Assembly: GCA_026874595.1 (NCBI GenBank)
Contig: CM049311.1
Coordinates: 32,135,176-32,199,175, forward strand
DNA length: 64,000 nucleotides
Direction: 5' to 3'
Source of the DNA: Sipunculus nudus
Taxonomy: Eukaryota; Annelida; Sipuncula; Golfingiida; Sipunculidae
The stretch's first letter is position 1; every line of letters starts with the position of its first letter. The position numbers and the translations under genes were made by a program. The notes beneath the pieces are model-generated. The model was not told the DNA's origin. It did not search any database and saw nothing but the letters and a program-made list of their open reading frames with translations. Shown piece after piece: positions 1 to 64,000 of this stretch.

Positions 1-357
1 GGAGGATTTTGTCCATATTAGCGAGTTATCCTGTTAAGAGGAGTTTTGCATATTGCTTCAAATCGTCATTGAATGTTTCTGATATCCTATGTTTTTATTA
101 AATGTACGCCTAATTTAAAGAGGCTACATAAATTCGATTTCAATCATTTTCAAAATAGGTTAAATATGCACTTGCAATTTATAAACTATAAGTATTTAAA
201 AAGAAGAAAGACAAATATACATATTGACATTGCACTTACTGTAATAAGACCCTTCGAATAATACAAAAATAATTGCTTTTATAAAGGAGAATGTCTCATA
301 ATATCCGTCAATTAAGGCTAAAGCATTATGAAACAGACCTCCCGCCGGAGACTTTAC

Positions 358-1104
358 CTGGCACGTGTAGCATGGTGGAGCCCGCTCCGTGATACCACCG
401 AGGAAGTTCAGGGCTCATGGTTACCAGCAGCACATATATCATCAGCGCGAACAACCCGGCCAGCAGCATGTAGTAAATAAGATAAAACAGGCCGATCTTA
501 CCTACAAAACAGTCAATCAAACCATCAACAACATGCTCATCTTATGACTGATATGATAAAACACAGAGGCTTACTAATTATGCAATCTAATATCTATAGC
601 ACATGTTCTCCATTATAAAGACTATATTATAAATTTACTTATAGAAAATAAAAAATCCCATGCATATGTCATAGTATCAATCCAACGTAAATTACGTTTT
701 ACACTATACCAAAAATAAATAAATAAATAAATAAAAAATGCATGCTGGGTTTTATATTACCCAGAAAATGCATTATGAATACAAACGTTGACCTTAGTTA
801 ATGATTAATTTCACTACAATTATAAAAATGCAGCAGACCTCTTTAAACTGCTTTTTGGTGACATCATTCTCAAATTAAAGCAACCTTATCTATTTACACC
901 TATACGTTAATTAAGTTCGTGATAGCTTAGGAATATTTATTTCAGGCAAGTCATTGTTACCCCAGCTTCCCCTATCCCTGCCACAAAACTGCCGAGTAGT
1001 AGGATCCCACATGGCGTCCTTTATCCGACTCCCCATCCTCTTGGGTTTGGCGGGCTCCCCCGGCTCTGTCACCTCATATTTCCCTCTTCGGCTCATGTCC
1101 ACTG
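358..1104 (-). CDS. Na+/K+-transporting ATPase beta subunit, N-terminal part (two exons; gene continues off the left edge)
   Basis: Two minus-strand exons join cleanly. The first (1104 to 961) follows an acceptor (ttttag) and ends TGG-G at a GT donor. The second (501 to 358) starts after tttgtag and ends CCA-G before gtaaag. Joined, they give the family's hallmark order: a cytoplasmic N-terminus (from M at 1096, MSRRGKYEV), the W-D/N-x-x-T-x-x-F-x-G-R block, G-S-W-G-K-I-G-L-F-Y, then a single hydrophobic membrane span (YLIYYMLLAGLFALMIYVLL) and the start of the extracellular part. In this family the beta subunit is a type II single-pass glycoprotein that folds and delivers the catalytic alpha subunit to the plasma membrane. 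The disulfide-rich ectodomain lies in exons left of base 1. The first exon may carry the true start codon or be preceded by another exon; this cannot be decided here. Seen: motif order and splice sites. Inferred: isoform. Confidence 0.85.
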
Positions 1105-1767
1105 CTAAAATAATAGAAAAAAAATAACAGTACTCATGCAGACAGAGAGATCTACCTCATATACATCAGAAGGGATACATTTTTTGTAGTACTAAGCAAA
1201 TGCAATACTCAGTTGTATGATGAGACAAAAAAAAATGTTTGGGTATGTGGGTTGGTAGACCACGAAGTGAACCTCCATTTGTTGTGAGATAAATGTCAGA
1301 TAAAAAAAAAACTTCCATTACATAATAGTGTAATAATACTATGATTTCGTATATTCCCAGGAAACATGTGGGTTTACCAATTGTTTAAGATAACCTCATA
1401 CAATACATCTATAAGATATCGAAACAGAGAATAGTGTCTATTGCCGACGGCATATTGACCGTTCTTCCGGTGGGTTCGGTCCGCGGGACTTCGGCCGGGA
1501 TTGTGAGGGTCGGTTTTTCATAGACGGGATTTACTTGCATATAGTGTTTTGATAGAGAGCGCTACGATAGACCCTTCGCGAAATAATTTGTCTCTCTTCA
1601 TGATTTATGGGGAAAATGGCCCGCTTAAGACACATTTTGCATCGTTCCCGACAGTAAAAGACCATAACGAGCATTTCCAAGACATGGCAACAGCTGTGCG
1701 ATTGAATGTCGCTGCCGTCAATTATAATATAGGTTCCTACGAAAAATAAGAATCAAAAGTACAGGTA
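1105..1767. other. Non-coding DNA between the ATPase beta exon and the nested transposons
   Basis: Mostly AT-rich. A GC-richer patch at about 1441-1530 stands out but contains no recognisable gene. A short open frame at 1549-1749 has no recognisable motif. An upstream 5' exon or promoter of the ATPase beta gene could lie here, but none was identified. Confidence 0.4.
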
Positions 1768-1811
1768 CATCCTTACGGAAGCGTATTTCTGCCACCATCA
1801 GGTTATTTATT

Positions 1812-2000
1812 TCGTACGTACGACATACTATCTCGTACGTACGACATATTATCTCGTATGTACGACATACTATCTCGTACGTATGACACACTATCACGTA
1901 CGTACGACATACTTTCTCGTACGTGCGACATATTATCTCGTGCGAACGACATATTATCTCGTACGTACGCAATATTATCTCGTACGTACGACATAATAAA
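1812..2000 (+). repeat. Left subterminal array: nine 21-bp repeats with palindromic core TCGTACGTACGA
   Basis: A TCGTACG-type core recurs every 21 bp from 1812. The 12-bp core is a perfect palindrome and the rest is an AT-rich spacer (cata.tatc). Individual copies carry one or two substitutions. The same repeat in opposite orientation forms the other end of the element at 6628-6756. Confidence 0.85.
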
Positions 2001-3959
2001 TCTTACGGATATGATTCATAGACTAGACAACATGCCAACAGATATATGTATAAGCATTATGTATATGTTAAATAATGTATGTTTTCACATTAACTATATA
2101 TACAACATCTCCACCTCCTTGCAAACCGCTGGACCACCGTTGAAACAACACACACACTCACATATATCTATTTATTTATAGTATATATTTAAATGCTATT
2201 CGATTCACTTTTTTTGTGTGTCCAGGTTTCTGTAATATTTCAAACAAGCAAAATATACATCAAATCGTTGTCTGACAGTCATATACAGAACTCTCATTTT
2301 AAGACAGGTGAATAAATAATGTTAGCAGTATATGATGCTATATAATAGTGAGCCTGTCATAATGTTAGTAAGAAACAATTCTTGCCATTGCCAAACTGAA
2401 ACTATTTTTTGGAGAAAGAAGGATTAATACAAGAGGTATACAGCTCCCAAATAGCCTGATTATAGGTTTCTAATATTCTGAACTGATCTTTCTTAAAACT
2501 AGATTTATACATAACGCATCGTGTAGTTGATATTTTAAACTATTTAAAGCATATACAGCCATTGCTATGATTGGTGGGAAGCTGAACAGACAACAGTACA
2601 TTAAATGGGATACGTATATTTTTATTAACTAAATTATAAAAAAATATTGAAAACTATCACTCATGGACGTGCGATTAATCTGTGACAGAAGAATACGAAA
2701 TTCTAAAATAAGTCTGATCCTCATATGTCAGGCTGAAGTGGTGGTAAAATCTACACCTCAGATTTGTCTCATTTGCGGATTGGTATAAGATCTTGTATGT
2801 GGTACATGTACGTGTAACTCGCCCTTCTGTAGACGGCATGAAGTTCAAGCACTTAAATTCGTTTCATAATATACAGAGTTGGGTCCAAAAGTAATTGTAA
2901 TTAAAGTAATTGTAATTACAATTACTTTTTCAAGTAACTGTACTTGTATTAAATCGATCACTTTTTGAAATCATGAAAATTAATTGTACTTGTAATCGAT
3001 TACTTTTGAAAAGTAATTGTTTGAACAATTACTTTTCAATTACTTCAAGTTCTGTTGTTATATTTGACTCAGGAATAATACCATCAAATTCTCCATGTTA
3101 TTGAAACATAACTCTCTGCCAACATGTAGTGCTGAACAGCTCACATTGAGTTCAATTGGTTGTTGGTGAGACTACGAACTTTGAAGAGCTATTATAAAAA
3201 CAGATCTGCTCATGGATCTGCTCTTACTGCTATGCAGTGAAGCATTTTTAACCTGCTAATCTGAATAATCAAACATGGATAAAGACACCCGGTCTGTGGT
3301 GTGAGACCATTTCACCAGACACACAGCTACTGGTCAGTCGTCTCTCAAGGCCATGTGCTAGCACTATCACACACTCTACAGCTTCTCGAAGTCTGCAACA
3401 TCAAACTTGCTCATATATTTGGAGGTAAGCTTTCACAATTTATGTCTTTCATATTCACTGAGGGGCTTCGTTGGTAGCTTATTATTTGGAAGAGAAATAT
3501 AGCAGCGTTTTTACCGCCATTGTATTGATCGGTTTTCTGAAATGCATAAATGGTGTATACTTTCGAAATAACAAATGTATAGTGGCATGGACTAGGGCAC
3601 TATATATGTAATTGCATTATTGAATTGAACTGGTAGCATTAAGGTATTATATCATTCTAATTTATTATGTATGGTATATATCAGGGATAGGGTAAAATGT
3701 GAGTGATATACAATTACAGCATTTAATGTGATGGTACTGTTATTGTTAAAGATAAAAAAAATCGTTTATAGTTTCATATAGTCTTAATTAGTGATTCCCC
3801 AATGCACAGGGTTGCTCATCATGCAGCCAAACTTTACTCTGTTATTATGAGGCTCAGTTTAATGGGCAAAAATGAGGTAATAGTAGTAAGTGAGAGTAAT
3901 ACACTATTACAGCTTTTTAAAGTTATTGACATAAACCAAAATATATTAGCTGAAATAAT

Positions 3960-4059
3960 CAGGGCCTCCGAGAGGATTCTTTTAAGGCGCTACATAAACG
4001 TTGCCGGGCCCCTGCCCCCTCCAAGCACTATTTTTATTATTATTAATATTATTATATAT

Positions 4060-4130
<71 letters not shown>

Positions 4131-4880
4131 TTCACCAGGCCGGGGCCACCTTTGACCCCCCCCCCCCCCCCAACCTGGAAGCGATCAGTCTGGATTAAAA
4201 GCAGTATAGCCCTTAAAAACAAATTAAACATATTCCATATTTTATGTATTTAGGTCCAACTTCCCCACAAAACTTTGGCCGGCCCGAGCCTTTGAACGGT
4301 CCCGCATGATTAAAGTCATACAAAAAGATACACACAAACCAAAAAAAGTTGTCAATTAAAGTAATTTTTAGACTGATAAATCCTTTGGCCTCCCAAGGCC
4401 ACCTCACATCCCCCTGATTGAAACCATGTAACATACAACCAAATGAAATATACATAGTCCCCGGGCCCATGCAATACAACTTCTTGGTGGCCCGGGCCCA
4501 ACAGACCTCCCTGATTCAAAACGTATAAGTTATTGCAAAAAAGAAATTCTTCCTTATTTTCAGTTACAAGCTTTTTATTGGGCAATATATTAACTATAGG
4601 GTCCCCTTTAACAACTGGTCCCACTTTATATATACACGTTAAAAATATAATGTTCATGCATTGCATAGGGTCCTTTGAAAATCCTGGTCGGCCGGGCCCT
4701 TTCTTTGCATTCCGGAATCCGGATTAAGAACAATATGTCACTTAAATAAATAATTTAGATAAGTCTTTTTATGCCTTCTTTGAAATTTTTCGTCAGCCAG
4801 GCCCCTTTTCGGTTCACGGGGCCCCGGTACGATGTACCGGCTGACCCCCCCCCCCCCCCCCCCCCCCCTCGGAGGCCCTG
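3960..4880. mobile_element. 921-bp non-autonomous hAT-like element with perfect 8-bp target duplication
   Basis: The ends are perfect 13-bp inverted repeats, CAGGGCCTCCGAG and CTCGGAGGCCCTG. The element is flanked by an exact 8-bp direct repeat GAAATAAT at 3952-3959 and 4881-4888. An 8-bp duplication and CAGGG termini are the established signature of hAT transposons. It carries an (AT)n microsatellite, a poly-C run at 4156-4170 and another at 4843-4868. It has no coding capacity. It sits inside the 2874-6560 element and is therefore the youngest of the three. Confidence 0.9.
4053..4127. repeat. (AT)n microsatellite
   Basis: About 75 bp of nearly pure AT dinucleotide inside the 921-bp hAT-like element. 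Confidence 0.95.
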
Positions 4881-5293
4881 GAAATAATAATCGCAACAGA
4901 AGGCAAAGTTATATTTAGAGTAAAACATGTACACTTATTTTCCGTTCCCTGTTAGGTCATTAAGCATTTAAGCAAATATTGCTTAACAGGCATTGTTCTG
5001 TTCCAGTGATCGCCTATATGATGTACCGATTGTTAAGGCAAGTCATTATAAAAATGATTACCGTTGGTGCAAATTGCATGAGAGTACTCGAACACAGTTT
5101 TCAGCTCAAGCTATCTAATTAACTCTATCTGGCTCTTGATGACTAAAACATCCATAAATATAGGGATAGATAGAGATAGTATATTATTATTTTGACACGT
5201 ACATCATATATTATAACTTCACAACAATGAACCCATATTTTTTTTTTACAAAAGAGGGAAGAGAGAAATATTTTATTTAACTTAAAGTAATTC

Positions 5294-5298
<5 letters not shown>

Positions 5299-5371
<73 letters not shown>
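5299..5371. repeat. (AT)n microsatellite
   Basis: About 73 bp of nearly pure AT dinucleotide ending in a short CA run, inside the 2874-6560 element. Confidence 0.95.
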
Positions 5372-5378
<7 letters not shown>

Positions 5379-5659
5379 ACATATAATTTGTTTTTGTCAG
5401 AAGACTTGTGTTTGTATATTATTAATTATCCAGGCTTTGATGGATTTTTTCCACAACACTCAATATAACTACTTAACACTTTGACAATAAATTATATTGC
5501 TCGAGTTCATTCTAGACAGTGTTGAGAATGGAGAGTCATATTTACATAAAAGTCATTTAAACAGTCATATTTTTAGGATAGTTGTTAATTTAGATGACCA
5601 TTCAATCGTTTGATAATTAATGCTTAATTTTAATAACTTGAAAATACCCTTGCTACGCT

Positions 5660-6170
5660 ATTTAACAGATAGTATTGTAATGTAATATTTTTGTAATAAT
5701 TAAGTGATTTAAAAAATGTCCCATTCCAAATTATTTTGTTATTAAGTTAAGTAATATAGAAATAAATGTCACTTAAAGGAATAGGTGAGAAACTGTGTCG
5801 ATAGTAAATTAGAAATAGCAATAGCAATATAATAACAGTGAAACTAACAGTAATATTTATATAACAAATATAACCACTATTACTGTACTAAACGAACAGT
5901 AATATTTATATAACAAATATAACCACTATTTTACAGATAGTATTGTAATGTAATATTTTTGTAATAATTAAGTAAATTAAAAAAATTCCCATTACAAATT
6001 ATTTTGTTATTAAGTTAAGTAATATAGAAATAAATGTCACTTAAAGGAATAGATGAGAAACTGTGTCGATAGTAAATTAGAAATACCAATAGCAATATAA
6101 TACAATATTTAACAGTGAAACTAACAGTAATATTTATATAACAAATTGAACTAAACCCAACCCTGATGAG
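5660..6170 (+). repeat. Two-copy tandem duplication, period about 268 bp
   Basis: The segment beginning cagatagtattgtaatg at 5666 recurs at 5934. The match continues through aagtaatatagaaataaatg and gagaaactgtgtcgatag with few differences. Non-coding and inside the hAT-like element. Confidence 0.85.
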
Positions 6171-6627
6171 TATGTTCACATATTTTTTTTCAGACTAAAC
6201 ATCCAGGAATCAGCATGGGCTGCAGGGAACCATCTACACTGAACAAATATGTAAAACTGTGTAATGCTCAAATTGTATAGAAAGCATTCACCACTGTATG
6301 ATACTTTTTTTTATCAGATTTTGATATGTTTGTTTATTGGAAATAAACAATGTAATACAAAGTTTTTTGTTGTAACTATCACAATGTAAATACCTTGAAA
6401 GCACAGAGGTAATTGTAAACGTAATTTCAATTACTTTAAAAGGTATTTGTAATTGTAATCGATTACATTTTTGAAAATGCAATAGTAATTGTAATCGATT
6501 ATATTTAAAAGTAATTGTATTTGTAATCGATTATTTTGAAAGTATTTGGACGCAACCCTGTTGCTTATACATATATCAGTTGGCCTGTTGTGTATTCTGT
6601 GAATCAGGTGCGTAAGATTGATTATGT

Positions 6628-6756
6628 CGTACGTACGAGAAAATATGTCGTACGTACGAGATACTATGTCGTACCTACGAGAAAGTATGTCGTACGTACG
6701 AGATAATATGTCGACGGGACTCGTACGTACGAGATACTATGTCGTACGTACGAGAT
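6628..6756 (-). repeat. Right subterminal array: about six 21-bp repeats, inverted relative to the left array
   Basis: Reverse-complement copies of the 21-bp GTACGTAC repeat. One unit is disrupted by a short extra segment (gtcgacgggac) near 6710. It is shorter than the left array (about 6 versus 9 units), so the arms have changed copy number independently. Confidence 0.8.
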
Positions 6757-6809
6757 AAATAATTTGTTTTTCTTTTACCAGGTAGCAGCAATACGCTTCC
6801 GTACATCCT

Positions 6810-9800
6810 ATATATAATGTTCGAGGATTCTACAAAGTCTTAAACTAAGATTGTCGTGCAATGTTTATCTGCTTAAAATTAGCAGGGCAAAGGATATTTA
6901 CTCTTCTTCACAAGTCTAATTGCAGGTTTGTAAAGACTTAATTTAAAAGGTTAATTTATTATAAATATTTACAGAGAAGAATTTTAATGGTGAAACAACT
7001 AAAGTACATTAAGCCTTATTTTGCTATGAAAAGTTTAATTAGTTAAATTTTGAGGGGGGAAATGGTTATATAGTTATATAGGATACAAGTTTACTGGGCC
7101 TTTTTTTCAACAAGGGAAATTTACACCTACCTCACACAATATTTAAGAGACGGAATTATTTTAAAATATGGGAAATCAGTTTATATAGTCCAATATATCA
7201 CCTTCATTTTCGGCGAAGAATACTCACGAGCTAAACAGCCTAAGTTTACAACTGCTGATTCTATAACGTCATGCAACATTTAAAAAAAAAAATGTGACCA
7301 GCTATGTAGATCTACAACAACAGGTGGCTGCTCAATCGAGGTGACCTGTCGGGTTACTGAGAAGAGTCTAAAACTGCAAAAGCAGTGACACAAAAATGAA
7401 GATTTATTTCTTGTCCAATTAGGTTGTCACTTGCATGTCCAGCTATCTAGGAAATTATTGAAAAAAAAAAAATAAACACTTTTGAGAAAATTATGTCAAG
7501 GTGGTCACAGGTTGGTGGAACATGGTTTCCAAGACATGCTTTAAAAGATAACCATAGATCTATACAAGTACTGATAAGGTAGACCTGGAATCGATTCAAT
7601 TGTCGATTCTTAACCTTCGGCTTCGATTCCATTTTCGATTCAGTTATTCCTTAAATGGTAAATTTCAGAAGTTTTTTTTTTAAATAAAGGTAAAATAAAA
7701 AGGCTAATATTTTACCAAATTTAAGAAAAGTAATAGGAAAAATATAGCTCTCAGTCTCATTCTGTTTCACGCCAATTTTGTTTCAATACGATTACGTGTG
7801 GAGCAGTCCATCGGCGAACGTTTAAACTAGATCTGTAGGAGGAACACACGATAAAATTGTGTACTCGGTCATATTTACAGCACGCAGAAGGCTTTTTGGT
7901 GGTAATTGCAAAATTTGTACATTAATTGAAATGAATTAATATTAATATTGGATGCAATATTGACAATGACAATATGTTACACCCCAAATTTTACCAACAT
8001 TTCTGAAGGTTCATTTTTAACACCAGTCTGTGTGTACCGTGCGATGTGTTAGGAGAAAGACAGAGCGCCATGCCCAAAGTACGCTAAACTGAGCAGAAAA
8101 CTAGCTGTGCTGTGGGAATTTTTACTTTTGTTACTGTTACTGTTAGTGTTAGGCATAGTCCCTAGACTAAGTCCTCACCGCCTCAGTTCACCGTTCCGCG
8201 ATCACATGATCAAAGAGAGGACACGTCTCACGGTCTAGATTAATGTAACATATTTCTAGAACATTTCGCTGAAGTTTTACAGCGTAATGTAAAATATTTT
8301 GAAAAAGGTCATGTATATATAATATGTTGTACATTTAATAACCTTACCTGGCCGTTGATTTAGGAAGAATTTACACTTGCTGTCAAGATACACCAAGCAG
8401 AATACGCGAAAGCGCCTAGCCTCGTTGCTGATTGGGGATCTTACCGTAAATTAATGCTTTCTCTCCAGAGAACAGCAGGGCTACACTTCTCACAGAGTAC
8501 TTCTTTACCCTATTTTTTTAACGTGTATTTAGCTGCCAAAATATATTGTAATGAATGCAGGAAGTATCAGCCTATACCAGCCTGGAGGTGAGTAACAGTT
8601 CAAATACATTTAACCAAACTGCATTTTCCGCGGTTAAATACGAAGTCATACGAAAATATCCGAATTTCCAAATTAGCGCGCCATCTGACGGACAGATTTT
8701 CTTTTAATATACATCGATCATCCCGGTAGAGTGCAGCACCAAGCGGACCCGGGGGGGGGGGGGGGGGGCTATTTTTAGTAAAACAAAAACCAACAAACCA
8801 TGGTATTATTCTATAGAAAACAGAATGGAATCAAACGGTTGCGTGGATTAGAGCCCCTCGTACTCTAGTGAAGGTGGGGAGGGAACTTCATATTACACTT
8901 TGGAAAATGAATTCAGTTTGCCAGGTTAAAAGAAATAACGGAATATCAGATCGTATGTGGTTAATATTTTATTCAAAAATAATTACCGGTGTAATAAAAT
9001 ATTTCTTGGGGGGGGGGGGGGGGTACTTTGAACATATGCAATGTTGTATTTAATGTTCAATAATTCGTCTGGGTAGACTATAGGTTGCACTTAACATCTT
9101 TTTATACATATAAAAAGACAAAATCACTTAAACTGTTCTTCAGACAACCTCAAGAAACTTTGAAATAATGCATTTGTTTATCGACTTTTAAATAATCCAA
9201 AAACTACAGAGAAAAACAGCATGTACACTTATAAACACCTGGCAGCTATTGCCTCTGTGAATGGAATGTATTTGGAGGATGACTTCTATGACAGGTGCCA
9301 AAACATGTAGACTTCAAGCATTTAAAAAATAAATAACAAATAAAACATTCCTGGATATGAACAAATTGAGATTTTAAAACATAATACAGTTTACTAACCA
9401 ATTCAATGTTTATTTTCGAACAAATCAATGTTGAGCATTTTAACTACATATTCAACAGTTAGTAACCAAATATCAAACATTTGCAGGGCTTAATGTGAAC
9501 AAATCTTATTTAATAAAATTTAAAACAATACAAAATTCAGTTATCAAAATATTAAAGGCTCCCGAATATGAGAACCTTGTGTTTTTAAAACATATATAGT
9601 CTATTACAGCTCACAAGCTACACAATATAAAATCTAGTTAATATTATTAATAGTGGTTTATAGTCAGATCCACCAAGAAGTGCATGTTTATTTTTATTTT
9701 TACACAAAATCAGTAAATTTAGAAAATAATAACACTTTAACGTAAATTAAACGGGTACTGAATCAGTTATTTAAAAGGAACAACACACCGTACATATTAT

Positions 9801-10225
9801 GAGTAATACGTCTGATTTAGGCCTTATATCAGAGAAATCAGTTTACTTTTTCACAAAATAGTTTACCGATCTGAAGGTTTAGAACACAATGAATGTGACA
9901 GGGTGGGTTAACACGAGTATCAGCTGGGGTAACATTGTGGTTCAGCGACCCTCCTCCGTATATATGTTCAAAGCCCCCTCCCCAGTTTACACTTTTTCTT
10001 TGCAGGCGCGGTCGCACGAGTGTATCGTTGCCCAATGCATAAACGTGTGCTGCAATATGTTCCATGTTTAAACATGTGTGTCTGGGTGTCACTGCTTGCT
10101 CAAGCATATGTATGTAAAACACACAGAGGGCCAGCTTATTCTGCAGAAAGCTTCAGCCCACACCTAATGTAAACTTTTGATGTTCAAATACAAGTGTTCC
10201 TCCATACACTGGGAAGAGTTCGCAT
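6810..10225. other. Intergenic AT-rich DNA, nothing recognised
   Basis: No splice-compatible coding series or conserved protein motif was found on either strand. Two poly-G runs (about 8751-8768 and 9009-9022) are the only notable simple repeats. These runs resemble those in the TIR elements elsewhere in the window, but no paired ends were found around them. Confidence 0.5.
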
Positions 10226-10585
10226 CTTAAATGTAGCTTTAAAGAAAGCAAAATCACCCCGTCCAGTATGTCGTCTTTACAGCTCTAACGTGCAGGGCAG
10301 TTATCATTCATGAGAATTCTAGGATTGATTGCCACGCCGAACATCTTTTTTGTATATTCTGTGCAAGGGCGTAGGGTAGGGGAGGGGGGGTGCGGTTGGT
10401 GCGTCTTAAATGAAGCTATAAAGAAAGCAAAATCACCCCGTCCAGTATGTCGTCTTTACAGCTCTAACGTGCAGGGCAGTTATCATTCATGAGAATTGTA
10501 GGATTGATTCCCACGCCGAACATCTTTTTTTGTATATTCTGTGCAAGGGCGTAGGGTAGGGGGTGCGATGGGTGCGTCCGCACCC
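10226..10585 (+). repeat. Tandem duplication, period about 180 bp
   Basis: The stretch from cttaaatg at 10226 to the gcaagggcgtaggg block near 10363 is repeated from 10405 to about 10560 with only a few substitutions. The second copy runs on into the TIR element that begins at 10544. The duplicated unit includes that element's first bases, so the duplication happened after the insertion. Confidence 0.85.
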
Positions 10586-10888
10586 CCCCCCCCCCCCGGC
10601 TCCAAGGACGATCACCATGCAAGACGATATGTACTATACACCAAATTTAAGAGATGCATGTTCTTTACATATACTTTTGTTTGCGAGACAATATTTTATA
10701 CTTTTCCACTAATAAGTTTAAAACAAAAAAAAATTATAGAATCCAGAAGTCCATTCGAGAAAAAGGTTAAACTTTGTCGGCTGCCCAGTGTTCATATTTT
10801 TCTGTTTACAGGCCTATCTATATATACTGTTGTATGCATCGCTATTAAATTCACATTGCCCTTGTCAGTAAATACACACACACACACT

Positions 10889-10949
<61 letters not shown>

Positions 10950-12138
10950 TCTGTAGTTTCACCAAACTAATCGGCGCCTTTCATATGTTTACACAGGTGC
11001 ATTTTTCCAGATGTTTGGGGTCGAATTGTGGTCGAATTAGGCTTTAGAATCACAGGTTTATAATTAAGACAATATTTCTAAGTTGCTTTCATTGTATATA
11101 TATATATTGTTCAGTATTTTTTTGCCCACCAAACCCCTTAATAACAATATAGCCTACTGTTTATATGATCGAGGGTGCAATTAAGCTTGAAATTTATTAA
11201 TTTTTAAATATTAAACTCGGAGGAACCAGCATGCCAATTTTTGGTTATTTACAGATATAATTAAATCGATAAAACTTAAAAGGATATGAACTTTCATGAC
11301 AAGTGGAAGCAGGACCGAAGGGCAACATATTTTAAACACGCATACAAGTTTGGTCCCCTTAGAATATTAAGTTTCGATATGCACGTCATTTTTTTCAGGC
11401 AGAGGTCCAGGTATATATAATGTTAAAGGTAGGGTTCAACAATCGAGCAGAAAACACCACTTGCTTGAGGACAAGTGAAAAATAAAATCTTTATAAATAC
11501 CTCACATAAAACCGGAGGTCCTTAAAATTTAGTTTGCTATTTATTCATTGATATTCTAGCTAATTTAATTACCCATTCACCAGGTATTCTGATTCGTGTG
11601 AAATCGTCTCATGAAATCCAATCATTGGAATATCCAAATTGTTATTAGATGCATGAGAAATCCAAATCATTGTGTGGTGATTGTATGCCATCGTCGGTAA
11701 ATAATAATAAAATCAATGAAAACCCTTTTTTCTTTTATAATCAAAATATAATATCACAATGGATTCAAAGGCAAAAATTATATTATTATATTGAAATTTT
11801 AGAAATAATGCGGGCGAGACCCATTCATTTTATTAAACAAGGGCATGTCGTATTAAAAAGTTGCTACTTTTAATATCGGTGAAGCAGGTCAATTTTCCGA
11901 CTCCCTCTTTACATCTATATATGAAGGAAACTGATGGAATAAAGCTGTTCCTTTATAAACACAATAAAGCATACTTGAGTATATATAAAGTAATATACTA
12001 TAATATAATATATTATATTATATATAGTCCTATATATGTATATTCATTTGTGTGCATGTTGCAAAAAACGGCCTTGGTTAATAGTCCGAATATGTGCTCA
12101 AACGCACCACCCCGTGCCAGGACCACGCTACGCCCCTG
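10544..12138. mobile_element. 1.6-kb TIR element (CARGGGCGTAG family), non-autonomous
   Basis: Left end CAAGGGCGTAGGGT and right end (reverse complement) CAGGGGCGTAGCGT are inverted repeats flanked by the direct repeat CTGTG at 10539-10543 and 12139-12143. A 5-bp duplication with CAG termini is compatible with some hAT-type families; the assignment is an inference. It contains a poly-C run and a (CA)n(TA)n microsatellite and no recognisable transposase. Confidence 0.6.
10873..10947. repeat. Compound (CA)n(TA)n microsatellite
   Basis: A CA run (10873-10903) passes directly into a TA run (10904-10947) within the 1.6-kb TIR element. Confidence 0.95.
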
Positions 12139-12143
12139 CTGTG

Positions 12144-13062
12144 GTTAGTTAATGTCCGAATAGGTGAAATGAATGTGGATACATTGTGGTAAAATGAGAA
12201 TTTATAAGAAAAAGAGACACTTCATATTTCCATATTCCAAAAGGTTGACCTGATTCAAAAATCAGTATTCTGAATACGCTAAAGAATTAGGCCTATATAT
12301 ATATATTGTGGTTCCCTTTTGACCAAGATTAGTAATTTTGTGACCAGAATAATTTACCTTCTATCATTCTAAGGCTATTTGTGCAACATGATGTTTAGCG
12401 TTGGTTAGAAGTCTGTATTTGACGAAATGTACTGATAAAACTATGCTAAGTTAGTGCTAACGCTTCTTTAGCGTTTTCAAAGTAGCCCATTGCAGCGCAG
12501 GTGTTCAAAGTAGGTACGGGTCGGGAGTAAAAACTGTGTCTAATTAAATTGAAAGTTTAAGTCAAGTGTTATGTTATTTCAAACAATGGGAAATAACTTT
12601 TATCCTGCATATGATTCAACATGAAACCATCATATACATAAGAACATGCAAACAAAAATTTGCAATATTGTCAAAATCACATAATGACAGACACAATCTT
12701 GACTCCAGGTGTAAGATTAATTTATTCTCATAGTAAATGTTTTAACCTGTCATATTTGAAATTAATTGTATGTTTAAACACTCCAATAAAATATTTACCC
12801 TTTAAATATTTAAAAAAAAATAAATGAAAAATATAGTCTCTCCGTTCCAAGTGGGTACAATACAAAAACGTCCGTTTTACCAGCCATGAATATATGTTCT
12901 ATGTAAATATAATTTTCTTTTCCCGTTTATACACACACATATACATATATACATACAATTTAAAGGCCAAGCACTCACATCCCTGGTTTGCCTGGCAGAA
13001 TCTACCCTGTTTACTCCCTGAAGACATCTGGTAATTAGCCACACCTCATTATTATCTAATAA
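12144..13062. other. Non-coding AT-rich spacer
   Basis: Nothing recognised. If the expansin pseudogene kept a signal-peptide exon it would lie here, but no convincing match to that exon was found. Confidence 0.4.
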
Positions 13063-13157
13063 GTGATAATGGTGGAAACGCCTGCTGCCTGAACAGACCC
13101 CAGCCCGCCATCAGGGACAGCCCATTGTTCAACGGTACAGTCACTTTTAACTCTCGC

Positions 13158-13540
13158 CGGCTTCTGTGGTTTAGGGGTAGAGCACAACGACTCAAAGCCG
13201 GGAGGTTGTGAGTTTAAATCTCAGCTAAGTACCGGTGATATTTTCACGGTCGCCCTCAATCAGGTTGAGCACTCTGCCCTCTTTATAGGAAGCCGTGTAT
13301 CACACGCGTGCGTCTTTGGGTGGTTCCCCGGTGTTATGACCGAGCAATGGGGCTGATTACACACCCGGACCTGCAGGTGAGGTAGACACTTGGCCTGGGT
13401 GACACGATGATATAAAATGAAATGACAGGAAACGAGTGCTACCGTCTTGTCACGTAGTCCCAAACCGATATGGAACCCTGCAGATGTACAGATAAGTCAG
13501 TATAAAAAAGTATGCACCCGAAAATATGTTAAATAAAAAT
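13158..13540 (+). mobile_element. tRNA-derived SINE inserted into pseudogene exon 3
   Basis: The head resembles a tRNA with an A-box-like TGGTTTAGGGGTAGAGC at about 13169 and a B-box-like GAGTTTAAATCTC at about 13211. Further on, the body shares ggtgttatgacc, gattacacacc and acttggcctgggtgacac with the SINE in TRAPPC10 intron 6. An A-rich tail ends where the expansin exon resumes (ccagaataagcc matches ccagactacgcc of the intact gene). Pol III-transcribed origin is inferred from the boxes. Confidence 0.8.
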
Positions 13541-14766
13541 ATCCCCAGAATAAGCCACCTCCTTCAACTGTGGCATATACTACAGGGTAAGCCCAGCCGA
13601 AATTAGCAAAACGCAACAATTAGGAAGTTGTGTATAGGAAAATCTGAACAATGTACATGTAACCATGATGGAGGGATTGAGTTAACCATGAGTGAAAAGC
13701 TGGAAGATTTTAAAACTTGTATAGCTCATATTTAGATTATTCTGTGAGAATTTAGATCGCTTTTAAGAGTAAAAATAGTCGAATATAGACAAAAACAGAT
13801 GCAAAGATATGTCCATATAACTAAATAATATCTCCAACTACATTAAACAGGTTGTTGGATAAGGAAAAGGCAATTAACAGCATTTCTCCAGTCATTGGAG
13901 ATTTCTCCGTCCATGCATGGAATCATCATCTGTCCTGAGCGTCAGGAAGGTAATTCAAATACAATTTCAGCTGACGTAAAAATATGGGTGTAAACCACTT
14001 ATATAATCATCTTTTTAAATAGGGTTATTTGAGATTTTTCAATAGCTAATGCACCCCAACCAGATCGAAAAAATTGTTTGTATGTAACTTTGATTTCGCC
14101 AAGGGAGGTGACGGTGTTTGGGACATCGGCATCCTGCCCGTTAGAGCCCTGTTTGTGATCTGAAGATCAAGCACAAATACAAGGGAACCAACCCTTACTA
14201 AATCAAGATCCTGCAATCAAAAGCGAGACGAAAGACAATATAGTTAAAAATAATAACTTTATCAATGCACAGCTGTTTAATGTGTAGGTTTTACGTCGAA
14301 AATTGCCAGTACAGAACTGCACGATAAATAATAAGTGTTTTAAATATCAACTTTATTGCTCACATCACAAAGATATGAAATAATAGATTATCTTTACACC
14401 AATGAGGGGATAACTGTGCATTTATGAGAGAAAAAAAAACTATCATACCATGATGCATTCTTTACACATCATAATCGGTCACAGGAAATTAACGGGATTT
14501 GTTTCGGGGCTTTACTTGAAAACATGCGATACGCTGATTTATAATACGTAATCTTTTGATCTTACTTTTTAATATTACTTTTTACGTCTTTTTTTTCTTC
14601 TTAGTAAATGCTCTCGTTACATTGAATTTCACCAGACACTGTGCCTCATTTCTCTTCCCACTTGCCTATCAACCGCTTTTAGATTTATGAGAACGCAGCC
14701 TGGCAGGAGGCTAACCGCTCCATGGGCAACTAGCTGTACATGCACAAGAGCCTACCCATCTCTAGC

Positions 14767-15349
14767 CGCGACAGCCCGACTGAGTACGCACTGATATTTG
14801 GGCTGGTTAGTCTACTTGAGTCGTGATACAAGCAATATGGAGCAATGCATTGAAGTGGTCTTCAAAAATGTTGCATTCATATTGTTGTAAACAGCCCATA
14901 ATCTTAACAGCTACGTATGATGAATTAACACAAGAGAATACATGTGAACACACAACCCAAAATGAAACACCGTCTTTATGGTAACGAGTCATTTCCCGTA
15001 TCGCCTACCAGTTGGCTGCATCCAGTAACCCGTGCGTACCATGCTTGTATTCACGAGGTCAGAAATTCATCAAACATGCGGAGGGTTTACCAATATGTTG
15101 AGTTAAAACTAACTTTTAATGCTCATGTTTAGTGTTGTTAAAAAGTATACTAAAAAGCCTAACGATTAGTTTGGTTAATGTCAGTTGAAAGTGTATCTAT
15201 AGCTGCAGGCCATGAGGTGTTGTCAGAAATTACGAAAATGTTTGCATCCTCATTGAGCTTTAAAGTGCATTCCTAACTGAAGGATGTTATGGCACTCAGA
15301 CAGCCAATGAGCTGGTCGTAGACTCTCTGATGTCTGGTGGCCGGAATGG
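14767..15349. other. Unidentified insertion splitting pseudogene exon 6
   Basis: About 580 bp with no match to the expansin gene separates the two halves of exon 6. A similar stretch (c.acccatct..agcc) occurs on both sides, at 14751-14766 and 15354-15369. This may be an old target-site duplication or a small overlap between two rearranged copies. No terminal repeats or coding potential were recognised. Confidence 0.45.
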
Positions 15350-15612
15350 TGCTAACCCATCTCCAGCCCTCTCAACATCCGCTACGGAAGTACTGTCAAT
15401 GTGCTCGAGGACACTGTCGTAAAGCGTAAGCTTAACTATGTATGTATTCATTTTATTTGTCATTTTCTTCATTATAAGCCACCCATAAGTTTGTTTCCTG
15501 TTTATCATATCATCTCTGAACAAATGAATTTACGAATGTTTGGTTCCGAGCAGGTACAGATTAGACACCAAATAAGTCTTTTTACTTCTAAATGTTTATT
15601 GCAGCAAAAATA

Positions 15613-15674
<62 letters not shown>
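15613..15674. repeat. (AT)n microsatellite
   Basis: About 60 bp of TA dinucleotides, downstream of the pseudogene. Confidence 0.95.
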
Positions 15675-16267
15675 TCCTACCATTGTTTCCATTATTTAAG
15701 ATCTAATTCAAAAACTTTTAAGTAAAAGTGCGTTTCTGTCCGGAATCCCACTGTATCTTGAGTTCGTCAACGCTCATTTTCTCAAGGTACAAGACACCAG
15801 GGAAGCTCGGTATAAGATGCCTGTTGGAATGAGTATATAGCAAAACTCATATTGATGACGGTAGTCGCTATAAATGTTGGCAACACATATTGCAAAATGT
15901 ACCAGACTATGCGATAGTGTACTTCAGCAGCAGGTCAGCGTTGACAACGTCAAATTTGTATATCAAAAAACGTGCAAGCAAGTGCGACATTTGACCCAGA
16001 CAAGGAGCAAGATAGCAGAAAAGATCAATGGGGAACTGTCTGTCTTTACGAGCTACTGGCTCAGATGACATTATATTTTCGAATGGGTAGCCCTGTATTC
16101 AAATTTTATTTATACAAGGGACATAGTGTTTGAAATTTAGAAAATTAAGAAAATGCAGCTTTGTCAGCAGGAAGTACTTTTTTATAAATATTCAGAAAAA
16201 TGACAGAAGCCTTATCTATCATACTTCAAACTAAAGTGCAGGGATATAGTTTTACATATTATTAAAT

Positions 16268-16271
<4 letters not shown>

Positions 16272-16317
<46 letters not shown>

Positions 16318-16352
16318 CGGGAAAGAGAGAGAGAAAAAAGAGAGAGAGAGAG
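16272..16352. repeat. (GA)n microsatellite with G-run interruption
   Basis: AG dinucleotides are broken by a run of Gs near 16309-16317, then continue. Confidence 0.95.
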
Positions 16353-16710
16353 ACAGACAGACAAATATAGTGACATGCATAATGAGAAAATTACGAAAGC
16401 AGCAATTTACTGTGCAAGGATATATCTTGACATACTTGACATCATTAATAAGAATTAAAAAAAGCACACGTTTTAAATGATGGAATTCCGGGGATCATGC
16501 ACTCTCATTATACCGCTCCAGTTTGGGTCCGGAAGAAACCAATTTAATTTACAGGCAGCTACATCGACAGAGCTCTTGCAGAATCAAATAATCATTTTAA
16601 CGTTTGGGAGGAGCCCAACGTTATATCAGAGACACTCATGATCACACAAAGGATATATTTCCGTGCATTTTCTATACACGAACATGTACCTTGCTTTCAT
16701 TCAGAACAAT

Positions 16711-16716
16711 TTTATT
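16711..16716 (-). terminator. Poly(A) signal AATAAA of the CBM2-like gene, two bases after the stop codon
   Basis: On the minus strand the stop TAG (16720-16718) is followed by a single A and then AATAAA. If used, the 3' UTR would be only a few tens of bases. Confidence 0.6.
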
Positions 16717-16717
16717 T

Positions 16718-18263
16718 CTACATGCTGAGGGCATGACAAGTGCCCTTATCAAGGCCCACCAAAGCAGGAATGACAGCACCGCCATCGGATACCCCGGATT
16801 CTGCACCAGATGGCGGGGTGTCAGGCATATCCAGTTCGTGACAGATACCATCGTAAGAGACTGGGCCGTGGCCGGTTTCCTCTGGTACTGTGTCGTCACA
16901 TTTGGCAGTGGCAAATCCTGTTGGTCTTTCCATTCCAGAGAAGGTACCTTGGAAGTTGATGTTTATGTGAGCTCCTGCATTATAATGCCAGCCCATTCTG
17001 ATATCAAAGGAGGTACCTGTGTCTCCAGATAGATTTTCGGAACCATATGGCTGTTGGAATAAATAAAAAAAACTGACATCTGCATCTACTTGTGGTAGCT
17101 CTCTTTGACCATTAATGAAATGGCACTGGCGTAACATTTAGCACAAGACTATTAAGATTAAAATGCTATTTACTTTTTTGCGGAAGATATATCAAAATCT
17201 CATTAAACATCAATTACATTTATCGACAGGTGCATACCGAAAATGTTTACACAGAAAAAGCATTTACTTATCCCAATAAAAAAGGAGCAGTGCACGTTAT
17301 TCTAGCAGTCAGTACCTTCAAACAATAAGTTTTATACAGTACCACTTTAATAAAATAAAAATAACCGAGACAATGTGTATGTAAACCCTCACCGTAAAGT
17401 CGACGATTTCCTTGCACAGTGTCAGAGTGACGATGGCCTTGTCAGGGCAGTCTGGCGCCTGAAGGTTGAACCGACCTTCAAACCTGTTCTTGTTGTTACC
17501 GATACCCCAGGAGTGGTACACGTCCACGGAACTATCCAGCTGTTGACAACTTCCAAATCCACCAATTACACCATTAGCATTGGCCCCGGATTCTCCGCCA
17601 GTTGTTGCACTTGGCTCAACACATTTCTCCACAAAGGTTCCTGTTGGCCTGCCTCCTGTGGTCTGTCCCTGGATCTTGTAAGTCTTGGTGGATGTACCGG
17701 GGTTCCACTTGAGTTTCAAAACATATACTGTGTCTCCTTCCATCTTGTTAACCACATCCAAATCCCATTCCTGTATTACATAATGAATGAAATGACCTGT
17801 CCTCTTTAACTATTGTTGCGCTAAATTAATGAAACTAAGTATTTTGGAATAATAAGAACATCAAAATATCACTGTTAATTACATAAATGAAAAAGTTTAT
17901 AAAAGAAAATCAAATATTAAGAGCCATCCTTAGAGACTCACAGCATTACAATATGTTACCTTTTTATCACCCAGTGTTAAATCAGAACATTGTGAGTGGT
18001 TACCTTGTGACAGAAATACAAATGATATTTCTAAATCTCGGTATTGCTACAGCAGAGAAGGTCAGACCTACCTGGAAATTGGTGACAGCCCGGTCAAATG
18101 TAAGAATTGAGCGGTAGTTTTCCCAGTCACAATCGAACGACAAATCAATGTTGCCTTCGAATGTGGTCTGTTCATTTGACCCCCAACTGGTGAAGACATC
18201 GACATTTTTCTCGGCAGCTCCAGTAACAGCCAGAACAGCAAAGAACAGTGTTGCAGGTATCAT
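16718..18263 (-). CDS. Secreted protein with two CBM2-like cellulose-binding modules (300 aa)
   Basis: Three coding exons join in phase 0: 18263-18072, 17770-17393 and 17050-16718, all with GT-AG introns. The first coding exon starts one base before the ATG, so a non-coding 5' exon lies upstream (near 19.1 kb). The product has a signal peptide (MIPATLFFAVLAVTGAA) and two homologous modules at about residues 20-118 and 140-240. Each carries V-D-V-(F/Y)-x-S-W-G, F-E-G-(N/R), a central beta region, a (Q)G-x-x-x-G-x-(R)P-T-G turn and a closing Cys. A Gly/Ser-rich linker separates them, and a Pro/Gly-rich tail (about 245-300) follows. This pattern fits bacterial-type CBM2 (nsWg..F.g...G.W). Module 1 keeps more of the Trp residues (W27, W47, W66) than module 2. 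No catalytic domain is present, so its role is probably polysaccharide binding; this is inferred. An alternative is another immunoglobulin-like beta-sandwich family. Confidence 0.75.
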
Positions 18264-18264
18264 T

Positions 18265-19099
18265 CTGAAACTAAAAGAAACCACGTGTCTTATTATGTAA
18301 GGTTGAAACGCCATAGACACTGTGCGACTTTCACTTTGAAATAAGAAAACAATATGGGTGATGGATATGCATATTAAAACACTCTGTTGCCTGAGAAACA
18401 TTCCAGGACGTAAGCCAGGGAATGCACGAATCAAAGCCAAAAGAAATATGTATCCAGTTTCATCCGATCGTTAGTTGCATCGCATTTCAGTTTTTTTTTT
18501 TGTGTCTGCCGCTACAAAAGCAGCTACAATGTGTTGACAAAAGCATGTATGGAAGGCGGTGGGAAATTTGAATCTGAGTTTCTCTAATACTACTTAATCA
18601 CGACTCTTCCCGTTGCCCATCTCATGATAGTAATAGATCCTTTGTACAAAAATATATTCATGTGATAATGGACAAATAATCAGTGTGCTGATTTGAAAGG
18701 ATCAGTCGCACGGAGTATTATTCAACAGGTACGAGAAAAAATAAACCCAAAATTAGATGGATGAAACTGTAGCACCAAATGTAAATGAGAAGGGAGCAGT
18801 AACAAACTGTAAACACTAAGCTTGTGAATTATCTATTCCCATGTATTCCGATTCTATCTCTGCAACAGCCCGCTGAAGATGATTTTCGAGAGGAAACACG
18901 ACCTAAGTAGACTTAAGGATATGGCGAATCTATATTTACACATCTGGAAATATGCATTTTCAACATCACATTTATCCTACCCTTAAGCCAAGAAAGTATA
19001 ATGTTACTGCAAGTTAATGATTAATCACGATAAAACGTCAGATAAAATATAAGAGGAGGAAGAGATTGCTGAGGAATTACGGAATACGAATACGTTACC
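18265..19099 (-). other. 5' UTR intron of the CBM2-like gene
   Basis: Bounded by a plausible donor near 19112 (gaccag|gtacct) or 19099 (gagag|gtaacg) on the minus strand and the acceptor tttcag at 18270-18265. No coding sequence recognised inside. Confidence 0.5.
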
Positions 19100-19165
19100 T
19101 CTCACAGGTACCTGGTCTTCTCGGATGAACCTTGAGGGGTGCCCGGGCTTCCCTTTCATAGAGTT

Positions 19166-19202
19166 CTACTGAAGCCCTCCGAAAAGTCCAGTCAATAAAT
19201 AT
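19166..19202 (-). promoter_or_regulatory. Probable core promoter of the CBM2-like gene (TATA-like box and initiator)
   Basis: Read on the minus strand, ATATTTATT (19202-19194) is followed about 30 bp later by an initiator-like TCAGTAG (19172-19166). A splice donor follows about 60-70 bp further on, giving a short non-coding first exon. Spacing and motifs are seen; promoter activity is inferred. Confidence 0.5.
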
Positions 19203-19676
19203 CATGTGGTCGATAGTGAGCAGATGAATTCCGGGCCCAACACCTGTTCGTCTGATTGCTAGTTAATAATTATAAATCTATTCAATTATCACGTTCTGAT
19301 ATACGTCATTAAGTGCCCATCTATGTGTAGACAATTGAAAACGTGTCAGCCACTCACAGTCAAGCATATGGCTGTCTTTGATTATTACAGGTGAATCAGG
19401 GCAAGTTCTTATTATAACTTATTCGCAGTAACAAAAAGGTGCGGTTATTGCACGTCTCAATAAATAGAGTGTGATCTGTGTTTAATATACATGAAGCTAA
19501 ACATGTTTAATTGGAAACACGGGCCAGTGGTCCATGACACTCAGTAGCTCTGTATTTAATATATTAGTAATTATTAAATGAGTGCCTGCGTCGTTGTTTA
19601 ATCAGATGATAGAGAGAGTTAGGTTTGACACGTAAGACCACCTGGACAAACATGGCCGGGAAAGGACTGTCGAGTG

Positions 19677-19714
19677 TATATAAGGCAGTTCCGACTGAAG
19701 GTTGACATCAGTCC
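19677..19714 (+). promoter_or_regulatory. Core promoter of the expansin gene (TATATAAGG box and TCAGTC initiator)
   Basis: TATATAAGG at 19677-19685 is followed by TCAGTCC at 19708-19714, placing the start about 33 bp downstream. A short non-coding exon (about 19710-19735) ends at gcgag|gtaggt. The arrangement mirrors the divergent promoter of the CBM2-like gene at 19.17 kb. About 540 bp separate the two inferred start sites. Confidence 0.65.
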
Positions 19715-19959
19715 AGTTCTTCTGATCCGAGCGAGGTAGGTGGAGAGAGAGAGAGCATGAACATGAAGCATTTAACTTTCACTGTATAGTTATAGTTATG
19801 ATTCTGAGTGTGGACAATTTTAGTAGATTTTACAAGATAAATAAAGTTCTTGTGTATGCTCATCGAGGTCAGCAGTGACTTTGAGTTCTAAGACCACAAA
19901 TTATAATAAACAGGTATTTCATGTTCTCTCGTTTTCTGTCATTCAGATTATCCTTCAAG

Positions 19960-21945
19960 ATGCTGAGCGCTATTTGTTTGACATTGCTGGTGGGGGTCGC
20001 CCTTGGTGACAATTCTAAACGTGTTTGTACGGTCTTTGGCACCTCGATGCACGGTCATGTAAGTAATATTCATGAAGTTCATTGAGTTAAGGAAATACTA
20101 AAAATTCGACATTCTTAACCTTTTAGGCTTATTTTGATATACAGCTATCATTATATCATTAAATATACTGATATCATTCCCGTTTTCTGATTTATGTTGT
20201 ATAATGTGAAGAATAAAACTGTTAGCCTTACCTGCATAGTTAATGGCAAACATTTCTTAAGACATGAATCTGCAAAAAACAAAATCGTATAACTTTTGTA
20301 CATTCCATACAAGGGTACGTACTACGGTGAGGGTGCTGATAGTGGTAACGCCTGCGGCCTGAACAGACCCCAGCCCGCCATCAGGGACAGCCCCGTGTTC
20401 AACGGTACAGTCGCCATCAACTCTCCAGACTACGCCGCCTCCTTTGGGTGTGGAATGTGTTACAGGGTAGGAAAAGGAAGTTAAATACATGGCATCTTAA
20501 AATGTCAATTCTGTCCTCCTAAATGCAGCATTTCCCCGATAAATGATGTTTACACTTAGGACCAGTAAATTAGATTACAGGACATTTTTATGAGACTATG
20601 CAGTTAACTTCTCACTCAGAATTTTTACATACCAAAAATGATACCATAACTTTTGCTCATTTACATTCATAAACAGTTTACCTGCTTACATTTACCCACG
20701 CAATAACGTAATGACCGAGTGATCTGTAGATCCTGTTTCCTTTTTACAGGTCGTCGGAAAAGGAAAGGGTAACGGTATCTCCCCAATCATGGGAGACTTC
20801 TACGTTTACGGAAACAACATTTGTCCCGAGTGCCAGGAAGGTAATGCTTACATCTCATCTAACGTGATCACTTATAACATTTAAGATTCGGGTTTTAATC
20901 TTTGTAATTCTGTATTGTATTAACTTCAAAGGAGCAAAATGATTCTTGAAAACTAAAAATCAATAAAACATTGTCCGTTATAAATGTATTGTATGATTCA
21001 AATTCCCCCCTTACATTTCTTGTTTGCAGGTAGCCTTGACTTCGCCAAGGGAGGTGACGGTGTTTGGGATATTGACATTCAGCCGGTACAGTGCCCTGTC
21101 GGTGATCTGAAGATTAAGTACAAATACGAGGGAACCAACCCTTATTATATCAAGATCCAGACCAGAAACGAGCGGTAAGAGGCCTAACATTTCCCTTTAT
21201 CATTTCTATAATGTTGTCAGTTATAGAATTACTCGCCAGATAGCATGAAACTGCACCATGACATGTGCATTGCGCGTGTCAGTCATGTCCACTATTTTGG
21301 ACTAATGAGGGCGCCGTTTTTTTTAGATTTAAGACATACACAATTAATGCCCCGTTATTGATATTCCAGGCTTTTTTCCCCATTTATCATTTGAAGTACA
21401 CCAAAATATATTCTTTTCCTATTGGTTTAATTAACACGAATATTTATTTGGTCATTTATCGTCGACAGATCTCGGTAGTGTAAGTTTAAGTATAGAACCA
21501 TATGTTTGCTGGTAAATTTTTTGTGTAATGTTAAATATAAAAAATCATATGAAAAGATTTTACTTATATCCCTATTCTTCCACAGCGTGCCCATCAACCG
21601 TTTCCAGATTTATGAGAACGGAGCCTGGCAGAAGGCTGACCGCTCCATGGGCTACTGGCTGTACATGCCCAAGAGCCCACCTATCTCAAGCCCTCTCAAG
21701 GTCCGCTACGGCAGTTCTGTCAACGGCCAGGTACTCGAGGACACTGTCGAAATGCGTAAGTATAGATGTGTCTTTGTCAACTTTCATGCGATCATATCAA
21801 TACAACACATGTTTATTTTTCAAGTTCGTTTGACATCGCGTAAGTAATTGGAAACCTATTTTTTTTTATTCCAGTACCTGCTGGAGAGACTGATGGAACT
21901 GGTGTCCAGTTTACCAAGGACGATGGCCTACCATCTGCCGAATAA
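19960..21945 (+). CDS. Secreted expansin (DPBB/GH45-like domain + CBM63-like domain), 242 aa
   Basis: Six coding exons: 19960-20058, 20314-20466, 20750-20840, 21030-21174, 21586-21755 and 21875-21945, all GT-AG, 729 nt. A non-coding exon precedes them and exon 2 begins at 19947. The product has a signal peptide (MLSAICLTLLVGVALG). The expansin domain 1 pattern follows: G-T35-Y-Y-G, A-C-G-L, A-I-N-S-P-D-Y-A, C79-G-M-C82-Y-R, I-C-P-E-C, G-S-L-D118-F. Domain 2 has N-P-Y153-Y154-I-K-I-Q-T-R-N, P-I-N-R-F-Q-I, G-Y-W187 and P-L-K-V-R. Expansins loosen cellulose networks without hydrolysis. T35 and D118 align with the conserved Thr and Asp of bacterial EXLX1. N107 stands where the first conserved Asp (VTD) is expected. 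The aromatic triad of the cellulose-binding face is Tyr-Tyr-Trp. An N-glycosylation sequon lies at N63-G-T. A broken paralogue lies 6 kb upstream, and the divergent neighbour is a cellulose-binding-like secreted protein. Expansins are mainly plant and microbial, so an origin by horizontal transfer is plausible. The animal-style introns argue against contamination. Confidence 0.88.
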
Positions 21946-21985
21946 TCCTTCACTCAAATATTAATTTAGTGCCTCCTATTCAATG

Positions 21986-21991
21986 AATAAA
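21986..21991 (+). terminator. Poly(A) signal of the expansin gene
   Basis: AATAAA lies 41 bases after the TAA stop at 21943-21945, with further AATAAA-like copies immediately after. Confidence 0.7.
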
Positions 21992-24869
21992 GAAAAATAA
22001 ATAAAATTGACTGTATTCTATTTTCAATCTTTTCTGCGCGCACACGAGAGATGTTAGGTCGTATGTTGACCACCTTTTTTCTAACCTGAGGAGGTATCTA
22101 TCAGGAGGTGGAGGATTACTGTGGGCAGAAGGTATCTTCCCTCGAGAATATTCTGTTAACGTATGTTTCGCAAAACTGTTTCTCTTAATTGTAAAAGATT
22201 TATGTAGCATTAACCTTGACCAATGCCATAAAGTACCTGTGTTTCACTATTTCAGGTTTATTTATATACTTTTCTCTGATCATCCATTGAAAATTTGAAA
22301 GACTTTTTGTTTATTAACATTTTAGGGTCCTGTGGACTCTTTATAAGAAACCACAAGAATAGTGAATTCCGAGTTTCTTATTTGCTTTAATAGACTGGGT
22401 CTGACTAACACAAGAAGGTTACGAATGAAGCGTCAAAGTTTCTCTACCTTTAATGTTTTATTCTATACATTCTTGTACATAAGAGTCAACATACCCATAT
22501 GAAAATCAGAAATAAGTCAAGATTGATATACGAGTATGATGATGTTGGGTCGACTGATTCTTGATCTTGGGTGTCATTTCATCTTTTTAGAATTGCAAAA
22601 TATACGTAGTCGCATTACAAATTGCTCTCAATCAATATACTTTTTAAGGATCTATTCGTACAGGCTACTTTAAATCTCACATCATAAAATGAAAAGGCAT
22701 TCCAGCTAAGAAGCTTTATTCTGATCAGCAGCTTTTCATGGGCTAAAACATATATCAGTTTTCCTAATATTTTACTACAATCTATGCATATCAAGTTATC
22801 CCCTTTACTATGGTGAACGAAGGAGTCACCTAAATAATATCCTATCAATTAATTTTGTTTAATTTCAATACAACCAGATACAAGTGATTGTAAACATGAT
22901 ATATATCAAATCTCATGGTATGTAATTATACATTATGTAAATATTCATTAAAATGTAAAATAAAGAAATTCAACTTCAAGACTGTGTAATTAGTTACATT
23001 CAAAGGACTTCAATATTCTGTCAAATAACCGACTATAATCAGATCAACAAAACGCCCAAAACAGAGTTATCAACTGTGAGTCTTTGATACATATATATAT
23101 ATGACAAGTATTATTGTAACACAATATAAAAGAAAGCAGAAAGCAATCACATGTTCTGTAGAATGATCGGACTTGGATAAACAGTAGTCAACAATGTTTT
23201 TTATTATATGCTGAGTTTGAGCCTGCAGGTGGCAGCATCAAAGTTGGAGACCATAAGTGCTAAATAACAAAGTTTTTTTTCTACACTAAGGAAACAAAAC
23301 GCCAAAGAATTATCAGTGATCAAGCGGAACAGCTGTAAATCTTAATTCTGAAAGTGCCTACAGACATTCTACTGCTCTTCCGGATATTTGACAAGATATA
23401 ATGATCTCCTGGTAGTTTCTCTATTAGGTGTTAACGCCTGTAAATTATCTTGGAATCCAATAAATGATTCTCGTTTTGGTGGTAGGCCAACTGTTGTTTT
23501 GGAAGAACAGATAGTAGGTTGTCATTAGTAAAAAGAAATAATGCCATGGCTTTTGAACACTTGAGAATGCGTTTGTGATTCTGCAACTAGATCAATGGTA
23601 ATGGGACCAACGAAGTCGTCAAACGCTCTATGTCGCTCGTTTGTTGGTGATAATAATCGTATCCTATCAGGTTCTTCCCTTTCTGCTCTGTGTCACGCAG
23701 GCGTCCGAGATCTCCTCTCGTGTAACCGATGCTTTGTATAGCAAACTTTTTGCTGATTTTACGAACACCAGGGTGCACACAGAAGCAAGAACTGTAATCA
23801 CACCAATAAGTTCGCCATATTGCGTCGTGCACCTATCTCCAAATTTTGAACATGCGGATATATACCGCTCTCTAATAGCACCGTTTCCGACACAGGGCAA
23901 AGATCAGGTGTCACATGTTTGGTGTTTGAAGCTGGATTCCGAATACGACACCACGCTCCCATTGTATCACATTTCTTGAATATATCCATACAAGGATACA
24001 TAGAATGCACAGGCTGTGTTTAAGTCTTGATCGAAAGTTTGCAAAATAACGCTAGTCATCTGGAAGAGTTGTAAAACTTTATCCCACAACATGACCGTAA
24101 TTCCTGTTTTCAACTTCGTCATGGCTGGAAGTGGTCTCAAGTCGCGGGGCCCATTAAAGCGCCGGGCCCGTAGCATTTGCTACTGTTGCTACTATGTTAA
24201 TCCGGCACTGACAGGGAGGATGGTAGACTCATAACAACTCCCTCCCCTCTTCCGGAAACGTCGTTTATATCACACTCGTTATTCACATTCATCATCACTC
24301 ATTCAATCATTCAGAGCCTTGTTTCAAATTATATTAAAAGTTGATATCGCCTAATATTTTTCAGTGAAGTTCAGTGACTTAAACTGGAATGTCGGAATAT
24401 TAGTTGAGATAATTTAAAAATTAAAATTTTTTTAGAAAAATTAATAAAGTGTTTGCGGAGGTATGCGCTCTGTGAGTGCTTAATAATTTTTAGACGGCCC
24501 GGGGATTGGTTCTTTTTTTTTTATCAAATTTAAACAGAGCTTGCATTTCGATATTGGTATAATAGGTATATGTTCTCGCAACAGTAAGACAGAATTGACA
24601 AAAAGTATGCACTTTAATTTCTTTTTCTATGAATTTCTCATCCATTATGAAGTGGCGTGCACATTGAATGTTATTGGGAAGTTGTTTGTCTTTCCTTCTG
24701 TAAGTTTGCTCCTTTTTGCCTTCTGTTTATGTTTCGGCATAAAAAGGGTTTTATATCGATGGTCATCTTCTTTAATGAAATTGCATGTAAAGATTAAATT
24801 CAGGTGAGATTTGATTGTTGCATGATCTAAAGAGTGGTGTGGATGCAGATGAATTTTGTGTTTTTAGAC
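21992..24869. other. Intergenic, no gene recognised
   Basis: AT-rich. Overlapping open frames on both strands at 23.6-24.1 kb have somewhat higher GC but show no motif, conserved repeat or splice-compatible partner exon. Confidence 0.4.
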
Positions 24870-25082
24870 CAGGCGAGGATTCAGGATTTTTTGCAGGGAG
24901 GGGTCAACGGATGTCATGCATAAAAATTATCTAAAAAAATGTCGTTGGTTGAGAGCAGAGGGGGGTCACGACCCTCAAACCCCCCGTCATGCATAAGATT
25001 TGTCTAAAAAGGTCATTGGTTGAGAGCAGGGGGTCTCGACCAGCCCCCCCCCCCCCCCCCCCTCCATCTGGATCCGTGCCTG
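24870..25082. mobile_element. Short MITE-like element, GGATCC-terminus family (copy 1)
   Basis: Ends CAGGCGAGGATTCAGG and (right, reversed) CAGGCACGGATCCAG are inverted repeats matching copies 2 and 3. The interior has an approximately 100-bp internal duplication (tcatgcata..atctaaaaa..gttggttgagagcag twice) and a long poly-C run. Non-coding. Confidence 0.6.
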
Positions 25083-25240
25083 TAGTAGACATCTGTCTTT
25101 CCTGATGGAATCGACACAGGCCAATGCTAACAACAATGCACTGATGGCAGCTAGTCAGTTGATGCTGACACGGGTTGCCATAAGTTGTACCCTTTCGTCA
25201 ACTTATAGGTTATTACAGGCACTACTAATAGCTTGAAGAG

Positions 25241-25428
25241 CAGAAGCGGGTCCAGGGGGTCCGGACACATCCCTTTTTCATCCGCTGAAGCTTTTTTAAG
25301 GGTTTCAGACATAATTTTACGGCCTGGACCCTCATTTCCGGACCTGGTGATCTTTTTGTAGGGTTTTCATTAGTCCTCTTTGGTTGGACCCCCCCCCCCC
25401 TTTTTCCTAAATTCTGGATCCGCCCCTG
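25241..25428 (-). mobile_element. Short MITE-like element, GGATCC-terminus family (copy 2)
   Basis: Left CAGAAGCGGGTCCAGGGG and right GGATCCGCCCCTG. The interior (ggtccggac, cccttaaaaaa-like, ttttcc.aaatt) matches the 42.5-kb copy in reverse orientation. Non-coding. Confidence 0.7.
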
Positions 25429-26155
25429 AAGACCAACCCACTAATATCCCTATAACACAATTAAGTGCAGGGGGCACTGAGCAAATCAGAACATTTTCCA
25501 ATAATTAGATTCTAAAGGCCTTTAATTACACCGGAGTGTTTCAATCAAACTAATATGTGTATTTCAGAAGTGAGAGAAGTGTGTTCCTGGTTTTATTAAC
25601 AAGTGGGCTGCTGCTATAGGTCCAGACCCGCGCTATGAGCCTCGCACTGACACTGCCGGACACATCTATATGGGAGCCATTTCTCAGGCACTGAATATCG
25701 GACCTACGAGAACATATGCTATCGTTCCGGCATTAAGTTATAAATATAAATAATATTTAATTTTAATTTTAACACTTTATGCAGGAATTACTAAAACTTG
25801 GAGAATACGCATATATATATAGATCCGGAGAATTGCCAATTAAATTACCAAAGGATTTTCCTAAAATGTGACAGAAGTGAACTGCTTGATTTTAATTGAC
25901 CATGACCTAAGCAAGTTTTAAATATATGTACTCACAGATTAATGTTTAAACAAAAGACCAATATAAGTATATATGTTCATTGTTTATATGTTTGAGATGA
26001 TTTCCATATCTGATTTTTAATGAAAATATAATTATCATAGGCCTACTCGATGTTAAACATGTTAAGAAATTAATGAAAACTGATAAATATGATTTCTGGT
26101 TGCATGTAGGTCTATAATTTTAAAGTTTGTCTATAAATTGAATTGAGTATTACTC
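25429..26155. other. Intergenic, nothing recognised
   Basis: AT-rich non-coding DNA without paired repeats or coding motifs. Confidence 0.4.
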
Positions 26156-26500
26156 ATAATTCTGATGTCTGTACCCAGACGGCATGCATACATCGGCCCG
26201 ACAGGGGCCCAATGTGTACAGTTTCATCGGCCCCATGTGCCAAACCCACATGGGGCCCCTCAGTTTTTGCACCCGGGCCCCCATGTGGGCGCGATGTGGG
26301 TCCCGTGTGGGCAAACATGTGGGTCCTCTGTGGGTAAGACGTGGGGCCAATTTTATTTCATACTGGAAAGTTGACCTTCGGGTTGCACGTGGGTCCCATA
26401 TGGGCAAACACACTGGCCCATAATAGGTAGAATGTGCATGGGGCCAATATTATTAAGGGTTTGGTCCACGGGCCCCATGGGGGGGGGGGGGGGCTCATAT
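26156..26500 (+). repeat. GC-rich palindromic repeat (GGCCC/CCCATATGGG type), copy 1
   Basis: Dense with short palindromes such as CCCACATGGGGCCC, GTGGGTCCC and CCATGGGGG, in sharp compositional contrast to the AT-rich surroundings. It starts with acccagacggcatgcatacatcggccc, written here in parts as acccagac..catg.a.acatcggccc, which recurs reversed at the 30.8-kb copy. Non-coding; probably the core of a dispersed element. Confidence 0.65.
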
Positions 26501-27875
26501 GGGTAAAAAGGTTGTTTCAATGTAATGTTTCTCCTTATTATTATTATTTGATTAATCAATATTTTATCGATCAACAGTTTACACTACCACTAAATTGTCT
26601 TTCTCTGTATGGTTTTATATATAGAGGTATTAAAACCAATCATGAATGGTGTTTCTTGGCATTGGCAAATCCACACAACAAATCCACAATTTTAAAAAAG
26701 ATTTATTAAAAAAAACACACATGGTTAAATAATACCTATTCACCACAGCCAATATCCTCCGCCCTTTAAAAACTAATAGTTATGAGTTCCCAAAACGCTC
26801 GTACACATATTGACTTTCATGCCCGTTGTATTTTTTACAAGACAATAATGATGGCACAAAGGACGCATGTCACATTGACTCTTGTCATCAACTGGAATAG
26901 CTGTTCTCTGTTGAATATTGACCTATCACAGTCATAGTGAACTTTCTGGCCATATTTTGGATTATTTGTCTCACAGAAATTAAGTGCCAGGTAAGACAAT
27001 TTTTTTTTTCACTTGGTAGTCGGAGGAATGACTCCTGCAACCTAGTGGCTCCTTTGTATAAAAATATATCCCGGAAAACATGTCGACATGGGTACTGGTA
27101 CAGACTACACGTGTTTATTTGATAGAGGCCTGTCAAATTATCCAAATTTTGCTTTTGTCAGATGATTGACGCTTTACAATGCTTATGGTCACCTGATTGG
27201 TTGCTCGTTAGTCCAATGCTTATGATTATTCATTGAATGAATATGCAATTACGGTCACATAGAGTTCATGAATTAAGCCATCTAGCTGTGAGCGTCTTCC
27301 TCCTCCTCCTCCCTTGTCACTCCTTGTCCCCCGTTAGCTCCTTGCTTTAATCTCGCCTGTCTCCCGCCTTTCCTGTCACGCGCATTCCTTAACCACTTCT
27401 TCATTGTATCTTCAACTTCGGATTTTGTGGCCCCCCTTTGGGTCTTTCGCACAGCAGCTGTCAAAAAATATTTATTTTTTGTATGGGATGGTTCAATAAT
27501 ATATTTTTAAAATGTGACATATTGAGAAACTGTAACATTTCAAACACAGTATATATTCAGTAATTCTTTTTTACTTACTTATTTAAGATTAATTTGGAGT
27601 TTCATATGAATCATATTTATACAGATAAATAAAACTCATTTTATTTTAATTATATATATTTTAAATATGTATTTTGGCAAAAAAACATATTTATTAAACG
27701 TTTCATATTTAAACATATCTATATATGGCTAGGTTATTTTATATTTATATAATGCCCCTGCATGTTCAATACTGAAACAAATCGTATATTTTTATTATTA
27801 ATAAAATCATTTAATGTGATGCATATATGATAATACATGATTCAGATTATTTTTCATATGGACATTCTCCGCATA

Positions 27876-27939
<64 letters not shown>

Positions 27940-28061
27940 GTGTGTGTGTGTTGATATGCGTGTTCTTCTATTCATATTTAACCATTTAAAGTTTATCTAA
28001 TGTTCAAAACACAATGAAGGCTGCATGCATGCTTGCAAAATGAACCTTGCTGATTAATAAA
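26501..28061. other. Intergenic with an (AT)n microsatellite
   Basis: AT-rich, with a long TA run at about 27881-27932 ending in a short (TG)n. No gene recognised. Confidence 0.5.
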
Positions 28062-28427
28062 GCTGTGTTTCCATGTATCCGCAAATCTCGTACGTCTCGT
28101 ACGCAAAATATCGCAACCCTCTTTTTAAGATGAACTGTTTCCATGCATACATTTTAACGTGCTCCGCATGCGAATCCGCCAAAACAGACCGCATCGATGG
28201 GAAAAATGCCTACATTTCCCTACAGTGCCCCGGCGCTAGGTGAGACGAGACATATTGACCTTCTTCCTGGCTGTCGTCCTTGCAGTTTCAAAAGAGGCAC
28301 GCGATAGCAAGGGTATTCGAAAAAAAACGTATAAGTACTTATGGAAACATTTTTTGCGGACTGTGCACTATGGAACGTACGTACGTCTTTTGCGGATCCG
28401 ATTTTTGCGGATACATGGAAACACAGC
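28062..28427. mobile_element. MITE with about 24-bp perfect terminal inverted repeats
   Basis: GCTGTGTTTCCATGTATCC.. begins at 28062 and its exact reverse complement ends at 28427. The subterminal regions (cgtacgtctcgtacg and cgtacgtacgtctttt) are also partly inverted. No target duplication is clear. 366 bp, non-coding. Confidence 0.75.
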
Positions 28428-29079
28428 AGTTTTACTTTTCGGTTTGATTGAATACACCGCTTAGCACATTCGGTTAATAGTGATTTGATTTTTTCTGCAA
28501 TTGTGGATTCTTTGCAATCACGAAGAATATTATTGTAGTGAAGGCAATACACTGTATAACAGTGAATAATGAATATTTGACAGATCCTGTGTGAGTTATA
28601 CGAGTCTCCTATAGGTCTAAAATAATGTCATAGAATCAAATCTTACAAATACATTTGTACGATGCATGATTGAATATATTATAAAGTGATTCTTGTGTTC
28701 TTAGTAATTAAAGGCCTATATCAATCTTGTGGGACAGACACTTGCATGGGCAATCTTGTTTATTATATAGGCTTTTTATATGAAAAGTAGATTTTTTATA
28801 TTGCATGTTATATTGATTTTATTTAAAGAAGCGTGCTAAATGAAGTTTCACAAATGGTGTGGGGTGTGTAGGAAATAAGCGAGGCTTTTTATGTCTTGCA
28901 TGAATAAATCTATATAAATGCATAAGAGAATTCCCCGTTCTTCCATTTTGAGATATATAGTTTGAGCTAGGGTGCTGATATTTTTTTAAAGAAATAATAC
29001 ATCTTTGAGTGAATATTCAGGGGACCAATATTCAGTTGAATAAGATGACACCCTTTTCATACATGGTATGATTAATGCT
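28428..29079. other. Intergenic, nothing recognised
   Basis: AT-rich spacer between two MITE-like elements. Confidence 0.4.
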
Positions 29080-29386
29080 GCGTTTACCGGGAACCCGCGC
29101 GGTATGTGGCAAGAGGCACTCGGTAAAATGGAATTCTCATGAATAGGAGAATTGGATCCGCATATACCGCGCGCGGTAAAGCACCCAATGGCTATGGTTA
29201 CCATATATATTTATATATACATGTTTATGTAATCTACGGATGCAGTGCGATTATGCGGGTTTTTACATCATCGGGCCTATATCTCAGTGTTTATCGCCCG
29301 CCCGATAAATGCTCCACGCGAATCTATACCGCATTACGCATATACCGCGTTCTGCTGCCGTAATCCCAATACCGACCGGTAAACGC
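29080..29386. mobile_element. MITE-like element with GCGTTTACCGG termini
   Basis: GCGTTTACCGG at 29080-29090 and CCGGTAAACGC at 29376-29386 are perfect inverted repeats. The interior has many cgcggta / taccgcg palindromes. About 307 bp; no clear target duplication. Confidence 0.65.
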
Positions 29387-30524
29387 CTCTTTTTACATAT
29401 CGCACCTAAACATGGAATATGTATCTATGAGTTGCATGAATATGGATAGAACTTGGGTTTAATGTGTGACAATTTTCCTGATTTGATGTGCTATTTATTA
29501 CCATATAGTAGAAAGATATATTATCCGGTTTGGTGTACGAAAATAAAATATTTTATGATGACTGGTCAAAACAGACTTTGTTCACAAGTGAAACATTCTG
29601 TACAACAACAAAAATCCCTTTTCCTCCGTTTTGCGGTCTCGTAGACACGTATTTAAGTTTGGGAGTTTAAATGTTGGGTAAGGATATATCACTCTAAGTA
29701 CATTCTGGGTACCAAATTGTAATGATTTTATACCTTGGGTAAAAGATAAATTTGGGGAAATTCTTTTTTTTTTTTTAAGTCCATAAATGTCCTAGGAGGC
29801 TAATTTTTTAGAAATAATGCATCTTTGAGTGATTATACATATGATACTGTACAAAAAATGACGTGAGTAAAATAAAAAAAAACTTAATTTTCATAATTTA
29901 ATTGACATGTTTTGTACATGTGGCACCTAACAAAAGAATATATATCAGTTTCATAATATGGGTAGAACTGGGGTTTTAGAAATAACAATTATTTTATATT
30001 TGATGTATTTGATTTGCCTGGTATGCACTTTATAATGCCATCATGTAAAAGGACTTCAGTTGACCAACTGACGTAATTAGGTCACCTGGTGCAGAGAGTA
30101 ATCACATTCACGACCAGCATTTTATCTTATAAGCTGAAGGCTTTTTTTGTTGTTGTTTGCGCGAACTTGGGATCTAAGAAACTGTCTTAGTGAAATTGCA
30201 TAAGTTATCTTTAAGTGTGACCTGTTGTCTCATAAATATATGTGTGTGTTGTTAGATAGTTAAATCCTTTTAATCTAAATAAAGTTTGTTTGAAAATGCT
30301 CATTACATACACAATTGAATCATGTAGGTACAGGGTAAAAAAGGAGAACAAAAATATGGACTTTCCAGAAATATGCATGCTTGAAATCTAAAACTCTATT
30401 TTAACAATGTTTGATGAGCTTGATGAGCTCATTCTATAAAGAAAAGACAGTTTGACCACTTTCACATAGATAATGGGACATAAAGATAGAACACAAGTGT
30501 ACATATAGAAGTGTACATAACACT
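29387..30524. other. Intergenic, nothing recognised
   Basis: AT-rich. A phrase agaaataatgcatctttgagtga near 29811 also occurs near 28990 (agaaataatacatctttgagtga), indicating a dispersed or duplicated non-coding repeat. Confidence 0.4.
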
Positions 30525-30865
30525 CATGGGACCAGCGTAGGGCCGATGTGGGCTGAAACGGTGGGCCCTGCGTGCCTTTGCCCATACCGGCCCGGCATGG
30601 GCTGCCCCTTCTGATGCCCCATTGACTTTATATAAGGCACTCATTTGATCTTTTCCTTCATAAAAGTCACTCTTGAGATATGGCATTGCCTAGGGGACCA
30701 TCATGTGTACCTTAAAGGACAAGTATTAGTGGCAGGATGGGCAGATGAGAAAGGGGCCAGCGTGGGCCCGATGTGGGCGTACCCATGCCCACATATGCCC
30801 ACATCTGCCCACCTTTTACCCATATGGGGCCGATGTGTACATGTTGTCTGGGTATATGTAGGCCT
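30525..30865 (-). repeat. GC-rich palindromic repeat (GGCCC/CCCATATGGG type), copy 2
   Basis: Inverted relative to the 26.2-kb copy: its right end reads, on the minus strand, acccagac..catg.acacatcggcccc. The interior has gatgtgggc, tgcccacat and cccatatggggcc blocks, split by about 130 bp of AT-rich DNA. Confidence 0.6.
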
Positions 30866-31352
30866 ACTTATAGCTCTTTACTTAATTGCAAATAAGTGCT
30901 AACCGGGAATGGACTAGACCATTAGCTCTGGTGCAATGTGTCCGGGTCCGGACCTCTAGACATTTCGTAACAATTATTCTTATAAATGACAGCTTTTTTG
31001 CCTAAATAGTATAAGAAACAATTAAGTTCCTGTTTTACTATGACTTTAATTTCTGGAGACTCGAACACAATGCGTCTCTGATTTAACCCACACTGAAGTA
31101 ACCATATTATAATTACCTTTAACTATTGTCCCAACATGGTATTATATAATTGGTAAAATATTTTGTACACATATTAACGTAAGCCTAACGATCATACACC
31201 GACAAACACGTACCGACCACAGACCACGGCCAACCATATTTCTGCCGACTCCGAGATATCTGTACAGCGTTCCGGTATTTGGTGAACGTCACGTTTTAGA
31301 GTACGTACGGTACCTGCGATCTTCCGTGGAAGGAGGACCAACTAATTCGAAA
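30866..31352 (+). other. Probable 5' region of TRAPPC10
   Basis: The 150 bp before the start codon are richer in GC and CpG than the surroundings (caccgacaaacacgtaccgacc to ttccgtggaagg). This suits a TATA-less housekeeping promoter and 5' UTR. No core element could be named. Confidence 0.35.
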
Positions 31353-34300
31353 ATGGAAAACAAACCGATCATAACATGTAAGCAAAGCAGTTTTCATCTA
31401 CGTTTATCTCACCAATGATAACTTTTTAATTTGTAAATTGTAGGGCGCATGATGTTTTGTTATCCGGTGGCAGAGGTAAATAAGGGGGCGGGGCTCATGA
31501 TGGGCATGTTATTCATTCATGATTGACATGACAGTTAGTGAGTTACTGTTCTGTGTTCAGACATCCAGTTGAATCACTGATTCAGGTCCAGGGACACAGT
31601 ATTCAGTTTCAAGCAAGTTTGCAGAAACTGAATCAGTTTTTGACACACGTGTTAATAATAAAAATACCTTAAAATTACCCTTTTTAAATAATAGGTCGTA
31701 TTTTGCTCCCCATGCGTTCCCACTTCATCGACATTTATGACATTGACAATATAGCTTATTTTATCGTAACCAATTATCGTTGCAAGCAAAATGGATACCA
31801 ACCCATCAGGGAGTGGCCAGAGCCAATTTTATTACATTTCATTTTGGGTGACAGATCACTAGCCGGGAAACCCGCATGCACCTACAGAACCCTGTGCCAG
31901 CAGGATGCAGCCTTGCTGCAGTCTTGCAGCGCTGACATATATATAGTAAACAATACAAGCGCTGCAGCCTCTGGCGGGGAGAGTCTATACTATCTAAGTT
32001 TGTACGGATCCGTACAGACCCTCAGACACGTATATGCCTTGTGAAGCGTGAGGACACCAAACAAACCCCACATATTATAATTGTTACAGATGCTTAGACT
32101 CCGTTGGGACCAAAACTTTTGCTGGATGATCAGCATTGATAAAGTATGGGCACTTACTCTGGATGAAGTCAGATATTGCTTCGTCTCCGTCTGGCTGATG
32201 GCGCTTTCCGGTTGGAACAACCAATAGGAAATTAGCATCATTGACAACACGCGATGTATGATGGGAAGGATGCTTATGAAAATATGGTCTATCCTAGTGC
32301 ACGGCACTGGCATTCCTGGGAAAAGCCCCCCTGAATTCATCTTTTGGATAGATTGCCCACCTAAGGCCAAAAAAAAATTAAGGTATGGTTCTCGGGCACT
32401 TTTTTTCAGAAATCAGTGCGGGCGGGCGGTATTTTATTTTTGACCTTTTTTTGAGTGTTTCGATAAAAATTCTATATGATCAGGGAAAAGCATGAAAATA
32501 ACAAATATTTTTGCTAAACAGGTAGATGCACTACATAAAATGTATTATTTATCTTCTTGAAAGATAAAAAGCAAAATAAAAACTTTTGATGCGGGGGGTT
32601 AAAATTGATGCGGGCGGTGCCTGAGAACCATACTTTTTATTTTTTTGGCCTAATTTGCATGGGATTCCTTTTCCGGCAGTGTCCAGTTGGCATGCAACAA
32701 CTGAACCCCGGTAGTTCAAAGGATAAAAAACATTTACTGGCGCACATAAAGGTGATATATCGATTTAATTTGATACATAAAAAGTTTATTTCTATTTATA
32801 AATACAAGATTGTTTCTCTATCGCACAACAAGCAGTGATAATTCATGTTACAGGTCCCTCCATGTACGGCAGGGTGAACTCTCACCACTAGACGGTCGGA
32901 CTCCATATCACAGATAAATGGAGTCCGTACGTGGCGGACTAGATGCAGCCTGGCCTGTCTTTCTGAGCCTGTGGCTTGTTCACACAGGGTGCAGTGTAGG
33001 GTTTTTCCCACATATAATACAAAACAACACAGGAATTTAAGTGTAACATCACCAAATCCTGGCTGAAAGTCTGTCTTAATTTAGAATGATTATCAGGTAT
33101 ATGCCAAAACAGTATACTGCCAGTCAATGCCCAGGATGTTTGCTTTACTAAAGATATATAGGGTTATGGGCTACTCAACTTTGCCAGTGCTTAACTACCT
33201 CCATCTCCTTATATGCGGTGACCCTAGGTACTCCCCAAGTGATATAATTACTGACGAGCCATAGGGTGAGGTCTACACCCTTGACCCGCCAGCTAGATAA
33301 GTGATGATGCCCCCTCTCTGGCCCACTGGCTATGATTTATCATACAAGCATTAATGAGTGAGTCCACTTATAGTGATGGGGCGGGGGTGTATCTATGAAA
33401 AAATATATTTAATATCCTAAAGTGTGTCCAGGGAGCTGTCAGTCAAAACAAAATGTTACAGCATTGGCTCTGCACACTCCTTGCTGGGCTGGTATCCATT
33501 TTGCTGGCAATGGATACATGGCTAAGATATAGTCTTATTTAATAATAGTACCTTAAAATATGAATGAAGGTCCCAACATATGTATACTTATTCAATATCA
33601 GATTAGTATATTATATAATTATACTTTATATTACTATATTTACTTGTTATAGTAATACCATTAATATACATGTAAGTAGACCATGAAGTATCTCTTTGAT
33701 AAATCAGAAAAAATATTTTACATAAAAAGACCAGGATTTGCTGATGGCTCATCTAAAAAACTGTTAATCTGTTTTGATCTATTTGATGTTACTTTAAAAT
33801 CTATGCAAGTTTTGTCAGTCAACATATTTGATTTTAATGTATATATAGGACTGGTGACTAAACTTTACAGCCATCAGCAGTGTTATCATTATATTGAATT
33901 TATTGGTTAGAGTGTTATGACTTATAAATATCATTTCTTTCATTGCTGTTTTTGATTATGTTGTTTTACAAAAGGCCATGGCGACCAGGTGCTGTTTTCC
34001 AAGATGCATTCCTCGCTGGTCCAGGCTTTGCCACGAGAAGCTGTTGAATGGCGAAGGTAAGACTATCCCTACTGTTAATATATAAGCTTAGCAGGAAGTA
34101 TCATTCCTGTTAAGATTAAAAATAAAGCATCCTGACTTTAATATATTTATATGTTAAAAGTATGTTCAATAATAATTGAACAACTGTACTAATCTCTTCT
34201 TACAGTTTAAGACTTCAGCAGTCAAGTAAAATATATATATTGTATATTATGTAAGATGTATATATTCCTTTCGAGAAATTGTTACACCTGTTTTTGTTGC

Positions 34301-37300
34301 ATATTTCATCAACCTTTAAGTATCTCATCCACTCTTTCCAGATGCTAACTGTATTAATGGTTTATGTTGTCTGACAGGTCTTATGGAAGACCAGCCCGAA
34401 GGATCTATGTTGAGGCAAACTTTGTAGCTTACAAAGACAGTGTGTTTCCACCCGAGAATGACTGGACTCTGCTTGCCAGACCATTTTTTCACATCTACTG
34501 GACAGATTGTGTAAGTGCACAGTAAATTTGTACTTGATAGTCTTTATACATGGATTATTAACATTTTATAGACATCAACACATATGTCATTGTAACATAA
34601 TACCAGCTAAATTCCAAGAACATTAAAATAATCAAAAGACTTTTTTAAACTTTTCTCAACTTTTTTTCCAAATCATCAGTAATTGAACCCTAGCTAGATA
34701 TGATTGAAATACACTCCTAAGTGCACCAGTTAAGTGTGAATAGTTCTTTTATTTATCCACTTTAAAGACTTATGCATTCCAAATCTTCATAACTGAGTTT
34801 GAAATCATGAATTTACCAGGTTAGTCTTTTAAAATTCTGGTTTAACTTATCAACTAGATGTGAATAAAAGTGATATAAATCACTGTTGGACATAAATAAT
34901 TTTCCCTGTAAATGAACCTTGCACTCTGATGGTCAGTGCATTATGTGATTATTTGATGTGTAATTTAGTGGATTTTAACTGATACTTTTTTTCACAGTCA
35001 TGTAACCATTTTGTATTCATTATAATGAATCTATATTTTAGAGGAGGTATACAAATGTATATTGATGAAACATTGCTGTGTACTTCAGCATGTGTGTTTA
35101 TATGTCTTTATCTCCACAATTCAATTGTTGGCCATCTTGTTATCATAATGTCTTTGAATACACTGTAAACAATGGCCAAGACCACTGTTTACCCAAATTT
35201 AATGCTCTATTTCTTATATAAAATATGATATTATTCCATAAGAATTCCTTATTTTTTTACATACATAATCTTCTCTTATAATGCAAAATGATAACAATGC
35301 ACTAAAATTTTGTAATTGTGCATTTTAGAGGTTTTTCTCGAATGGTCCATTTTACAATTTTTAATGCAAATTATAAACAAAACTTATATTCAGTAATATA
35401 CAGGTGATGTATACTTTATAAAAATAAGGGTTATATAATGAAAGGTGGTATTGTTTGAGAGTCATTGTGCCTCCTAAGTCAAAATTTTTGGCTCATATTT
35501 TCATCTTCCTCCATAATGTTTTCCATGACATCAATGACGTCGCCAAGAAAACAAGCAATATTTGAGAATTTTTGCTCATTACAAATCAAATTTATTGGTT
35601 TTCACACTCTTTAAGCCTTATTCTTATATAAGTATACATTTCTCCGTATTATAGAATAATAACACTATGGAAATAATGCGTTAAATAGGCTAAAATAGGC
35701 CATTGGAAAAAATCCCTCTAAAATGCACAATTAATTTTAATATATATTAAAGTACATACCTGTAAAAGAGCCTTGAATAAAAAACACCCCCTTAACTACA
35801 CATTGACTATATGTGATATGTATCATTTTTATAGGATATAGACACATACAAGAGTAAAGTGAAGGATGAAATCACTGGTTGGACTGCCTCCCTCAAGGCT
35901 CGTGGAATCACAGACTGGTTTATTGTTCACGTCGTTCAAGATGGAAGCAAAGTCAAAACCAAACTCCTCAGAACCTCTGTGTATGATAAAATTAAGAGTG
36001 ACTTCTGTGGCAAGAGCTCAGAAAAGTAAGTATCAGATTTTTAATTTTCAGTTCTTGTCAAGATATGTGAAATATTTTAATAGTCTGCACAAACACTATG
36101 ACTAAAATGATTATGCTTTCTTTGTTTGTCTCTTGTTTAAGTTATGACAGCATTATAACACAAGTTGGGATAAATATTTTAAAATGTCTTTTGACTCAGG
36201 GGTTGGTTGGTTCACAATGATGAGACAGTTGTAACCAAGATAAAGTGGAGATATTTCGGTATTCTTTTAAACTTTCCATGACCAGCACTTATAGGGGCCC
36301 AGTTACCTATCTGACCTGTATAAACTGAAGGTTATTATAAAAATAGACCAGAAAACGCGGATATCACTTTACACAGGCTGCTTGATTTGTTTATATCAAT
36401 GTGTTTATAATAAGTGGGGGCCCGCCAAAATAAAACAAATTTTTCTAGGGATTCTGGCAATAAGTCAGATAAGCCAGAGCTTTGCAAATGGCGTTTTGCA
36501 ACAGTTGACCTTTCTACCTCCACATATATGCAACCTACCACCTTAGGTTATATGTTTTTCCCGTTTCTCAACATTGCTGTGTTTACAAACATGTTGTTCA
36601 TAAATAAGTTCAAACATCCTTCATGGAGGCATTATAAGAACTTTTCATGACAAGAATAACCCTTAGATCATTAATATACACACAGGGAAGCCAGAAATCA
36701 TTAAAATTCTTTTTCAAAAGGTAGGTGAATGGGCACCTTTAAGAAATTCAGCTTGCTTCTTTGCAATACATTCAGTACATATTGTGATCCATATTTGATT
36801 TGCATAAAATTCTCTGGTGGTACATTTTACAGTTTATCAAGCTTTAAGGCCTATCAAAAGAGGTTAGTTTCTCAGGTACCACTGGCATCAATTTTGACCC
36901 TATGCATCAGATATTTTATTTTTATTTTCAGTAGAAATTTGTACATTTCATGCTCCAGCCAGTTAGACATTTCTTTCAAGAAAATGAAATGATAACTTTG
37001 AACAAATTTTGGTTTTGTTATGGTGTGCTATTACCAGTTTAGCAGAACAATTCTGCTATTATCCTATTTTCCCTTGATCATATGAATGAAAAAAAAATGA
37101 TATCATGAAAAGATAAAAAAGAATAGCAACACTGATTAAAGAAAAAAATGCTTGGGAACCCGGCCTTTTTTTTCAATGCTCAATGGTTATTTGGTTGTGT
37201 ATGTGAACTATGATTTATTCTTAATATTATAGATGTTTCGCCCTGTATGAGCCTTTCAAAAGTGATACAAAAAGTGCTGAGTCATGGTTCGCATTGATCC

Positions 37301-40300
37301 TCCGCCTGCGACAGATGCTGTTAACAGCTTATAATAAAATGCTGGGGCGGTTTGAAGAACACATGAGAACTCAGAGGGAAAACAGAACAGAATCAGGATG
37401 GAACTTCTTTAACTATTTTATACTCCAGGTAAATATATGCAGCCATTCAATTTTTTTTTGTCTGAAGGTATATTTTAATATTTGAAATGATATGATTTCA
37501 AATTTTCAGAATTTGTATTGAAGTGGTATTGGTATGAATGGCATCCTTTGTGTGTGTTTTCTGCAGGGGGTATCACAGAGGATTAGTTTTTAATGAGAAC
37601 TTCAAAACATTAAGTAGCATGACAATTTTTCCAGGTAGTTTCAGAGGATGTGTTTATATATCAATGCACAATTAAAATAAAGGAGACGTGTTATCATAAC
37701 CTAAAATAGTTTTAAAGATGTATGGAATTAAATTTGGATAAAATATTCTAGTCTTATAATATATGATTATATAAAGTGCTTCATGATGAAATAATAAAAA
37801 TCCTCAGTGTATAAAGTAGGATTACTTAAATACTAATTTATCTATCATATCAAGAACGTATTTGTAATTAACCTGTGTCAAGTGAAAGTTATTGTTTCCA
37901 CTCAATTCTGTGTGTGTGTCTGCAAGATACCTGAAGAACCATTTCAAGGATGTAAGTGAAATTTATCATATTATGATATAGGTTTGCATTGTAAATCCAA
38001 GTGTAAATAACCCCAGATTGAGTGTTTTATGGGTTTTTTATAGACCATATATTAACATTATGACATAGCATGTGATGTTATGGACATCCATGGAGTGCAA
38101 GTCATGATGTCCCAGAGAACAATGATGTCACTCCATGTGCTGTTTCCCTGAAAGATGTCAGTAAACCAACGTACATCAATGGGGGGGGGGCATGGTTGTT
38201 GTTTTCTTGTTTATAGTCCGAGACAGCAATACCATGATGTCCATGGTGTTTTTCAAAATATTTTCAATTATAAAGTTCCCAGGTATAACACAGGTTTAAT
38301 TAGCATTTCATGGCACCAACTTTGAACACTATCTTTCACCACAGGGTTTGCGTCCAGATACTGGACACTGTTTCAATAACATGAATTAATCCCCACAGGA
38401 GGAGCTTGCCTTCATGTTTGAGATGCTGGGATTGTTTGAGGATGCCATGGTACAGTATGATGAACTGGATGCCCTCTTTACCCAGTTTGTCCTGAACCAT
38501 GCTGCTGGTGGTAAGTACAACAATAGACCTTGTCCTCCACACTAGCGACATCTGTTGGTGACAGTTGACACTAACAGTTCAGGTCCAGTATGTCAACAGA
38601 AAGGAGACTGTTTGCGCTTTCTCAATTGATGAAAGTTATAGAATTCTGTCTCATTGATAGAGGTTATGTTTATGTTCATGTCTATGGCATGTATCTGCTT
38701 TCATTAAACGAAACCTGCAATGCTGGTTCAGTGTATAACTGCTGCATAAGGAGTTTACAGGTCTTTGGAGACCCCCTTTCTGTTTGAAGTAAGCATCCTC
38801 TGCATGTTCTGGTCATGTGTGATCAACATAAAGTACTGCTCAAAATGAATAATGATTTTGTTTAAAAACAGTATTATGTTGGATTAATGTTACAAAATTA
38901 CATAGGTATCACACTGGTTTCATATCAGTGGATAGCTAGCAAAGGCTTTCATGAACTTCAGATGTGAAGTTTCTGTTTGACATGGATGATTGGACTGGTT
39001 GCAGGGGTGCAGCCAGGACTGGGGGAAGGGGGTGGGCCGAAATATTTGACAAAGGCAGTTGATGCATATATATTATGTGGATACAAGTGACAGGAATTTT
39101 TATAATTTTGTTTTAGAAAATTTAATCATTATAAGTTTGAACAGTTTATAATAAGAGATTCATTGCGACTGGGACTTCTTCATACTTACCACATATTTTT
39201 TTTATCAGTGTCTAAACAGACAATCTTCTGTTGTGGTATCCAAAAGTTAAGTTGCTTGTATAGTTTCAATACTTAGTGAAAGAAGATAAATACAAAATAT
39301 TTGTGGATTATGTTACAGTTGTTAAAAATGAAGGTAAGTGCCTATTTTTGAAGGTTAGTTCATATTTTTTTAAAATAAATTTTTGGTGGAGGTGATTGCC
39401 TCCATTCTTTTCTGCTTACTTAACTAACCTTACCATGTATGTAAATCTGCAAAATTCTGTTTCAGTTTGAGACTGTGACAGGGCAATAGAACATGCTATG
39501 CTTCCCCCTATTTATACCCTAGTGTCACCCAGGCCAAGTAACTAATGTACCTGCAACTCAAGGCCTTGGTGTGTAATCAAACCCATTGCTAGGTCATAAG
39601 GTCATAACACCATGGACCCCCCCCCCCCCCCCCACCCTTTCAAGTTGGCACTTGTGAATGACGCAAGACTATAGGACACAGCCTTCCCCTTGGCACTTGT
39701 GAATGAGGCAAGACTATGGGGGACAGCCTTCTCCTTGGCACTTGTGAATGACACATACTGTTGGGCACAGCCTCCCCCTTGGCATCTGTGAATGATGCAA
39801 GGCTATGGGGCACAGCCTTCCCCTTGGCATCTGTGAATGACACAAGGCTATGGGGCACAGCCTTCCCCTTGGCATCTGTGAATGACGCAAGGCTATGGGG
39901 CACAGCCTTCCCCTTGGCATCTGTGAATGATGCAAGGCTATGGGGCACAGCCTTCCCCTTGGCATCTGTGAATGACGCAAGGCTATGGAGCACAGCCTTC
40001 CCCTTGGCATCTGTGAATGACGCAAGGCTATGGGGCACAGCCTTCCCATTGGCACTTGTAAATGATGCAAGGCTATGGGGCACAGCCTTCCCGTTGGCAC
40101 TTGTAAATGACGCTAGGCTATAGGGCACAGCCTTCCCGATGGCGCTTGTGAATGACACAAGGCTATGAGGCACAGCCTTCCTGTTGGCACTTGTGAATGA
40201 CACAAGGCTATGGGGCACAACCTTCCCAATGGCACTTGTGAATGACGCAAGACTATGGGGCACAGCATTTCCTTTTTACCTGCAATGCACTGACACTGGA

Positions 40301-43300
40301 TATTTGGGAGACTGTTAAAGTTCTCACTACTCCTTAGTTGAGACTCAAACTCACTATCTCCCTGCTTAAAAATAAAATCCTGTGCCCTACCCCTGGACCA
40401 CAGGAGCCAGTTTTACTCAACTGGGTTTAAATAATTTTACCCTTTCCTGCTCATAGGGCCCCCCAGTATTACTTTGCATTGACATCTAGAGCTTTCTCTT
40501 TTGGCTAGATGTTCTCAGGTCACACATATTATCTAAAGATAATTTCTAAAGATTTGTATTAATCTAAAGCAAACCCCCCTCCTCCCTTTGGTAATATTGA
40601 AAATTTGGTCATGGTACATTGAAAACTTAAATAAAATATCATCTGTAATGTAAATATAAATAGTGCCAGTTTTTTTCAGGATTTTAAATTTTATCTTAAC
40701 AGTTATGGGTTCATGTGTTCTGTGATATGTTTTTTTTTTAATTTTTTTTAATACATTATATTACTGAAAAAATCATACAATACACGTCACACATAATTGT
40801 ACACATTCACATCAAATACAATATATACAAAGCACATTGCCTGAATATTATTCCAACTATACTGCATATTTTCAGTCCCTGTAATTTGTACATGCAGTAT
40901 ATACATATATTCTAGTGGTCTATGCAGAATTCATTTACCCCTTGCTTTTTTTATATGTTAAGCATAAGATATGTATAAGTTTGATTTCTCTAGTATTCTA
41001 AAAACTTTGTTGCTGTGTTTGAGAGGTTAATTTTAATGAAAACCATACCATACCCTTGATTACTGCATATTTATGTTAATTTTTCTATCTATCATTATTA
41101 AAAAATGCTTCATGTTCTATAAAAACAATGTTTGAATTCACACTGGCAGTGATTTAGTCATACTTCTGACAAGTGGTGAGGTATATATATTTTTCATTTT
41201 TATGAAATTTTATGAGGGTTAGGAATACCTTCAAGGGGCAGTACATTAAATTTGGAGGTAATCTGGATCATCATAAGTGAGTACTTCAGGTGTTTGTCAG
41301 TATTATGGATGCTTTGTTCTGGAGCAGAACTCTAAACAAAAACAGGAGAGTAAGATCATTATCCCGGGGGGTAGGGGGGGGAGGGTTATTTGTAGGCTGA
41401 AATTCACATCTGGTTTTGTTTGATAATTATTATATATTTTATGTGACATGTAATAAATACTTCACTATTTTTCAAACAGTAAACGCACCATGGCTGACCA
41501 CTATGGCCAAGCTGGGATGTCCCACATGGGATGGTCTGAGTCTGAATCGACCAATCAACATAGAGAAGAGGACGTTGATACAGCAACACAAGGCATCGTT
41601 ACTGGACTTCCGGAATTATTTATTCTCAAGACAGGCCACTTTGCTGTTCTTAATGCATCGACCTTGGGAAGTGTCACAGAGGTCAATCCCCTTTATGCAT
41701 CACTGTATGAAGGAGCTAGCACTGCTGGAGGTATGTTGGTTTTGGTGATTACAGAGGTTGGCTTTTATTCAGACTAATAACTGAAAAGGCCCAGAAAGCC
41801 CTGAATTGGACCAAAAAGCACCAAAAATGCTCCAGTATTCTCACCTATTTCTACTTATTAATTAATGGTCTTAAAGTTAATATTTTGTCAAATTTGGTAC
41901 AATTATTTACGTAATTGTCAAAATAATGTGCAAACTTTCACCACCACCATCAACTGGCACAATCATCATCTAGTGCCTGTATGCCCTGCTGACACATGAT
42001 GGCCACACTACAAACAAAATCCTTGTGAGCCCAATCACAGTTGTCAGTATTTCAGTTATGTTGACAATCTCAGTTTACACATTTTTGCAAGCTGAATTGT
42101 ACAGATTCAATCAAACGTACAAAATAAGACCGTTAGAAAGTAGTAGTAAGTGATAATCCAGGCACATTTTAGTCCTTTTCGTTTATTTGTCCGACCCGTT
42201 GGCTTCATATTCACAAAATTATAGTCTGTTCCACCAACCATGAAACACTGTTTTTTCGCGATCATTTTTAAAAGAATTGAGAACGAACAAAGATTTTTGG
42301 TACAGAGGTAATTCAGTACGCGACCTAATTTTCTGACAGGAAAAATGCCACATACCCAAGATGTATAGCCTGTAATGAACAAAAACTAAAATCCAGGAGA
42401 AACTTGCGGGCTGTTTACGACATTTTGTGCATGGTCAACTGACAAGATTCTGCCCCGCACGCATGTGACGTCATAAGCCAGGGGCGGATCCAGGATTTAG
42501 GAAAAGGGGGGGTCCAACCCAGGAGGACAAATGGAAAACCCTTAACAAAAGGTCCTCAGGTCTGAAAAAGGGGGGGTTCAGGCGGCAAAATTTTGTCTGA
42601 AGCCCTTAAAAAAAATTGTTTCTGATGAAAAAGGGGGGGTCCGGACCCCCTTGACCCCCCCCCCCCCCGGATCCGCTTCTGTAAGCGGTGTTCCATTTTG
42701 CAGGAGATAGAATCCCGCTGTTTGGCGATGTGAGGTGCTCAAACAAAAATTGCAGCTAGCACGTTACTATCATTAATACATGAATGTAGCCCCTGTTATA
42801 TCCAATGAATATACATGAACTATGAATGACACCCCTGCTCTCTCCCTTCGATACGCTGTTTAAGAGTCATAGGAGATTCTTTTAAGTTTAAAAAATCTGA
42901 TACATTTACATCAACAATAACTGCAACATCTCGGCTTAAAAGGTATCGGTATTCGTGCATTACAAAACAACCATGTATCACCTGAATATGCTTATAACAG
43001 TGAAAACATTCAAGTGTTATTTCCACCACCACAACCCATAATTTAAATATCGATGCAAGATTACTATTCTTATGAAATTATCAGTGATTACAAGCAGTGT
43101 TTATAACATTCACAATATTAATGGTTAAAACGGCAAAACTTGGGTACACATGTGTGCCCTATAAATTTTCTCCAGGCTTGTCCCCACGCATCATCACCTT
43201 TTACAGTGTATCACTGGCGGCTCTCTGAGCAGAGGTCACACAGTCCATTCAATCCAACGTCAATTTCAAGCTCTGCAGGCCGGGGGTTAAAATTGTTAAT

Positions 43301-46300
43301 TTTAGTGAACTCTTGTTTTCGTTAATCATAAATAAACAATTCCTCAGTTACAGTCATTTGAATACATTACCCATTCCTGGCTAAGTTAACATAAATGCCT
43401 CTGTCACAAGCACAATATTTGATTAGCCTTGCGTTGGTTTGTTTTGTATGATTTCCATGGAAAAGGAAATTCTGGTGTTGCTAAAGGCCTACTCTGAATT
43501 TATTGGTAATATCATAAACATATATTCATTATCACTTCCTTTTTTAAATATGACGTATGTTTACATTGATTATGTCCACATACCAGTTAAATGTTATTTC
43601 TGAAAACATGATTTTATTTCTGCCTTAATTTAGGCATAACCTACGGGCCAGAATAAACATTATAATTAATGTCTTGCGTGATCCCAACCTTAATATGGGA
43701 TTGTCTGTATCGCACTGCAAGTACCCCCAGAACAGTCAGAAGTTAGGAGAATATTTCGACCAGTTCATTTTAAGTGGGGGTGGCAAGATGCCAGTATATG
43801 GGTAAGGCTACTGAAAATGACCCCAGGCCCTTATAAATTGTCCTCAACCTTTAATTCCAACAGTTTTCAATCCAGCTGGAAAAATCCTACATGATGATAT
43901 GTAATTTTGTATGTGGAAAAATTATTTGTTCATCTGCTAAGGCAAAGAATAATAAGGAAAACAGTGATTTTACCTATCACTGGATGTCCCCATTTGAGGG
44001 TATAATGTTTCCATGTGATCTACAGTACAGGTACATATTTAATTTTACTGATCATTTATTTCTAGATATAATAATTAAAGAAACCCATCAGAGTATTTTA
44101 CAGAATTAGTAATTTAGTCAAATTTACACAATTGCCATCGGCATATTATATGAAAAAATGTCCAAAAATAAACATTTTTTTACGAAATCCAATGTTTTCT
44201 TGTGAATTTTGAAATTTTGAAACAAAACACGGTTTCAGCTGGCTAAATTAGTGTGCAAAATGAAATTTTAAACAAAAGCCAAATCTGGAGTGGCTTAACA
44301 TTGAGCCTTTACTGCAGATTGGCTATTGCATATATTTTAATATTTTTATGATACCGTTTTTTGACCTGGGTAGACAAGAGAGTTGATTTAAAGTCTTAAA
44401 AATTATCAAATATATGTCATGTGTTGTGTGGATCCACTTCCATTCTGATCACTGGCTGGGGCCATTTTCAGTGGCCTAGCTGGCCCATATATATACAGGT
44501 TTCACGGACTCATGAACACGTAGATTGGCAAAGAAATTTTCGCAATCTTTTGTGTAAAGGTGACAAGTAAAGTTGCTTTTATTTTTTTTTTACAAATTTG
44601 AACAGATTCACATCGGCTGTAGATATAAAACTTGATACATCCGCCGCATATCTATATATTTATGCAGTTGAACAGCATTAATTAAACTGTGAATTGGTTA
44701 AAATAAAGCCCGGCATCCTCTTTCTGTATAAACCAACGAAACGTGTTTCACCATATCCTGTTCATCAAACTTTACTAGGAGGAAATTTTCCATAAAACAA
44801 TGGGTGAAGATGCATCAACCCAATTTTATACACTGTCACAATGACAGGAAAAGTATTGGCGATGTATAAATGAATGATCAAATGTCATAGGACAATGTTT
44901 CGGGGCTACCTCCATGTCCCTTGCATCCACCCAGCAATTGATCACTCAAGCTGGCAGCACTGACAATGCCATTGAAGCTCAGAGCATAGCTGCCTCTATG
45001 ATGGTTCTGCCAATGACGACGACTACGACGACAGTGCTGGCCTCTTGGAGTAGTTTGTGGCGGCAGCACTGCCGACGACGACAGTCACAGCAAAGCTGCC
45101 TCCCTGGTGGTTCTGCCAATGACGACAACGATGACGACGACAGTGCTGGCCTCTTGGAGTAGTTTGTGGCGGCAGCACTGCCGACGACGACAGTCACAGC
45201 AAAGCTGCCTCCCTGATGGTTCTGCCAATGATAACGACGACGACGACAGTGCTGGCCTCTTGGAGTAGTTTGTGGCGGCAGCACTGCGGACGACGACAGT
45301 CACAGCAAAGCTGCCTCCCTGATGGTTCTGCCAATGACAACGATGACGACAGTGCTGGCCTCTTGGAGTAGTTTGTGGCGGCAGCACTGCCGACGACGAC
45401 AGTCACAGCAAAGCTGCCTCCCTGATGGTTCTGCCAATGACGACGACGACAGTGCTGGCCTCTTGGAGTAGTTTGTGGCGGCAGCACTGCCGACGACGAC
45501 AGTCACAGCAAAGCTGCCTCCCTGATGGTTCTGCCAAAGACGACGATGACAACGACGACAGTGCTGGCCTCTTGGAGAAGTTTGTGGCGGCAGCACTGCC
45601 GACGACGACAGTCACAGCAAAGCTGCCTCCCTGATGGTTCTGCCAATGACGACGACCACGACGACAGTGCTGGCCTCTTGGAGTAGTTTGTGGCGGCATC
45701 ACTGCCGACGACGACAGTCACAGCAAAGCTGTCTCCCTGATGGTTCTGCCAATGACGACGACGACGACGACGACAGTGCTGGCCTCTTGGAGTAGTTTGT
45801 GGCGGCAGCACTGCCGACGACGACAGTCACAGCAAAGCTGCCTCCCTGATGGTTCTGCCAATAAGCTGCCTCCCTGATGGTTCTGCCAATGACGACGACG
45901 ACGACGACGACAGTGCTGGCCTCTTGGAATGGTGTGTGGCGGCAGCACTGCCGACGACGACAGTCACAGCAAAGCTGCCTCCCTGATGGTTCTGCCAATG
46001 ACGACGACGACGACGACGACGACAGTGCTGGCCTCTTGGAGTAGTTTGTGGCGGCAGCACTGCCGACGACCACAGTCACAGCAAAGCTGCCTCCCTGATG
46101 GTTCTGCCAATGACGACGACTACGACGACAGTGCTGGCCTCTTGGAGTAGTTTGTGGCGGCAGCACTGCCGACGACGACAGTCACAGCAAAGCTGCCTCC
46201 CTGATGGTTCTGCCAATGACAACGACGACGACGACAGTGCTGGCCTCTTGGAGTAGGTTGTGGCGGCAGCACTGCGGACGACGACAGTCACAGCAAAGCT

Positions 46301-49300
46301 GCCTCCCTGATGGTTCTGCCAATAAGCTGCCTCCCTGATGGTTCTGCCAATGACGACGACGACGACGACAGTGCTGGCCTCTTGGAGTAGTTTGTGGCGG
46401 CAGCACTGCCGACGACGACAGTCACAGCAAGGCTGCCTCCCTGATGGTTCTGCCAATGACGACGACCACGACGACGACAGTGCTGGCCTCTTGGAGTAGT
46501 TTGTGGCGGCAGCACTGCCGACGACGACAGTCACAGCAAAGCTGCCTCCCTGATGGTTCTGCCAATGACGACGACCACGACGACAGTGCTGGCCTCTTGG
46601 AGTAGTTTGTGGCGGCATCACTGCCGACGACGACAGTCACAGCAAAGCTGTCTCCCTGATGGTTCTGCCAATGACGACGACGACGACGACGACAGTGCTG
46701 GCCTCTTGGAGTAGTTTGTGGCGGCAGCACTGCCGACGACGACAGTCACAGCAAAGCTGCCTCCCTGATGGTTCTGCCAATAAGCTGCCTCCCTGATGGT
46801 TCTGCCAATGACGACGACGACGACGACAGTGCTGGCCTCTTGGAGTAGTTTGTGGCGGCAGCACTGCCGACGACGACAGTCACAGCAAAGCTGCCTCCCT
46901 GATGGTTCTGCCAATGACGACGATGACGACAGTGTTGGCCTCTTGGAGTAGTTTGTGGCAGCAGCACTGCCGAAGACGACAGTCACAGAAAAGCTGTCTC
47001 CCTGATGGTTCTGCCAATGACGACAACGACGACAGTGCTGGCCTCTTGGAGTAGTTTGTGGCGGCAGCACTGCCGACGACGACAGTCACAGCAAAGCTGC
47101 CTCCCTGTGGCTTCTGCCAGTGACAAAGACAACGACAGTGCTGGCCTCTCAGAGTAGTTTGTGGGGCCAGCACTGATGAAGACGACAGTTTGTGGTAGCA
47201 GCACTGATGACTACAACAGTCACAGCAAAGCTCCTTCCCTGTTGCTTCTGCCAATGACGACAATGACAGTGCTGGCCTCTTGGAGTAGTTTGTTGTAGTA
47301 GCACTGCCGACGACAACAGTCAGAGTAAAGCTCCCTCCCTGTAGCTTCTGCCAATGATGATGACAGTGCTTGTTTGTAGGATATGTTTGTGGCAGCAGCA
47401 CTAACACAGATGACAACGACAGCAAAACTGTAGCTTTCTACCTGTCGTGCCCACCAACCACGCTGCCAACAATATTGTCCGCATGGAGTAGTTTATGGAG
47501 GCATCACTGCAAACGAGGAGAGTTGTGGTGGCAGCACTGACTTTGATGACAGTCAGATTGAGTAAAGCTCCCTCCTTGCAGCTTCTGCCAATGACAATGA
47601 CAACGACAGTGCTTGTTACTTTGAGATGTTTGTAATGGCAGCACTAATAAAGACGACGATGACAGAAAGACCTGCGACACTATTGTAGCTTATTAACTGT
47701 CGCACTGGCACATAGTCACTGTGGCAGTATTGTAGCTTATTTATTGTGGCACACTGTCCCAGAGTTAGGATATCTACTGTGGTGTGTACTGTTGTACATT
47801 CTCACTCGGACAGTTTTGTAGCTTATTGATTGTCACACATTGTCACTGCGACAGATTGTAGCTTATTAATTGTCACACATGATCACTGCGACAGTATTGT
47901 AGCTTATTATATGTCACATATAGTCACTGTGACAGTATCATAGCTGTAGTCCCTGCTACAGTATTGTAGCTTATTAATTGTCTCACATTGTCACTGCGAC
48001 ATTATTATAGCTTATTAATTGTCGCATATAGTGACTGCGAAAGTATTGTGGCTTATTAATTTTCGCAAAAAGTCAATGCGACAGTATTGTAGCTTATTAG
48101 TTGATGCACATTGTCACTGTGACAGTATGATAGCTTATTATTTCTTGCATTGAGAAACAGGGATAGTATTATAGCTTATTACTTGTCACGTTTAGTCACT
48201 GTGACAGTATTGTAGTTCATAAATTCTCGCACATTAATTGTCACACGTTATGGCAGAAGTAGGATATTCACTAGGCAATGTGTCACAAACTGTCTCACGT
48301 GTCACTGCGACAGTATTATAGCTTATATAGTCACATATAGTCCCTGCAACAGTATTGTAGCTTATTAATTGTCTCACACTGTCATTGTGACAGTTTTATA
48401 GCTTATTGAATGTCGCATATAGTCCCTGCAACAGTATTGTAGCTTATTAATTCTCGCACATTAATTGTCACACATTATGGCAGAAGTAGGATATTCACTA
48501 GGCAATATGTGTCACAAACTGTCTCACATGTCACTGCGGCAGTATTGTAGCATATTTATTGTCACAAATTGACACTGCAGCAGTATTGTAGCTTATTAAT
48601 TGATGAATATAGTCACTGTGACAGTGCAACAGCTTATTAATTGTTGCATATAGTAACTGCATGTGACAGTATTGTAGCTTATTACTTGTCCCACATTGTC
48701 ACTAAGACAGTATTGTAGTTTATCAGCTGTCACGCATAGTCTCTGCAACATTATTATAGCTTATTAATTGTTGCATGTAGTCACTGTGACAGTATTGTAG
48801 CTCGTTAATTCTCGCACATTAATTAATTGTCACACATTATGGCAGAAGTAGGATATTCACAAGGCAATGTGTCACAAACTGTCTCAAGTGTCACTGAAAC
48901 AGTATTATAGCTTATTAATTGTCACCTATAGTGACTGCAACAGTATTGTGGCTTATTAATTGACGGATAAAGTCACTAGACAGCATTGTAGCTTATTAAT
49001 TGACACACATTGTCACTGTGACAGTATAATACTTATTAATTGTTGCATTTAGTAACTGCGACAGTATAGTAGCTTATCACTCGTCCCATAGTCACTGCGA
49101 CATTATTATAGCCTATTAATTGTCACATTAAGTCACTAGTGTAACAGTATTGTAGCTCATTAATCCTCGCATATTAATTGTCACACATTATGGCAGAAGT
49201 AGAATATTCACTAGGCAATGTGTCACAAACTGTCTCACGTGTCACTGAAACAGTATTGTACCTTATTAACTGTTGCACATGGTCACTGCCACAGTATTGT

Positions 49301-52300
49301 AGCTTATTGATTGTCACACATTGTCACTGCGACAGATTGTAGCTTATTAATTGTCACATATAGTCACTGTGACAGTATTATAGCTATTTGAATGTTGCAT
49401 TGATCCCTGCTACAGTATTTTTAGCTTATTAATTCTCACATTGTCACTGTGGCAGTATTATAGCTTATTAATTGTCGCATATAGTTGCGACACTATTGTG
49501 GCTTATTAATTGTCGGATAAAGTCACTGCGACAGTATTGTAGCTTATCACTCGTCCCATAGTCACCGCGACATTATTATAGCCTATTAATTGTCACATTA
49601 AGTCACTAGTGTAACAGTATTGTAGCTCATTAATTTTCGCACATTAATTGTCACACATTATGGCAGAAGTAGAATATTCACTAGGCAATGTGTCACAAAC
49701 TGTCTCACGTGTCACTGAAACAGTATTGTACATGGCCACTGCCACAGTATTGTAGCTTATTAATTGTCTCACACTGTCAATGGGACAGTATTATAGCTTA
49801 TTAATTGATGCTTATAGTGACAGCGACAGTGTTTCAGCTTATTAATTGTCGCATAAAGTCACTGCGACAGTATTGTAGCTTATCAATTGTCATACATTGT
49901 TACTGTGACAGGATAAAAGCTTATCAATTGTTGCATATAGTAACTGCAACAGGCTTGTAACTAATTAATTGTCGCACATTGTCACTGAGGGAGTTTTTTA
50001 GCATATTAATTGTCGCACATTGTCACTGAGACAGTGTTGTAGCTTATTAATTGTCTCACATTGTCACCGAGACAGTATGATAGCTTATTATTTGTCACAT
50101 ATAGTGACTGCGACAGTATTATAGCTGATTAATTGTCGCCTATAGTCACTGCGACAATATTGTAACTTATTACTTGTCTCATTTTGTCACTGACAGTATT
50201 GTTGCTTATTACTTGTTGCACATAGTCCCTGTGACATTATTATAGCCTATTAATTGTCACATTAAGTCACTAGTGTAACAGTATTGTAGCTCATTAATTT
50301 TCGCACATTAATTGTCACACATTATGGCAGAAGTAGAATATTCACTAGGCAATGTGTCACAAACTGTCTGACGTGTCGACAGCACTGTCGTCGTCGTCGT
50401 CGTCATTGGCAGAACCATCAGGGAGGCAGCTTTGCTGTGACTGTCGTCGTCGGCAGTGCTGCCGCCACAAACTACTCCAAGAGGCCAGCACTGTCGTCGT
50501 CGTCGTCGTCATTGGCAGAACCATCAGGGAGTAAGCTTTGCTGTGACTGTCGTCGTCGGCAGTGCTGCCGCCACAAACTACTCCAAGAGGCCAGCACTGT
50601 CGTCGTCGTCGTCGTCATTGGCAGAACCAAGAGGGAGACAGCTTTGCTGTGACTGTCGTCGTCGGCAGTGCTGCCGCTACAAACTACTCCAAGAAGCCAG
50701 CACTGTCGTCGTCGTCGTCGTCGTCATTGGCAGAACCATCAGGGAGTAAGCTTTGCTGTGACTGTCGTCGTCTGCAGTGCTGCCGCCACAAACTACTCCA
50801 AGAGGCCAGCACTGTCGTCGTTGTCGTCGTCATTGGTAGAACCATCAGGGAGTAAGCTTTGCTGTGACTGTCGTCGTCGGCAGTGCTGCCGCCACAAACT
50901 ACTCCAAGAGGCCAGCACTGTCGTCGTCGTCATTGGGAGAACCATCAGGGAGGCAGCTTTGCTGTGACTGTCGTCGTCGGCGGTGCTGCCGCCACAAACT
51001 ACTCCAAGAGGCCAGCACTGTCGTCGTCATCGTTGTCATTGGCAGAACCATCAGGGAGGCAGCTTATTGGCAGAACCATCAGGGAGGCAGCTTTGCTGTG
51101 ACTGTCGTCGTCGGCAGTGATGCCGCCACAAACTACTCCAAGAGGCCAGCACTGTCGTCGTCGTCGTCGTCGTCATTGGCAGAACCATCAGGGAGTAAGC
51201 TTTGCTGTGACTGTCGTCGTCGGCAGTGCTGCCGCCAGAAACTACTCCAAGAAGCCAGCACTGTCGTCGTCGTCGTCATTGGCAGAACCATCAGGGAGTA
51301 AGCTTTGCTGTGACTGTCGTTGTCGGTAGTGCTGCCGCTACAAACTACTCCAAGAAGCCAGCACTGTCGTCGTCGTAGTCATTGGCAGAACCAACATGGA
51401 GGCAGCTTTGCTGTGACTGTCGTCGTCGGCAGTGCTGCCGCCACAAACTACTCCAAGAGGCCAGCACTGTCGTCGTCGTCGTCATTGGCAGAACCATCAG
51501 GGAGTAAGCTTTGCTGTGACTGTCGTCGTCGGCAGTGCTGCCGCCACAAACTACTCCAAGAAGCCAGCACTGTCGTCGTCATCGTCGTCATTGGCAGAAC
51601 CAACAGGGAGGCAGCTTTGCTGTGACTGTCGTCGTCGGCAGTGCTGCTGCCACAAACTACTCCAAGAGGCCAGCACTGTCGTCGTCGTCGTCATTGGCAG
51701 AACCATCAGGGAGGCAGCTTTGCTGTGCCTGTCGTCGTCGGCAGTGCTGCCGCCACAAACTACTCCAAGAGGCCAGCACTGTCGTCGTCGTGGTCGTCGT
51801 CATTGGCGGAACCATCAGGGAGGCAGCTTTGCTGTGACTGTCGTCGTCGGCAGTGCTGCCGCCATAAACTACTCCAAGAGGCCAGCACTGTCGTCGTCGT
51901 CGTCGTCATTGGCAGGACCAACAGGGAGGCAGCTTTGCTGTGACTGTCGTCGTCGGCAGTGCTGCCGCCACAAACTACTCCCAGAAGCCAGCACTGTCGT
52001 CGTCGTCGTCGTCATTGGCAGAACCATCAGGCAGTAAGCTTTGCTCTGACTGTCGTCGTCGGCAGTGCTGCCGCCACAAACTACTCCAAGAGGCCAGCAC
52101 TGTTGTCGTCATCGTCATTGGCAGAACCATCAGGGAGTAAGCTTTGCTGTGACTGTCGTCGGCAGTGCTGCCGCCACAAACTACTCCAAGAAGCCAGCAC
52201 TGTCGTCGTCGTCGTCGTCATTGGCAGAACCAACAGGGCGGCAGCTTTGCTGTGACTGTCGTCGTCGGCAGTGCTGCCGCCACAAACTACTCCAAGAGGC

Positions 52301-55300
52301 CAGCACTGTTGTCGTCGTCGTCATTGGCAGAACCATCAGGGAGCAAGCTTTGCTGTGACTGTAGTCGTCGGCAGTGCTGCCGCCACAAACTACTCCAAGA
52401 AGCCAGCACTGTCGTCGTCGTCGTCGTCATTGGCAGAACCAACAGGGCGGCAGCTTTGCCGTGACTGTCGTCGTCGGCAGTGCTGCCGCCACAAACTACT
52501 CCAAGAGGCCAGCACTGTCGTCGTCGTCGTCATTGGCAGAACCATCAGGGAGGCAGCTTTGCTGTGCCTGTCGTCGTCGGCAGTGCTGCCGCCACAAACT
52601 ACTCCAAGAGGCCAGCACTGTCGTCGTCGTCGTCATTGGCGGAACCATCAGGGAGGCAGCTTTGCTGTGACTGTCGTCGTCGGCAGTGCTGCCGCCATAA
52701 ACTACTCCAAGAGGCCAGCACTGTTGTCGTCGTCGTCATTGGCAGAACCAACAGGGAGGCAGCTTTGCTGTGACTGTCGTCGTCGGCAGTGCTGCCGCCA
52801 CAAACTACTACAAGAACCCAGCACTGTCGTCGTCGTAGTCATTGGCAAACCAACAGGGAGGCAGCTTTGCTGTGACTGTCGTCGTCGGCAGTGCTGCCGC
52901 CACAAACTACTCCAAGAGGCCAGCACTGTCGTCGTCGTCGTCATTGGCAGAACCATCAGGGAGTAAGCTTTGCTGTGACTGTCGTCGTCGGCAGTGCTGC
53001 CGCCACAAACTACTCCAAGAAGCCAGCACTGTCGTCGTCATCTTCGTCATTGGCAGAACCAACAGGGAGGCAGCTTTGCTGTGACTGTCGTCGTCAGCAG
53101 TGCTGCTGCCACAAACTACTCCAAGAGGCCAGCACTGTCGTCGTCGTCGTCATTGGCAGAACCATCAGGGAGGCAGCTTTGGTGTGCCTGTCGTCGTCGG
53201 CAGTGCTGCCGCCACAAACTACTCCAAGAGGCCAGCACTGTCGTCGTCGTCGTCGTCGTCATTGGCGGAACCATCAGGGAGGCAGCTTTGCTGTGACTGT
53301 CGTCGTCGGCAGTGCTGCCGCCAGAAACTACTCCAAGAGGCCAGCACTGTCGTCGTCGTCGTCGTCGTCATTGGCAGAACCAACAGGGAGGCAGCTTTGC
53401 TGTGACTGTCGTCGTCGGCAGTGCTGCCGCCACAAACTACTCCCAGAAGCCAGCACTGTCGTCGTCGTCGTCGTCATTGGCAGAACCATCAGGCAGTAAG
53501 CTTTGCTCTGACTGTCGTCGTCGGCAGTGCTGCTGCCACAAACTACTCCAAGAGGCCAGCACTGTCGTCGTCGTCGTCGTCGTCATTGGCAGAACCAACA
53601 GGGAGGCAGCTTTGCTGTGACTGTCGTCGTTGGCAGTGCTGCCGCCACAAACTACTCCCAGAAGCCAGCACTGTCGTCGTCGTCATTGGCAGAACCATCA
53701 GGGAGTAAGCTTTGCTCTGACTGTCGTCGTCGGCAGTGCTGCCGCCACAAACTACTCCAAGAGGCCAGCACTGTCGTCATCGTCGTCGTCGTCATTGGCA
53801 GAACCATCAGGGAGTAAGCTTTGCTGTGACTGTCGTCTTCGGCAGTGCTGCCGCCATGAACTACTCCAAGAAGCCAGCACTGTCGTCGTCGTCATTGGCA
53901 GAACCATCAGGGAGTAAGCTTTGCTGTGACTATCGTCGTCGGCAGTGCTGCCGCCATGAACTACTCTAAGAGGCCAGCACTGTCGTCGTCGTCGTCGTCA
54001 TTGGCAGAACCAACAGGGAGGCAGCTTTGCTGTGACTGTCGTCGTTGGCAGTGCTGCCGCCACAAAATACTCCCAGAAGCCAGCACTGTCGTCGTCGTCG
54101 TCGTCATTGGCAGAACCATCAGGGAGGCAGCTTTGCTGTGCCTGTCGTCGTCGGCAGTGCTGCCGCCACAAACTACTCCAAGAGGCCAGCACTGTCGTCG
54201 TCGTCGTCGTCGTCATTAGCGGAACCATCAGGGAGGCAGCTTTGCTGTGACTGTCGTCGTCGGCAGTGCTGCCGCCACAAACTACTCCAAGAGGCCAGCA
54301 CTGTCGTCGTCGTCATTGGCAGAACCATCAGGGAGGCAGCTTTGCTGTGACTGTCGTCGTCGGCGGTGCTGCCGCCACAAACTACTCCAAGAGGCCAGCA
54401 CTGTCGTCGTCATCGTTGTCATTGGCAGAACCATCAGGGAGGCAGCTTATTGGCAGAACCATCAGGGAGGCAGCTTTGCTGTGACTGTCGTCGTCGGCAG
54501 TGATGCCGCCACAAACTACTCCAAGAGGCCAGCACTGTCGTCGTCGTCGTCGTCGTCATTGGCAGAACCATCAGGGAGTAAGCTTTGCTGTGACTGTCGT
54601 CGTCGGCAGTGCTGCCGCCAGAAACTACTCCAAGAAGCCAGCACTGTCGTCGTCGTCGTCATTGGCAGAACCATCAGGGAGTAAGCTTTGCTGTGACTGT
54701 CATTGTCGGTAGTGCTGCTGCCACAAACTACTCCAAGAAGCCAGCACTGTCGTCGTCGTAGTCATTGGCAGAACCAACATGGAGGCAGCTTTGCTGTGAC
54801 TGTCGTCGTCGGCAGTGTTGCCGCCACAAACTACTCCAAGAGGCCAGCACTGTCGTCGTCGTCGTCATTGGCAGAACCATCAGGGAGTAAGCTTTGCTGT
54901 GACTGTCGTCGTCGGCAGTGCTGCCGCCACAAACTACTCCAAGAAGCCAGCACTGTCGTCGTCATCGTCGTCATTGGCAGAACCAACAGGGAGGCAGCTT
55001 TGCTGTGACTGTCGTCGTCGGCAGTGCTGCTGCCACAAACTACTCCAAGAGGCCAGCACTGTCGTCGTCGTCGTCATTGGCAGAACCATCAGGGAGGCAG
55101 CTTTGCTGTGCCTGTCGTCGTCGGCAGTGCTGCCGCCACAAACTACTCCAAGAGGCCAGCACTGTCGTCGTCGTGGTCGTCGTCATTGGCGGAACCATCA
55201 GGGAGGCAGCTTTGCTGTGACTGTCGTCGTCGGCAGTGCTGCCGCCATAAACTACTCCAAGAGGCCAGCACTGTCGTCGTCGTCGTCGTCATTGGCAGGA

Positions 55301-58300
55301 CCAACAGGGAGGCAGCTTTGCTGTGACTGTCGTCGTCGGCAGTGCTGCCGCCACAAACTACTCCCAGAAGCCAGCACTGTCGTCGTCGTCGTCGTCATTG
55401 GCAGAACCAACAGGGCGGCAGCTTTGCTGTGACTGTCGTCGTCGGCAGTGCTGCCGCCACAAACTACTCCAAGAGGCCAGCACTGTTGTCGTCGTCGTCA
55501 TTGGCAGAACCATCAGGGAGCAAGCTTTGCTGTGACTGTAGTCGTTGGCAGTGCTGCCGCCACAAACTACTCCAAGAAGCCAGCACTGTCGTCGTCGTGG
55601 TCGTCATTGGCAGAACCAACAGGGCGGCAGCTTTGCCGTGACTGTCGTCGTCGGCAGTGCTGCCGCCACAAACTACTCCAAGAGGCCAGCACTGTCGTCG
55701 TCGTCGTCATTGGCAGAACCATCAGGGAGGCAGCTTTGCTGTGCCTGTCGTCGTCGGCAGTGCTGCCGCCACAAACTACTCCAAGAGGCCAGCACTGTCG
55801 TCGTCGTCGTCATTGGCGGAACCATCAGGGAGGCAGCTTTGCTGTGACTGTCGTCGTCGGCAGTGCTGCCGCCATAAACTACTCCAAGAGGCCAGCACTG
55901 TCGTCGTCGTCGTCGTCATTGGCAGGACCAACAGGGAGGCAGCTTTGCTGTGACTGTCGTCGTCGGCAGTGCTGCCGCCACAAACTACTCCCAGAAGCCA
56001 GCACTGTCGTCGTCGTCGTCGTCATTGGCAGAACCAACAGGGCGGCAGCTTTGCTGTGACTGTCGTCGTCGGCAGTGCTGCCGCCACAAACTACTCCAAG
56101 AGGCCAGCACTGTTGTCGTCGTCGTCATTGGCAGAACCATCAGGGAGCAAGCTTTGCTGTGACTGTAGTCGTTGGCAGTGCTGCCGCCACAAACTACTCC
56201 AAGAAGCCAGCACTGTCGTCGTCGTGGTCGTCATTGGCAGAACCAACAGGGCGGCAGCTTTGCCGTGACTGTCGTCGTCGGCAGTGCTGCCGCCACAAAC
56301 TACTCCAAGAGGCCAGCACTGTCGTCGTCGTCGTCATTGGCAGAACCATCAGGGAGGCAGCTTTGCTGTGCCTGTCGTCGTCGGCAGTGCTGCCGCCACA
56401 AACTACTCCAAGAGGCCAGCACTGTCGTCGTCGTCGTCATTGGCGGAACCATCAGGGAGGCAGCTTTGCTGTGACTGTCGTCGTCGGCAGTGCTGCCGCC
56501 ATAAACTACTCCAAGAGGCCAGCACTGTTGTCGTCGTCGTCATTGGCAGAACCAACAGGGAGGCAGCTTTGCTGTGACTGTCGTCGTCGGCAGTGCTGCC
56601 GCCATAAACTACTCCAAGAAGCCAGCACTGTCGTTGTCGTCGTCATTGGCAGAACCATCAGGGAGTAAGCTTTGCTGTGACTGTCGTCGTCGGCAGTGCT
56701 GCCGCCACAAACTACTCCAAGAAGCCAGCACTGTCATCGTCGTCGTCGTCATTGGCAGAACCAACAGGGAGGCAGCTTTGCTGTGACTGTCGTCGTCGGC
56801 AGTGCTGCCGCCACAAACTACTACAAGAACCCAGCACTGTCGTCGTCGTAGTCATTGGCAGAACCAACAGGGAGGCAGCTTTGCTGTGACTGTCGTCGTC
56901 GGCAGTGCTGCCGCCACAAACTACTCCAAGAGGCCAGCACTGTCGTCGTCGTCGTCATTGGCAGAACCATCAGGGAGTAAGCTTTGCTGTGACTGTCGTC
57001 ATCGGCAGTGCTGCCGCCACAAACTACTCCAAGAAGCCAGCACTGTCGTCGTCATCGTCGTCATTGGCAGAACCAACAGGGAGGCAGCTTTGCTGTGACT
57101 GTCGTCGTCAGCAGTGCTGCTGCCACAAACTACTCCAAGAGGCCAGCACTGTCGTCGTCGTCGTCATTGGCAGAACCATCAGGGAGGCAGCTTTGGTGTG
57201 CCTGTCGTCGTCGGCAGTGCTGCCGCCACAAACTACTCCAAGAGGCCAGCACTGTCGTCGTCGTCGTCGTCGTCATTGGCGGAACCATCAGGGAGGCAGC
57301 TTTGCTGTGACTGTCGTCGTCGGCAGTGCTGCCGCCATAAACTACTCTAAGAGGCCAGCACTGTCGTCGTCGTCGTCGTCATTGGCAGAACCATCAGGGA
57401 GGCAGCTTTGCTGTGACTGTCGTCGTCGGCAGTGCTGCCGCCACAAACTACTCCCAGAAGCCAGCACTGTCGTCGTCGTCGTCGTCATTGGCAGAACCAT
57501 CAGGCAGTAAGCTTTGTTCTGACTGTCGTCGTCGGCAGTGCTGCCGCCACAAACTACTCCAAGAGGCCAGCACTGTCGTCGTCGTCGTCGTCGTCATTGG
57601 CAGAACCATCAGGGAGGCAGCTTTGCTGTGACTGTCGTCGTCGGCAGTGCTGCCGCCATAAACTACTCCAAGAGGCCAGCACTGTTGTCGTCGTCGTCAT
57701 TGGCAGAACCAACAGGGAGGCAGCTTTGCTGTGACTGTCGTCGTTGGCAGTGCTGCCGCCACAAACTACTCCCAGAAGCCAGCACTGTCGTCGTCGTCGT
57801 CGTCATTGGCAGAACCATCAGGGAGTAAGCTTTGCTCTGACTGTCGTCGTCGGCAGTGCTGCCGCCACAAACTACTCCAAGAGGCCAGCACTGTCGTCAT
57901 TGTCGTCGTCGTCATTGGCAGAACCATCAGGGAGTAAGCTTTGCTGTGACTGTCGTCTTCGGCAGTGCTGCCGCCATAAACTACTCCAAGAAGCCAGCAC
58001 TGTCGTCGTCGTCATTGGCAGAACCATCAGGGAGTAAGCTTTGCTGTGACTATCGTCGTCGGCAGTGCTGCCGCCATGAACTACTCTAAGAGGCCAGCAC
58101 TGTCGTCGTCGTCGTCGTCATTGGCAGAACCAACAGGGAGGCAGCTTTGCTGTGACTGTCGTCGTTGGCAGTGCTGCCGCCACAAACTACTCCCAGAAGC
58201 CAGCACTGTCGTCGTCGTCGTCGTCATTGGCAGAACCATCAGGGAGTAAGCTTTGCTCTGACTGTCGTCGTCGGCAGTGCTGCCGCCACAAACTACTCCA

Positions 58301-61300
58301 AGAGGCCAGCACTGTCGTCGTCGTCGTTGTCATTGGCAGAACCATCAGGGAGGCAGCTTTGCTGTGACTGTCGTCGTCGGCAGTGCTGCCGCCACAAACT
58401 ACTCCAAGAGGCCAGCACTGTCGTCGTCGTTGTCGTCGTCATTGGCAGAACCATCAGGGAGTAAGCTTTGCTGTGACTGTCGTCTTCGGCAGTGCTGCCA
58501 CCATAAACTACTCCAAGAAGCCAGCACTGTCGTCGTCGTCATTGGCAGAACCATCAGGGAGTAAGCTTTGCTGTGACTATCGTCGTCGGCAGTGCTGCCG
58601 CCATGAACTACTCTAAGAGGCCAGCACTGTCGTCGTCGTCATCGTCATTGGCAGAACCAACAGGGAGGCAGCTTTGCTGTGACTGTCGTCGTTGGCAGTG
58701 CTGCCGCCACAAACTACTCCCAGAAGCCAGCACTGTCGTCGTCGTCGTCATTGGCAGAACCATCAGGGAGTAAGCTTTGCTCTGACTGTCGTCGTCGGCA
58801 GTGCTGCCGCCACAAACTACTCCAAGAGGCCAGCACTGTCGTCGTCGTCGTCATTGGCAGAACCATCAGGGAGGCAGCTTTGCTGTGACTGTCGTCGTCA
58901 GCAGTGCTGCCGCCACAAACTACTCCAAGAGGCCAGCACTGTCGTCGTCGTTGTTGTCGTCATTGGCAGAACCATCAGGGAGTAAGCTTTGCTGTGACTG
59001 TTGTCGTCGGCAGTGCTGCCGCCATAAACTACTCCAAGAAGCCAGCACTGTCGTCGTCGTCGTCATTGGCAGAACCATCAGGGAGTAAGCTTTGCTGTGA
59101 CTGTCGTCGTCGGCAGTGCTGCCGCCACAAACTACTCCAAGAAGCCAGCACTGTCGTCGTCGTTGTCATTGGCAGAACCAACAGGGAGGCAGCTTTGCTG
59201 TGACTGTCGTCGTCGGCAGTGCTGCCGCCACAAACTACTCCAAAAGGCCAGCACTGTCGTCGTCGTCGTCATCATTGGCGGAACCATCAGGGAGGCAGCT
59301 TTGCTGTGACTGTCGTCGTCGGCAGTGCTGCCGCCACAAACTACTCCAAGAGGCCAGCACTGTTGTCGTCAACAGTGCATATGCATCCTTAGCATGTAGA
59401 TGCATCCAGGGTAGGCAGATGCATCTGAATGAATGTGCACACTGTGAGTCCTGGATGCATTTGGGGAGTGTGTCTTCAGTTGGTGATCCTCCGTGCCCCT
59501 TGCATCCACAGTGTTAGAAAGGTTTATGGGAAATCAACATATATATGCTACATATAAGGTTGATAGGGACATGGAGGATTCCCCAATGTTTCAGCTTGGC
59601 TAGAACAGATCAATATTTGAAAAAGGGGTTTGACACATTGATATATTATAAATGTACCAGTTCTTTTGAATTTTGTTGATAAACAAATGGAGTATTTATG
59701 ATAAAATCACAATTCATTTCGTGAATTCAGTATTATGACTTTTAAACGGATGGTAGCTTTCATTTTCTTAATTTGCAATCCTTGCTTTGTAACCCACAGT
59801 TTGTGCTGCCATGGAACCATGATGCCTACATCGCCTCCCAATACAGGGTACTGCCCGCGTGTATTACAAGTTGACAAAATATATTAGCTCCTCTTAGAAA
59901 AGGATTCCTGGAAGTGCAAAACACTGTTTTATAGTGGATTTACCTCAGGCTCTGGTAACAATGATGAATAATGTTCTTCAGACACATATGAGACGTGGAT
60001 AAAAATAAGCAATATAAATTGCGTCAGTTTTGGATAATTATGCCTTTTATGTCAGGTGTATAAAATGACAAGTTGGACGACAGGCTACATGAATGAAACT
60101 GCCTGCCTGGCCATGTCCAGGGCTCTGTGCACAATGTTAAAAGATGGGCTGTATACAGTATAAGATATTGGAGCCTAGCTGGGTCTACTGAACATGGTGA
60201 CTGACACCTGCTGACCTCTTCATAGCGTTTATACAAGAAATTCCATGCGACAACCGTGACGTCACAGTTACGTCATTCCATTATGACGGCAAAGATTTCA
60301 CATACAACGCCGTTCAGTTTGGCCAAGTTAGCTATGCACTTCTTACATAAAGTAAACAACACATGATGGAAGTTGTTTTTAATACATTATCACTGACTTC
60401 ATATAAAATTAGGTCGTTTTCTAGGAATTCAGCGTATCGCTAAGGACACAGATTATATATCAAGGTAGAAAAGAAAACGTGAAAAAACAGTGTTTCACGG
60501 TTGGTGGAAAGGACTATAAATATTCAAGGTTTTTTACTTCTTCAGTGTTTCACAAGGGTTTCAGTTTCGCAAGGTACCATACAGTTACATACACATTGTA
60601 TGTAACCATCATCATATCAATTACCTTTGATGTATGCAAAAACTTAACAATTGCACCAGAAGCTAAGGGAATATGGATCAAGTGGAAATTCTTCATTTAG
60701 TAATTGCAAATATACAAAAGTATTGGTATTTTTTAAGTTATCAATCTTTGAATTGCAGGATCCATAAAATGTATGATAATAATATTGACACTACCATCAC
60801 AATACATGTGAGATGCCATTGAGAGTATAGAATAAATTACTGTTCATCTGTGCAGATGTGCTGTCTTATTCACAAAGGTTTTATTTCTGTGACAATAACC
60901 CTTCAATAAAACTGCAATATTAAACCATCTCGAACAGAAGTAAACCTCAATATATTAAGGATGGTCAGACTTGTGCTTTACCATTTCTGTGACAGAGTGG
61001 GGAAAAATTATTTATGGTAGTTGTTTTAAATACTTTTGGACAAATTTAAATTTGTTAAAAATGTTTGTGGTTTAATGTTAGATATTGTATATATGAAACA
61101 ATATTCAAACACTGTAAACCCTCACCCTGATGCGATCTTGGAAGTGAAAAATGAACTACAATTTGATATTTATTTTACCTGTTATTGAAGAGACCTGCCT
61201 CATGTAAAATTTTCAAGTGGATTGTTTTGTAAATTGCGAGTTGCCAGTCCAAATAGACATGTACACATACATGCTACAGACATGCCCAAAGGCAAGAGTG

Positions 61301-63218
61301 CATAATCTTACCTTCCCTTTCAAAGGACATAGATATCATTGAACTGAATGGTAGTACCACTGAGCTAATTACCTTATGCCCATAACCATAATCAAAATAC
61401 TCATAGAATGCACTTGTTGGGTATGAGAACTACTCCTCAAAATATTGAGCCCATATGTTTAAACATGCACTATTTTTAAAAGTGTCCACCTATCTTTTGA
61501 AAAAAAAATTTCTGCCTTCCTTTGTGTATATATTAATGATCTAATGGTAGTTCTGGTTATGAAAAGTTCATATAATGCCTCCGTGATGGATGTATGAACT
61601 TGTTTACAAACAAAATGGTTGTAAACACAACTTTGTTGACAAACGGGAAAACATACATGTAACCTAAGGTGTTAGGTTGCATAAATGTGGAGGTAGAAAG
61701 GTCACTTGTTGCAAAACACCATTTGCAAAGCTCTGGCTTATCTGACTTGCCACCAGATGCCGGTGTTGATTATTATTTTTTTTTTATTATTTTGGTTGGC
61801 CCCCATGTTTTATTAACACGTTGATATAAACAAAACAAGCAGCCTGGATGTGGTGATATCCATGTTTTTCAGTCTATTTTTATAAAAGCTCCAAGGTATT
61901 ACCTTTAGTTTATAAAGGTCAGATAGGTGATAGGGGCCTTTTAAATAAGCAATTCCTGTACATTCTAGTTAACAACGGTGATTGACAGGAGAAAAATGAC
62001 ATACGAGTTCTTTATTTCACCAGGTTAACTTGCCACCAGGGGCGTTATGTTGCTGGGTATTTCTGAACTGCCTGGAGGTACTGGCCACATGTGAGCGGTT
62101 CACGGACTCAGGGCAGATGGAGACGTACTCGCTTCACACGGCCAGTCTGTGGGACTATGCCAGACAAAAGGTAGGTGGTATCAGTGATCTGAGGAATCAA
62201 AAAGTGAAGAAAATAACTCCATGGAAACCCAGCCTCATGATGGCTGGTATACCTTTCAAGAGAGCAGTTACATATATTTTAAAAAAACGTCTGCCATTTC
62301 AATAGGATTAAAATTGTGGCTGTAGGTTTAAATCCACTCAGGCAGGTTAATTTATAATTATTTGGCTTGTAGTTTATTGAATAGAGATGTTCATAGGTTA
62401 TCTAAATATCATAGGATATCGCATTGACTATATTTGTCTGATGTACCTATGGTAAAATGTTTTCATTAAGTTAATCGTTGGGTTGGTTTTTCTGCAAGCA
62501 ACACCACTCAAAAAGTTGTGAATGGATTTAAAAAAAAATTGTGGAAGGTCAGGACAACAGCAAGAGAATAATCCATTAGAATTTGAAAAATTAAAATATG
62601 TTTTGATTCAGGTGAATTTCAACATTGTGAAATAGTTCAAATTGTTTATCCTGGCTATCAGCGGGAGTCATTCACTAGTATTAGGGGCTGCCTTTCTTCT
62701 GGTTTGGCAGAGCTGACCTTTGATGCAGCCATGGAGTATGTAAACCATGATGCAAATTCCTCTAGGCCTGTATTGATATATATCATAAATTTCTCTTACT
62801 TCTTTCTCGTATGGTAAATGCATTTAGGCCTCTGCATTTTTCCTTTATTACAGGAATAAACAGTTTTGACAATTTTGGAGAATGGAATCATTTTGCACCT
62901 CTTCAAAGACAGTCACTTTCCATAGAGTGAATATATTTATTTAACACAAATGTAGATTATATTAAATTGCCATAACATCTCATGGGTTGTGAACTGAATT
63001 TTAGCTGCTAGTATTTGAACAGGAAAGAATTATTAAAGAACTGATGGACTTGGATGCTGGAGAAGAGTAAACTCGTGAGATGTATTATAATGATTGTATT
63101 GGGTATCAGGTGTACAGCCTAGCAGACTCGTACGGTTTGCTGCCGGGTGTAGAACAGACAGAGGACTCCGTGGCCTACCTTGAGGACCTGATTGACACGG
63201 CAGATGTTGGTTATGCAG
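31353..63218 (+). CDS. TRAPPC10: Trafficking protein particle complex subunit 10 (TRAPPII), 5' half, nine coding exons
   Basis: Coding exons: 31353-31377, 33975-34056, 34378-34510, 35835-36025, 37233-37428, 38399-38510, 41480-41730, 62024-62170 and 63110-63218, all GT-AG with compatible phases (about 415 codons). The joined protein starts MENKPIITCHGDQVLF and follows vertebrate TRAPPC10 throughout. Key blocks are LPRE..EWRRSYGR, FFHIYWTDC, EELAF.FEML..FEDA, QYDELDALF, SLLDFRNYLFSRQ, RPWEVSQRS and PPGAL.CWVFL.CLEVL. TRAPPC10 is a scaffold subunit of TRAPPII, the multisubunit exchange and tethering complex acting on Rab GTPases at the Golgi. The window holds roughly the N-terminal third of the usual ~1250 residues. 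The last donor could be 63219 (gcag|gtatca) or 63236 (acag|gtgcag). Intron 7 is 20.3 kb and carries a giant satellite; the other introns are 0.3-3 kb. Confidence 0.95.
32365..32650. mobile_element. PIF/Harbinger-like MITE in TRAPPC10 intron 1
   Basis: Ends GGCCAAAAAAAAATTAAGG and its imperfect reverse complement extend through ggtatggttctc.ggcac (about 35 bp in all). They are flanked by TAA at 32362-32364 and 32651-32653. A 3-bp TAA/TWA duplication with a GGCC-type terminus is characteristic of PIF/Harbinger. 286 bp, non-coding. Confidence 0.75.
32654..33974. other. Rest of TRAPPC10 intron 1
   Basis: AT-rich. A small inverted repeat (ggactccat..atggagtcc) is at 32899-32926. No further exon recognised. 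Confidence 0.5.
39519..40410 (-). mobile_element. tRNA-derived SINE with internal minisatellite expansion, in TRAPPC10 intron 6
   Basis: On the minus strand the head (from 40410) reads ggctcctgtggtccaggggtagggc, given here as an A-box-like TGGTCCAGGGGTAGGGC and a B-box-like GAGTTTGAGTCTC. The distal part (39519-39615) shares ggtgttatgacc, gattacacacc and acttggcctgggtgacac with the SINE at 13.2-13.5 kb. Between them lies a 45-bp tandem array that the other copy lacks. Confidence 0.8.
39640..40263. repeat. 45-bp minisatellite, about 14 copies
   Basis: The unit contains gtgaatga..caaggctatggggcacagcc and repeats every 45 bp, with outer units more diverged than the middle ones. As 45 is a multiple of three and the unit lacks stops, three frames stay open through it. 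One reads as a 15-residue repeat (PHSLASFTDAKGKAV). There is no start context or splice link to TRAPPC10, so coding is not supported. Confidence 0.95.
40411..41479. other. Rest of TRAPPC10 intron 6
   Basis: AT-rich intronic sequence with a short G-run near 41368-41382. Nothing else recognised. Confidence 0.5.
42479..42681 (+). mobile_element. Short MITE-like element, GGATCC-terminus family (copy 3), in TRAPPC10 intron 7
   Basis: Ends CAGGGGCGGATCCAGG and CCGGATCCGCTTCTG, flanked by the 5-bp direct repeat TAAGC (42474-42478 and 42682-42686). The interior carries several gggggg-tcc blocks and a poly-C run. Same family as 25241-25428 in the opposite orientation. Confidence 0.75.
42687..44890. 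other. TRAPPC10 intron 7, left of the satellite
   Basis: AT-rich, with no recognised gene or complete element. Confidence 0.5.
44893..44935 (-). repeat. Outer left flank motif, inverted copy of 59568-59603
   Basis: On the minus strand: gggacatggagg, then tagcccc, then gaaacatt. At 59570 on the plus strand: gggacatggagg, then attcccc, then aatgttt. The phrase cttgcatccac next to it also recurs directly at 59502. This suggests that the inverted duplication once included some flanking DNA. Confidence 0.45.
44990..47160 (-). repeat. Giant satellite, left arm: about 20 units of 103-109 bp
   Basis: The unit reads gatggttctgccaatg-(ACG)n-acagtgctggcctcttgg..gtagtttgtggcggcagcactgccgacgacgacagtcacagcaaagctgcctcc (given in parts). 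Starts of cagtgctggcc at 45032, 45141, 45247 and 45350 show spacings of 109, 106 and 103 bp. The differences come from the number of ACG triplets. Each unit contains a hairpin-capable CGGCAGCACTGCCG. Three truncated units (ccaataagctgcc) lie about 460 bp apart. Divergence between units is low. Confidence 0.97.
47161..47650 (-). repeat. Degenerate inner edge of the left satellite arm
   Basis: Units continue but with many substitutions, deletions and lost ACG runs (for example gtggggccagcactgatgaagacgac). This is the decay expected at the edge of a tandem array, where unequal exchange homogenises least. Confidence 0.8.
47651..50375. repeat. Central spacer: unrelated tandem repeat of about 50 bp
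   Basis: The consensus is roughly ttattaattgtc.cacat and agtcactg.gacagtattgtagc, repeated some 50 times with moderate divergence. A longer phrase (ggcagaagtag.atattcac and aggcaatgtgtcacaaactg) returns at about 48250, 48480, 48840, 49190, 49665 and 50325. This indicates higher-order units of roughly 230-660 bp. Confidence 0.9.
50385..59370 (+). repeat. Giant satellite, right arm: about 85 units of 103-109 bp, inverted relative to the left arm
   Basis: The same unit as at 45-47 kb in reverse complement: cagcactgtcgtcgtcgtc, attggcagaacca.cagggag, gctttgctgtgactgtcg, ggcagtgctgccgcc, aactactccaagaggc. Variants alternate (ggaggcagc versus ggagtaagc; accatca versus accaaca; ccaagagg versus cccagaag) and define higher-order blocks. 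It begins abruptly at 50385 with full-quality units and ends at about 59370. Confidence 0.97.
59371..62023. other. TRAPPC10 intron 7, right of the satellite
   Basis: Contains atgcatc-rich sequence at 59385-59470 and a 40-bp block at 60480-60520 that also occurs reversed at 42230-42270. AT-rich DNA follows up to the exon 8 acceptor. No gene recognised. Confidence 0.5.
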
Positions 63219-63235
63219 GTATCAATAATATACAG

Positions 63236-64000
63236 GTGCAGGAGAGCAGCATCCCGGTGGAGGATGTAGATAGTCAGCTTCCTTGATATAATGTCACTCG
63301 GGGCTGTAACGATACATTATATCACAATATGATGCTGACACAATACTTTACAACATGATGCATGATAGGATACTGTTTTTAATAATAGTGCAGTATAGAT
63401 GGTCTGCCTAAGACTTGCTGGTCTGTCCTTATTTCTCGTGCTCCCACATGTAGCTTACTTAATCATTCCATCAACATGGACAAATGTTATAAGATTCACA
63501 TAGAAAAAAAAAACAACATCAAAGAGGAAAATTATTTAAGAGTAAAACTTGTTTATGAAAGGTCACATTTAGAGCCCTTTGCCTGTAAGTGGTTTTCCTT
63601 TTTCAGAGAATGATAACCAAACTTTCTGTAATAGAATTTTATTCCATACTGTAGATAAGATAATCTCCAAATAATTTTGAATTAGCCAATCAGATGCCTG
63701 TTAAACTCTTTTCTGACCAATGATGTTTCAATTTACAGGCCCTATGACACTCAGAAACTGTTGTTACATGTCTCTTGTAGCTTACAAGCAGTACCTAAAA
63801 TAAAAAATATTGACGACATATTGATATAAAGTGACATCTTACAATATCAGTATGGTATTTCACTTTGTATTGTGATGTAACAATTTGCTGTTACAGCCCT
63901 GAATGTTACAGTCACCAAGGCCAAGGAACATTATATTTACAGCAGATTGTGTACATAGGTACAGGAATGTCTTCACATATATATGGACAAAATATAATTT
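63236..64000 (+). other. TRAPPC10 intron 9 (runs off the right edge)
   Basis: AT-rich. No match to the next TRAPPC10 region was found before the end of the window. Confidence 0.5.

Follow-up and report, generated by a model that had tools for sequence, protein, structure and literature searches.

An intact expansin gene, referred to here as copy F, is carried by a chromosome-scale contig of Sipunculus nudus. It is a nuclear animal gene under constraint. As read from the sequence, the new element is its divergent, duplicated pairing with a gene for binding-type modules related to those of a GH9 cellulase. Copy F lies in a 64,000-nucleotide stretch of contig C6 (C6:32135176-32199175; hereafter the window), and the genome searched for relatives comprised 1.43 Gb. 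The genome searches listed the best candidates, and counts of copies elsewhere in the genome are to be read as at least the numbers given.

Structure of the expansin gene

The features described are collected in Table 1. The original prediction had placed at this position an intact, intron-bearing expansin gene with a TATA promoter, a poly(A) signal and six introns, one of them before the coding start. Its coordinates were exact: the reading frame yields 242 amino acids with no internal stop, the introns are all of the GT..AG type, the coding introns have phases 0, 0, 1, 2, and 1, and AATAAA is found three times on the 3' side. The introns of the region are AT-rich and the exons GC-richer. The transcription start of the 5'UTR exon was inferred. 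The sixth, 5'UTR intron is supported because the TATA box, the donor, and the acceptor directly 5' of the ATG are all conserved between copy F and a second intact copy (copy A). In the same alignment, the exon-1 relic of cluster unit D retains the stretch before the ATG; the TATA box and donor are absent from it. The product has a hydrophobic N-terminus (MLSAICLTLLVGVALG), judged by eye to be a putative secretion signal, followed by D1 (DPBB-like) and D2 (CBM63-like).

Table 1. Positions of the expansin and partner genes, their signals, and their copies. Coordinates refer to the window unless a contig is named.
Feature	Position	Strand	Remarks
Expansin copy F, CDS	19960-21945	+	six coding exons; 242 aa plus stop; intact
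Copy F coding exons 1-3	19960-20058, 20314-20466, 20750-20840	+	
Copy F coding exons 4-6	21030-21174, 21586-21755, 21875-21945	+	
TATA box TATATAAG	19677-19684	+	upstream of copy F
5'UTR exon and 5'UTR intron of copy F	within 19677-19959	+	donor 19735/19736; acceptor 19946/19947
AATAAA poly(A) signals (three)	21986, 21996, 22000 (span 21986-22005)	+	3' side of copy F
Intergenic region, partner to expansin F	18264-19676		blastn blocks 69-80% identical to upstream side of copy A
Partner gene	16718-18263	-	exons 18263-18072, 17770-17393, 17050-16718; 300 aa
Broken expansin copy in window	13050-15418	+	pieces of exons 2-5, in-frame stops (tblastn, blastn)
587-bp insert in exon 5 of broken copy	14768-15354		14-nt near-perfect duplication, 14754-14767 and 15355-15368
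Cluster unit A, leftmost		-, +	intact expansin A (-), intact partner A (+); ~110 kb from copy F
Cluster unit B		-, +	broken expansin B (-), broken partner B (+)
Cluster partner C		+	broken, unpaired
Cluster unit D		-, +	expansin D exon 1 (-), broken partner D (+), 7.6 kb apart
Cluster right end, in window		+, -, +	broken expansin (+, unpaired), intact partner (-), intact expansin F (+)
C3 expansin fragment	C3:89074736-89075134		38% identical, intronless over residues 27-156, carries stop

Assignment to the expansin family

Copy F stands as a two-domain expansin on the basis of profile and structure-database comparisons. The NCBIfam profile for expansin EXLX1 (NF041144) matches its protein over profile positions 1-193 of 194 (E=1.4e-18) with 66.9 bits, under the curated cut-off of 100 bits, and the protein is best placed on an animal branch of the expansin superfamily, outside the bacterial EXLX1 subfamily that NF041144 describes. 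An HMM was built from 82 bacterial relatives, namely the best 80 of 89 confirmed loci and two plasmid genes. It gave 72.9 bits for the whole protein, 30.4 bits for D1 alone and 35.5 bits for D2 alone against a top score of 8.6 bits over 1000 shuffled copy F proteins; these scores lean upward, as the relatives were selected by similarity either to the window protein or to an alignment that contains it, a bias of which the NF041144 and PDB results are free. The earlier claim that both expansin domains are present was thus upheld by each domain separately, and they stand in the expected expansin order. In the PDB, bacterial expansins were the best matches (E=3.5e-7), with maize EXPB1 far behind (E=0.0062), and all six matches at E<=0.001 were expansins or a cellulose-binding protein aligned across both domains. 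A Pfam-A search with the copy F protein gave no match at E<=1. When NF041144 was searched over the whole genome (1.43 Gb) no match was obtained at E<=0.001, because exons are matched singly; genomic expansin copies were accordingly located by protein query and not by this profile.

The residues on which activity depends were compared with those of Bacillus subtilis EXLX1, for which the available part of the source reports D71, Y73, and D82 as essential and W125, W126, Y157, and K119 as binding the glucan (PMC11040781). By alignment, D82 corresponds to D118 of copy F, so that the essential aspartate of D1 is kept, and K119 corresponds to K146; the aspartate and the lysine are each found in 82/82 bacterial relatives. 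D71 and Y73 correspond to N107 and C109, and these two EXLX1 residues are not universal in the family, because the letters of copy F recur in 47/82 (the other 35/82 having D) and 62/82 of the relatives, respectively. W125, W126, and Y157 correspond to Y153, Y154, and Y186, which together with K146 provide a three-aromatic D2 platform and its lysine. Tyrosine occurs at position 186 in 62 of the 82 relatives. Position 153 is W in 41/82 and Y in 41/82, and position 154 is W in 82/82, making Y154 a conservative change unseen among those bacteria, although both columns are biased in that the locus search demanded W or Y there. Judged from this alignment, most working parts of an expansin are kept in copy F.

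Partner gene and its relation to a GH9 cellulase

The gene transcribed away from copy F encodes two repeats of about 100 amino acids each behind a putative signal peptide (by eye). The best-scoring match of these repeats outside the cluster lies in the same genome at C5:32788545-32789342 (41% and 38% identity, E 8.3e-27 and 2.3e-18), in the opening part of an open frame of 813 codons. In the 642 amino acids of this frame that were taken (locus L052), the repeats run on into a GH9 domain (PF00759, E=3.7e-102), and the partner repeats thus have homologues in both modules at the N-terminus of this C5 cellulase. The partner resembles the N-terminal portion of a GH9-type cellulase from which the enzyme is missing, and no hydrolase domain was detected by Pfam in either the expansin or the partner.

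The partner module itself gave no Pfam match and no meaningful PDB hit, a profile search included. Compared by hhalign with a five-row CBM2 alignment, it produced a weak match (E 0.00097, probability 22%) that is collinear over 81 columns, and the expansin control gave E 0.68 over 6 columns. The module is putatively CBM2-like, an assignment for which the GH9 context and this weak profile match speak.

Further genes with partner modules are located at C6:20395011-20402569 and C6:17814460-17815272 (L057, L059, and L060), and two of these further module frames adjoin long GQG-rich repeats, which suggests that the partner module is also employed in structural or adhesive proteins.

Gene cluster, apparent duplication as a pair, and selection

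Within about 115 kb of C6 (32042350-32157120), five copies or remains of the expansin and five of the partner were found, and two of the five look intact in each case. Searches of the 57 kb from 32078544 to the window and of 20 kb on either outer flank gave no extra copy at E<=0.1. At each of the four sites where expansin and partner, or what is left of them, lie together as a pair (units A, B, and D and the window), the two are divergent. Accepted as pseudogenes are the broken expansin of the window (13050-15418), expansins B and D of the cluster, and the three partners B, C, and D. The insert in exon 5 of the broken window copy resembles a mobile element, and a stretch about 115 kb away (L038) is 71% similar to it over 129 columns.

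Substitution rates were calculated by the method of Nei and Gojobori with Jukes-Cantor correction, with one pair compared per gene. Expansins F and A share 235 of 242 residues (7 differ), with dS 0.352, dN 0.013, and omega 0.038; the intact partners of the window and of unit A are identical at 259 of 300 residues (41 differ), with dS 0.339, dN 0.065, and omega 0.19. Copy A shares all five coding introns of copy F. Expansin F is under strong purifying selection in this comparison, and its interpretation as a pseudogene is rejected on account of the omega value and the absence of stops. Because the two dS values are nearly equal (0.352 vs 0.339), a single duplication of the whole two-gene unit fits the data. 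The intergenic region would have been copied along with the genes, since blocks of it remain alignable to the upstream side of copy A at the identities given in Table 1. Expansin and partner therefore seem to have been duplicated jointly, as a two-gene unit.

Genomic setting

The neighbouring DNA had been described as holding ordinary animal genes. This is correct for exons of TRAPPC10 at 35841-36026 (E 1.6e-19) and 38390-38521 (E 1.5e-15) and, with a weak Pfam match under the cut-off, for Na/K-ATPase beta at 941-1075 on the minus strand (E 0.0036); it does not apply to the nearest neighbours of copy F, which are the two-module gene related to GH9 and the broken expansin. Nine stretches of the window were tested in the neighbour search, three of which matched a plausible family, and the window is regarded as animal DNA because of the TRAPPC10 exons and the weak Na/K-ATPase beta match. 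Probable Na/K-ATPase beta-chain exons extend over 334-1075 (-), with a transmembrane-like stretch at 344-526 by eye. A search for the mollusc haemocyanin domain PF14830 gave no match, and neither did its controls. Elsewhere in the window, arrays of apparently one 103-109-bp repeat occupy 44979-47364 and 50380-59370 in opposite orientation, the larger having 85 copies, with a 41-bp repeat array between them (47810-50308). With orientation taken by eye from the consensus units, the 103-109-bp arrays read as a large inverted arrangement.

Bacterial-type COX1 was found in nine frames of 577-578 amino acids with near-equal scores on contigs C60, C61, C62, C66, C72, C74, C75, and C89, and in one more frame of 489 amino acids on C123. 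The assembly seems to include at least one bacterial symbiont or contaminant, and a contamination check of copy F was needed because small contigs carry such sequences. Contamination as a source of copy F was rejected on account of its introns, the AT-rich composition of these introns relative to the GC-richer exons, its location on a chromosome-scale contig (C6, 88.9 Mb), the animal neighbours, and the second copy, in which the five coding introns recur.

Origin

Identity to the window protein is 24-33% among the best bacterial relatives found. Bacterial loci were collected by means of one D2-motif pattern, which gave 350 matches; 89 of them could be confirmed, and the 80 best entered the analysis. 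A donor lacking the motif would be missed by this search. Viral contigs scanned with the window protein yielded five pattern matches and no relative. In a tree of 85 rows (82 bacterial rows, F, A, and the C3 fragment), the branch of F and A has a length of 2.75 changes per column and the C3 fragment groups with them (SH-aLRT 88). No supported bacterial sister of F/A was found among the 82 bacterial rows, and the row nearest to F/A by path is from a Bacteroidia genome bin (5.55). Because the tree was quick and unrooted and its long branches drew a warning from the tool, no origin is claimed.

The C3 fragment passes by a frame shift (by eye) into a D2-like stretch, and its two pieces match NF041144 with E=0.0004 and 0.065, the second weak. 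A GxGxxPIxG stretch is common to the window gene and this fragment and is absent from four aligned bacterial rows. Because the stretch is shared, an animal expansin lineage that is old and diverged seems to be represented in the genome, and the C3 fragment may be regarded as a trace of a second, diverged expansin lineage.

Taken together, the comparisons speak against recent acquisition from any bacterium within reach of the D2-motif search. An ancient transfer and vertical descent are both compatible with these bacterial comparisons. In the original prediction the gene looked domesticated and functional; the second half agrees with the intact frame and the purifying selection (omega 0.038), and the horizontal acquisition contained in the first half could not be substantiated, as no close bacterial donor was found among the loci collected.

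Proposed function

Expansins are a family in which the binding of crystalline cellulose falls to D2 and the loosening of chain contacts, without hydrolysis, to D1. Animal cellulose digestion is usually framed in terms of hydrolases, either the animal's own or microbial. The reading we favour, which is probable though only by a modest degree, is that the secreted expansin, the partner, and the GH9 enzyme form a set for loosening and cutting cellulose, likely in digestion. D2 of copy F would grip crystalline cellulose through the aromatic row Y153, Y154, and Y186, and D1, with D118 kept, would slide or prise adjacent glucan chains apart, the absence of cutting being presumed from the family. The two free modules of the partner would probably coat cellulose surfaces and help to separate or present fibrils, after which the GH9 endoglucanase would cut the opened cellulose. 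The setting would most likely be the digestive tract of an animal eating algae, plants, or detritus, and the two divergent genes may be co-regulated. Points that tell against this reading are the NF041144 score under the cut-off, the lack of a Pfam match, the tyrosine at 154 in place of a tryptophan, N107 and C109 at the positions of D71 and Y73, and the partner module's lack of a Pfam or meaningful PDB match. It is a more tentative proposition, and one we hold with somewhat less than even confidence, that the animal has in this way built its own non-hydrolytic loosening module from a deep expansin lineage and a GH9-derived double-module protein, the two being expressed together from one divergent promoter region and duplicated as a unit. 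If true, some animals would also encode the mechanical, non-cutting half of cellulose digestion, and the divergent two-gene unit, copied as a pair, would offer a clean genetic handle on the joint action of loosening and binding proteins.

Expression records for other animals, in the available parts of the sources, concern the pedal disc of a sea anemone (PMC6626399) and the eggs and feeding tissues of a mosquito (PMC4786938), and they do not plainly point to a gut role. The first of these is an argument for adhesion, by which the ligand of the expansin and its partner would be a structural polysaccharide, whether cellulose, chitin, or mucus glycans, within a secreted glue, mucus, or matrix and not in food: the Expansin-YoaJ gene of Exaiptasia is described there as being among those upregulated in the pedal disc, and two relatives of the partner module in the S. 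nudus genome share frames with long GQG-rich repeats, as structural proteins do. We consider this unlikely, given that the partner repeats have their top match outside the cluster (E 8.3e-27, 41% identity) in modules carried by a GH9 cellulase and that the window expansin is without a chitin-binding domain by Pfam. A role in immunity or particle capture, with secreted cellulose binders recognising algae, oomycetes, or cellulose-making bacteria in the manner of lectins, appears less probable still; the repeated gain and loss of copies (2/5 intact per gene) would suit defence genes and neither gene has a hydrolase domain by Pfam, against which stand the strong purifying selection on the expansin (omega 0.038 in the one pair compared) and the wall loosening known as the action of the family. 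That copy F is a GH45-type glycoside hydrolase sharing the double-psi beta-barrel is very improbable, for although GH45 enzymes are related to expansin D1 in sequence and fold as far as the sources could be consulted (PMC6226162, PMC11025796), the protein has a full C-terminal D2 (35.5 bits alone against expansins), no Pfam GH45 match at E<=1, and PDB matches at E<=0.001 that are in 6/6 cases expansins or a cellulose-binding protein across both domains.

Comparison with known systems

Animal expansin entries probably exist in protein databases. The rarity of expansins in animals, part of the original prediction, was somewhat overstated: two cases from non-nematode animals are in print among the matches listed from the open-access literature, Exaiptasia (PMC6626399) and a mosquito (PMC4786938). 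From the available text, the Exaiptasia pallida gene annotated as Expansin-YoaJ combines Barwin-like, pollen-allergen-like, and chitin-binding domains (PMC6626399); compared by this description only, it resembles copy F in being an animal expansin and differs in the added chitin-binding domain. The transcript of Anopheles culicifacies called expansin is said, in the part of the source available, to match plants only (PMC4786938), and is set apart by that description from the window protein, which matches bacterial expansins over the plant one. An expansin listing in the egg fluid of Kellet's whelk is assigned to bacteria in the portion consulted (PMC10913743), and it would be speculation to regard it as the snail's own transcript. 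The expansin mentions seen in PMC7831173, PMC10855680, and PMC13084967 are titles in reference lists.

The expansins of plant-parasitic nematodes can be likened to copy F by their description in the available excerpts, being animal-encoded and secreted, with the plant wall as target (PMC4301866, PMC5664098). They have been attributed to transfer from bacteria, according to the part seen of PMC6006793, and copy F differs in that no bacterial donor is visible among the relatives found.

Bacterial EXLX1 (B. subtilis YoaJ, PDB 2bh0; also 4jcw, 9ms4, and 9ms5) resembles copy F in its two domains, the essential aspartate, the lysine, and the D2 aromatic platform, and phmmer matches of copy F to these bacterial EXLX1 entries range from E 3.5e-7 to 2.6e-6. 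It is unlike copy F in identity (at most 33% to the loci found), in the introns of copy F, and in the score of copy F below the NF041144 cut-off. Relative to the four aligned bacterial rows, copy F shows GKGNGISPIMG as an additional stretch, and the loop that follows its LD motif is shorter. The match to maize EXPB1 (PDB 2hcz), which we take to have the same two expansin domains, is much weaker and covers query positions 35-214 of copy F.

Among the matches listed from the open-access literature, as far as those sources were available, no expansin was found whose partner is a gene for GH9-derived modules. A parallel lies in microbial fusions. According to the part consulted of PMC11040781, less than 1% of the microbial expansins recovered carry an added domain, and an N-terminal CBM2 is fused to the expansin in some microbes (Clavibacter, Xanthomonas, and others). 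In those microbes binding module and expansin form one fused protein, whereas in S. nudus the binding-type modules are encoded by a separate, linked, and divergent gene.
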